From: Alphaproteobacteria bacterium
GTDB lineage: Bacteria; Pseudomonadota; Alphaproteobacteria; SMXQ01
Length of the DNA: 40,607 bases
NCBI GenBank assembly: GCA_009380075.1
Contig: WHSO01000027.1
Location: forward strand, 1 to 40,607
Direction: 5' to 3'
The stretch's first letter is position 1. Each line of letters begins with the position of its first letter. The notes under the pieces were generated by a model. The model ran no database searches. It saw nothing but the letters and a program-made list of their open reading frames with translations, and was not told where the DNA came from. This document shows, piece by piece, positions 1 to 40,607 of this stretch. The position numbers were made by a program, and so were the translations under genes.

Positions 1-114
1 CGAATAATGTCGTTCCTCCGGCGTCTATGAACAGAGCAGACCAGAGACGGGTTCCTCGATCCCAAGCCCGGGCGACGGAAAATTTCCATAATCAAGGAGC
101 ATAAGACGCGACCC

Positions 115-147
115 ATGCACGCTGGCCGGAAAATACGGCCCTCATGA
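115..147 (+). other. possible 10-residue leader peptide and hairpin ahead of opgG
   Basis: An ATG at 115 opens a reading frame of ten codons ending in TGA at 145-147, which overlaps the ATG of opgG at 144. A perfect 5-bp stem (GGCCG at 124-128, CGGCC at 136-140, 7-base loop) lies within it, directly before the opgG start. The only clear Shine-Dalgarno sequence, AAGGAG at 94-99, is too far from opgG and somewhat far (15 bases) from ATG 115. Translational coupling or mRNA-structure control of opgG is inferred. Chance occurrence cannot be excluded. Confidence 0.3.
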
Positions 148-1712
148 AGGCATTGGCGAGGCGGCACTTCCTGCGCCGGGCGCTGATGATAAGCGCCGCC
201 GGACTGATCGATCCGCGGCTCGTGTTAGCGGCCGAGGCCGATTCGGCCGACAATGGTGCCGCCCAAGCCTTCGACGCGGAGTGGCTTCGTCATCATGCGC
301 GGGAACTCGCCGGCTCCGCCTATCGGCCACCGCCCAAGGCCTCCCATCCGGCTTTGGCGAAAATTGGCTTCGATAAATATCAGAATATTCGATTTCGCCG
401 CGACCATGCCCTCTGGCACGGCGAAGACCTTCAATTCCAGATCGACTTCTTTCACCCGGGGCATTTTTTCAAGGAACCCGTCCGGGTCTTCCAGGTCGTC
501 GATGGCCAGGCGCATCCGCTCCGCATTACCCGTTCCATGTTCGATTATGGCGGCAACACGTTCGACCCGCCGCTTCCCGACAACGTCGGCGCCGCCGGCT
601 TTCGGCTCCACTACCATACCGACTTCACGCGCGACATGGCGTCATTCCTTGGCGCCAGCTACTTCCGGGCCGTCGGCGGCGAAATGCAGTACGGGATTTC
701 CGCACGGGGAATCGCCGTCGATACCGCCCTGCCCAGCGGCGAGGAATTCCCCGCATTCCGCACGTTCTGGATCGAACGTCCACGGCGGGACAAATCGGCG
801 CTGACGGTTCATGCGCTGCTTGACGGCCCCAGCCTCACGGGAGCGTACCGCTTCGTCATCCGGCCGGGACAGATCACCGTGACTTCGGTCGAAGCCTCGC
901 TCTTCCCGCGCAAAACCATCAAGCGAATCGGGATCGCCCCGATCACCAGCATGTACCAGCATGGCGAGAACGACCACCGCATGTACAACGACTTCCGGCC
1001 CGAGGTGCACGATTCCGACGGGCTTGCCATTGTGCGGGGTAACGGCGAACGCATCTGGCGTCCCCTCGTCAATCCGCCCGAAGTCCGTGTCAATGCCTAC
1101 GCCGACGAAAATCCACGAGGGTTCGGGGCGTTGCAGCGCGACCGGGATTTCGCCAACTATCAGGACGATGGCATCTACTACAACCGCCGCCCGAACCTGT
1201 GGGTGGAACCACAGGGACAATGGGGCCCGGGCACGATCTACCTCATAGAGATTCCCGCCAACGAAGAGATCTTCGACAATATCGTCGCATTCTGGACCCC
1301 CCGGGAGGCGCCGCAGCCCGGCCGGGAAATCCGGCTGGCCTACAACCTCAGCTGGGGCCAGGGCGTGCCCGACCTCTATTCCCCGGTGGGCCGGGTGATC
1401 GCGACACGATCCGGAATCGGAGGTATTCCGGGCCAGGACAAAGGACGTGACACGCAAAAATTCGTCATCGACTTCAAGGGTGGACCGCTCAAACTCCTCA
1501 GGAAGGACGCACCGGTCGAAGCGGTCATCAGCGCGTCCCGCGGCAACATCGTGAAGGTCGCCACGCGCCCGATCAGGGAACTCGACGGCTGGCGGACCAA
1601 TTTCGACCTCAGGCAGGAAGGCAGGCAGCCCGTGGACCTGCGCTGTTATCTCCGCCTGGGAACCAGCGCGTTGACGGAAACGTGGAGCTACCAATGGACC
1701 CCGCCACGATGA
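144..1712 (+). CDS. opgG: periplasmic glucan biosynthesis protein, OpgG/OpgD (MdoG) family
   Basis: The 522-residue product belongs to the MdoG/OpgG family, which acts in the periplasm on the backbone of osmoregulated periplasmic glucans made by OpgH. The N-terminus has a twin-arginine motif (RRHFLRRAL, residues 7-15), a hydrophobic stretch and an Ala-rich cleavage region. This points to Tat export, as known for the OpgD paralogue. The mature part starts with the family-typical segment FDAEWLRHHARELA, and keeps the aromatic/Gly-rich motifs around GASYFRAVGG and FRTFWIERP. The length is normal. The start at 144 is forced, because an in-frame stop lies at 102-104. Its usual partner opgH is present but 2.6 kb away on the opposite strand, so the two are not co-transcribed here. 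Which of OpgG or OpgD it is functionally cannot be decided from sequence alone. Confidence 0.93.
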   Translation: MKALARRHFLRRALMISAAGLIDPRLVLAAEADSADNGAAQAFDAEWLRHHARELAGSAYRPPPKASHPALAKIGFDKYQNIRFRRDHALWHGEDLQFQIDFFHPGHFFKEPVRVFQVVDGQAHPLRITRSMFDYGGNTFDPPLPDNVGAAGFRLHYHTDFTRDMASFLGASYFRAVGGEMQYGISARGIAVDTALPSGEEFPAFRTFWIERPRRDKSALTVHALLDGPSLTGAYRFVIRPGQITVTSVEASLFPRKTIKRIGIAPITSMYQHGENDHRMYNDFRPEVHDSDGLAIVRGNGERIWRPLVNPPEVRVNAYADENPRGFGALQRDRDFANYQDDGIYYNRRPNLWVEPQGQWGPGTIYLIEIPANEEIFDNIVAFWTPREAPQPGREIRLAYNLSWGQGVPDLYSPVGRVIATRSGIGGIPGQDKGRDTQKFVIDFKGGPLKLLRKDAPVEAVISASRGNIVKVATRPIRELDGWRTNFDLRQEGRQPVDLRCYLRLGTSALTETWSYQWTPPR

Positions 1713-1828
1713 AAGAAACCGGCTACCTGTTGCTGGCCCGGTACGCTTGTGGCCGGTGGTAAGCGGAAATGCGTGACGGCTGGGCTACAGCGCCTTTGGC
1801 TCCTGTCCTCGTCCCAGCCGGGAGACGT
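1713..1828. other. convergent intergenic region with a weak inverted repeat
   Basis: This gap of about 115 bp separates opgG from the oppositely oriented anti-sigma gene. It contains a 7-bp inverted repeat (GGCTGGG near 1779-1785, CCCAGCC near 1813-1819) with a 27-base loop and no T-tract. It may serve as a weak bidirectional transcription stop. No coding capacity is supported. Confidence 0.25.
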
Positions 1829-2761
1829 TCACCGTTCGATGGGCGCCCCGACTTTCGTTTCCCCGCCGCCCTTCCGCAGGTCGATTCCGCTGCCTCCCGA
1901 GAGCAAGGGGCGAACGTCGCTGCGGGAGACATCAGGATCGCTGACCGGCTCGCCGAGCTGGTTCTGGACGACCTTCGCGACGTCGAGTAATTGCTCGCGC
2001 GGCATGCCACTGACGAGACTGAACTCGAACTTTCCCTGACGCCAGTAAAAGGTCGAGAGATCGCCCTGCTGGGCGAAGGTGAATGTCGTGCGGGAATTGT
2101 CCCGGGGGCTCGCGCCGACATAGAGGCTCACCTGCCCTTGCTTGCCCCGGTAGATCAATTGCAGGACCAACTGGTCGCGGATGAAGAATATCCGCCCGCC
2201 GGCAAGCAGGAGGTCGAAGGACTTCAGATTGGGCGCCGAACGAATGGACGACGACGAGCGCTGCGACAGCCATCCCACCAGGGCATTTCCGGCGGCCGCG
2301 CCTTTTTCGACGAGAGGCGGTGACTGATCGCCGGTCAGCATTGCATGGGCTTCGACGGCGCGACGCGTAAACGCGGAAAAGGGGTCCTCCTGGTGCGCGA
2401 CCTGCTGCACCAGACCGGGCCACTCTTCATGCGCGACCCAACCCGACGCCACCGCAAGCACGAGCGCCGCCGCCATCGCCCCGCGACGCAACAGGCGGCG
2501 AAACGGTCCGCCCCTGTCGGGAGACGACAGCTTTTCCAGCATGAGCTCCATGGACGCGGGCAAGGGGCGCCTGGTCATGATGTCGTAGGCCTGGTGCAGG
2601 GCGACATTCTGGGCGCGATACGCGGTGACCCGTTCGGCTTCCTCGGGATGCAACGCGAGGTAGGCCTCCACGGTGGCCCGGAGATTGATTTCCAGCAGGC
2701 CATCGACGTAGGCCTGCAGGTCCTCTTCCCGCACCTGGGCGTCATGATGAATGATCGACAC
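1829..2761 (-). CDS. membrane anti-sigma factor (partner of the adjacent ECF sigma)
   Basis: The 310-residue protein begins with an anti-sigma N-terminal domain of the DLQAYVDGLL type (residues 14-24), usual in regulators that bind ECF sigma factors in the cytoplasm. One transmembrane helix follows at about residues 93-110, after an Arg-rich RRLLRRG segment. The remaining 190 residues are predicted periplasmic and have no recognised domain. No zinc-binding HxxxCxxC motif is seen. The start is GTG at 2761, five bases beyond the stop of the sigma gene. AAAGGG inside the end of the sigma gene serves as ribosome-binding site, so the two genes are translationally linked. Release of the sigma factor in response to an envelope signal is the usual logic of such pairs. 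The signal here is unknown. Confidence 0.88.
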   Translation of the reverse strand: MSIIHHDAQVREEDLQAYVDGLLEINLRATVEAYLALHPEEAERVTAYRAQNVALHQAYDIMTRRPLPASMELMLEKLSSPDRGGPFRRLLRRGAMAAALVLAVASGWVAHEEWPGLVQQVAHQEDPFSAFTRRAVEAHAMLTGDQSPPLVEKGAAAGNALVGWLSQRSSSSIRSAPNLKSFDLLLAGGRIFFIRDQLVLQLIYRGKQGQVSLYVGASPRDNSRTTFTFAQQGDLSTFYWRQGKFEFSLVSGMPREQLLDVAKVVQNQLGEPVSDPDVSRSDVRPLLSGGSGIDLRKGGGETKVGAPIER

Positions 2762-2766
2762 GGCGA

Positions 2767-3315
2767 CTAGGCCCTTTCGTTGACCGCTGTCATGGCACCA
2801 TCCTGCAAGGCTCTCTCCGTACGCTCGTTCTGGTCGTTATTCATGTGGCGCCGCAGCATTTCCCGTCCGCGCGACAGCCGTGACATGATGGTTCCGATAG
2901 GCACGCCGAGGATATCCGCCGTCTGGCGATAGCTCATGCCTTCCAGCCCGACGAGAAGAACCACCGAACGATGCGTGTCGGGAAGGGCCGCGAGTCCGCG
3001 CTTCAGGTCGCGGATTTCGAGGCGCTCCTGCTGGTTGGGCAGGGCCCGAAGGATCGGCGTGGCGTCCTCGATCGGCACCTGGATGCCCTGTCGGCGCTGC
3101 CGAATGACGCCATCCACGTAGATATTGTGCAGGATCGTGAAGAGGTAGGCCCGGTGATCGCGGACCTTGGCCCAGACGTGGGCGCGAGACAGCGCTCGCG
3201 CCAAACATTCCTGGACGAGGTCGTCGGCCTCGATCGAATTGCCCGATAAGGCCATTGCATAACGACGCAGTCCCAAAATATGAGATTTCAGGATCTCTCC
3301 GAGTTTTTCCGCCAT
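2767..3315 (-). CDS. ECF-family RNA polymerase sigma factor
   Basis: The 182-residue protein has the two-domain ECF layout. Region 2 spans about residues 12-75, with the core-binding motif EADDLVQECLARAL and the -10-recognising segment HRAYLFTILHNIYVD. Region 4 spans about residues 105-160, with the helix-turn-helix MSYRQTADILGVPIGTIMSRLSRGR. No extra C-terminal domain is present. It is followed immediately by its membrane anti-sigma factor, so its activity is probably held at the membrane until an envelope signal arrives. Likely neighbouring targets, by position only, are the PRC-barrel gene and the opg genes. I could not identify its promoter motif upstream of those genes. The subgroup assignment would need a search against an ECF classification. 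Confidence 0.94.
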   Translation of the reverse strand: MAEKLGEILKSHILGLRRYAMALSGNSIEADDLVQECLARALSRAHVWAKVRDHRAYLFTILHNIYVDGVIRQRRQGIQVPIEDATPILRALPNQQERLEIRDLKRGLAALPDTHRSVVLLVGLEGMSYRQTADILGVPIGTIMSRLSRGREMLRRHMNNDQNERTERALQDGAMTAVNERA

Positions 3316-3421
3316 GGTTCTCTTGCCCCTTGATGCGAGGATGGTGACGGTCCCAGCGCCTCAAACACTTGGTTCGGTGCGTTTTGTTGGGACGCGCCCC
3401 CAATACCGATGGGGAAAGCCT

Positions 3422-3451
3422 ATTCGCGAATTGCATGACGGTGCGTGTCAA
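3422..3451 (-). promoter_or_regulatory. possible housekeeping-type promoter of the ECF sigma operon
   Basis: On the minus strand a perfect TTGACA (3451-3446) is followed after 18 bases by GCGAAT (3427-3422), a 3-of-6 match to TATAAT. It would give a leader of about 100 bases before the ATG at 3315. The -10 element is poor, and an autoregulatory ECF-type promoter elsewhere in this gap is equally possible. Confidence 0.3.
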
Positions 3452-3537
3452 AGCTGTGAGAATTTTGTGGTATTGGCTCTAAGACCGTTATGGCGGTGCA
3501 TTATTCCCTCTGCCCTTCGTCGTAGGTCCGCCGGATC

Positions 3538-3566
3538 AAAAAAATGCTGGGCCGCATGGGCCCAGC
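3538..3566 (-). terminator. intrinsic terminator, minus strand
   Basis: An 8-bp GC-rich stem (GCTGGGCC at 3546-3553, GGCCCAGC at 3559-3566) encloses a 5-base loop. On the minus strand it is followed by A and seven T residues (3545-3538). This is a textbook Rho-independent terminator. It would end transcripts coming from the PRC-barrel gene, or from a small RNA, before they enter the ECF operon. Confidence 0.85.
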
Positions 3567-3710
3567 AAGTCCCCAGGAATTCCGGATTTGGCAGTGGGGC
3601 CGGGAGGCACCCCTTCCTGGGAGCGCCCTCGCTGGGTAGCTGATACCAGTCTACCGGTGGGGGAAGAGGGCGCTTTAAGTTTGCCAACAGGCGCCGGGGC
3701 AAGCGCCTCC
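3538..3710 (-). ncRNA. candidate structured small RNA or 3'-UTR RNA
   Basis: Between the PRC-barrel stop codon and the terminator lie further perfect inverted repeats: 3572-3579 with 3614-3621 (8 bp), 3622-3630 with 3666-3674 (9 bp), and 3689-3694 with 3703-3708 (6 bp). The 9-bp repeat encloses an inner 5-bp pair, 3635-3639 with 3651-3655. Read on the minus strand, the predicted loops carry C-rich stretches such as GCCTCCCGG and TTCCCCCACC, which could pair with Shine-Dalgarno sequences. No credible protein frame fits. The element may be processed from the PRC mRNA or have its own promoter. It matches no RNA family I can name, and a cluster of palindromic repeats without RNA function is an alternative. 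Confidence 0.5.
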
Positions 3711-3716
3711 GGTAAT

Positions 3717-4199
3717 TTACTTCTGCATCGGCGGGGATTTCCCGAGATCGTCAACGCTCTTGAATTCCGGAGCGGCCTGGATATCGTTCTGGGTCAGGCG
3801 GACGAGAACCATCGTATCATCCCCCTTCCCGGACTTGGGGCCCGATTCGATGCTGACCTTGCTGGCCGAGACACCAACGGACTTGCCGCCCAGTCCCAGA
3901 AAGCTGCCCGAAGCGATCACCAGGCCGCTGACCTGCCCCTGCGGGCCGATGATCAGGTCCTTGACGACGCCGATCTTCTTGCCATCCGGTGTCATCACCG
4001 GGCTGCCCATGAGGTCCTTGGCAAGAATTTCATTGGACGTCTGACTCGTGATAATGCCCGTGCCCGCACCGGGGCTGGGCGCCGTCGCGGCCGGAGGCGA
4101 CGCACCGGTATCCGGCGGGGGCGCCGACTGTGCGAATGCGGGTACCGACGCGAGGAGGGCGAGCGTTGCAAGGCTCGTAATCAGGGTTTTCTTCATCAT
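3717..4199 (-). CDS. secreted PRC-barrel domain protein
   Basis: The 160-residue product starts with a Sec signal peptide (MMKKTLITSLATLALLASVP, cleavage near AFA-QS). A Pro/Ala/Gly-rich linker follows, then a PRC-barrel domain at about residues 58-130, containing the typical segment GKKIGVVKDLIIGPQGQVSGLVI. PRC-barrels are small beta-barrels found in RNA-processing and photosynthetic proteins. Secreted forms are common in alphaproteobacteria but their role is poorly known. I place the start at 4199, where a GGAGTGGAG ribosome-binding site precedes two consecutive ATG codons. An upstream in-frame ATG at 4229 has no such site. It stands alone between opgH and the ECF operon, followed by a structured region and a terminator. 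An envelope-stress role is a positional guess. Confidence 0.88.
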   Translation of the reverse strand: MMKKTLITSLATLALLASVPAFAQSAPPPDTGASPPAATAPSPGAGTGIITSQTSNEILAKDLMGSPVMTPDGKKIGVVKDLIIGPQGQVSGLVIASGSFLGLGGKSVGVSASKVSIESGPKSGKGDDTMVLVRLTQNDIQAAPEFKSVDDLGKSPPMQK

Positions 4200-4309
4200 G
4201 TCTCCACTCCTTGTTGACGCGTCTTCCATAAGGTGACCGTGGCGGACGGCGGGACGCAGAACCGCACCGATTCCACGTACTTTCCTCCATAGACGGCCCC
4301 TGGGGACAG

Positions 4310-6394
4310 CTATTCCCCCCTATTTCGGCCCAGATCCGGCCGTGCCGACGGGCGGGCCCGCTGGCGCAAGGCGTGCATCCACATCACGCTGCCCGCATCC
4401 GACAGCGCCTCCCATTGCTCCGCCGTCGACAGGGACGAAATTCCGTGGCGTGCGGCCCGCCTTACGAGGCTTCCCCGCGGGCGCGTCACGGTCCCGGCCG
4501 TACCGGAAAGCAGGGTGGCATGGAGGGCATTAACGTGGGGATCGACAAGCAGACGATCGAGGGCGCGGTCACCTTCCGCCGACTCTTGTGCTGCCGTCTT
4601 GTCCTTCAAGGCCGCCTCGAACATGCGCACGAGCGGCGACGGCCGCGATTCGCTCGGCACCAGAAAGAGCCGACCTGCCGCCTGTCCGAGGACAGAACTC
4701 GACAACGCGAGGCTCAGGGGAACGGCAAGGATCGGGCCGGCCAGAACGGGCGACAGCCAGAACAGGGACTCCGGAACGAAATAGTTCGCTGCGATCGCTG
4801 CGCCGAGCCCGCCCACGACATGCTCGGCGTGTGCCCGCACCACCACCAGCAGGGGCGCGCGGGTCCGGCCGCGCTGCTGTGGTATCCAGCCCGTGTCGCG
4901 CCCGAGCAATGTCAGGATCACGAACCGCGTATGGAAAGCCATCAGCACTGGCGCGACGAGCGCCGAAAGAGTGGTCTCGGCAAGCGCGCCGACGCTCGCA
5001 GCGACACGCCCCCCGAAACGGGCCACGCGATCGCCATCGGTGACAAGGAAAAGGAGACCGATCAGCTTCGGCAGGAACAGGATCGCCAGCGTGGCACCAA
5101 GCAGGAGTTGCGCTTCCATCGCATGGGAGATCGGCCACAGCGGGAAAAAACTGCTCTCGGTGAAATACACGTGTTCGGAATTGGTCCGCCGCCACAGGTC
5201 GGCGGTCGAGATCACGATGAATATCAGCCACAGGGGCGACGCGACATAGGTCATGATCCCCGTTATCAGGTGCAGGCGGCTCATCGGACGCAGGCCATGT
5301 GCCAACAGCGGCCGAAGGTGCTGCAGATTTCCCTGGCACCAGCGCCGGTCGCGTTGCGCGTTGGCCAGCAACGTCGGCGGCACTTCCTCGTAGCTTTCGC
5401 CGAGATCGGGCGCGAGCGTAACCTCCCAGCCCGCCCGCACGAGGAGCGCCGCTTCGACAAAATCATGACTGAGAATCTGTCCGCCGAAGGGGCGACGACC
5501 GGGCAGTCGCGGCAGGCCACAATGCTGCATGAACGGCGCAACGCGGATGATCGCGTTATGCCCCCAGTAGTTCCCCTCCCCCAATTGCCAGAACGCCGCG
5601 CCCGCGACATGTGCCGGCCCATAGAGGTTTGCCGCGAACTGCTGCATGCGCGCGAGCAACGTACGGCCCCGGATCGGCACCGGGAATGTCTGGATCAGGC
5701 CGCAGCGCGGGTTTCCATCCATGCGGCGTACCAGTTCGACCATGGTCGCACCGCTCATCAGGCTGTCGGCATCGAGCACGATCATGTACCGGTAGCGGCG
5801 ACCCCATCGGCGACAGAAATCCGCGATGTTGCCGCTCTTGAATTCGGTGTTCCGGGGGCGATGCCGGTAGAAGATGCGGCTCGACGCGGGCAGTTTCCGG
5901 CATAGCGCCAGCCAGGCGATTTCCTCCTGGACCCATATCTCGGGATCGATTGTGTCGCTGAGGATGAAGACGTCGAATGTATCGCCCGAACCGGTGTCCC
6001 GGAACGACCGGTAAACTGCCTCGATCCGGGCGAACACCGCGGCGATGTCCTCGTTGAAGATAGGCACCAGCAGCGCGGTCCGTGACGGGCTGTGGCTTCC
6101 CGCCCACTCCATCGGTTCCATGGGCACCGAGGGACGCGAGCGTGCGCCAAGCCGTGCGGCGAGCAGCACGCCGTAGCCGATCATCACCGTCCAGAACGAT
6201 ACGCAGATCCACGTGAACAGAAGCGCAAACAGTGTGAGCAGGACGGCATTGATCCAGACGATTCCGCCGGGCTCGAGGACTTGCCACAGCACCAGGGTTG
6301 CCACGGTGGAGCTCGCGAGAACGAGGCTGCCAAACACGATGCGGCGCAGGGCCGGGTTCGCGCCGCCGGCGGCGGGAACCCGGTTACGGACCAT
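4310..6394 (-). CDS. opgH: glucans biosynthesis glucosyltransferase OpgH (MdoH)
   Basis: OpgH is the inner-membrane family-2 glycosyltransferase that polymerises glucose from UDP-glucose and passes the glucan to the periplasm. The 694-residue protein has two N-terminal membrane helices (about 17-40 and 45-72). The catalytic domain carries FILSDTIDPE (about 143-152), the DAD metal-binding motif (208-210), SHDFVEAALL with its His-Asp (about 309-318) and RDRRWCQGN (about 348-356). Several membrane helices follow at about residues 370-590. E. coli OpgH is about 150 residues longer at the N-terminus, and that extension is missing here. The start at 6394 overlaps the end of the small upstream gene by 11 bases. 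A short GGGGA/TCCCC pair lies at the stop codon but has no T-tract. Confidence 0.95.
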   Translation of the reverse strand: MVRNRVPAAGGANPALRRIVFGSLVLASSTVATLVLWQVLEPGGIVWINAVLLTLFALLFTWICVSFWTVMIGYGVLLAARLGARSRPSVPMEPMEWAGSHSPSRTALLVPIFNEDIAAVFARIEAVYRSFRDTGSGDTFDVFILSDTIDPEIWVQEEIAWLALCRKLPASSRIFYRHRPRNTEFKSGNIADFCRRWGRRYRYMIVLDADSLMSGATMVELVRRMDGNPRCGLIQTFPVPIRGRTLLARMQQFAANLYGPAHVAGAAFWQLGEGNYWGHNAIIRVAPFMQHCGLPRLPGRRPFGGQILSHDFVEAALLVRAGWEVTLAPDLGESYEEVPPTLLANAQRDRRWCQGNLQHLRPLLAHGLRPMSRLHLITGIMTYVASPLWLIFIVISTADLWRRTNSEHVYFTESSFFPLWPISHAMEAQLLLGATLAILFLPKLIGLLFLVTDGDRVARFGGRVAASVGALAETTLSALVAPVLMAFHTRFVILTLLGRDTGWIPQQRGRTRAPLLVVVRAHAEHVVGGLGAAIAANYFVPESLFWLSPVLAGPILAVPLSLALSSSVLGQAAGRLFLVPSESRPSPLVRMFEAALKDKTAAQESAEGDRALDRLLVDPHVNALHATLLSGTAGTVTRPRGSLVRRAARHGISSLSTAEQWEALSDAGSVMWMHALRQRARPSARPDLGRNRGE

Positions 6395-6806
6395 GGTCGA
6401 AAATGCCCGTCAGCAGGGCGACGAACCCCCCCCAAGCCGTTCCGACGTTGACCCCGGAAGGGATGAATTTCGACGACTCCGGCGTCGACCAGGTCGACGA
6501 AAGCTCATGACGCGGCATTGCCCCGGGCAGTTCGGCGGGCAGCAGCGCAGGCAGCATCGGCGCCGCCGTGACATGCACGCCATGACGCGCCAGCGCCGAA
6601 TGAATTTGGATCACGAGGCTGCGGGGGTCCGTCGGCGCGGCGGCGGCGACTGCGCCGATCACGAACCGTGTCGCGGCGTGGTCGTGCACGCCGCAGGCAC
6701 GAAGGTAGCTTTGCACCCATGGGGAAAGCCAAGCCGGCGCGCCCGGGGCACGAACGCCGGCCTTATCGGACGACGGGAGATACGCGTCATGCACTACATC
6801 GTACAT
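6384..6806 (-). CDS. hypothetical protein translationally coupled to opgH
   Basis: This 140-residue frame ends inside opgH, sharing 11 bases (GACCATGGTCC region), which suggests coupled translation. I recognise no domain. It has no signal peptide and is rich in Ala, Pro and His. Near its end, the segment LLPAELPGAMPRHEL recalls the Pro-rich motif at the N-terminus of long OpgH proteins. It could therefore be a split-off relic of the OpgH N-terminal extension, or a small partner of the synthase. This similarity is by eye only. The start at 6806 has a weak, distant AAGGA site. Codon use looks like that of the neighbours, and the opposite strand offers no better gene. Confidence 0.6.
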   Translation of the reverse strand: MYDVVHDAYLPSSDKAGVRAPGAPAWLSPWVQSYLRACGVHDHAATRFVIGAVAAAAPTDPRSLVIQIHSALARHGVHVTAAPMLPALLPAELPGAMPRHELSSTWSTPESSKFIPSGVNVGTAWGGFVALLTGIFDHGP

Positions 6807-6846
6807 CGTCGGACGAAAAATCCTTTCGATACTCGTTCCGCGCCCG

Positions 6847-9333
6847 CTATTCCGCGGCCGTGGGGGACGGCAAGGCCTCGGGCCGCGGACCGGACCACAA
6901 TGGCGTTGCCTCAGGCGCGGTGCGGGGCTTCGCCCCCGCTGAACTTGATTCGATCCTGGCGATTTCCTGCTTCACGCGCAGGAAACTGTCGGGCGTCACC
7001 GAAACCGAATCGATCCCGAATTCGACGAGTCGGCGCGCAAAATCGGGATGATCGCTCGGCGCCTGTCCGCACAAGCCCACCTTCCGGCCGCAGGCATGGG
7101 CCCGGCGGATCACGGATTCGATGACTGTGAGAACGGCTTCGTTGCGTTCGTCGAACAGATGAGCGAGGCGCTCGGAATCCCGGTCAACGCCCAGCAGAAG
7201 TTGCGTCAGATCATTGCTCCCGATGGAGAATCCGTCGAAACGCTCCGCGAACTGTTCGAGCAGGACTGCATTGGACGGAACCTCGCACATGACGTGGACC
7301 TGCAGCCCGCCGCAGCCGCTCGCCAGTCCGTGACCGGCCATGAGTTCCAGCACCCAGTCGGCTTCCTCCGGCGTACGGCAGAACGGGATCATGACCGACA
7401 CGTTGTCGAGCCCGATGACATCGCGGACAAAGGAGATCGCGGCGCATTCCAGCCCGAACATCGTGGCGCATTCGGGATCGCAGTAGCGGCTCGCTCCCCG
7501 CCATCCCAGCATCGGGTTTTCCTCGAGCGGCTCGAACGCCTTGCCGCCGATCAGGTCGGCGTACTCGTTGGTCTTAAAGTCCGTCAGCCGGACGATCACG
7601 GGCTTCGGATACATGGTCGCGGCGATTCGTGCGATGCCGCGGGCGAGGGTTTCGACGAAGAACCGGCGCTTGTCCGGATAGCCGGCCGTCGCATCCTTGA
7701 TCTGCCGCCTCAGCTTGGGGTTCGTCAGGGTGTCGAAATGCGCCAGTGCCATGGGATGGCACTTGATCAGGTTCGACACCACGAATTCGAGCCGGGCGAG
7801 GCCGACGCCGTCGGCGGGCAGGCGCCACCAGCGAAACGCGCTCGTCGGATCCCCCATATTGAGCATGACCCGGGTACGGGTCGCGGGGATATCGGCGATC
7901 CTGACCGTCTCGGTCTCGTACTCCACCTGGCCGGCATAGACGCAGCCTTCATCGCCTTCGGCGCAGGAAACGGTCACCTTGCGGCCGTGAGGGAGGCACT
8001 TCGTCCCGTTTCCCGTACCAGTGACCGCCGGAAGGCCGAGTTCCCGGCAAACGATCGCGGCGTGAGAGGTGCGCCCGCCATGATCGGTGACGATCGCCGC
8101 GGCGCGGCGCATCAACGGTACCCAGTCCGGGTCCGTCATCGTTGTCACGAGAACCGCGCCGTCGGTGAAGCGATCCGCCTGCGCCGGACTGTCAAGCCGG
8201 CAGACCTTGCCCACGGCGAGGCCGTTGCCGATGGCATGGCCCTTCGCCAGCCGTTCCCGCTTCCTGGTAACGCGATAGCTCCTGAATTCGTCGCCCTGTT
8301 CGCGGGAACGCACGGTTTCCGGCCGCGCCTGGACGATGAACACCTGCCCGCTTCGTCCGTCTTTCGCCCATTCGATATCCATGGGCCGCCCGAAGTGCGA
8401 CTCGATGGCGCACCCCCATGACGCGAGTTGCAGGATATCGTCATCGCTAAGCACGAAGCATTCGCGCTCCGCCTTGCCGGTCGGCATGTTTCGCGTCATC
8501 GCCGCTCCGGTCTTTCGATAGACCATCTTCCGCTTCTTGCCGCCGAGCCGCTTTTCGAGGATCGGCCGGCGCCCGGGCTTACCCAGGAGCGGCTTGAAGA
8601 CCACGAACTCATCCGGGTCCACGTTGCCCTGCACGACCGATTCGCCGAGGCCCCAGGCACCGTCGATCCGCACGACGTCGCGAAAGCCCGATTCCGTGTC
8701 GAGGGTGAACATCACCCCCGCCGCGCCAAGATCGGCGCGTACCATGCGCTGTACGCCGATCGACAGCGCACCGCCCGTCTGGGAAAAGCCGTGCGCCCTG
8801 CGATAGGCCATGACCCTTTCCGTAAACAGCGATGCGTAACAGCGCTGGCAGGCGTCGATGACCTCTCCCTCCCCCTGGACGTTGAGGAACGTGTCCAGCT
8901 GGCCGGCGAAGCTCGCGTTCGGGAGGTCCTCGTTGGTCGCGCTGGAGCGCACGGCCACGTCCGCGCCCCCAAGCGCGCGGTAGGCGCCGACGATTTCACG
9001 CTGAAGCGCGCGGGGCATGTCAGCCGAGAGAATCGCATTGCGTATGGTGACAGACGCTTCGGCAAGCGTCATTTCCTCCGGCTCGAGACGGGCCAGGCAA
9101 CTCCCGATCAGGACGTCCAGTCCCGTATCGCGCAGGAATACGCCATAGGCTTCCGCGGTGAGTGCGAATCCCGGCGGCACCGCGATACCCGAGCGCCGAA
9201 GGGCACGTGTCATTTCACCGAGCGCCGCGTTCTTCGCGCCGACACGATCCACGTCCGCCGCGGACAATTCGGCGAAGGGGATCGTGAAACGTATCGCGTG
9301 GGCGGCGTCATTGCTTTCTGTGGTATCGGGCAT
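6847..9333 (-). CDS. ppsA: phosphoenolpyruvate synthase (pyruvate, water dikinase)
   Basis: The enzyme converts pyruvate and ATP to phosphoenolpyruvate, AMP and phosphate, feeding gluconeogenesis and so sugar-nucleotide supply. The 828-residue protein has the family's three parts. First is an N-terminal ATP-grasp domain (about 25-340), with RSSATNEDLPNASFAGQLDTF. Next is the mobile phosphohistidine domain, with GGRTSHAAIVCRELGLPA (His near 424). Last is a C-terminal barrel, with SIGSNDLTQLLLGVDRDS and the catalytic-Cys motif GLCGQAPSDHPDF near residue 770. It is slightly longer than the usual 790 or so residues, with a short tail at the C-terminus. The ATG at 9333 follows GAGAGG. It is separated from the upstream small gene and from the next membrane-protein gene by short gaps. 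Its regulatory kinase is not in this window. Confidence 0.96.
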   Translation of the reverse strand: MPDTTESNDAAHAIRFTIPFAELSAADVDRVGAKNAALGEMTRALRRSGIAVPPGFALTAEAYGVFLRDTGLDVLIGSCLARLEPEEMTLAEASVTIRNAILSADMPRALQREIVGAYRALGGADVAVRSSATNEDLPNASFAGQLDTFLNVQGEGEVIDACQRCYASLFTERVMAYRRAHGFSQTGGALSIGVQRMVRADLGAAGVMFTLDTESGFRDVVRIDGAWGLGESVVQGNVDPDEFVVFKPLLGKPGRRPILEKRLGGKKRKMVYRKTGAAMTRNMPTGKAERECFVLSDDDILQLASWGCAIESHFGRPMDIEWAKDGRSGQVFIVQARPETVRSREQGDEFRSYRVTRKRERLAKGHAIGNGLAVGKVCRLDSPAQADRFTDGAVLVTTMTDPDWVPLMRRAAAIVTDHGGRTSHAAIVCRELGLPAVTGTGNGTKCLPHGRKVTVSCAEGDEGCVYAGQVEYETETVRIADIPATRTRVMLNMGDPTSAFRWWRLPADGVGLARLEFVVSNLIKCHPMALAHFDTLTNPKLRRQIKDATAGYPDKRRFFVETLARGIARIAATMYPKPVIVRLTDFKTNEYADLIGGKAFEPLEENPMLGWRGASRYCDPECATMFGLECAAISFVRDVIGLDNVSVMIPFCRTPEEADWVLELMAGHGLASGCGGLQVHVMCEVPSNAVLLEQFAERFDGFSIGSNDLTQLLLGVDRDSERLAHLFDERNEAVLTVIESVIRRAHACGRKVGLCGQAPSDHPDFARRLVEFGIDSVSVTPDSFLRVKQEIARIESSSAGAKPRTAPEATPLWSGPRPEALPSPTAAE

Positions 9334-9479
9334 GATGACCTCTCGACTGGGACGGGCGGGAGTGGAATCGCTGATACTGACCGCAACAACGCGCGCCTAT
9401 TCCCGCACGGCAACAGCGAAATCGATCCGTGACGGTGCGAACGGGATCGCTTCCGTCCCTCACCTCGGCAAGGGGTACG
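9334..9479. other. short intergenic gap with an imperfect hairpin
   Basis: This gap of about 145 bp lies between ppsA and the upstream co-oriented gene. An imperfect stem (CGATCCGT around 9423 with ACGGGATCG around 9441, one bulged G) could slow transcription leaving the membrane-protein gene, but there is no T-tract. I see no open reading frame worth calling. Confidence 0.25.
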
Positions 9480-11294
9480 TCACCGGCTCGAAGATGCGAA
9501 GGGATGCAAACGGCGCCCGACGATACCGAGTCTTTCGAACAACTCGTCGTCGATGGTGCTGTTGGACCCGATCCCTTGCTTGCGTTTGAACTGGCGAATG
9601 GCCTGGCGAGTCTGCTCTCCCGCCCGACCGTTGACTTCGCCCGGTTCATATCCACGCTTCTTGAGTTCGGCCTGAACCAGAAGGACCATCTGGCCAACCG
9701 CCGTTATAGTTTCGCCTTCGTCTTTCGGAGCCGACAATGCGCGGTTCGCTCCCGTCGATTTCTTCTTTCGAGCAGACTTCCCAGGAGCAGCCTTTCCGGG
9801 GGCAGCTTTTTCGGGGGCAACCCTCGCGCTGCGGGTGGCGGGGCCTGGTGTCGGTCGTGCATTATCCGGAGCCGCCGGGTCAACGCGCGCGACGTCGGGG
9901 GATGGCGCTGGCTTGATCTCCGGTTCGGCCGAAGCACGGCCCTCTGGCGGCCGCGGCGGCACGCCGATCGCGGCGCTGGTCCCGGTGCCTTGGCCGGTCT
10001 CAGCCGGCGGCGTCCTGCCCTCATCACCTGTGCCACCGCCGGCGCGAGCCGTACCGGCATCGGGAGGAAGCGGCGGCGGAACAAACGAACGCGTCACCGT
10101 GTTGTCGGAGCGCATAAACGTATCGTCGGCGCGCGGGGACGGTGGCACGAACGGGGTCGGTCCTGCCGTCACCGTGCCCGGTTCACCGGTTGCACCAGAG
10201 CCCGGTTCTTTCAACGCCGGCGCCGTTGGTGCCGAAGCGATCCTGTCCGGAGGGGGAGCATCGTATGGCCGCGGCCATACGAGAGCGGCAGCGAGTACCA
10301 TGCACAATGCAGCGACGGCGTAGGACAACGTGTTTCCGCGCCTCGACTCGCGCCGATCCGCACGCTGATACGCACCGTCGGAACCCGTCGGGTCCGGCGC
10401 GAATCGGCGGGCAATCCATGCGTCCTCGTCGCGATCGTCTTCATACCGGTCGCCGGTACGCCATGCGTTTCCGTCAACTTGCCGCCTCGGTTCGAATCGG
10501 GGCTCTTCACGGCCGGCGTCATACCGGTCACGGGCAAAAGCGATCGAGTCTTCCTCCTCCCGCTCTTCCCGGATTCGATGATCTTCCGCTGATTGGCCGT
10601 CCTCGTCACCGTTCCGCGCAAGATTGAGGAAATCACGGCGCCCCATGCCATTCCCGTTCACGCGTCCGGCCGAAGGATGACGGAGCGTGTCTCGCGCCTC
10701 CTCGCGGCGGAAAGGCTGTTCTCCCGCGCTGGCGCCGCGTCGGGCTGGGTGTGCGACGCCGGGGGTCTCCGCGCCCTCCGGTGACGGTCGGCGCGCCGGT
10801 GGCGCATCTGGCGTCACGTGCTCGCGCGATGATCCCCCGGTTGTGCCGAACTCGGCCAGGGGGGGTTCGTCTCTCGTCACACGTTCGCGCGGTGAGCCTC
10901 GAAGGCCGGTCGCGCTGAACTCGGCCAGGGGGGGCTCGTCGCCAACGATGCGCGCAAAGGCGTCATCCGACCAAGTGGCGGGGACGTCGTCGGGCCGGCG
11001 CGGCCCGCCCGCGGCCATGGCGGCACGGCGGCGCGGGGCGACGGCGGGATCACCCTGCATCCAGTTTTCCGCCCAACTGCCCGTAAATAGCGGAGAATCG
11101 TTCCGCATGGTGCGGGTCTCCGGGTGGTCGTCGTCGGAATCCGCTTCCTTGCGCAGAAAAAGGGCATGGGGAATCGCAACGACCCCAAGGAGCGTACCGT
11201 ACGCCAGCCAGGGCAGGAAGGGCCGACCCTTGGTTCGGGCGATGAAGGCGGTGGCAAAACCAAGCGAGATAGCTGCGACGAGCCACGGAATCAT
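9480..11294 (-). CDS. membrane protein with disordered linker and C-terminal peptidoglycan-binding domain
   Basis: The 604-residue product starts with two membrane helices (MIPWLVAAISLGFATAFIA and FLPWLAYGTLLGVVAIPHAL). A long charged and Pro-rich region follows, including two copies of a 23-residue unit beginning DEPPLAEF. A third helix (SYAVAALCMVLAAALVW, about residue 330) is next, then another Pro/Ala-rich stretch. A basic Lys-rich patch (KSARKKKS) precedes a C-terminal PG_binding_1 domain (about 530-590), with LVQAELKKRGYEPGEVNGRAGEQTRQAIRQFKRKQ. The layout suggests a cytoplasmic N-terminal half joined through the membrane to a periplasmic wall-binding tail. I chose ATG 11294, preceded by GTGGGG, over an upstream in-frame start at 11360. 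Its function is unknown, and it resembles no named protein that I recognise as a whole. Confidence 0.82.
   Translation of the reverse strand: MIPWLVAAISLGFATAFIARTKGRPFLPWLAYGTLLGVVAIPHALFLRKEADSDDDHPETRTMRNDSPLFTGSWAENWMQGDPAVAPRRRAAMAAGGPRRPDDVPATWSDDAFARIVGDEPPLAEFSATGLRGSPRERVTRDEPPLAEFGTTGGSSREHVTPDAPPARRPSPEGAETPGVAHPARRGASAGEQPFRREEARDTLRHPSAGRVNGNGMGRRDFLNLARNGDEDGQSAEDHRIREEREEEDSIAFARDRYDAGREEPRFEPRRQVDGNAWRTGDRYEDDRDEDAWIARRFAPDPTGSDGAYQRADRRESRRGNTLSYAVAALCMVLAAALVWPRPYDAPPPDRIASAPTAPALKEPGSGATGEPGTVTAGPTPFVPPSPRADDTFMRSDNTVTRSFVPPPLPPDAGTARAGGGTGDEGRTPPAETGQGTGTSAAIGVPPRPPEGRASAEPEIKPAPSPDVARVDPAAPDNARPTPGPATRSARVAPEKAAPGKAAPGKSARKKKSTGANRALSAPKDEGETITAVGQMVLLVQAELKKRGYEPGEVNGRAGEQTRQAIRQFKRKQGIGSNSTIDDELFERLGIVGRRLHPFASSSR
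10848..10985 (-). repeat. two tandem 69-bp (23-codon) repeats within the membrane-protein gene
   Basis: A segment reading (plus strand) GAACTCGGCCAGGGGGGG recurs 69 bp later, at about 10848 and 10917. In protein this gives two copies of a unit starting DEPPLAEF and ending near RE(R/H)VT, inside the disordered cytoplasmic part. It is a coding tandem duplication. Copy number may vary between strains, and the G7 runs are potential slippage sites. Confidence 0.7.
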
Positions 11295-11662
11295 GGGAAC
11301 CCCACTACGACGAACCTCTGCGGCGGAGGGACCGGAGCCGTGCGCCGGCGCGCGCACCACGCATGGTCATTACATTACATTTACCATTAGACCCGTGCGA
11401 TGGGCACCCTATTCCTTCGTTCCGTGCAATCCGCCTCACGGGAATGGTCTGGAATCCCGGTCGGAATCGGGTCTCCATTTCGCATCAGTATTTAGGGAAT
11501 CCCGGAATAAAGCACGCGTGCCACGGTCTGACATTAGTGTCGGAACTGTGATGGTCACAGCATGTCGCGGATTGTTCACAGGACTGACAAGTAACCGCGT
11601 CGCCTGAAGGGGAGGGAGTCGCGCGACAGCGCAACTATCGGAAATGAAAAGGAGACCTCGCC
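11295..11662. promoter_or_regulatory. divergent promoter region of the membrane-protein gene and the EPS regulator
   Basis: This 368-bp gap between divergent genes is markedly more AT-rich than its surroundings. Around 11363-11387, an ATGGT...ACCAT inverted repeat encloses ATTAC repeats, placed 70-90 bp before the minus-strand gene. Nearer the plus-strand gene are two palindromes (11530-11541, 11546-11560) and a further TCACAG at 11576-11581. I could not settle on -35/-10 elements. The arrangement looks like multiple operators, with autoregulation by the downstream regulator as one possibility. Confidence 0.55.
11530..11581. promoter_or_regulatory. pair of palindromes plus repeated TCACAG, candidate operators
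   Basis: GACA-ttag-TGTC (11530-11541) is followed four bases later by the perfect dyad CTGTGA-tgg-TCACAG (11546-11560). TCACAG recurs at 11576-11581, exactly 21 bases (two helical turns) after its first copy. The spacing is that expected for cooperative protein binding on one face of the helix. The 3-base spacer is too short for a CRP/FNR site (6 expected). The binding protein is unknown. Confidence 0.55.
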
Positions 11663-12562
11663 GTGTCCGACCTCCCGACGTCGCTTCGAATCGGCGCCTC
11701 GCCGGCGTTATCACTACCCACGGCCGACGACCCGTTGACAGGCGTGACCATTGCGACACCCGACGTGGCCACGGCGCACGCCAAGCCGAGCGGGCGCAGC
11801 CAGGAAATCCTGCTCGCTCTGCCCAAGGATGACTACCTCAAGGCGTTGTCCGCCTACCTGCGCAAGCAGGGACTGACGGTCATCGAAACGGAAACCGCGC
11901 GGGCAACCATCGTTCAGGCCCTCACCGGGGAAAAGATCGGCGTCATCGTGACCGCCGACGACCTTCCGGACCTCCCCGGCATGGAACTTCTGGCCCGGCT
12001 CCGGGATCTCGGCGTGGCCACGCCGATCGCGCTCCTAGTCGACGCCTATAGCGAGGTCCGGGAAGAAGTCGCGCTCGAATGTGGCGCCGCCGAATTCCTG
12101 TGCCGGTCCCAGCGCCACTCCATCGTCGCCAAGCGATTGAGTCTCCTCGCCGCGGGGTCCAAGCGGAATTCACGCCAGGATCCGTCGGCGACCGAGAACC
12201 TGAAGGTCGGGCGTCTCCTGCTCAAGTCCCACTGCCATCGCGCCCTGTGGCGGGGCCGGGAAGTGCCTCTTACGATCACCGAAGTCCGCATCGTACGCCT
12301 GCTGGCCTGTCGTGCCGGAACGACGATCTCCTACCGCGAGATCTACGACGTCGTGCACGGCGCAGGGTTCCGGGCGGGGGAAGGAACGGACGGGTTTCGC
12401 ACCAACGTCCGCTCGCTCATTCGCAAGATCCGGCGCAGGTTCCACACCATCGACCACGGATTCGACGAGATCGAGAATCACCCGGGGATCGGATACTGCT
12501 GGCGCAGCGCACCGGCAGCACAGGCGCTCCCGCCGCCGGCCCGCAGCTCAATGACCGACTGA
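11663..12562 (+). CDS. ChvI-like winged-helix regulator with degenerate receiver domain
   Basis: The 299-residue protein has a receiver-like fold at about residues 47-165 and an OmpR-type winged helix at about 180-282. The latter is close to the C-terminal half of ChvI response regulators (LTITEVRIVRLLACRAG, TDGFRTNVRSLIRKIRRRF, FDEIENHPGIGYCWR). The receiver lacks the phosphorylation machinery. By alignment, the phospho-accepting Asp is Ala98 (in VIVTADDLPD), the acidic pair is Leu53-Pro54, the conserved Thr is Val126 and the Lys is Arg148. A disordered 46-residue N-terminal extension precedes it. GTG at 11663 has a good AAGGAG eight bases upstream. No histidine kinase gene is nearby. As first gene before the EPS export genes, it probably controls the locus independently of phosphorylation. 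This last point is inference. Confidence 0.88.
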   Translation: MSDLPTSLRIGASPALSLPTADDPLTGVTIATPDVATAHAKPSGRSQEILLALPKDDYLKALSAYLRKQGLTVIETETARATIVQALTGEKIGVIVTADDLPDLPGMELLARLRDLGVATPIALLVDAYSEVREEVALECGAAEFLCRSQRHSIVAKRLSLLAAGSKRNSRQDPSATENLKVGRLLLKSHCHRALWRGREVPLTITEVRIVRLLACRAGTTISYREIYDVVHGAGFRAGEGTDGFRTNVRSLIRKIRRRFHTIDHGFDEIENHPGIGYCWRSAPAAQALPPPARSSMTD

Positions 12563-12695
12563 AGAAGAAGGGCGGCAGGGCGGTGGCGTCGCGGCAGCCG
12601 CCCCCGGAAGACCGGAACACTGCATGACCCCCCCCTCGGGTGGCGCCGCGTGATGCCGTTGCGAAGGGCGTTCAACAAGGAAAAAGGAGCGATCC
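12563..12695 (+). other. intergenic leader with GC-rich inverted repeat
   Basis: The gap of 133 bp between the regulator and the export lipoprotein gene contains GGGCGG...CCGCCC (about 12576-12605), a hairpin without a T-tract. It ends in a strong AAGGAG eight bases before ATG 12696. It may hold an internal promoter or attenuator. I see no convincing -10 sequence. Confidence 0.3.
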
Positions 12696-13427
12696 ATGCA
12701 AAACCAAGCGCCGAATCGACACCAATTGGTCACAAGGTTGCGGTCCGGCACGTTGATAACCTTGATTGCTGGCTTTGGCAATTCCCTGTCCACGCGTCGC
12801 GGTTGCTTTATGCGAGGTCTTCAACGTTTCTGCAGGGCACCGTCCATCGCCGGCATACCTGCATGTCGGGCGACGTGGCGCGCTTTGGCGAGCGGTCTTT
12901 TCCTGACGATGGTACTGTCGGCATGCGGCGCGCCGTCCGTCCCCGCCGCTTCCGTGGTACCTCCATCCGAAAACAGCTACCGGCTCGACGCAGGGGACAA
13001 GATTCGTGTCTCGGTATTCGGCGAACCGAATCTTACCGGCGAATACCAGGTTGACGGCGGCGGTACCGTGACTTTTCCGCTGGTTGGCCGCGTGAAGGCA
13101 GCGGGCCTGACGTCGGATGGACTCAAGCAGACGTTGGAAGCGAGATACCGGGAATACCTCAAGGCACCGGACGTCAGTGTAGCGATTCTGAGCTATCGGC
13201 CGTTCTACATTGTTGGCGAGGTCAACAAGCCTGGAAATTATCCCTATATCAGCGGCATCACGGTGATCAACGCAGTCGCAATCGCAGGCGGATTCACCTA
13301 CCGGGCAAATACCACCAACTTCTACGTTCAGCGCAAGAAGAGCGACGCCAGTTCGCAGATTGTTGCCGAACAGACGACCGAAGTAAGACCGGGTGACGTC
13401 ATCATCGTTCGTGAACGGTACTTCTGA
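12696..13427 (+). CDS. outer-membrane polysaccharide export lipoprotein (Wza-like)
   Basis: The product forms, by family, the outer-membrane export channel for exopolysaccharide. After a lipobox (LSAC, Cys at residue 77) and a short linker comes the Poly_export domain, with YRLDAGDKIRVSVFGEPNLTGEYQVDGGGTVTFPLVG in segments. An SLBB-type domain follows (FYIVGEVNKPGNYPYISGITVINAVAIAGG). The mature protein is short, about 166 residues, and lacks the extra domains of E. coli Wza, as is typical for alphaproteobacterial homologues. The start at 12696 has an excellent AAGGAG, yet puts an unusual 55-60 residues before the hydrophobic signal core. An in-frame ATG at 12810 gives a more normal signal peptide but has no ribosome-binding site. 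The gene is two bases ahead of the Wzc-like gene. Confidence 0.92.
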   Translation: MQNQAPNRHQLVTRLRSGTLITLIAGFGNSLSTRRGCFMRGLQRFCRAPSIAGIPACRATWRALASGLFLTMVLSACGAPSVPAASVVPPSENSYRLDAGDKIRVSVFGEPNLTGEYQVDGGGTVTFPLVGRVKAAGLTSDGLKQTLEARYREYLKAPDVSVAILSYRPFYIVGEVNKPGNYPYISGITVINAVAIAGGFTYRANTTNFYVQRKKSDASSQIVAEQTTEVRPGDVIIVRERYF

Positions 13428-13429
13428 TC

Positions 13430-15688
13430 ATGAAAAACCAGCTTGGTCCTCAGCTTGATCGCGTAGCCGCCGCACCGACGGCTTGGGCGGCGCCGATGCC
13501 TGCCCCGTATTACAGTGCAAGCGACGACGGGCTATGGGTCGTTGCCCTCAAACTCTGGCAGCGGAAATGGATTGTCCTCGGAGTCACGGCGGCCTGCATC
13601 CTTGCCGCCGGCCTTGTGGTGGCGATGCTGACCCCGCGCTATACGGCGGAAAGCCAGGTGATTGTGGGGGTCCAGACCCCACGCGTCCTCAGCGTCGACG
13701 CCATTCTCAGTGGACTGACCGCCAATTCCGAAACGGTACAGAGCGAAGCGTATATCATTACATCGCGGGCGACGGCGGAAAAGGTCGCTCGCAACTTCAA
13801 GCTCGACAAGCTTCCGGAGTTCAATGCGGCCCTGCGCCCCAAGTCCGTTTTCGACATCTCCCAGTTGCCGGGCGTCAGCACCATCAAGAGTTTGCTGAAG
13901 CCCCCACCCCCGCAAACGGAGACCAGCACGGCCAACCGGCTGACGAAGGACGAGGTCACCTGGAACCGCGTCATTTCGACGCTCCTCGGCAGCATTCAGG
14001 TCACCCCGCTCAACCGCTCCCACATCGTCAGCATCAAGGCCGAATCCGAAGACCCCCAGCTCGCGGCCCGCCTGGCGAACGGCTTCGCCGCCGCCTATAT
14101 CGAACAACAATTGCAGACAAAGCAGACCACCGCGACCGACGCAGACCAGTGGCTCGATCAGCGTATCGCTCAACTGCGCAAGCAGGTCGAACGCGCCGAC
14201 ACGGCGGTCGAGACGTTCCGGCGTGAAAACGGCCTGTACGAAACGAAATCGGACACCGTGATCGCCCAGCAACTCGCGGAACTGACGCGCGAAATGCTGG
14301 CCGCGCAGAATGCCAAGGTCGAGGCGGAATCACGGCGCCATCAGGCCCAATCGCAAGTGAACAATGCCGATTCGATGGAAAGCCTGCCGGCGGTCCTTCA
14401 GTCCCCGGTGATCCAGGCTCTGCGCAGCCAGCAATCGCAGCTCGAACAGAAATCGGCGCAACTTGGGTCGAGCTATACGGCGAAGCACCCGCTCCGGCGC
14501 GACATCGCCGCACAGATCAAGGACGTCAAGAGCAAGATCCGGGCGGAAGCTCAGCGCGTCGTCGACGGACTCAATCATCAGGTCCAGATGGCCGATGAGC
14601 GCTACCGCCGTGTCAAGCAGCAGATGGCGGCCCTGCAGGGCGATGTGGATCTGTCCAACGAGAAGAGGATCACCCTCAACCAACTGGATCGGGAAGCCCA
14701 GGCCAGCCGCGGCATGCTGGTATCCCTGCTTCAGCGGTCGAAGGAGACCGTCGACCAGCAAAGCCTCATGACCCCCGACGCGCGCATCACCTCGCAGGCC
14801 AACATCCCGCTTTCCCCTTCCTTCCCGAAGGCCGGACTCATGATCGTGCTTGCCGCGTTCGCGGGTGTAACCGGCGGGACGCTGCTGGCGCTTCTCCTCG
14901 AGGGGGCCGATCAATCCTACCGCAATCGCGAAGAGGTCGAGCGCGACACCGGCCTGCCCGTTCTCGCGGTCGTGCCGTCGGCGTCCCGGAGCGAGCGTCG
15001 CAATGCCGACCGGCGCGCGCCGTACTGGGAATCCCTGCAGATGCTGAATACCCGGCTTTCGTTGCGCACGCCCCGGGAAGGCGGCGTGCGGGGCAGCGTT
15101 CTGTTCACCTCGGCCGAATCCGGCGAGGGCAAGACCAATGTGAGCGCCGCCTACGCGCGGCTCCTCGCCCTCGATGGACACCGGGTGGTGATCGTCGAGC
15201 TCGACTGGAAACGGCCCAGCCTGCATGCCGTGCTTGGGCAGCCCCAACGGGTCGGACTGGCCGAGCTCCTGCACGGCTACGTCACGCCCGAAGAGTCGGT
15301 GTACCGTGAGCCGGCGACGGGGCTCCACGCCATCTTCGCCGGCAACGGGGAGCACATCGCAAGGAGCGGCATCTGGCTCGCCCGGCTGCGTCTGCTGCTG
15401 GGAACGCTGTCGCGCCACTACGACGTCATCGTCCTGGATACGGCGCCGGCGTCGGTGACACCGGAGGTGCTGCGCGTGTCCCAACTGGTCGAGCAGACGG
15501 TCTTTGTGGTGAAATGGCACAGCACCCCGCGCCGCGCCGTCCTCAACGAATTGCGCAATTTCCAGCACGCGGGCGCGGACCTTGCGGGTATCGTCTTCTC
15601 CCAGGTCAATCTCGGCCGCTACCGGCAATACGCGTACGGAAACGCCGATCACCGGCACCGCAACCATCTCGCCTATGACGCCGGATAA
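13430..15688 (+). CDS. Wzc/GumC-like polysaccharide co-polymerase with tyrosine-kinase domain
   Basis: The 752-residue inner-membrane protein controls chain length and couples polymerisation to export. A Wzz domain starts at the first membrane helix (about 41-62), followed by a long coiled-coil periplasmic part (about 230-420). A second membrane helix (about 465-490) leads to a cytoplasmic BY-kinase-type ATPase domain (about 530-735). Walker A is SAESGEGKT (about 560-568), and Walker B is VIVLDTAPA (about 665). Walker A' reads VVIVELDWKRP (about 587-597), where the family has DxDxR, so the first Asp is Glu and the Arg is Lys. The C-terminus has four Tyr residues (RYRQYAYG and LAYDAG), fewer than the dense cluster of E. 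coli Wzc. Kinase activity is therefore likely but unproven. The ATG lies two bases after the lipoprotein stop. Confidence 0.93.
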   Translation: MKNQLGPQLDRVAAAPTAWAAPMPAPYYSASDDGLWVVALKLWQRKWIVLGVTAACILAAGLVVAMLTPRYTAESQVIVGVQTPRVLSVDAILSGLTANSETVQSEAYIITSRATAEKVARNFKLDKLPEFNAALRPKSVFDISQLPGVSTIKSLLKPPPPQTETSTANRLTKDEVTWNRVISTLLGSIQVTPLNRSHIVSIKAESEDPQLAARLANGFAAAYIEQQLQTKQTTATDADQWLDQRIAQLRKQVERADTAVETFRRENGLYETKSDTVIAQQLAELTREMLAAQNAKVEAESRRHQAQSQVNNADSMESLPAVLQSPVIQALRSQQSQLEQKSAQLGSSYTAKHPLRRDIAAQIKDVKSKIRAEAQRVVDGLNHQVQMADERYRRVKQQMAALQGDVDLSNEKRITLNQLDREAQASRGMLVSLLQRSKETVDQQSLMTPDARITSQANIPLSPSFPKAGLMIVLAAFAGVTGGTLLALLLEGADQSYRNREEVERDTGLPVLAVVPSASRSERRNADRRAPYWESLQMLNTRLSLRTPREGGVRGSVLFTSAESGEGKTNVSAAYARLLALDGHRVVIVELDWKRPSLHAVLGQPQRVGLAELLHGYVTPEESVYREPATGLHAIFAGNGEHIARSGIWLARLRLLLGTLSRHYDVIVLDTAPASVTPEVLRVSQLVEQTVFVVKWHSTPRRAVLNELRNFQHAGADLAGIVFSQVNLGRYRQYAYGNADHRHRNHLAYDAG

Positions 15689-15692
15689 GGCC

Positions 15693-16949
15693 ATGTCCCC
15701 GAACACGATCACGTCGGCGCTTGTTGTGAGCCAGCACTATTGGCCGGAACCGATCGGCTCGGCACCGTACGTGACCGACTTGGCAGACTGGCTTGCCGCC
15801 GGGGGCAGCCGGGTTCATGTGCTCACCTGCCGCCCGCATTATCCCGAAGGAAAGGTCCCGCGCGCCTACCGCTACGGCCGCCGCGACGTGGAGGCACACC
15901 AGGGTGTCCTGATCGAGAGGGTCCCGCCGTTCCAGCCGGGGCATCGGGGAACGCTCGGGCGCGTGATCCGGGAAGGCCTGTTCCTGCTGCAGGGCCTGTG
16001 GGCGCTGGCGACGGGACGAATCCAGCGCAGCCCGTTCGTCGTCTCCCTGTGCCCCTCCATCTTCGCGGTGCTCCTCGGCGTGGCCGCACGCCGCCCCGAC
16101 GGCCGCCACACGGTCCTGGTTCATGACATCCAGTCGGGCCTCGCGGCGGGGCTCGGCATGGTCGGCCGTTTCGGCCTGCCGGCGCTGATGCGCTGGCTCG
16201 AACGCGTCGTCCTCGAGCGCGCCGACCTCATCCTCGTGCTGTCCCACAACATGCGGACGACCCTCAGGAACCAGGGGGTGCGCGCGCCGATCGAGATCCT
16301 GCCGATCTGGGTGGACACCGGCACCATTCGGCCGGAGCGCGCGCCCCGCGGCGACGCCCTGACCGTGATGTACAGCGGCAACTTCGGCCGCAAGCAGGGG
16401 CTGATGCAGATCGTGGACATGGCCGAACGCCTGCAGCAGCGGGGAACTCCCGTACGGATCCTGCTGCGCGGAGAGGGCAGCGAAGGGGCGCGTATTGCCG
16501 CCGAAATTTCGATGCGCGGGCTGCGGCACGTGCGCCTGGCGCCGCTGACGCCGCTGGAAGAGTTGTCGAGCAGTCTCGCGCAAGGCGCGATCCATTTCGT
16601 CCCCCAGGACGCCAACGCCGCGGATTTTGCCGTTCCGTCGAAGGTCTACGCCATCATGGCGAGTGGCCGTCCGTTCGTTGCCGCGGCCCGGCCCGGCAGC
16701 CAGCTCTGGGACCTGAGTACACGATCACAGGCATTCCTCTGCGTTCCTGCAGGCGATACCGATGCCATCGCCGATGCGGTAGAGAGGCTCGTGCGCGATC
16801 CCGCCTTTCGAATCAAGCTGGGGTGCAACGGGCGCCGATACGCCCTGCGCTATCACGACAAGGCCCTGGTGCTGGGGCGGTTCCGCGCCCTCGCCACGGC
16901 CCAGCACGCAGCGTTGCCATGGCGACTTCGTCCGTCCCACATCTCCTGA
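15693..16949 (+). CDS. WcaI-like family-4 glycosyltransferase
   Basis: The 418-residue cytoplasmic enzyme has the GT-B layout. The N-terminal domain opens with VVSQHYWPEPIGSAPYVTDL and HVLTCRPHYPEGKV, as in WcaI/WbuB-type transferases. The C-terminal GT4 domain has VMYSGNFGRKQGL, ILLRGEGSEG and the donor-binding region FAVPSKVYAIMASGRPFVAAA. It presumably adds one sugar to the lipid-linked repeat unit. Neither donor nor acceptor can be read from the sequence. The preferred ATG at 15693 lies just after the Wzc stop and has GGATAAGG close upstream. An in-frame ATG at 15675 overlaps that stop and is the alternative. Confidence 0.88.
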   Translation: MSPNTITSALVVSQHYWPEPIGSAPYVTDLADWLAAGGSRVHVLTCRPHYPEGKVPRAYRYGRRDVEAHQGVLIERVPPFQPGHRGTLGRVIREGLFLLQGLWALATGRIQRSPFVVSLCPSIFAVLLGVAARRPDGRHTVLVHDIQSGLAAGLGMVGRFGLPALMRWLERVVLERADLILVLSHNMRTTLRNQGVRAPIEILPIWVDTGTIRPERAPRGDALTVMYSGNFGRKQGLMQIVDMAERLQQRGTPVRILLRGEGSEGARIAAEISMRGLRHVRLAPLTPLEELSSSLAQGAIHFVPQDANAADFAVPSKVYAIMASGRPFVAAARPGSQLWDLSTRSQAFLCVPAGDTDAIADAVERLVRDPAFRIKLGCNGRRYALRYHDKALVLGRFRALATAQHAALPWRLRPSHIS

Positions 16950-18196
16950 TCCTCGAGCCGGACAGCCGTGGCCATGTCCGCGAGTGGATCAGCTATCTCG
17001 TAGCGGCGGCGCACAAGGCGGGGCCCGATGCCCTGCGCCTGAGCCTAGCAGTGCCCCCTAGCCTTGCCGAGGAACTCGAACGCACGTTGCCCCCCGTGCG
17101 GCATCGCAATGTGCGGGCCATGGCGCTTACGCCACGCGAAGTCGCCGCCTGCATGCACCGCCAGCTCTGGATCAGCGGGATGGCCCGGTGGTGGATCATG
17201 CGCCGCCTCATGGCGCGCGCCGCGGCGACGCACGGTCTGTTTCTCGCTCTCGACCACCTGTCGCTTCCCCTGGCACTCGGCCTGGGGGCGGGTCATCGGC
17301 CCCTGTCAGGCATCCTGTTCCGTCCGTCGGTGCATTACCAGCACATCAACGCCCATCCGCCGTCCTTGCGCGAGCGACTTCGCGAATTGCGCAAGGTGGT
17401 CCTTTACCGATTGATGCTTCGCAATCCCGCAGTCGGAGCCGTCCTTTCCCTCGACCCCTATTTCGCCGATTTCGCGGCTCACCATTACCCCCGGGCAAGC
17501 AAGGTGACGACAATCCCGGATCCCGTCTGCCTGGCGCCTGATCCGGCGGCGGACGAACGCCGGCTCGCGACCCGCGTACCGAACGAACGCAAGCTGTTCC
17601 TCCTGTTCGGCGAACTGACCGCGCGCAAGGGCGTTCTCGTCCTGCTCGAGGCCTTGCAGCGTGTTCCGCCCGAACTGGCGTGCCAAATCGCTGTCGTCGT
17701 CGCCGGTCCGCTGGATCCGCCAATCCGCGACGCCGTGCGCAGCACGGTCGCCCATATCCATCGTCTCCGGCCCGACCTCTGGCTGCATCTCGAGGACCGG
17801 CGCCTCGCCAGCGGAGAGATCGTCGCGCTCCTCGAGCGCAGCCAGGTGGTCCTGGCGCCCTACCAGCGCTTTGTTGGGTCGAGCGGGATCATCCTCTGGG
17901 CGGCGCAGGCGAGGCGGCCGGTACTGTGTCAGGATTACGGCCTGGTCGGCCGGCTGACGCGCGATTTCGGGCTCGGGATGGCGCTGGATACGACAGATAC
18001 CGCCGCCCTGGCCCAAGCGCTAGGCGCGGTTGCACGCGACACCGCGGCCATCAAATTCGACACCCGCGGCATGGAACGGCTCTGCAACGAACGAAAGCCG
18101 GAGCGATTCGCCCAGATCGTGATCGAAGGCGCGCTCTGCGGCCACCATGACACGCGTCTTGCGCCGGCATCGGCCGGGCGGGAAGCGCTGCCCTAG
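16919..18196 (+). CDS. glycosyltransferase (GT4-like)
   Basis: The 425-residue protein has a GT-B arrangement. The N-terminal part begins HLLILEPDSRGHVREWISYLV. The C-terminal part has KLFLLFGELTARKGVLVLLEAL (start of the second Rossmann domain) and the segment VVLAPYQRFVGSSGIILWAAQARRPV in the donor-site position, then GLGMALDTTDTAAL. The usual ExxxxxxxE motif is not clear, so it is a divergent GT4. ATG 16919 lies inside the end of the previous gene (31-base overlap), indicating coupled translation. It is part of the EPS operon, and the sugar transferred is unknown. Confidence 0.8.
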   Translation: MATSSVPHLLILEPDSRGHVREWISYLVAAAHKAGPDALRLSLAVPPSLAEELERTLPPVRHRNVRAMALTPREVAACMHRQLWISGMARWWIMRRLMARAAATHGLFLALDHLSLPLALGLGAGHRPLSGILFRPSVHYQHINAHPPSLRERLRELRKVVLYRLMLRNPAVGAVLSLDPYFADFAAHHYPRASKVTTIPDPVCLAPDPAADERRLATRVPNERKLFLLFGELTARKGVLVLLEALQRVPPELACQIAVVVAGPLDPPIRDAVRSTVAHIHRLRPDLWLHLEDRRLASGEIVALLERSQVVLAPYQRFVGSSGIILWAAQARRPVLCQDYGLVGRLTRDFGLGMALDTTDTAALAQALGAVARDTAAIKFDTRGMERLCNERKPERFAQIVIEGALCGHHDTRLAPASAGREALP

Positions 18197-18291
18197 ACTG
18201 ATCACAGCCGTCCACGGCTTGGTCACACCCGCTCCACCGGCCGGAATGGGATAAGAAACCATATCGGTTCGTCAACGCGTTGGAGGTCCTT
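18197..18291 (+). promoter_or_regulatory. intergenic region with hairpin and TCACA motifs before the WcaJ-type gene
   Basis: This 95-bp gap is the largest inside the downstream part of the plus-strand EPS arm. It has a small hairpin, AGCCG-tcca-CGGCT (18206-18219), flanked by GATCACAG (18200-18207) and GGTCACAC (18221-18228). These resemble motifs upstream of the regulator gene and of gmd. A GGAGG site at 18282-18286 precedes ATG 18292. An internal promoter is plausible but no -10 element stands out. Confidence 0.35.
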
Positions 18292-19785
18292 ATGATCCTG
18301 CAGGGTCGGCTGCAGCACCCGTTTGCTGGCTTGACCGGGCGCCAGTGCGCGCGTGGCGCCGACCCGACTTGGGCGCCCAAGCCGATTTCGGCGGCCGTCC
18401 TCTGCGCGCTGCTGGCCGTCCTGGACGTCGTCACCATTGCCGGGACCGCCATCGCGGCCTACGTCGTATGGCTGTTTCAGGACCCCTATTCGACGTGGCG
18501 CGAGTACGCATTGGTGACGGCGTTCGGTGTCCTGCTCGCGGTCAATGCCTTCAACCTTGCGCGGCTTTACGATCCAGCGCTTCTGCACAAGCGGAGCCAG
18601 ACGCTTGGCCGCACCGTGGTCTGCTGGTGCACCGTAGCGTCCATCCTGATGACCATGAGCTTTCTGACCAAGACGTCCGAGGACTACTCCCGCATCTGGG
18701 CCATGATGTGGTTCGGCGCCGCGCTGACCGGCCTTGTGGCGACACGATGGCTGCTCATGGCGCGGGTCGCGCAATGGGTCGACGAGGGGCGGCTCCAGCG
18801 CAAGGTCGCCATTGTCGGGGTGGGCCCGCTCGCACGCAAGCTGGCCGCGCGGTTCCGGCAGGGCTCGAAGGAAGGCATCCGCCTCGTCGGTTTGTTCAGC
18901 GACGATGCCAGGCCAAACGATTCCCGCGCCCCCGACGCGTCCTTCGGCGGTGACCTGCGCCAGCTCAACCGGATCGTGCGGCTTGGCGCCGTCGACACGG
19001 TGATCGTCGCCGAAGAGCATGCCCCGCTCGAGCGCCTCGATGACATTTTCGAAAACCTGCGCGAAGTCCCGGCCGACGTGCGCTTCTGTCCCGGGGAGAT
19101 GGCCTTGCGCCTGAGCCAGCACGGCGTGTCCCATTACGCCGGTGTCCCGATGATCAACGTCGTGGACCGGCCGCTGTCGGAATGGCGCTACGTCGTGAAG
19201 GAGATCGAAGACCGCGTTCTCGGCACGTTGATCCTCCTGATGATATCGCCGGTGCTTCTGGGTATCGCCGCACTCGTCAAACTCGACAGCCGCGGGCCGG
19301 TTCTCTTCCGTCAACCGCGCTATGGCTACAACAACCAGCTGGTCGAGGTCTGGAAATTCCGCACGATGCACCACGACCGCCAAGATTCCCGAGCCGAACA
19401 GCTGACCCGCCAGGATGATCCGCGCGTCACGCGGGTCGGGCGCTTCCTGCGGCGCTGGAGCCTGGACGAACTACCGCAGTTCATCAACGTGGTCCGTGGC
19501 GAAATGTCCATCGTCGGGCCGCGGCCGCACGCGGTCTCCGCCAAGGCCGGGGGAATGCTGTACCAGCACGCCGTCCCCCATTATGACGCGCGCCACCGCG
19601 TGAAGCCGGGGATTACCGGCTGGGCCCAGATCAATGGCTGGCGGGGCACGACCGACACCGTCCGTCAGATCGAGAAGCGGGTGGAACATGACATGTACTA
19701 CATCGAGCATTGGTCGGTTTGGCTCGATCTCAAGATCATCGTCCTGACCCTGTTCAAGGGATTTTCCGGACGGCATGCCTACTGA
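18292..19785 (+). CDS. undecaprenyl-phosphate sugar-1-phosphate transferase, WcaJ/GumD type
   Basis: This enzyme starts repeat-unit synthesis by moving a sugar phosphate, usually glucose-1-phosphate, from a UDP-sugar to undecaprenyl phosphate at the inner membrane. The 497-residue protein has four or so N-terminal helices (about 35-150), and a central CoA-binding-like Rossmann domain (about 165-285, KVAIVGVGPLARKLAARF). A re-entrant helix and the bacterial sugar transferase domain follow (about 300-497), with FRQPRYGYNNQLVEVWKFRTM, DDPRVTRVGRFLRRWSLDELPQ and VVRGEMSIVGPRPHA. The architecture is that of the WcaJ family. Glucose specificity is likely by family but not provable here. I chose ATG 18292, behind GGAGG, rather than the in-frame TTG at 18280. 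Confidence 0.93.
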   Translation: MILQGRLQHPFAGLTGRQCARGADPTWAPKPISAAVLCALLAVLDVVTIAGTAIAAYVVWLFQDPYSTWREYALVTAFGVLLAVNAFNLARLYDPALLHKRSQTLGRTVVCWCTVASILMTMSFLTKTSEDYSRIWAMMWFGAALTGLVATRWLLMARVAQWVDEGRLQRKVAIVGVGPLARKLAARFRQGSKEGIRLVGLFSDDARPNDSRAPDASFGGDLRQLNRIVRLGAVDTVIVAEEHAPLERLDDIFENLREVPADVRFCPGEMALRLSQHGVSHYAGVPMINVVDRPLSEWRYVVKEIEDRVLGTLILLMISPVLLGIAALVKLDSRGPVLFRQPRYGYNNQLVEVWKFRTMHHDRQDSRAEQLTRQDDPRVTRVGRFLRRWSLDELPQFINVVRGEMSIVGPRPHAVSAKAGGMLYQHAVPHYDARHRVKPGITGWAQINGWRGTTDTVRQIEKRVEHDMYYIEHWSVWLDLKIIVLTLFKGFSGRHAY

Positions 19786-19811
19786 CGAGCGACTGACGGC
19801 CGGAGACGCGT

Positions 19812-21002
19812 ATGCGGTACCTGTGGTTGACGTGGATCGACCCCGCGCCCGAACACGACGGGCAGCGGATTTATTCCGGTCGCCTCATCGATGCGGTCTC
19901 CGCCGCGGGCGGTGAAATCGAGGTCCTTTGCTTCGCCAACAAGAACTCGCCGCGCCGGCCCGGCGTCGCGGAAGGGAACGTGCGCTGGTGGCCGGTGCCG
20001 TGCGCGCCGCATTCTCCCTTCGCGAGCATCTTTTCGCCGTTGCCCAACATCGCCTACCGCTCCTATACCGCCGACATGCGCCGCGGGCTGCACGCCCTGG
20101 CGTCCCAAGGGCACTGGGACACGGTGGTCCTCGACGGGCTTTACGCCGGCTGGGCCCTGCCCCATCTCGAGCGCATCCGCGCCGCCAATGGCGAGCCGGC
20201 ACGTGTCGTCTATGTCTCCCACAATCATGAATCCAGCCTGCGTCCGGATATTGCCCAAAACTATCGCGGCAACCCCGTCAAGGCCGCGCTGCTGCGACAC
20301 GATGCCGTGAAGTCGATCCGGACGGAACGCGACATCCTCGACAGGTCGAACCTGATCACCGCCATCACAGAAGAAGACGCTACCCGCTTCCGCGAGAGCC
20401 ATCCCGGCAAACGGATCGTTGCCCTGCCGCCGGGATATTCGGGACGGCGCCTCTCACGCCGATGCATCACGGCCGATCTGCCCCGCCGGGCGGTGATCCT
20501 CGGCAGTTTCGACTGGGTCGCGAAAAGCATGAACCTCGAGGAATTCATCGCCGTGGCCGACCCGCGTTTTGCGGCGGCCGGGGCCGAACTCCAGGTGATC
20601 GGCAACAGCGATTCCGGCCTGCTCGACACGCTGCGGCGCCAGGTCCGAGCGACAAATCTGGTGGGCGAGGTTCCGGAAGTGGAATCCTATCTTGAAAATT
20701 CGCGCATCGCCATCGTGCCGGAACGTACCGGCGGAGGCTTCAAGCTCAAGGTACTCGACTACGTCTTCAATCGGCTGCCGGTGGCGGCGATCGTCGGATC
20801 GGTCGCGGGGACCCCGCTGCGGCCACTCGAATCGATACTGACCTTCGACAGCCTCGAACGGCTCGCTGCCGGGGTGATCCGGGCGCTCGACGACCTGCCG
20901 CTGCTCAACCGGCTGCAGGACTGCGCTTACGCGGCGTGCGTCGACCGATTCGACTGGCGCCGGCGCGGCGAATCCTTCGTGGCGGAAACGGCCGCCGCAT
21001 GA
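19812..21002 (+). CDS. glycosyltransferase (GT4 family)
   Basis: The 396-residue protein opens with YLWLTWIDPAPEHDGQRIYSGRLIDAV, the acceptor-side start of GT4 enzymes that act on polysaccharide repeat units. The second Rossmann domain starts near AVILGSFDWVAKSMNLEEFI. It then shows LQVIGNSDSG and the donor-binding segment IAIVPERTGGGFKLKVLDYVFNRLPVAA, where the first Glu of the EX7E motif is at the PERTGGG position. A GGAG six bases before ATG 19812 supports the start. Its stop overlaps the next gene by ATGA. The sugar it transfers is unknown. Confidence 0.85.
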   Translation: MRYLWLTWIDPAPEHDGQRIYSGRLIDAVSAAGGEIEVLCFANKNSPRRPGVAEGNVRWWPVPCAPHSPFASIFSPLPNIAYRSYTADMRRGLHALASQGHWDTVVLDGLYAGWALPHLERIRAANGEPARVVYVSHNHESSLRPDIAQNYRGNPVKAALLRHDAVKSIRTERDILDRSNLITAITEEDATRFRESHPGKRIVALPPGYSGRRLSRRCITADLPRRAVILGSFDWVAKSMNLEEFIAVADPRFAAAGAELQVIGNSDSGLLDTLRRQVRATNLVGEVPEVESYLENSRIAIVPERTGGGFKLKVLDYVFNRLPVAAIVGSVAGTPLRPLESILTFDSLERLAAGVIRALDDLPLLNRLQDCAYAACVDRFDWRRRGESFVAETAAA

Positions 21003-22375
21003 CCCGCGGCATTGCCGTCCCACACCCGCCTACCGGGGCAAGCCAGATGCTTGTCCTGCTTTTTTTCATCGGGATCTACAGCGGTATCTCGTTCAAGCTT
21101 CCGGGCGGCATCCCCGTGCCCGCCGTCATCGCAGGCCTGGCCGGAGCCCTGCTTCTCATGGTGGAATCGCCGCGCATCAAAGAACGCCACCTGTTCGCCA
21201 TCATCGCGGTGCTCATGCTCTATGCCCTATCGATTCTTTCGGCGTCGGACATCCGCTTGCTCGGCGAGCGATTCAAGGGCCTTGTCCAGCTTACGTATTC
21301 ACTGATGGTCGGCTACGCGCTCTTTCTTGCGCTGACCCGCTTCCACCGCTCACAGCTTGCCACCGTAATGCTCGGCTTCAGCATGGTGATACTGATCGGT
21401 TGCGCACTGGAGAGCAGCGACGCGTTCAAGGGCACCAGCGATGCGTTCCGCGCCTGGGCGTTCGATTCCGGCGTCTACAAGGCGGACCTCCGCGATCAGG
21501 AATTCTACGGGCGCATCCGTCCCAAGCTATTCACGTCGGAGCCGTCCGCAGTTGCCTTCATGTTTTCCCTGTTCACCTTTGCCTGGTACGCGCTGTCGGA
21601 CATGAAATGGAAACTGATGGGTTTTCTTGTCCTGATTGGCACCGGCTATTTCGTGATGCGCGGTCCGACGCTGCTCCTGTGCCTCGCGCTGGTGCCCGTT
21701 TACGAACTTTTGCTCGGCGCGCGCCGGGGCCCTCCGGGGAACTCACACCTCAGCATCGGCCGCGTCGCGGCAACGATCGTGCTGACGGCGGTTCTGATCG
21801 GGATCGCGGTACCCGTGGTCCACACGCTCTACGCCGCCCGCCTCGAGGCCATAATGTCGGGCCAGGACCCGAGCTTCTTTTCCCGCATCATCGCGCCGCC
21901 CTTGGTGGCATTCGAGGTCATTTCGGCAAATCCCGCTGCAGGCGCCGGCCTGACCGGCTGGGAGTTCATCGAGGATGCGACGAGTCAAGTCTACGGCACC
22001 GCGGCGTGGCTTTCGACCGACTACCGGTTCGACACCGCGGCGCAGGCCATTACCAATTATTTCTGGCTGCACTGGATCTATCTCGGCCTGTTCTGGGGCG
22101 GGGTCATGCTCGTGGCACTTTCCCTGATGCTGCAGAGTCTTGGCGTGCCCAGCGTCCTGTTCTGCTGGATGGTCTGGGCGCTCTTCGGGCAGGGCTCGGG
22201 CTCTTACGTCGGGCCCCAGGCCTGGACGGTGCTGTTCCTGTCCGCCGCGATCGCCGTGGTCGTTGAGCGAGACCGCCTGCTGCGTCACACCCGGCGGCCC
22301 GCTGCCGTACGCGAACGAGGCGATACGCCGGAGATGCCCATGCCGGCACCGGCGTTGACACGAGGCGTCCGTTGA
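20999..22375 (+). CDS. Wzy-like polysaccharide polymerase (O-antigen ligase-like membrane protein)
   Basis: The 458-residue protein is almost entirely membrane helices, about ten to eleven. A periplasmic loop lies at about residues 135-180 (DAFKGTSDAFRAWAFDSG) and a longer one at about 280-360, near PAAGAGLTGWEFIEDAT. This is the layout of Wzy polymerases and WaaL-type ligases, whose sequences diverge strongly. Its place between glycosyltransferases of a Wzx/Wzc/Wza cluster, with no other polymerase candidate in the locus, makes Wzy the best call. The start is ATG 20999 in an ATGA overlap with the previous gene. The last 30 residues are charged and cytoplasmic. No sequence motif can confirm the reaction. 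Confidence 0.8.
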   Translation: MTRGIAVPHPPTGASQMLVLLFFIGIYSGISFKLPGGIPVPAVIAGLAGALLLMVESPRIKERHLFAIIAVLMLYALSILSASDIRLLGERFKGLVQLTYSLMVGYALFLALTRFHRSQLATVMLGFSMVILIGCALESSDAFKGTSDAFRAWAFDSGVYKADLRDQEFYGRIRPKLFTSEPSAVAFMFSLFTFAWYALSDMKWKLMGFLVLIGTGYFVMRGPTLLLCLALVPVYELLLGARRGPPGNSHLSIGRVAATIVLTAVLIGIAVPVVHTLYAARLEAIMSGQDPSFFSRIIAPPLVAFEVISANPAAGAGLTGWEFIEDATSQVYGTAAWLSTDYRFDTAAQAITNYFWLHWIYLGLFWGGVMLVALSLMLQSLGVPSVLFCWMVWALFGQGSGSYVGPQAWTVLFLSAAIAVVVERDRLLRHTRRPAAVRERGDTPEMPMPAPALTRGVR

Positions 22376-23628
22376 TGCGGGTACTGCATCTTTGCACCAG
22401 CGACGTCCGCGGCGGCGCCGCGCGGGGAGCCTACTGGCTGCACCGTGCCCTGCGCGAACGCGGCGTCGATTCGCGCATGCTCGTCGGCCGCAAGTACAGC
22501 GATGATCCCGATGTGTTCACCCCCGGCGGCGCGCTTGCACCGATCACGGAACGCATACGCGACAGGCTGGATGCCCTGCCCCTCCGCCGCTACGCCAAGA
22601 CCGACGAATCCTACTGGACCGTGGGATGGGTGCCGCGTCACATCGAAAAAAGCGTCGATTCGCTCGACCCGGATGTGATCCACCTACATTGGATTGGCGG
22701 CGGATTCCTGCCCGTGAGCGCCCTGGCTAGGCTGGGGCGGCCCCTTGTCTGGACCTTGCGCGACATGTGGGCCTTCACCGGCGGATGTCACTACAGCGGC
22801 GCCTGTCAGCGCTTTGAGGTCGCGTGCGGCCAATGTCCCCAGCTCCGCTCCCGCAAGGAGCGCGATCTCAGCCGTATCGTACGGCAACGCAAGGAGCGCG
22901 CCTGGGAGAACCTCGACCTGGCGCTGGTGCCGATCAGCCGTTGGCTCGCGGACTGTGTTCGCCGCAGCGGGCTCTTTCCCGGTCGCGCCATCGAGATCAT
23001 CCCCAACGGCCTCGACACGCGGGTCTTCCGCCCGACCGCCAAGGCGGGGGCACGCGCCGCCTGGGACCTGCCGCCGGGCAAGCGTTACATCCTGTTTGGC
23101 GCACTCGGCGCAATCCAGGACAGGCGCAAGGGCTACGAAAAGTTCGTCGAGGCGACCCGTTACCTCGCGCGCGCCTGCTGGAGCACCCGGGCGGAGATCC
23201 TGGTCTTCGGCGATCTCGCCCCGGACAATGTGGCCGAGCTCGCCATCCCGACCCGGTTTCTCGGTCACATCAATGACGACCGCCGCCTGGCGGAACTCTA
23301 CGCCGCCGCCGATGTCATGGTGGCGCCATCACTGCAGGAAGCGTTCGGCAAGACGGTGATCGAAGCCATGGCCTGCGGCACGCCGGTCGTGGCGTTCGAC
23401 GGAACCGGACCCGCCGATATCATCACGCATCGGAAGACGGGTTACCTCGCGAGGCCTTTTGACGCCCGCGACCTGGCGAACGGCATCGCATGGTGCCTCG
23501 CCGCGCCGGACCATACCGAAGACCTGGGCCGTGCCGCGCGGGTACGGGCGGAATCCCGTTTCGACATTTCCGTTATCGCCGACCGTTATGCCGACCTGTA
23601 CCGGCGCAGATGCGGGCAGACGGCATGA
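22375..23628 (+). CDS. glycosyltransferase (GT4, WcaC-like)
   Basis: The 417-residue enzyme starts RVLHLCTSDVRGGAARGAYWLHRAL, matching the acceptor-binding loop of colanic-acid WcaC-type transferases. It continues with HLHWIGGGFLPVSALARL, WTLRDMWAFTGGCHYSGACQRF and a Cys-containing CGQCPQL segment typical of that subgroup. The C-terminal domain shows IPNGLDTRVFRP and VAPSLQEAFGKTVIEAMACGTPVVAFD, with a clear EX7E motif (Glu in LQEAFGKTVIEA). ATG 22375 shares one base with the stop of the Wzy-like gene. The four-Cys segment may bind a metal or stabilise a loop, which is speculation. It is the last glycosyltransferase of the plus-strand arm. Confidence 0.9.
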   Translation: MRVLHLCTSDVRGGAARGAYWLHRALRERGVDSRMLVGRKYSDDPDVFTPGGALAPITERIRDRLDALPLRRYAKTDESYWTVGWVPRHIEKSVDSLDPDVIHLHWIGGGFLPVSALARLGRPLVWTLRDMWAFTGGCHYSGACQRFEVACGQCPQLRSRKERDLSRIVRQRKERAWENLDLALVPISRWLADCVRRSGLFPGRAIEIIPNGLDTRVFRPTAKAGARAAWDLPPGKRYILFGALGAIQDRRKGYEKFVEATRYLARACWSTRAEILVFGDLAPDNVAELAIPTRFLGHINDDRRLAELYAAADVMVAPSLQEAFGKTVIEAMACGTPVVAFDGTGPADIITHRKTGYLARPFDARDLANGIAWCLAAPDHTEDLGRAARVRAESRFDISVIADRYADLYRRRCGQTA

Positions 23629-24875
23629 CCGGGGTCCGTCGCCGCGACCTGTTTGCGGGCGCTGCCGGGATGGCGCTTCTTCCGGCGGCAGCCGTCGCCG
23701 CCCCTTCGGAACGACCGGCCGCCACCGCGACGGCAAGGGGCTTCGGCGCCGTCGGAGACGGCGTCGCGGACGACAGCGCCGCGCTCGAGCGCGTCTTTGC
23801 CGCCACCCTCGCCGGCCCGAACGCGCAGGTCGTCGAAATCCCCCCCGGCCGGTACCGTGTGACGCGGCCAGTCCGTATCCGGACCGCCAACCGTGGACCG
23901 GGGAACGTCACACACCGGAGCGGCGTCCTGGCGCACGGCGCGCGGATCGTATCGGAGATCACCGACGGCAAACCCGTCATCGACATCGAAAGCCGCGCCA
24001 CGTTGCGCTTCTACCTGATCGACGGCCTCGAGATCGTGGGCCGCGGCAAGGAAGGCCACGGGATTTCAATCACGTGTGAGAAACGCGGCACCTACTTCTA
24101 TAACTTCTGCCTGCGCGATCTGGTCATTTCGGGCTGCGGCGGCGACGGCCTTCATCTAAAAGGCAACGTGTTCGAAGGCCAAGTCTTCAACAGCTATTTC
24201 CGCGACAATCGCCGAAACGGCGCCACCTTCGCTCACGGTGCCGAGGACACGGTCCTGTCCGCCGTCCACGTATTCGGCTGTGTCTTTGGCGGCAATGGAC
24301 GGCATGGCGGCGAGTTGGCCGACGGTGCCGCCGACGTCGGCTTCAACGGCTGTTACTTTCTGCTGAACAAACGCTTCGGACTCTCCGCACCGGCAGGATG
24401 CACCCTCCTGTCCCACTGCGGCTTCGAGAACAACCACATGGCGGCGCCGGACTTCGCTCACGGCGACGCCGGCCTGCGCCTGATGGTGCAGGGAACCCTG
24501 GTCGGATGCACCGCCTATTCGATCTACAATCAGACCCATCTCGTGCGCGCCCATGTCGTCAACAAACTGACGATGATCGGCTGTACCGGATCGGGCGGCG
24601 CCCGTGCCAAGGGCGCGGGTCTGGCCCGCATCGGGGGCCGCAAGCGAGGAATGGCCACACTGGTCGGGTGCCACGGCAGCGTTCGGCACGAAAACGCCGT
24701 CGGCCTGATCGAACTGGGCGGACGCAACCACGGCACGCGCCTCGGCGCGAAGTGGGACAGCAGCGATCTGGCCTGGCTCGGCGATTATTGCCTGTGGGTC
24801 GACGCCAAGGGCCAGTTGCGCATGAAGCGCGGCGCGCCACGGTCGGACGACGACGGAAAAAAGGTCGGCACCTGA
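23625..24875 (+). CDS. Tat-exported right-handed beta-helix protein (pectate-lyase-like)
   Basis: The 416-residue product has a twin-arginine signal (GVRRRDLFAGAAGMALLPAA, cleavage after AVAA). A pectate-lyase-3 type start follows, GFGAVGDGVADDSAALERVF, then repeated beta-helix coils rich in Gly, Asn and His (for example GVLAHGARIV, GDGLHLKGNV, GGNGRHGGELADGA, GFNGCYFLLNKRFGLS). Such proteins bind or cleave polysaccharides. In EPS loci they are often lyases, hydrolases or epimerase-like modifiers. No catalytic set can be assigned by eye. ATG 23625 overlaps the previous stop (ATGA), so it is an integral part of the operon and its last gene. A role in trimming or releasing the polymer in the periplasm is inferred. 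Confidence 0.85.
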   Translation: MTGVRRRDLFAGAAGMALLPAAAVAAPSERPAATATARGFGAVGDGVADDSAALERVFAATLAGPNAQVVEIPPGRYRVTRPVRIRTANRGPGNVTHRSGVLAHGARIVSEITDGKPVIDIESRATLRFYLIDGLEIVGRGKEGHGISITCEKRGTYFYNFCLRDLVISGCGGDGLHLKGNVFEGQVFNSYFRDNRRNGATFAHGAEDTVLSAVHVFGCVFGGNGRHGGELADGAADVGFNGCYFLLNKRFGLSAPAGCTLLSHCGFENNHMAAPDFAHGDAGLRLMVQGTLVGCTAYSIYNQTHLVRAHVVNKLTMIGCTGSGGARAKGAGLARIGGRKRGMATLVGCHGSVRHENAVGLIELGGRNHGTRLGAKWDSSDLAWLGDYCLWVDAKGQLRMKRGAPRSDDDGKKVGT

Positions 24876-24913
24876 TCCCCTATACTACCCGCCCGCCTCC
24901 CCGCGATCCCCGC

Positions 24914-26269
24914 TCAGGCACGTTTCTCTTCGTCCAACAGATCCGGCACCAAATTGGCCACCGCAGCGCTCGCCTGCACCACCGCCTCGACCGGAACCGT
25001 CCCGGCCGACCCGTCGCCCGGCGGGACAGATCCTTCCGCAGCGGAAACCTCCGCCGGCGCGGGGACCGCGACGGCCCCCGGCACCTCTACCCGGGTTTGG
25101 TGGAGCGGCGCCCGACCGATGCCGACGGGCTCCAGCACCACCGCCATATGGGCCGCGACCCGGGCCCATGAATGGTTCCGCACGACATAGCTCTGCCCCA
25201 ACTCTCCCATCGCGGCCAGGCGCAGGGGATCGGAAACCGCATCCACGATGGCACGGGACAGCGCTTCCGGCGTTGCCTCACGGACGAGGAATCCGTGGCG
25301 CCCTTCGCCGGCAATTTCCGGCAGCCCGTTACGGTCAAGCCCGATGACGGGCGTGCGCGCCAGCAGCGCCTCCAGGTAAACCTGCCCCCAGGGATCGTTC
25401 AACATCGGCTGCACCAGAACCGTCGCGCCGCGCAGGAGACAGGTGAGAGTTTCCCGCGTCACGAAGGGCATGATCGTCACATTGGGCGGCAGGGTTTGAC
25501 GCTGGCGTCCCTCCGCACCGCCGATGATCGTAAGGCGCAGTTCCGGCCGCTGCCGCAGCGCCAGATGAAACGCGTCGAGCAGCAGGTCCCCGCCCTTTTC
25601 CCGGAACAGATGCTTGGCGATGAACAGGAGCTCGCCACTCGCATAATTCTTCACGCCGGAATACGGCGCCGTCTCGCCGCAGCCCGAGCCGACGGCGGTC
25701 ACCCGTTCGGCGGGAATCCCGTAATGCATGATAATGTCGTCGCGCACATACTGTCCGAACGTAAAGATATGCTCGCAGGCTGTAAGGGACATCCGCTCCA
25801 GGCGATCGAAAGCGGCACGCGCCTGTGGCGTATAGAGCGAAGCGTCGGTGCGGTGCCGCAAGGACAGGTTCCAGGTGGAATCGCAATAGAGATAGTGGCG
25901 GACATCACCGGCGCCGCCCGCTGGCGGAAGATCAAGCGTTCCCGTGTGCAGCACACGGGTCAGGCCGTGCCGGCGCAGCGCCGACGCGACCTTCGCCGCT
26001 CGAAAGCGCCGAAGCAGCGGCCCCCGTGCGATCGCTTCGCTGTACCGGATCTGGCCGTAGCCGGAAAGAACGTGGGAAAGCCCGCCGGCCACATAGGCCG
26101 CCCGGGGCACCGACGCATCTATGCCGACAATCCGGAAGCCGAGGTGCTCCAGCCCTTCCGCGACGCTCGCCGGTGCGGCGGACCATGTTCGGGAGTCGCG
26201 GGGCGGACCGAAGATACTGGAAATGGCGAGACCGGCGCCTTCGGCTCCGGCAAAGACCACGTCATCCAT
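24914..26269 (-). CDS. glycosyltransferase (GT4 family)
   Basis: The 451-residue protein has a GT-B fold. The N-terminal part shows SVAEGLEHLGFRIVGIDASVP and HTGTLDLPP. The C-terminal domain has ELLFIAKHLFREKGGDLLLDAF, LTIIGGAEG and VLVQPMLNDPWGQVYLEALLARTPVIGLD, with the EX7E-like donor site. A Pro/Ala/Val-rich tail of about 60 residues after the catalytic domain is unusual and probably disordered. I start at ATG 26269, eight bases behind GAGGGGG, rather than the in-frame TTG at 26290. It is the last gene of the minus-strand EPS arm and ends 38 bp from the convergent beta-helix gene. No terminator is visible in that gap. Confidence 0.86.
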   Translation of the reverse strand: MDDVVFAGAEGAGLAISSIFGPPRDSRTWSAAPASVAEGLEHLGFRIVGIDASVPRAAYVAGGLSHVLSGYGQIRYSEAIARGPLLRRFRAAKVASALRRHGLTRVLHTGTLDLPPAGGAGDVRHYLYCDSTWNLSLRHRTDASLYTPQARAAFDRLERMSLTACEHIFTFGQYVRDDIIMHYGIPAERVTAVGSGCGETAPYSGVKNYASGELLFIAKHLFREKGGDLLLDAFHLALRQRPELRLTIIGGAEGRQRQTLPPNVTIMPFVTRETLTCLLRGATVLVQPMLNDPWGQVYLEALLARTPVIGLDRNGLPEIAGEGRHGFLVREATPEALSRAIVDAVSDPLRLAAMGELGQSYVVRNHSWARVAAHMAVVLEPVGIGRAPLHQTRVEVPGAVAVPAPAEVSAAEGSVPPGDGSAGTVPVEAVVQASAAVANLVPDLLDEEKRA

Positions 26270-26343
26270 TTGTGCATCCCCCTCTATCAATCAGTAACCG
26301 GTCTCAACCGATGTCCCGCACGGTCCCGGCGGGCATGTGCAAC

Positions 26344-27657
26344 CTAGGCGTGACAGGCAACGGGAACGTCCTTTCGACCCCGGCGGTTGCCGGAGACCAC
26401 CACGTCGTGTATCCCGGAACCGCCCAGCAGCATTTCGTAGATTCGGATGAGGGCGCGGTTCAGCACCCCGATTTCGAATTCGTCGGATACGTGCGCCCGC
26501 GCTGCGCGACTCATGGCCGGCCAGATATCCGGCCGCGCGACGAGATCCGCAAGTGCGTCGGCGAGACCCTTCGCATCCCGTTCCGGGACCAGGACACCGG
26601 ACCGCCCCGAGGTCACGAGCTCGGGGATTCCGCTGTGGTCCGTCGCCACCACCAGCATGCCCGAAGCCATCGCTTCCATCAGCGTAACCGGGATGCCCTC
26701 CTGGTCTCCGTCGGGTGTCGTCACGCTCGGCACCAGAAGCACGTCGTTGCGGGCCATATGCCGGATGACCTCGTGCTGATCCTGCCAGCCGCGGAAATTG
26801 ACGCAGTCGGAAATTCCGAGACGGTCCGCGAGATCCTCGAGGCGATCGCGCAGGTCTCCGTCACCGACCACGTCATAACGGACCGGAATGCTGCGATCGC
26901 GCAGCAGGACCACCGCCCGGAGCGCGTATTCGACGCCCTTCTTTTCCACGAGGCGTCCGACCGTCAGCAGCCGAAGGACCTTGTCCGGTTCGCACCGCCG
27001 CGGCCGGAAGCGATATTGATGGGGAGCCACCCCCATGTGATGCACGGCGATACGGGCGGGATCGCAGCCCAGTTTCACCAGCCGTCGCCGCCAGTTGTCG
27101 GAAATCGGCAGGAACACGTCCCCGCGCGAGAACAGGTATCGATAGTAGTTCGGCCTGTCGCGCGTTTCGGCGCTGATATCGACGCCGTGGAAAACGGTGC
27201 CGAGAACGCCGGATATCGCCCCGATCTCGCGCAGTATGGCCGCAAACTGGCCGATGGGACCGAAATGGCAATGAATGATGTCGAACGGGGGCTCCTCGAT
27301 CACGAGCGCCGACCAGTACAACAGGCGCAGCGACCACGCGTCGCGCCCGTACCGCCGTATTGACAGCGCACCCGGCACCGCGCCTGGGCGATTCCACAGG
27401 AGGTGCAGGAGCGGGACGAGGGCATACAGGACCCTGAGGACTTTCCCGCGCGGCATCCGAAGATAGCGCGTCCGTCCGATCAACCCGTCGCGGGCGACAT
27501 TGGGATGGATCCTCGGTTCGTCCCGCGGCCGCTCGGCGAATATCGTGACGTCATGACCGAGCGCAACCAGGCCGCTGACCTGATTGAGGATGAAGGTCTC
27601 GCTCAGGGCGGGAAACTCCCTGACGAAGACGGCGATGCGCAGGCTCTTCCGGTTCAT
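26344..27657 (-). CDS. WcaL/AmsK-like glycosyltransferase
   Basis: The 437-residue enzyme begins RIAVFVREFPALSETFILNQV, the hallmark of colanic-acid WcaL and amylovoran AmsK transferases. It goes on with DIIHCHFGPIGQFAA and TVFHGVDIS. The GT4 domain has LRLLTVGRLVEKKGVEYALRA, YDVVGDGDLRDRLEDLA and VLLVPSVTTPDGDQEGIPVTLMEAMASGMLVVATDHSGIPELV, in segments, with a complete EX7E motif. Family members transfer a galactosyl-type residue to the growing repeat unit, but specificity is not fixed by sequence. ATG 27657 overlaps the stop of the pyruvyl transferase (ATGA). The order flippase, pyruvyl transferase, WcaL equals that of the E. coli colanic-acid operon. Confidence 0.92.
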   Translation of the reverse strand: MNRKSLRIAVFVREFPALSETFILNQVSGLVALGHDVTIFAERPRDEPRIHPNVARDGLIGRTRYLRMPRGKVLRVLYALVPLLHLLWNRPGAVPGALSIRRYGRDAWSLRLLYWSALVIEEPPFDIIHCHFGPIGQFAAILREIGAISGVLGTVFHGVDISAETRDRPNYYRYLFSRGDVFLPISDNWRRRLVKLGCDPARIAVHHMGVAPHQYRFRPRRCEPDKVLRLLTVGRLVEKKGVEYALRAVVLLRDRSIPVRYDVVGDGDLRDRLEDLADRLGISDCVNFRGWQDQHEVIRHMARNDVLLVPSVTTPDGDQEGIPVTLMEAMASGMLVVATDHSGIPELVTSGRSGVLVPERDAKGLADALADLVARPDIWPAMSRAARAHVSDEFEIGVLNRALIRIYEMLLGGSGIHDVVVSGNRRGRKDVPVACHA

Positions 27658-28910
27658 GACGCGACCGCGAGGGCCTCCTTCACATGTTCGCCGGCGGCGA
27701 AGGCGGAACGGCGTTCCTTGGCGACAAGCCCGGGGATGATTGCGGAGAGGTCCGAGCGGACCGCCAGGAAATGCTCAAACGCCGCGCACAGGCCTTCGGG
27801 AGTGACCGTTTCGATGTCCTGCACCAATCCGCCAAGCCCGAGCTTCGCGAACAGCTCCGAGGTCTTGAACTCATAGGCGATCGGAAGGACCGGCACCCCC
27901 ATGAGCAGGGCGAGAATCGCCACATGCAGGCGCGTCGCAACCACGGCATCGAACCGGCCGAGAACGGACATGAGCTGCCAAGGGGTGTGAAAATCCCGGT
28001 CGATCCGGACGGCGTCACGTAACGGCGGGTCGAGACGACGGACGACCGCGGCCGCGGTGGCCGAATCGTCGGTCCAGTAGTCCCCGGCGCCCTGGCATGT
28101 CGAGACGAAGGTGACCTCGGCGCCGTGGCGAGTGACAAGGTCCGAGGTCAGCGCGGCGACGGCGTCGAAATACGTGGTCATGCCGTCCGAGGAGCGCATA
28201 TGGGGCCAATCGCGCACGGAAATGGCGACCTGCAACGGGCCCCGGTTTTCCCGCGCCTGCGAGTCGCAGCGTCTTTCACTCGGCAACGGCAGGGCGAAAG
28301 CGGCGTCGGCGCATTCGATGATCCGCTCCGGACGAACGCGCAGCGCCTCGAGGTAATGACGCGAGCGCGTGTCACGCACGAGGATCAGCCGCGCGTGGCG
28401 CAGCACGAACCCCAGCATGCGGCCGTCACGGCCGCGGGGAAACGGGCCGAGGCTCTGGGTAAACAGGACATAGGGGCGGCCCATGGCGTACGCCACCAGG
28501 AGATCGGCGAGCTTCGGCAGAACCCGGTAGTGGGGCACCAGATAGGTCCCGCCGGCGGAAACCACCACACGGGCCGCGGCGATGCGGTCCAGCGCACCCC
28601 GGACAGCCGGTGGAAGGGACCGCGCGACACGGGAGCCAAGCGGCGTATGCCACAGGCGCGCCGCGATCAGCGCGCGGGCAAATCCCGCCCGCATCGACCC
28701 GTTGCGTCCGGTACTGTCCTGCAGCGCACCGAACATGGTCGGGTGGACGTCGAGGTCCGGATACGCCCGTGCGGCCGCGCCCGCCTGCAGATCGCACGCG
28801 GTGACGTGCAGATCGTCCCCCATGGCACGATGCAGGATACCGGCGGTGGCGAAGAGAATGGCGGCGTCGCCAGCGTTGAGGGCCGCGGTATTGGTGATGA
28901 GGGCGTTCAT
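27654..28910 (-). CDS. polysaccharide pyruvyl transferase (WcaK-like)
   Basis: The family (PF04230) adds pyruvate ketals from phosphoenolpyruvate to sugars of exopolysaccharides. The 418-residue protein starts ALITNTAALNAGDAAILFA. It has the glycine-rich SAGGTYLVPHYRVLPKLADL, LFTQSLGPF, LVRDTRSRHYLEAL and the C-terminal VVATRLHVAILALLMGVPVLPIAYE with the conserved Arg-His pair. The start at 28910 is set by ATGA overlap with the flippase stop. The frame stays open far upstream, but that extension runs antiparallel in frame-shifted register through the flippase gene and is not used. The product predicts an acidic, pyruvylated polymer. The phosphoenolpyruvate synthase at 6.8-9.3 kb could supply the donor, although the genes are not linked in one operon. 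Confidence 0.91.
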   Translation of the reverse strand: MNALITNTAALNAGDAAILFATAGILHRAMGDDLHVTACDLQAGAAARAYPDLDVHPTMFGALQDSTGRNGSMRAGFARALIAARLWHTPLGSRVARSLPPAVRGALDRIAAARVVVSAGGTYLVPHYRVLPKLADLLVAYAMGRPYVLFTQSLGPFPRGRDGRMLGFVLRHARLILVRDTRSRHYLEALRVRPERIIECADAAFALPLPSERRCDSQARENRGPLQVAISVRDWPHMRSSDGMTTYFDAVAALTSDLVTRHGAEVTFVSTCQGAGDYWTDDSATAAAVVRRLDPPLRDAVRIDRDFHTPWQLMSVLGRFDAVVATRLHVAILALLMGVPVLPIAYEFKTSELFAKLGLGGLVQDIETVTPEGLCAAFEHFLAVRSDLSAIIPGLVAKERRSAFAAGEHVKEALAVAS

Positions 28911-30430
28911 GTCCGTGCCGTCTTTCCGCCAAAGCAGTCCGATACCCTGAGGAGGCCGCCCAGCATCCGGCGGCAGTCGGGATTTCCGCCATAGACCAGG
29001 AGTGCCACCACGCAGGCCAGCACGCCGAAACAGGCGAGCGCAGCCGCCGGCGGCAGGGTATCGACCGCGGTGAAGCCGCGCACCGCCCAGATCGCACCCG
29101 CGGCGGCAACCGTGGCTATGATCGGCGCGGCAAGAATGCGGTAGAAATCGCGCATCGCCACCGGGCCGCGCCGTCCGACGAGCCAGAACAGGATCGGGCA
29201 CTTGACGAGGATGAGGGACGCCGCAAAGGAAACCGCGACACCCGTGGCGCCGAACGGCACGCCGGCGACGATGGCGACGATACCGATGGCGCTGCTGATC
29301 AGGCTCGCGCGCAGCATCTCGGGCGCGCGGTCCTGGCTCATATAGAGCCAGCTCAGCGAATACGTCAGCGGCAACCACACGATGGCGACCCCCATCCAGG
29401 CGAGGATCGGCGCCGCGCCCATCCATTGCTGCCCCAGCAGCACCTCCACGACCGGTCCGGCGGCGGCGACCGACAGGGCGGTGACCGGCGCCATGAGCAT
29501 GGTCAGCCGCTGGACCATGCCCGTGTAGAACCCACGATAGGATTCCGGCCGGTCGACCAGGCGGCTGAGAGCCGGTAGCGCGACCGTGGCGAGCGGCGTA
29601 TTGAGATTCTGTATCGGCTGCTGAAGGATCTTCTGCGCGCGTTCGAACAGGCCTAGGCTCGCAACGCCCCAGGTCCAGCCGATCAGGACCTTGTCGAGGT
29701 TGCCCGAAAGCGCACCGATCACCATGGCCCCGGTTGTGTTGCCGCCGAAAGCGACGAGGCGCCGCACATCGCGCAGCGGCCCGGGCGCGCTCGGGCGCCA
29801 GCCGCACACCACCCAGCCGGCGGCAGCCATGACCACCGCCCAGGCAATTCGCTGGATGACGAGCGACCAGAAGCCGAGGCCGTACAACGCCGCGATGACC
29901 GCCGCCGTCAGTCCCGCCGCCTCCGACCCCAGCTGCACGGCGGCGACGGCACCGAAGCGCATCTGGCGGCGCAGCAGCGCCAGGTGCTGCGCCGCCAGTC
30001 CGGTGAACAGGAACGCCAGCGCCACCACGGGGGTCAGATACAGCAGCTCGGGCTCGCCGAAGAACCAGGCGAAGACCGGGGCCAGCGCCGCCGTCACGGC
30101 CGCCACCGCGACTCCAAGGCCGCAATTGAGCCAGAACAGCGTGCTCACCTGGGCGTGGGTGATGTCCGCGCGCTGGACCGTCGCCGTCGACAGGCCGAGG
30201 TCCTTGAGCAGCTCCAGCACGACGAGGAACGCCGCCACCATGGCAAACAGGCCGAAATCGCCAGGCGTCAGGAGGCGCGCCAGGATGACGATGGCGCCGA
30301 ACTGGAGGACGACCTTCATCCCCTGGGCGACCAGGGTCACCGCCCCGCCGCGCACCGAACGCCCGACGAGGTCACCCTGCAGGTGCGCGGTTTCCAGGTG
30401 ATGGTCGTTGCCGGATTCGGGGACCGTCAT
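28907..30430 (-). CDS. lipid-linked repeat-unit flippase, WzxC-like
   Basis: The 507-residue protein has about 12-14 membrane helices and belongs to the polysaccharide transport (MOP/WzxC) family that flips undecaprenyl-linked repeat units to the periplasm. The N-terminal signature SVRGGAVTLVAQGMKVVLQFGAIVILARLLTPGDFGLFAM is the WzxC type in segments. Later features include DLGLSTATVQR and SWLYMSQDRAPEMLRASL. ATG 30430 has GGAG seven bases upstream and is preferred to the in-frame GTG at 30436. It follows fcl after an 88-bp gap with a strong hairpin, and overlaps the pyruvyl transferase by ATGA. It supplies the flippase matching the Wzy-like polymerase on the other strand. Confidence 0.93.
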   Translation of the reverse strand: MTVPESGNDHHLETAHLQGDLVGRSVRGGAVTLVAQGMKVVLQFGAIVILARLLTPGDFGLFAMVAAFLVVLELLKDLGLSTATVQRADITHAQVSTLFWLNCGLGVAVAAVTAALAPVFAWFFGEPELLYLTPVVALAFLFTGLAAQHLALLRRQMRFGAVAAVQLGSEAAGLTAAVIAALYGLGFWSLVIQRIAWAVVMAAAGWVVCGWRPSAPGPLRDVRRLVAFGGNTTGAMVIGALSGNLDKVLIGWTWGVASLGLFERAQKILQQPIQNLNTPLATVALPALSRLVDRPESYRGFYTGMVQRLTMLMAPVTALSVAAAGPVVEVLLGQQWMGAAPILAWMGVAIVWLPLTYSLSWLYMSQDRAPEMLRASLISSAIGIVAIVAGVPFGATGVAVSFAASLILVKCPILFWLVGRRGPVAMRDFYRILAAPIIATVAAAGAIWAVRGFTAVDTLPPAAALACFGVLACVVALLVYGGNPDCRRMLGGLLRVSDCFGGKTART

Positions 30431-30485
30431 AATCACGCTCCAACGGCGTCACGGACGATTGGAGGACAAGGAACAGCCCCCCGCC

Positions 30486-30506
30486 GGGGCCCCATCGAAG
30501 GGCCCC
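30486..30506 (-). promoter_or_regulatory. strong GC hairpin between fcl and the flippase gene
   Basis: A perfect 7-bp stem GGGGCCC (30486-30492) / GGGCCCC (30500-30506) with a 7-base loop lies in the 88-bp gap. It has no T-tract, so it is not a classical terminator. It may protect or partly end the gmd-fcl mRNA, making sugar-nucleotide enzymes more abundant than the membrane proteins downstream. This role is inferred from position. Confidence 0.45.
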
Positions 30507-30518
30507 CCGCGTGATCCG

Positions 30519-31568
30519 TCATTGATGGTGCGCGCCGCGGAAATCCGTCCCTGTCGTGACGGTGCCGCGGGGCATCCTCCCCGCATCCGCACCGGTCGAC
30601 CCGCCGCGCAACGGCGTACCGCTTCTCAGTTCCTGCAAGTACCACGCATACGTGTGCTGCAGGCCCGTCTCGAGGGATGTCCGGTGGTGCCATCCCAGCG
30701 CATGAAGCACCTGCACGTCGAGAAGCTTGCGCGGCACGCCCTCGATCATGCCATGGTCGAAGCTGAGCTTGCCGTCGAACCCCACGACATGGCTGATCAG
30801 TTCGGCGAGCTCGTGGATCGATATGTCCTCGCCGGTTCCGACGTTGACGGGTTGCTCGCCTGAATAGTGCCTGGCGAGATGCACGATGGCGTCGGCGCAG
30901 TCGTCCACGTACAGGAATTCGCGCCGCGGCCTTCCGCTGCCCCAGACGCTCAGGAATTCGGCACTGTCGGCCTTCGCCTCGTGGGCCTTTCGCATCAGCG
31001 CCGGCACCACATGGCTCCCGGCGAGGTCGAAATTGTCGCCGGGACCGTAAAGATTGGTCGGCATCACCGATATGAAGTCGCAGCCGTACTGGCGCCGGTA
31101 GGCCTGGCACATCATGACGCCGGCAATCTTGGCGATCGCGTACCACTGGTTCGTCGGTTCGAGCGGACCGGTCAGAAGCGATTCCTCCTTCATCGGCTGC
31201 ACCGCGGCGCGCGGATAGATGCACGACGACCCGAGAAAAATCAGCTTCGCGACGCCGGTCCGGTAGGCGCCGTGGATGATGTTCGTCTCGATCGCGAGGT
31301 TGTCGCGGAGGAACTCAGCCGGCCGCGAATCGTTGGCAAGGATGCCGCCGACCCGCGCCGCCGCGACGAAGATGACGTCGGGACGCGCAGCGTCGAGCCA
31401 GTCCTCGGTCTGGCCCTGCCGCGTGAGGTCCACCGAACGGGGCGGCGCCACTATAATCTCGCAGTTCTCCGAGCGCAGCCGGCGCACCAGGGCGGAACCG
31501 ACCATGCCCCCGTGCCCGGCGACCCAGACACGACGGTTGGCAAGTTCGAAAGGCGTATCAAGCGGCAT
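30519..31568 (-). CDS. fcl: GDP-L-fucose synthase
   Basis: The enzyme epimerises and reduces GDP-4-keto-6-deoxymannose to GDP-L-fucose with NADPH. The 349-residue SDR protein has the cofactor motif [15 protein letters not shown] (about 18-32), [14 protein letters not shown], the catalytic LGSSCIYPR and YAIAK (Tyr-x3-Lys), and [13 protein letters not shown]. The C-terminal substrate domain ends with AYAWYLQEL-type sequence, followed by about 35 extra polar residues not found in E. coli Fcl (about 321 residues). ATG 31568 lies inside the end of gmd (11-base overlap). Together with gmd this gives the full route from GDP-mannose to GDP-fucose, so the polymer almost certainly contains L-fucose. 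Confidence 0.96.
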
Positions 31569-32634
31569 CGACCAGCATGTCCTCCGGGTTGCGTTCGATC
31601 GCCAGCCTGTCGGCCTCGACCATTTCGGTAACGAGTTCGCGGAACGTCGTCCTGTGGCGCCATCCGAGGCGCGCCTGCGCCTTGGCCGGATCGCCCAGGA
31701 GGTGTTCGACCTCCGTCGGGCGGAAGTAGCGCGAATCCACCGACACCAGGACCTCCCGTGTCCGCGTGCAGCGCCCGATCTCCTCGGTTCCCTTGCCGAC
31801 CCACTCGATGGGACGGCCGATGTGGCCGTAGGCGATTTCCACGAACTCGCGGACGGAGTGGGATTCGCCAGTCGCGAGCACGTAATCGTCGGGTATCGGC
31901 TGCTGCAGGATGCGCCACATCCCTTCGACATAGTCGCGCGCGTGGCCCCAGTCCCGCGAGGCGTCGAGATTGCCGAGGTACAGGGGCATCGACCGGCCCA
32001 GCGCCACCGCGGCGGCGGCCCGGCTGATCTTGCGCGTCACGAAGGTTTCGCCGCGCATCGGGCTTTCGTGATTGAACAGGATGCCATTGGACGCATGAAT
32101 GCCGTAGGCCTCGCGGTAATTCACCGTCACCCAATAGGCATAGAGCTTGGCGGCCGCGTAGGGACTGCGGGGCTGGAACGGCGTCGTCTCGGACTGGGGA
32201 CGTTCCGGAGCGTTGCCGTAGAGTTCTGAGGTCGACGCCTGATAGAAGCGGACCCGGTCGGTCATGTTGAGCAGGCGGATCGCCTCGAGCACGCGCAGCG
32301 TGCCGAGTCCGTCGGCATTGCCGGTGTATTCAGGCGTTTCGAAGCTCACCTGGACGTGGCTCTGCGCCGCAAGATTGTAGATTTCCTCGGGCTGCACGGT
32401 CTGGATCAGGCGAATCAGGTTCGTCGCGTCCGTCATGTCGCCGTAATGCATGAAGAAGGGCACGTCCCCTTCATGCGGATCACGATAGAGATGGTTGACG
32501 CGCGCGGTATTGAAGGACGACGAGCGCCGCTTCACGCCGTGGACGATGTACCCCTTCTTCAACAGAAGCGTTGCCAGGTAGGAGCCGTCCTGACCCGTGA
32601 TCCCGGTGATCAATGCTACTTTCTGCTTACCCAT
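31558..32634 (-). CDS. gmd: GDP-mannose 4,6-dehydratase
   Basis: This 358-residue SDR enzyme makes GDP-4-keto-6-deoxymannose, the first step to GDP-L-fucose. It carries the NADP motif [15 protein letters not shown] (about 7-21), [15 protein letters not shown] and [18 protein letters not shown]. The catalytic STSELYG and [12 protein letters not shown] (Tyr-x3-Lys) are present, as is [14 protein letters not shown] near residue 220. The length is normal. ATG 32634 is preceded by GAGGTCGAG. The frame is open further upstream, but that part lacks Gmd homology. It is the first gene of the minus-strand EPS arm, so the region 32635-32856 should hold its promoter. Repeated GTCACA-type motifs are found there. 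Confidence 0.97.
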
Positions 32635-32856
32635 GCTCGACCTCGATTCGGCGCCACAGTCACAACCACGGCCGCCGAAATGAGGCAGGCCAACGCAATG
32701 ATTTGTCACATGAACCCGCCGAATCCGGCCAGTGAACAAGTTGTGACGCGGATTCCGGCCATCGTTCACGAAAATCGGGGAACAATCGGGCCGCTGAAGG
32801 TGTCTTCTCATATATAGGAAGGTGTCTGCCCGGATAATATAGGCGGCGCGTCGGTG
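32635..32856. promoter_or_regulatory. divergent promoter region with repeated GTCACA/TGTGAC motifs
   Basis: The region separates gmd (minus) from the DUF4340 gene (plus). It has AGTCACAA (32658-32665), TTTGTCACATGAAC (32702-32715), GTGAACAAGTTGTGAC (32732-32747) and GTTCACG (32764-32770). These are variants of a TTGTCACA/GTTCAC element in both orientations. An AT-rich stretch with CATATATAGG (about 32810) and ATAATATAGG (about 32835) may hold -10 elements for the rightward gene. No -35/-10 pair for gmd is clear. The motif resembles TCACAG and GGTCACAC seen before the plus-strand EPS genes. Confidence 0.45.
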
Positions 32857-32904
32857 ATGAGCGCCGTCGTCAAGAGAGTCTTACTCGGACAGTCGGGGCC
32901 TAGC

Positions 32905-34017
32905 ATGAAGACGGATGCCATTCGCAGTACGGGCGCCATCGAAGCCAAGCGGCGCGACGGTAACAACAACTGGTTCGGCCCGTGGGGTCTGCTGATCGCC
33001 TGCGCGGTCATCGTCGCCGGCGTTGTGGGAACGGCCGGATGGATGCTGTCCGGCCAGGATGCCGGCAGCATTGCCGGATTTGCGCGGGCGGACGGCAGCC
33101 CGATCATCCCGGCGGTCCATTCGTCGCCCGAACGCATCCAGATCGTGAAGATCGAGAACCAGGGAAACACCCTCACCCTCCGCCGGGACGGCGGTCAGTG
33201 GCACCTTGCGAGCAGCAGCGGTTATCCCGTTCCCGCGCAGCGCGTCGAATCGATGCTGAAGCGGCTCGGCGAGTTGCGCGCCGCCTATGTCTCGGAGGAT
33301 TCGCCGCCGCGCTATAACGCCTATGGACTGGACGGCGCCGACAATCCCGCCGGTCACGCCGCGCGAATCACGATCGAGGACGGTACGGGAGAGCCTGTCG
33401 GCACCGTCACTGCGGGCACCGTCGTGACCGCCCCGGGGGCGGCGCAAAGAGAGTTAACGGCCACCATGCGGGGCAGCGATTCGCGCATCTGGCTCGCGGA
33501 AGGAAACCTCAAGGTGGTTTCCGATCCGCTCCAGTGGACGGAAAATCAGGTCGCCGACGTGCCCAAGGAACGCGTCCTGAGCCTGACGACGATGGCGCCC
33601 GACGGCCACCGCCTGAAGATCGAGCGGGACGATACCGGCAACGGGCTGCGCGTCGCCGAAGGTCTGCCGCCTGGCGCCGACCAGGCGTCCGATTGGGTTC
33701 TCGACCCGATGTTCAGTGCCCTGGATGACCTCCGCTTCGCCGATGTCCAGCGCGCGAGCGCCTTCGACCCGTCGCCCGCGGACCTCTGGCGGGCCAGCTG
33801 GCGCACCAGGGACGGGATGACCTACGACCTCGCGCTCATCCGTGAAGACATGGGGACCTGGGCCCAGATCCGGGCGACCTCGGGTTCCGATGATCCGGGA
33901 GCGCAGGCGGCGGCGGAGCAATTCAACGCGCGCCATCGCGACTGGGCCTACCTGCTCAACGAGCCCGTGGCCAAGCATCTCATGGCGCAGCCCGAGGACC
34001 TGACGGGCAAGCGCTGA
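32905..34017 (+). CDS. DUF4340 domain membrane-anchored protein
   Basis: The 370-residue protein has one N-terminal membrane helix (about 26-46, GLLIACAVIVAGVVGTAGWML) and a large periplasmic region with DUF4340-type features. These include IQIVKIENQGNTLTLRRDGGQWHLASSSGYPVPAQRVESML, read in segments, then YNAYGLD and SRIWLAEGNLKVVSDPLQWTENQVADV. DUF4340 proteins usually accompany gliding-type ABC transporter genes (gldF/gldG-like) and may bind a periplasmic ligand. No such transporter is visible here, so this copy is an orphan. Start choice is open: ATG 32857 has a weak AGGCGG, and ATG 32905 has GGGG six bases away. Convergent neighbours give no functional clue. Confidence 0.85.
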   Translation: MKTDAIRSTGAIEAKRRDGNNNWFGPWGLLIACAVIVAGVVGTAGWMLSGQDAGSIAGFARADGSPIIPAVHSSPERIQIVKIENQGNTLTLRRDGGQWHLASSSGYPVPAQRVESMLKRLGELRAAYVSEDSPPRYNAYGLDGADNPAGHAARITIEDGTGEPVGTVTAGTVVTAPGAAQRELTATMRGSDSRIWLAEGNLKVVSDPLQWTENQVADVPKERVLSLTTMAPDGHRLKIERDDTGNGLRVAEGLPPGADQASDWVLDPMFSALDDLRFADVQRASAFDPSPADLWRASWRTRDGMTYDLALIREDMGTWAQIRATSGSDDPGAQAAAEQFNARHRDWAYLLNEPVAKHLMAQPEDLTGKR

Positions 34018-34061
34018 GCGCGCTATCATGGCGGTCCCGCGTGAGCCCGAGGCCGCCGACC

Positions 34062-34208
34062 ATGACACCGACACCGAAGCGCAAGACGCCGCCACGCCGG
34101 CGCAATCCCGTCGCCCGCGCCCTGCGCCATGCCAAGCCCAAAGTGGTGCCCAAGGCCACCGCCTATTCGCGCAAGCGGCACGGCAAGCCGAAGATCGAGG
34201 ACGCGTAA
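34062..34208 (+). CDS. 48-residue basic small protein
   Basis: A short frame starts at ATG 34062 with GAGG nine bases upstream and ends at TAA 34206-34208. The product is strongly basic: a Lys/Arg/Pro-rich start (PKRKTPPRRR), then NPVARALRHAKPKVVPKATA, YSRKRHGKPK and an acidic end. The NPVARAL...VV...SRK pattern recalls short proteobacterial proteins linked to ribosomes, including ArfA-like rescue factors with NP(L/V)A.AL and KGSY.RK motifs. The match is partial and by eye. It has no membrane helix. It sits 44 bp after the DUF4340 gene, probably on the same transcript. The other two frames over this stretch give less protein-like products. Confidence 0.65.
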   Translation: MTPTPKRKTPPRRRNPVARALRHAKPKVVPKATAYSRKRHGKPKIEDA

Positions 34209-34303
34209 GGCCGGAGCCGGACTAGGTCCGCCGATACGCGGCACGCGGACGCCCGCACGGTCGATGTCTTCCGGATTTCGACGAGCGGCGTCCGCGCCGG
34301 CCC
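34209..34303. terminator. convergent intergenic region with inverted repeats
   Basis: Between the small basic protein and the convergent dehydrogenase are a perfect CGGAC-tag-GTCCG hairpin (34218-34230) and a 9-bp inverted repeat, GCGGACGCC (34245-34253) / GGCGTCCGC (34287-34295), with a 33-base loop. Neither has a T-tract. They may act as a bidirectional stop or RNA-stabilising structures. Confidence 0.35.
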
Positions 34304-35140
34304 TTACTTCTTGCCGTTGCCGGTCCAGTCCGGCGCGCGGCCGGACTGCTTCATCGCCTTCCCGTCCTTGACCATTTCCTTGATGGCGCCGGCGATGGGC
34401 ATGGTGATGTTCTTGCTGTCGGCCATCTTCGAGACGATCTGCATGTCCTTCAGCGCCCAGGTGAAGGTGATCATGTCCCAGTCCTCGAGCGCCGCCGAAT
34501 TACCCGACGACATCAACAGTGCCTCGCGCAGCTTGGGCAGCTTGATGCCGGTCGATTCAGCCAGCCGCCCCGCCTCCATCAGGGCGATCCCGTTCACCCA
34601 CAGCAGCATGTTGTTCATGGTCTTGGCCACCTGCCCGTGACCAACCGAACCGACATGGACGATGTCGGACGAAAACGCCGAGAAGATCGGCCGCGCCCGC
34701 TTGACCACCTCGTCCTTGGCCCCGAACAGCGCCAGGAGTGAGCCTTCGTCGGCCGCCCAGCCACCGCGGCAGATCGGCGCGTCGAGCACGTCGACGCCGG
34801 ACTTCGCCGCCTCCGCCTCGATGCGCTGCACGGTCTCGGGCGCCACGGTGGAGCACACCGCGATGACCCCGCCCGGCTTCATGGCCGACAGCAGTCCGTT
34901 CGTCCCCAGCGCAACGGAAAGCGCCTCGTCGTCGAAGCCGACGGCGATGATGACGAAACCGCAGGCCTTGCCCAGCGCCGCCGCGCCGGGGACGCTTTTC
35001 GCGCCCGCGGCTTCGGCGCGCTTGACGTTTTCCGGGTTGATGTCGGTGACGGTGACGGGAAAGCCCTTCTTGATGAGATGCTTGAGCATGGCGTAGCCCA
35101 TGCGTCCCGGTCCGACCATGCCGACGTGTTCATTGGCCAT
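34304..35140 (-). CDS. NAD(P)-dependent beta-hydroxyacid dehydrogenase (3-hydroxyisobutyrate dehydrogenase family)
   Basis: The 278-residue enzyme has the N-terminal Rossmann motif VGMVGPGRMGYAMLKHLIKKG (residues 6-26), CSTVAPETV, and the substrate-binding DAPICRGGWAADEGSLLALFG. Catalytic Lys is in GHGQVAKTMNNMLL. The family oxidises beta-hydroxy acids such as 3-hydroxyisobutyrate, tartronate semialdehyde or glyoxylate-type substrates. In DAPICRGG the usual small residues of DAPVSGG are partly replaced by Cys-Arg, so the substrate may differ. ATG 35140 follows AAGGACG. The frame is open far upstream, but that part is antisense to the amidohydrolase gene and is rejected. It diverges from the amidohydrolase, suggesting a shared catabolic pathway. 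Confidence 0.92.
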   Translation of the reverse strand: MANEHVGMVGPGRMGYAMLKHLIKKGFPVTVTDINPENVKRAEAAGAKSVPGAAALGKACGFVIIAVGFDDEALSVALGTNGLLSAMKPGGVIAVCSTVAPETVQRIEAEAAKSGVDVLDAPICRGGWAADEGSLLALFGAKDEVVKRARPIFSAFSSDIVHVGSVGHGQVAKTMNNMLLWVNGIALMEAGRLAESTGIKLPKLREALLMSSGNSAALEDWDMITFTWALKDMQIVSKMADSKNITMPIAGAIKEMVKDGKAMKQSGRAPDWTGNGKK

Positions 35141-35323
35141 AGGATTTCGTCCTTCCTTTATCGGATTTTTAAGGCTCGAACGGCAGTGTAGTCGCTGGCG
35201 AAAGGCCCTACAAGATTGTGGCGGAACCGCCGTTGCGCACGCGAATACGTCGCAGCCCGCGCCCTTGCGGTGGTTCCGCCCGCGCCGTATCCTCGCGCGC
35301 ACGACTTCATGCAAAGGAACACC
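35141..35323. promoter_or_regulatory. divergent promoter region with a 9-bp inverted repeat
   Basis: GGCGGAACC (35220-35228) recurs inverted as GGTTCCGCC (35272-35280). The first copy is itself part of a 12-base dyad, GGCGG-AA-CCGCC (35220-35231). The half-sites are 52 bp apart centre to centre, about five helical turns. This suits a regulator controlling both divergent genes, or a hairpin in the amidohydrolase leader. No clear -35/-10 pair was found. Confidence 0.4.
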
Positions 35324-36385
35324 ATGCGCCTCACCACCATCGACGCGGACGCCCACGTCATCGAACAGCCCTATACCTGGTCGTTCATGGAAGAGGCCGA
35401 CAGGGCCTTCCTGCCGATGGTGGTCAACTACGCCTCGGGCCATGAGCGTTACGGCGCCCAGGGCAACCTGCAGAAGGAATTTTGGGTGGTCGACGGCCGC
35501 CTCCAGGCCAAGGAAGCCAATCTCGGCCTCGACAACACGACCGTCGAATCGCGCGAGATGCGCGACGTGTCCGCCCGCATCAAGCACATGGACGAGCTCG
35601 AGATCGACGTCCAGGTGCTCTATCCCACCCTGTTCCTGCGGCCGATCACGCAGAACCCGCGCGCCGAATACGCCATCTTCCATTCCTACAACCGCTGGCT
35701 CGCGGAAATATGGAAGAAAGCGCCGGACAGGCTGCGCTGGGTCGTGATCCCGCCACTCTATTCGCCGGAGAGCGTGCTGCGTGCCGAGCTCGAATGGGCG
35801 AAGGACAACGGCGCCTGCGGCGTGTTCATGCGCGGGCAGGAATGCGAACGCCGCCTGTCGGATCCCTATTTCGAGCCGCTCTACCGGATCGCGGAGGAGC
35901 TCAACCTCATGGTCGGCATCCATTCCGGCAACGGCGCGTTCCAGACCCATGATTTCTTTGGCGACGAAGCCGGCTTCAACAAGTTCAAGCTGCCCTGCGT
36001 CGGCGCCCTGCACGACCTCCTGATGAAGGGAACGCCGGCGAATTTCCCGAAGCTGCGCTGGGGCTTCATCGAAATCAGCGCCCAGTGGGTCCCCTATCTT
36101 CTGAACGACCTCAAGATCCGTTTCCAGCGCCGCGGCAAACGCTTCACCAGCGACATGCTGAAGGACAACAACGTCTACGTCGCCTGCCAGGTGACGGACG
36201 ACTTCGACCATATCCTGAAGTACACCGCAGGCGATACCCTGGTCATCGGCACCGACTACGGCCACCACGACACCTCGGCCCAGATCGAGGCCCTGCGCAT
36301 GCTGCGCGAGAACGGCGAGGTCGATGCGGCGCTGGCCGACCGCATCCTCGGCGAGAACGCCGCGCGTCTTTACGGTTTCGACTGA
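35324..36385 (+). CDS. metal-dependent amidohydrolase (PF04909, decarboxylase-like)
   Basis: The 353-residue TIM-barrel protein starts with the metal-binding DADAHVIEQP (about 7-16). It shows ELEIDVQVLYPTLFLRP and WVVIPPLYSPESVLRAELEWA, and then His in LMVGIHSGNGAFQTHDFF. Glu follows in LRWGFIEISAQWVP, and Asp in the C-terminal VIGTDYGHHDTS motif (about 305-316). Members hydrolyse or decarboxylate aromatic and other carboxylic acids, and the substrate cannot be named here. ATG 35324 has AAGGA five bases upstream and is preferred over the in-frame ATG at 35309. It diverges from the hydroxyacid dehydrogenase and ends 6 bp from the convergent MFS gene. The three may form one catabolic unit. Confidence 0.92.
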   Translation: MRLTTIDADAHVIEQPYTWSFMEEADRAFLPMVVNYASGHERYGAQGNLQKEFWVVDGRLQAKEANLGLDNTTVESREMRDVSARIKHMDELEIDVQVLYPTLFLRPITQNPRAEYAIFHSYNRWLAEIWKKAPDRLRWVVIPPLYSPESVLRAELEWAKDNGACGVFMRGQECERRLSDPYFEPLYRIAEELNLMVGIHSGNGAFQTHDFFGDEAGFNKFKLPCVGALHDLLMKGTPANFPKLRWGFIEISAQWVPYLLNDLKIRFQRRGKRFTSDMLKDNNVYVACQVTDDFDHILKYTAGDTLVIGTDYGHHDTSAQIEALRMLRENGEVDAALADRILGENAARLYGFD

Positions 36386-36391
36386 CGCGGC

Positions 36392-37657
36392 TTACCAGCC
36401 GCCGGATTTTTCAGTGTCAGGCTCGGCCTCCAGCACCGCCGTCATGCGCGGCAGGCTGCGCCACAGCCACAGGGTCATGATTGCCGTAAACGCCGTGGCG
36501 ACGGCGAAGGTGGTGCGCAGGCCCACCGCTTCCGCCAGCCCGCCCATCAGCAGCGCGCCGAGCGCCGGCCCGCCCCGGAACAAGACGCCGTAGAGGCTCA
36601 TCACCCGGCCACGCATGACGCCCTCGACCGCGTTCTGCATCAGGCTCTGCACGGCGGTACCGATCACCGTAATGCCGGCGCCGAGGACGAACATGCAGAC
36701 GAGGCCCACCCAGACGGCCGACCACGCCGCGAACACCGCGACCGCCACCGCCGATATCAGCAGATACGCGAGCGACAGGCGCGTGAGCCCGGTAAGACGG
36801 CCGCGTCCCGCGATCCACACGGCGGCAATGGCGGCACCGATGCCCGACGAAGCCGTCATCTGGGCGAAGGCCTCGACGCCGGCGGCGAGCACGTCGTCGA
36901 CGTAACCCGGCAGCATTTCCAGCACGCCCTTGATGCCGAGCGCCACTGCCACCAGGATCAGCAGCGCCGGACCGATGCCGGGATGCCGTATGGCATAGCC
37001 CACGCCCTCGGCGACGTCGGCGAGCAGTCCGGCCTTGGGCCTTCCCGCCGTCTCCGAGCGCAGCATGTGAATCCGCGACAGCGCCACGATGAACCCAAAG
37101 AACGACAGCGCGTTGAAGCCGAAGGCGAAGGCCATGCCCCATTTGGCGATGAGGAACCCGCCCAGTGCCGGCCCGATGAAGCGCGCGAGATTGAAAATGG
37201 CGGCGTTGATGGCGATGGCCGAGGAAATGTGCTGGCGCTCCACCAGGCTCGGGAAGATGGCGAGCCGCACCGCCATGGAAAACGAGAACACGCCGCCGAC
37301 GAACGTCGCCAGCCCGAGCAGCACCCAGATGGTCATCAGGTCGAAATAGATCAGGGCGCTCAGCGTCGCCGCCTGCAGGCAGGCGAGACACTGCGAAACC
37401 ACAGCGAGCATCTTGCGGTCGATGCGGTCGGTGATGGCGCCTGCCACCGGTGCAAGCACGACCGACGGGAACAACTCCGCGGCGGCGATGACGCCCAGCC
37501 AGACGAAGGAATGGGTCAGTTCCCACGTCAGCCAGCCCTGGGCCACGCGCTGGACCCAGGTTCCCACGAGCGACACCGAGGCGCCGTATGTGTAGATGCG
37601 GAAATTGCGCTGCCCCAGGGTACGGGTAATGGCACTGAAATCGGTCAGCTTCGCCAT
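36392..37657 (-). CDS. MFS transporter (MFS_3, EntS-like exporter)
   Basis: The 421-residue protein has 12 predicted membrane helices and starts LGQRNFRIYTYGASVSLVGTWVQRVAQGWLTWEL, the signature of the MFS_3/EntS exporter group. The cytoplasmic loop between helices 2 and 3 reads GAITDRIDRKMLAVVSQ, a variant of the MFS motif A. A repeat of it, MRGRVMSLYGVLFRGGPALG, is near residue 345. Members export siderophores, drugs or other small hydrophobic compounds. It lies between an amidohydrolase and an acyl ligase plus carrier-thioesterase gene, so export of a product of the latter is possible. The ATG at 37657 follows a GGAG-like sequence (CCGGAGCGCC). Confidence 0.92.
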   Translation of the reverse strand: MAKLTDFSAITRTLGQRNFRIYTYGASVSLVGTWVQRVAQGWLTWELTHSFVWLGVIAAAELFPSVVLAPVAGAITDRIDRKMLAVVSQCLACLQAATLSALIYFDLMTIWVLLGLATFVGGVFSFSMAVRLAIFPSLVERQHISSAIAINAAIFNLARFIGPALGGFLIAKWGMAFAFGFNALSFFGFIVALSRIHMLRSETAGRPKAGLLADVAEGVGYAIRHPGIGPALLILVAVALGIKGVLEMLPGYVDDVLAAGVEAFAQMTASSGIGAAIAAVWIAGRGRLTGLTRLSLAYLLISAVAVAVFAAWSAVWVGLVCMFVLGAGITVIGTAVQSLMQNAVEGVMRGRVMSLYGVLFRGGPALGALLMGGLAEAVGLRTTFAVATAFTAIMTLWLWRSLPRMTAVLEAEPDTEKSGGW

Positions 37658-37971
37658 GGGGCAAGGGCGCTCCGGAGGGGAAACGGGGGTATCAGCCGTG
37701 CCGTGCTGGATTGGTGGGATTCGCGGTCCGGAGGTCGTTTATAGGCCCCTACCCGGCAGCCTTCAATGGCGCCCGCGCTACGCCGCACCGTCGCTTCGCG
37801 CGGCACAAGCGCAAGATCAGAAGCCGTCTTCGCTCGCGCATTTGTGATCGCGAATGGCGGGAGGATGGTAAAAAAGGTAGCTACTATAATACTCATCGGG
37901 AATGCACGGGGCGCCGTTTAAGTCCTATAGGAACATGAAAAAGGCCGGAAGCCTTCGGCCTGTCCGACGTA
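37658..37971. promoter_or_regulatory. divergent region with TATAAT box, palindrome and hairpin before the acyl-ligase gene
   Basis: This 314-bp gap lies between the MFS gene (minus) and the acyl ligase (plus). Its right half is AT-richer. It contains a perfect TATAAT (37885-37890) with no good -35, a 10-bp palindrome TCCTATAGGA (37923-37932) just after it, and a hairpin AGGCCG (37942-37947) / CGGCCT (37956-37961) eleven bases before the ATG. The palindrome lies at about +30 relative to a TATAAT-driven start, a common place for a repressor site. I see no gene in the gap. Confidence 0.45.
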
Positions 37972-39561
37972 ATGAAACATATAATCCAACACGCGGAGGG
38001 GTGCATTTCTTCTCAGCCAATCCCGTCCCGAGAGGCGGAAACCCTTGGCGATTACGTGCGCGATTGGGCGGCTCGCGAGCCGGAGCGGCCGGTGTTGCTG
38101 GCCGAGGGCCGGCGGCCCATGACCTACGGCGAACTGGCGGAACTCGTCGATCACTACCGTCTTTCCATCAACGAAGCGGGCCTCGGGCGCGGGGACCGCG
38201 TCGCGGTCATGCATTCCGGTGGCGCCGGCATGGCGGCGGTATGCCTTGGGCTGATCGACGCCGCCACGATCGTGCCCCTCAATCCGAAATCCACCGTCGA
38301 TGAGATCGTGGAGCAGCTCCAGCGCCGTGGCGCCCGCGCCCTGGTGGCAGAATCGGGCCATGAAAGCGATGCGCCTGCCGCCGCCGAAAGGCTGGGCCTT
38401 CCGGTGCACTGGGTGGAGGAAAGCGACGGGTCCGTTGCCGCGGCGTCACGGCTCAGGATAACGTCCTCGGCCGTGGCCGCCCGGCCGGGCGTGACGGAAG
38501 CCGAGGACACGGCTCTCATACTCGGCACGTCGGGCACATCGGGCAAATCGAAGATCGTGCCCATCAGCCATCGAAAGCTGGTCGCGGGCAGCCATGCCCT
38601 CATCAAGTTTTACACCCTGACCAAGGACGATCGCGGCCTGATGTTGCAACCCCTGTATTACTCGTCGGGTCTCAACAGCATCGGATACACCACTGTCTCC
38701 GGCGCCAGCCTGGTTCTCATGCCGGAATTCGATGTCGAGCGGTTCTTTCACTTGCTGGTGACACAGGCGCCAACGTGGTACGGCGGCAGCTATACCTTCC
38801 AGATGCAGATCGAGGCGCACGCAAGCCGGTATGCGGACGCCATCGCCAGGTCCCGCCTGCGCCTGTTTCGCACCATGTCCGGCGCTCTGGACCAGAATAT
38901 TGCGGATTCGCTCGCGCAGAAGCTCGGCGTGCCGATCTATGAACGGTACGGGTCCACGGAAGCCGGAACGGTGACGGGACAGCCGCTCCCCTGGACGCCG
39001 CGAAAGCCGGGCACGGTCGGCCGCGCAATCGATTGCGAGGTCGCCATCGCCGGCCCGGACGGCGCGCGGCTGCCCGCCGGCGAGCGGGGCGAAATCCTGG
39101 TCAAGGGGCCCTGCGTCTTCGACGGTTACGAGAACGACCCCGAAACCAACGCCGAGGCCTTCTTGGACGGCTGGTACCGCACCGGTGACGAAGGGTTTCT
39201 CGACGCGGAGGGCTACCTGACCCTGACCGGGCGCATCAAGGAAATGATCAACCGCGGTGGCGAGAAGATCAATCCGGCGGAAGTGGACGCGGCACTGATG
39301 GCCATTCCCGGCGTGCGCGAGGCAGTGTGCTTTCCCATTCCCCATCCGTCGCTCGGCGAGGAAGTGGCGGCGGTGGTCGTTACCGAGCCCGGTGCGAAGC
39401 TCAGCGTCGGCGACGTGCGCGCCGGGGCGGCGGAACGCATCGCCGGCTTCAAGGTGCCGAAACAGATCGTCATCGCCGAGGTGATCCCGAAGAACGCCAC
39501 CGGCAAGGCGCAGCGGTACAAGCTGGCGGAGATCTACGGCGTGCGGACGCGGGCGCGATGA
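37972..39561 (+). CDS. AMP-forming acyl-CoA ligase / adenylation enzyme
   Basis: The 529-residue ANL-family enzyme activates a carboxylic acid as acyl-AMP and passes it to CoA or a carrier protein. Core motifs are present: P-loop ILGTSGTSGKSKIVPISH (A3), YERYGSTEAGT (A5), GWYRTGDEGFLDAEGYLTLTGRIKEMINRGGEKINP (A7-A8) and KNATGKAQRYKL with the catalytic Lys (A10). The N-terminus has ETLGDYVRDWAAREPERPV. Substrate is unknown. ATG 37972 has no clear ribosome-binding site, and a hairpin lies just before it. A homologous but truncated adenylation-carrier-thioesterase gene starts 147 bp downstream. The intact enzyme could load that carrier in trans. This is inference. Confidence 0.92.
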   Translation: MKHIIQHAEGCISSQPIPSREAETLGDYVRDWAAREPERPVLLAEGRRPMTYGELAELVDHYRLSINEAGLGRGDRVAVMHSGGAGMAAVCLGLIDAATIVPLNPKSTVDEIVEQLQRRGARALVAESGHESDAPAAAERLGLPVHWVEESDGSVAAASRLRITSSAVAARPGVTEAEDTALILGTSGTSGKSKIVPISHRKLVAGSHALIKFYTLTKDDRGLMLQPLYYSSGLNSIGYTTVSGASLVLMPEFDVERFFHLLVTQAPTWYGGSYTFQMQIEAHASRYADAIARSRLRLFRTMSGALDQNIADSLAQKLGVPIYERYGSTEAGTVTGQPLPWTPRKPGTVGRAIDCEVAIAGPDGARLPAGERGEILVKGPCVFDGYENDPETNAEAFLDGWYRTGDEGFLDAEGYLTLTGRIKEMINRGGEKINPAEVDAALMAIPGVREAVCFPIPHPSLGEEVAAVVVTEPGAKLSVGDVRAGAAERIAGFKVPKQIVIAEVIPKNATGKAQRYKLAEIYGVRTRAR

Positions 39562-39708
39562 TCGGAAATCCTGCGCCGAATTTTCGGTGTGGCAAGGTTA
39601 ACAATTAAGGTTAATGCAGCCTGTGATGTTTAATACGTATTTAATTTTTTTCTTGGATTCCTGTTTCCCTAATACTTTAAAGTGTTTTTTAAGGAAAGGT
39701 CGTGTCGC
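39562..39708 (+). promoter_or_regulatory. AT-rich intergenic island with direct repeat AAGGTTAA
   Basis: This 147-bp gap is strikingly AT-rich from 39580 to 39695, against GC-rich surroundings. AAGGTTAA occurs at 39594-39601 and again at 39607-39614, with 13-bp spacing. Weak promoter-like elements exist, for example TTGGAT around 39654 with TTTAAA 17 bases further on. An AAGGAAAGG ribosome-binding sequence at 39691-39699 precedes the next gene. The composition suggests a regulatory region or a rearrangement scar. Confidence 0.4.
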
Positions 39709-40607
39709 TTGCCAGCGGAAACGAGGGAAACCATCGGTGACGTCATCAATCGCGGCGGCGAGAAGATCGCCCCGTCAGAGGTCGACGCGGCCATCAAATC
39801 CTATCCCGATGTCGCCGACGCCATGACATTCCCGATCCCCCATGCGGCATTGGGGGAGGAGGTCGCGGCGGCGGTGATTCCGGTGCCCGGCGCCGTATTT
39901 ACCGATGAGATCCTGTCGAAGTACCTGCGCGGCCGCCTCGCGCCGTTCAAGGTGCCGCGGCGGATCCTGATCGTCGATGAAATCCCGAAAGGCCCCACCG
40001 GAACGATCGAGCGGCGAAGGCTGGCCGCGGCATTCGGCCTCGCGGTGCCGTCTTCCGCCGCCGGGGCGGAATCCGCTGACGACCGACCGGCCACGCCGCT
40101 GGAGGCGAAACTGCAGCGCATCTGGGCCGACGTCCTCCGCCTCGACCACGTCGGCCTCGACGAGGATTTCTTCATGCTCGGTGGCGATTCGCTGCAGGCG
40201 GTCGAGCTGTTCCTGATGATCGAAAAGGAATTCGGCCGCCACCTCCCGCGCTCGACCCTGTTCAGGGACGGCACGGCGGCCCTGATGGCAAAACAGATCG
40301 AGGAAGGCATGCCATCCTCGTGCCTGGTGCCGATCCAGCCCCGGGGCGACCGGCCGCCCTTCTTCTGCGTCCACGACGGCTACGGCCAGGTGTTGAGCTA
40401 CCGGGACCTGTCGCTCCTTCTCGGCGAAACGCAGCCGTTCTACGGCATCCAGGCCCGCGGCATCGACGGCGAGGAGGAGCCCTTCGTCCGCATCGAGAAC
40501 ATGGCCGCGCATTATGTCACGGAGATCCGCAAGGTGCAGCCGGAGGGGCCCTACTACATCGGCGGCCACTCCTTCGGCGGACGGGTCGCCTACGTCATGG
40601 CCCAGCA
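39709..40607 (+). CDS. internally deleted adenylation-carrier-thioesterase protein (partial at window edge)
   Basis: The frame runs off the window. After LPAETRETIGDVI, which looks like the very start of an acyl ligase, it jumps to NRGGEKIAPSEVDAA, a motif normally about 400 residues later. The main adenylation core is missing. The small C-terminal subdomain continues, but at the A10 position the catalytic Lys is Thr (ACG at 40003-40005, in KGPTGTIERRRL). An intact carrier domain follows, with LGGDSLQAVEL (phosphopantetheine Ser near 40189), then a thioesterase with GGHSFGG (nucleophile Ser near 40570). I chose TTG 39709, behind AAGGAAAGG. GTG 39682 is possible. It may be a decaying gene, a functional carrier-thioesterase served in trans, or an assembly error. 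Confidence 0.7.
   Translation, partial: MPAETRETIGDVINRGGEKIAPSEVDAAIKSYPDVADAMTFPIPHAALGEEVAAAVIPVPGAVFTDEILSKYLRGRLAPFKVPRRILIVDEIPKGPTGTIERRRLAAAFGLAVPSSAAGAESADDRPATPLEAKLQRIWADVLRLDHVGLDEDFFMLGGDSLQAVELFLMIEKEFGRHLPRSTLFRDGTAALMAKQIEEGMPSSCLVPIQPRGDRPPFFCVHDGYGQVLSYRDLSLLLGETQPFYGIQARGIDGEEEPFVRIENMAAHYVTEIRKVQPEGPYYIGGHSFGGRVAYVMAQ

What the first reader, a model, noticed from the sequence alone, without database searches (positions are those of the whole stretch)
11663..12562. ChvI-like EPS regulator whose receiver has lost all phosphorylation residues
The DNA-binding half is close to ChvI, the response regulator of an essential acid/envelope-stress system in many alphaproteobacteria. 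The receiver-like half lacks the phospho-Asp (Ala98), the acidic pair (Leu53-Pro54), the Thr (Val126) and the Lys (Arg148), and there is no kinase gene nearby. It opens a full exopolysaccharide export operon. It may be a phosphorylation-independent switch controlled by protein partners, by ligand or by its own level. A one-residue alignment shift could place Asp99 at the active site, but the other losses would remain.
Basis: partly seen in the sequence, partly recalled or inferred. Interest (0 to 1): 0.72.

Follow-up and report, generated by a model that had tools for sequence, protein, structure and literature searches.

The report
Kinase-less pseudo-receiver regulator of exopolysaccharide operon
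This gene encodes a DNA-binding regulator at the head of a polysaccharide-secretion gene cluster; its relatives are switched by a partner kinase, but here the kinase gene is gone and the switch domain can no longer be phosphorylated, although it is kept, so the protein must be controlled in another way.

Summary
The 299-aa OmpR-type regulator at 11663-12562 has Leu53-Pro54, Ala98, Val126 and Arg148 where receivers have Asp-Asp, phospho-Asp, Thr and Lys; Asp99 is not at the active site. No kinase gene lies in the window. 'Close to ChvI' is imprecise: the genome has its own ChvI (33% identity in the DNA-binding domain) and an intact, kinase-linked paralogue (52%). The protein belongs to a separate ChvI-like alphaproteobacterial family. 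All 88 sampled members with a kinase gene directly downstream keep every catalytic residue; all degenerate or missing receivers are kinase-less. A sister clade reads regulator-kinase-manC-(epimerase)-wza-wzc; close relatives of the window gene keep that order minus the kinase. Kinase loss came first, receiver decay second and in stages: the four nearest relatives still have Asp98 and Lys148. The receiver is not a relic: dN/dS is 0.055 in the one close pair available. It is a new member of a known kind, the pseudo-receiver atypical response regulators. Most likely it acts without phosphorylation, set by its level or a partner; the input is unknown. Cys216, present in 5/5 of the clade and 0/88 elsewhere, is a lead.

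The parts
11663..12562 (+). Pseudo-receiver OmpR/PhoB-type regulator gene (299 aa)
11663..11797 (+). N-terminal extension, residues 1-45, low model confidence, probably disordered
11804..12151 (+). Pseudo-receiver domain, residues 48-163, (beta/alpha)5 fold
11819..11824 (+). Codons 53-54 (Leu-Pro) in place of the acidic metal-binding pair
11954..11956 (+). Codon 98 (GCC, Ala) in place of the phospho-acceptor Asp
12038..12040 (+). Codon 126 (Val) in place of the conserved Thr
12104..12106 (+). Codon 148 (Arg) in place of the conserved Lys
12200..12508 (+). Winged-helix DNA-binding domain, residues 180-282 (33 of 37 family-conserved residues kept)
12308..12310 (+). Codon 216 (Cys), invariant in the five-member pseudo-receiver clade, absent in 88 intact relatives
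11361..11662 (.). Divergent intergenic region; holds arms TGTCGGAACTGTGA/TCACAGGACTGACA (11538-11551, 11576-11589), an unproven operator candidate
12696..13427 (+). wza-type polysaccharide export protein (Poly_export, SLBB)
13430..15688 (+). wzc-type chain-length/autokinase protein (Wzz, GNVR, CbiA)
15582..16949 (+). Glycosyltransferase (ORF as listed; true start may be further in)
16823..18196 (+). Glycosyltransferase (ORF as listed; true start may be further in)
18280..19785 (+). Priming bacterial sugar transferase
9480..11360 (-). Divergent protein with a peptidoglycan-binding domain; neighbour conserved in L001, L002, L180, similar gene in L003 and L159

Best explanation
It is a phosphorylation-independent transcription regulator of the adjacent exopolysaccharide cluster. 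It derives from the response regulator of a ChvGI-like two-component pair that sat at the head of such clusters; the kinase gene was lost from the cluster, and the receiver then lost its catalytic residues while its fold and most other family residues (including the acidic residue 144 and Arg158 on the alpha4-beta5-alpha5 face) were kept. Most likely working mode: the pseudo-receiver serves as a constitutive dimerisation or partner-docking module, so the protein binds its promoters without a phosphate, and output is set by how much of it is made or by a bound partner. Shown: the sequence losses, the predicted fold, kinase absence in an otherwise matching gene order, purifying selection in one pair of relatives. 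Inferred: dimerisation, target promoters, direction of regulation, control by level or partner.
For: All five sites substituted. Receiver fold kept: solved receivers superpose at 1.3-1.5 A over about 120 residues. 88 of 88 kinase-linked family members intact versus 9 of 16 kinase-less ones degenerate (with L075). Sister clade RR-HK-ManC-(Epi)-wza-wzc versus RR-ManC-Epi-wza-wzc in L001, L180, L002; kinase identity by Pfam HATPase/HisKA. Intact members: receiver/DBD identity 57.0/57.6%; degenerate clade 37.6/66.9%. L001 v L180 dN/dS 0.055 in the receiver and 0.051 in the DBD. 33 of 37 conserved DBD residues and 16 of 21 conserved non-catalytic receiver residues kept in the window protein, 0 of 6 around the catalytic site.
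Against: No expression, binding or regulon data. Only one close pair for dN/dS, and it is not the window gene itself. The link between kinase loss and decay rests on about 5 decays and 7 kinase losses; the paired test has too few independent pairs to be significant. L181 and L061, in the same clade, are not beside wza/wzc, so EPS control is not certain for the whole clade. No shared operator motif was found.
Confidence: 0.6

Rival explanations
1. Ligand- or redox-gated switch: the emptied receiver pocket, or the clade-specific Cys216 in the DNA-binding domain, senses a small molecule, an EPS precursor, c-di-GMP or an oxidant.
For: Cys216 is 5/5 in the clade and 0/88 in intact relatives, at a position that is variable and mostly polar elsewhere. 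The pocket has become mainly hydrophobic (L53, P54, A98, V126). Known pseudo-receiver proteins use disulfides (RitR), c-di-GMP (FleQ, VpsT) or end products (JadR1) (PMC12632262).
Against: Cys216 is one inherited change, not repeated evidence; there is no linker Cys as in RitR; the pocket residues differ between clade members, which argues against one shared ligand there.
Confidence: 0.18
2. Heterodimer partner: it acts by pairing with the intact family member of the same cell (G000:C28, with its kinase), so that kinase still controls EPS indirectly, as in BldM-WhiI.
For: An intact paralogue with a kinase is in the same genome and in the genomes of L001, L002, L180 and L181. The residue 144/158 pair is kept.
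Against: The genome of L003 has only the degenerate copy besides a ChvI-type match; the two receivers of the window genome are only 32% identical.
Confidence: 0.12
3. The receiver is a decaying relic; the DNA-binding domain alone acts, as in receiver-less family members.
For: L095 has a DNA-binding domain only and L094 little else; the receiver diverges faster than the DNA-binding domain in this clade.
Against: dN/dS 0.055 in the receiver of L001 v L180; 16 of 21 conserved non-catalytic receiver residues kept in the window protein; confident fold.
Confidence: 0.08
4. Artefact of a fragmented assembly or a mis-set reading frame.
For: The genome is in 162 contigs.
Against: Open frame, ribosome site, in-frame homology throughout, and other genomes with related decay and similar gene order.
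Confidence: 0.02

Closest known systems
Pseudo-receiver / aspartate-less receiver atypical response regulators (PMC12632262, PMC4395418)
   Same: PF00072 fold without the catalytic residues, orphan gene, common OmpR-type output
   Different: Here intact, intermediate and fully degenerate relatives exist in one family, with and without the kinase gene in one gene order
ChvI of ChvG-ChvI (ExoS-ChvI)
   Same: Same broad OmpR/PhoB class; ExoS-ChvI also controls exopolysaccharide in Sinorhizobium (PMC10659215 abstract); the kinases of the intact family members score for ChvG far below its cut-off
   Different: Separate paralogous family; own ChvI at G000:C52; 22% receiver and 33% DBD identity to it; no phosphorylation site
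RitR of streptococci
   Same: OmpR-type aspartate-less regulator, among the structural matches
   Different: RitR is activated through a Cys in the linker (PMC12632262); no linker Cys here
Rem of Agrobacterium
   Same: Alphaproteobacterial atypical response regulator (PMC12632262), held in check by MirA
   Different: From memory Rem controls motility, not EPS; its sequence was not compared here

Membership tests
Pseudo-receiver atypical response regulator (ALR subset) | Matches the receiver family PF00072 | tested here: met
   32.7 bits against cut-off 30.2
Pseudo-receiver atypical response regulator (ALR subset) | Lacks one or more of the DD, D, T, K residues; the ALR subset lacks the D | tested here: met
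   L53 P54 A98 V126 R148
Pseudo-receiver atypical response regulator (ALR subset) | (beta/alpha)5 fold | tested here: met
   Model and structure comparison
Pseudo-receiver atypical response regulator (ALR subset) | Works without Asp phosphorylation | not testable with these tools
   Needs biochemistry
ChvI orthologue | The genome's best counterpart of ChvI, paired with ChvG | tested here: not met
   Another gene, G000:C52, groups with the ChvI-type rows, one of which (L010) has a ChvG-type kinase next to it (352 bits on a match cut off by the locus end); the window protein falls elsewhere and has no kinase
ChvI-like second family (kinase-linked regulator) | Family DNA-binding signature | tested here: met
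   33 of 37 conserved residues; tree
ChvI-like second family (kinase-linked regulator) | Kinase gene directly downstream | tested here: not met
ChvI-like second family (kinase-linked regulator) | Intact DD, D, T, K receiver | tested here: not met
RitR-type redox switch | Single sensing Cys in the inter-domain linker | tested here: not met
   No Cys in residues 164-180 of the translation; a different Cys, 216, is conserved

The most novel reading that the evidence does not exclude
A clade of EPS regulators turned a two-component regulator into a one-component switch after losing its kinase, with a new input, possibly thiol chemistry at Cys216, and altered DNA reading (clade-fixed exchanges at 254, 255 and 259 in the recognition-helix region).
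Probability: 0.12. Interest if true: 0.62.

Novelty: new member of a known kind. Interest (0 to 1): 0.42.

Why it matters
How bacterial pseudo-receivers are activated and inactivated is described as a major unknown (PMC12632262). This family offers matched gene clusters with and without the kinase, and receivers at several stages of loss (intact orphans L061/L075, Asp98 kept in L001/L002, all lost here, domain gone in L094/L095), so the route from two-component to kinase-free control can be tested step by step. It also shows how control of exopolysaccharide production may have been freed from a sensor kinase.

Tried and rejected
Asp99 as the active residue through a one-residue shift: rejected. 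Orthology to ChvI: rejected. Assembly artefact: rejected. Shared upstream operator: a 12-mer comparison of 13 upstream regions gave matches within the kinase-linked clade and scattered GC-rich words only; repeats near 11538-11589 are a candidate, no more. Sigma-70 and terminator scans gave nothing above chance. No Rfam match in the window. A single clade of all six degenerate members is not rejected (p-AU 0.398), so one or two decays in this clade both fit. The independent-pairs test of kinase loss against receiver decay has too few pairs. Further close relatives for dN/dS were sought and not found. A first parsing of loci ignored strand and was redone.

Full report
What is there. The ORF at 11663-12562 (GTG start, good ribosome site) encodes 299 residues: a 45-residue, probably disordered extension, a receiver-like domain (48-163) and an OmpR/PhoB-type winged helix (180-282). 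It is followed on the same strand, after 133 bases, by wza, then wzc, glycosyltransferases and a priming sugar transferase.

Receiver residues. The five catalytic positions read Leu53, Pro54, Ala98, Val126, Arg148. MAFFT family alignments, a gap-free alignment to a profile of intact relatives, the match to PrrA and the strand ends of the model agree. The model has mean pLDDT 84.6; its receiver part superposes on solved receivers at about 1.3-1.5 A over 120 residues, so the fold is kept.

Which family. The nearest proteins come from Rhodospirillales and other alphaproteobacterial genomes (48-50% identity). A wider family occurs in 64 of 385 sampled genomes of the class. The window genome also has an intact paralogue with a kinase (G000:C28) and a separate ChvI (G000:C52). 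In trees of DNA-binding domains the ChvI-type rows are far outside.

Kinase and receiver go together. Among family members read in their contigs, all 88 with a kinase gene directly downstream are 100% conserved at the five positions (the tally of 93 includes five ChvI rows; a few rows may be one genome under two handles, and one row cut by a contig end is left out). All degenerate or missing receivers are kinase-less: the window, L001, L180, L002, L181, L003, L094, L095, L096. Seven kinase-less ones with enough contig around them are intact: L057, L061, L075, L076, L080, L101, L192. Parsimony gives 5 decays and 7 kinase losses. Because of relatedness the counts are not independent, and the paired test cannot reach significance.

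Order of events. In the EPS-linked sister clade L067, L068 and L070 read regulator, kinase, ManC, wza, wzc and L090 has an epimerase gene after ManC. L001, L180 and L002 read regulator, ManC, epimerase, wza, wzc; the window reads regulator, wza, wzc. The kinases are HATPase/HisKA proteins. The branch joining the two clades has support 86/87, the kinase-less clade 87/82, the window plus four relatives 100/94. L061 and L075, in the same kinase-less clade, keep intact receivers, so kinase loss most likely came first.

Stages. L001, L180 and L181 have His-Ala or His-Pro at the acidic pair, L002 Asp-Gly; all four have Ala or Ser for Thr126 and keep Asp98 and Lys148. Only the window protein lost those two as well. 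L003 has its own, larger losses.

Constraint. In intact members receiver and DNA-binding domain diverge equally (57.0 and 57.6% mean identity); in the degenerate clade the figures are 37.6 and 66.9%. Yet L001 v L180 has dN/dS 0.055 in the receiver and 0.051 in the DNA-binding domain. The domain seems to have changed its job rather than lost it, on the evidence of one pair.

Clade-specific features. Cys216 (5/5 v 0/88), Ala123, Leu116 and exchanges at 254, 255 and 259 in the DNA-binding helix mark the clade. These are leads only.

Known frame. Pseudo-receiver regulators are a recognised class; the characterised ones are mostly orphans, with diverse or unknown inputs (PMC12632262; PMC4395418). 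No paper on this family was found in five searches of an open-access library, which does not exclude one elsewhere.

Noticed in passing
L075 7881-10250 (-): An intact, kinase-less relative lies in one open frame (790 codons) with what looks like a ManC-type mannose-1-phosphate guanylyltransferase: a possible regulator-enzyme fusion.
   Followed up: partly
L094 8921-9502 (-), L095 8557-8952 (+), L096 8325-9122 (+): Family members whose receiver is nearly gone, absent, or unrecognisable, each without an adjacent kinase.
   Followed up: partly
window 9480-11360 (-): A protein with a peptidoglycan-binding domain is the conserved neighbour of the regulator in several genomes (L001, L002, L180; similar in L003, L159); function unknown.
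   Followed up: partly
window 27654-30125 (-): Polysaccharide pyruvyl transferase domain at residues 417-751 of an 823-aa ORF whose first 400 residues match no Pfam family.
   Followed up: no
window 20936-22375 (+): 479-aa ORF in the EPS cluster with no Pfam match; possibly a polymerase or flippase.
   Followed up: no
G000:C14:31429-31668 (-), G000:C140:3515-3766 (+): Two further sub-threshold receiver matches in the same genome (28.6 and 26.2 bits), possibly other atypical receivers.
   Followed up: no
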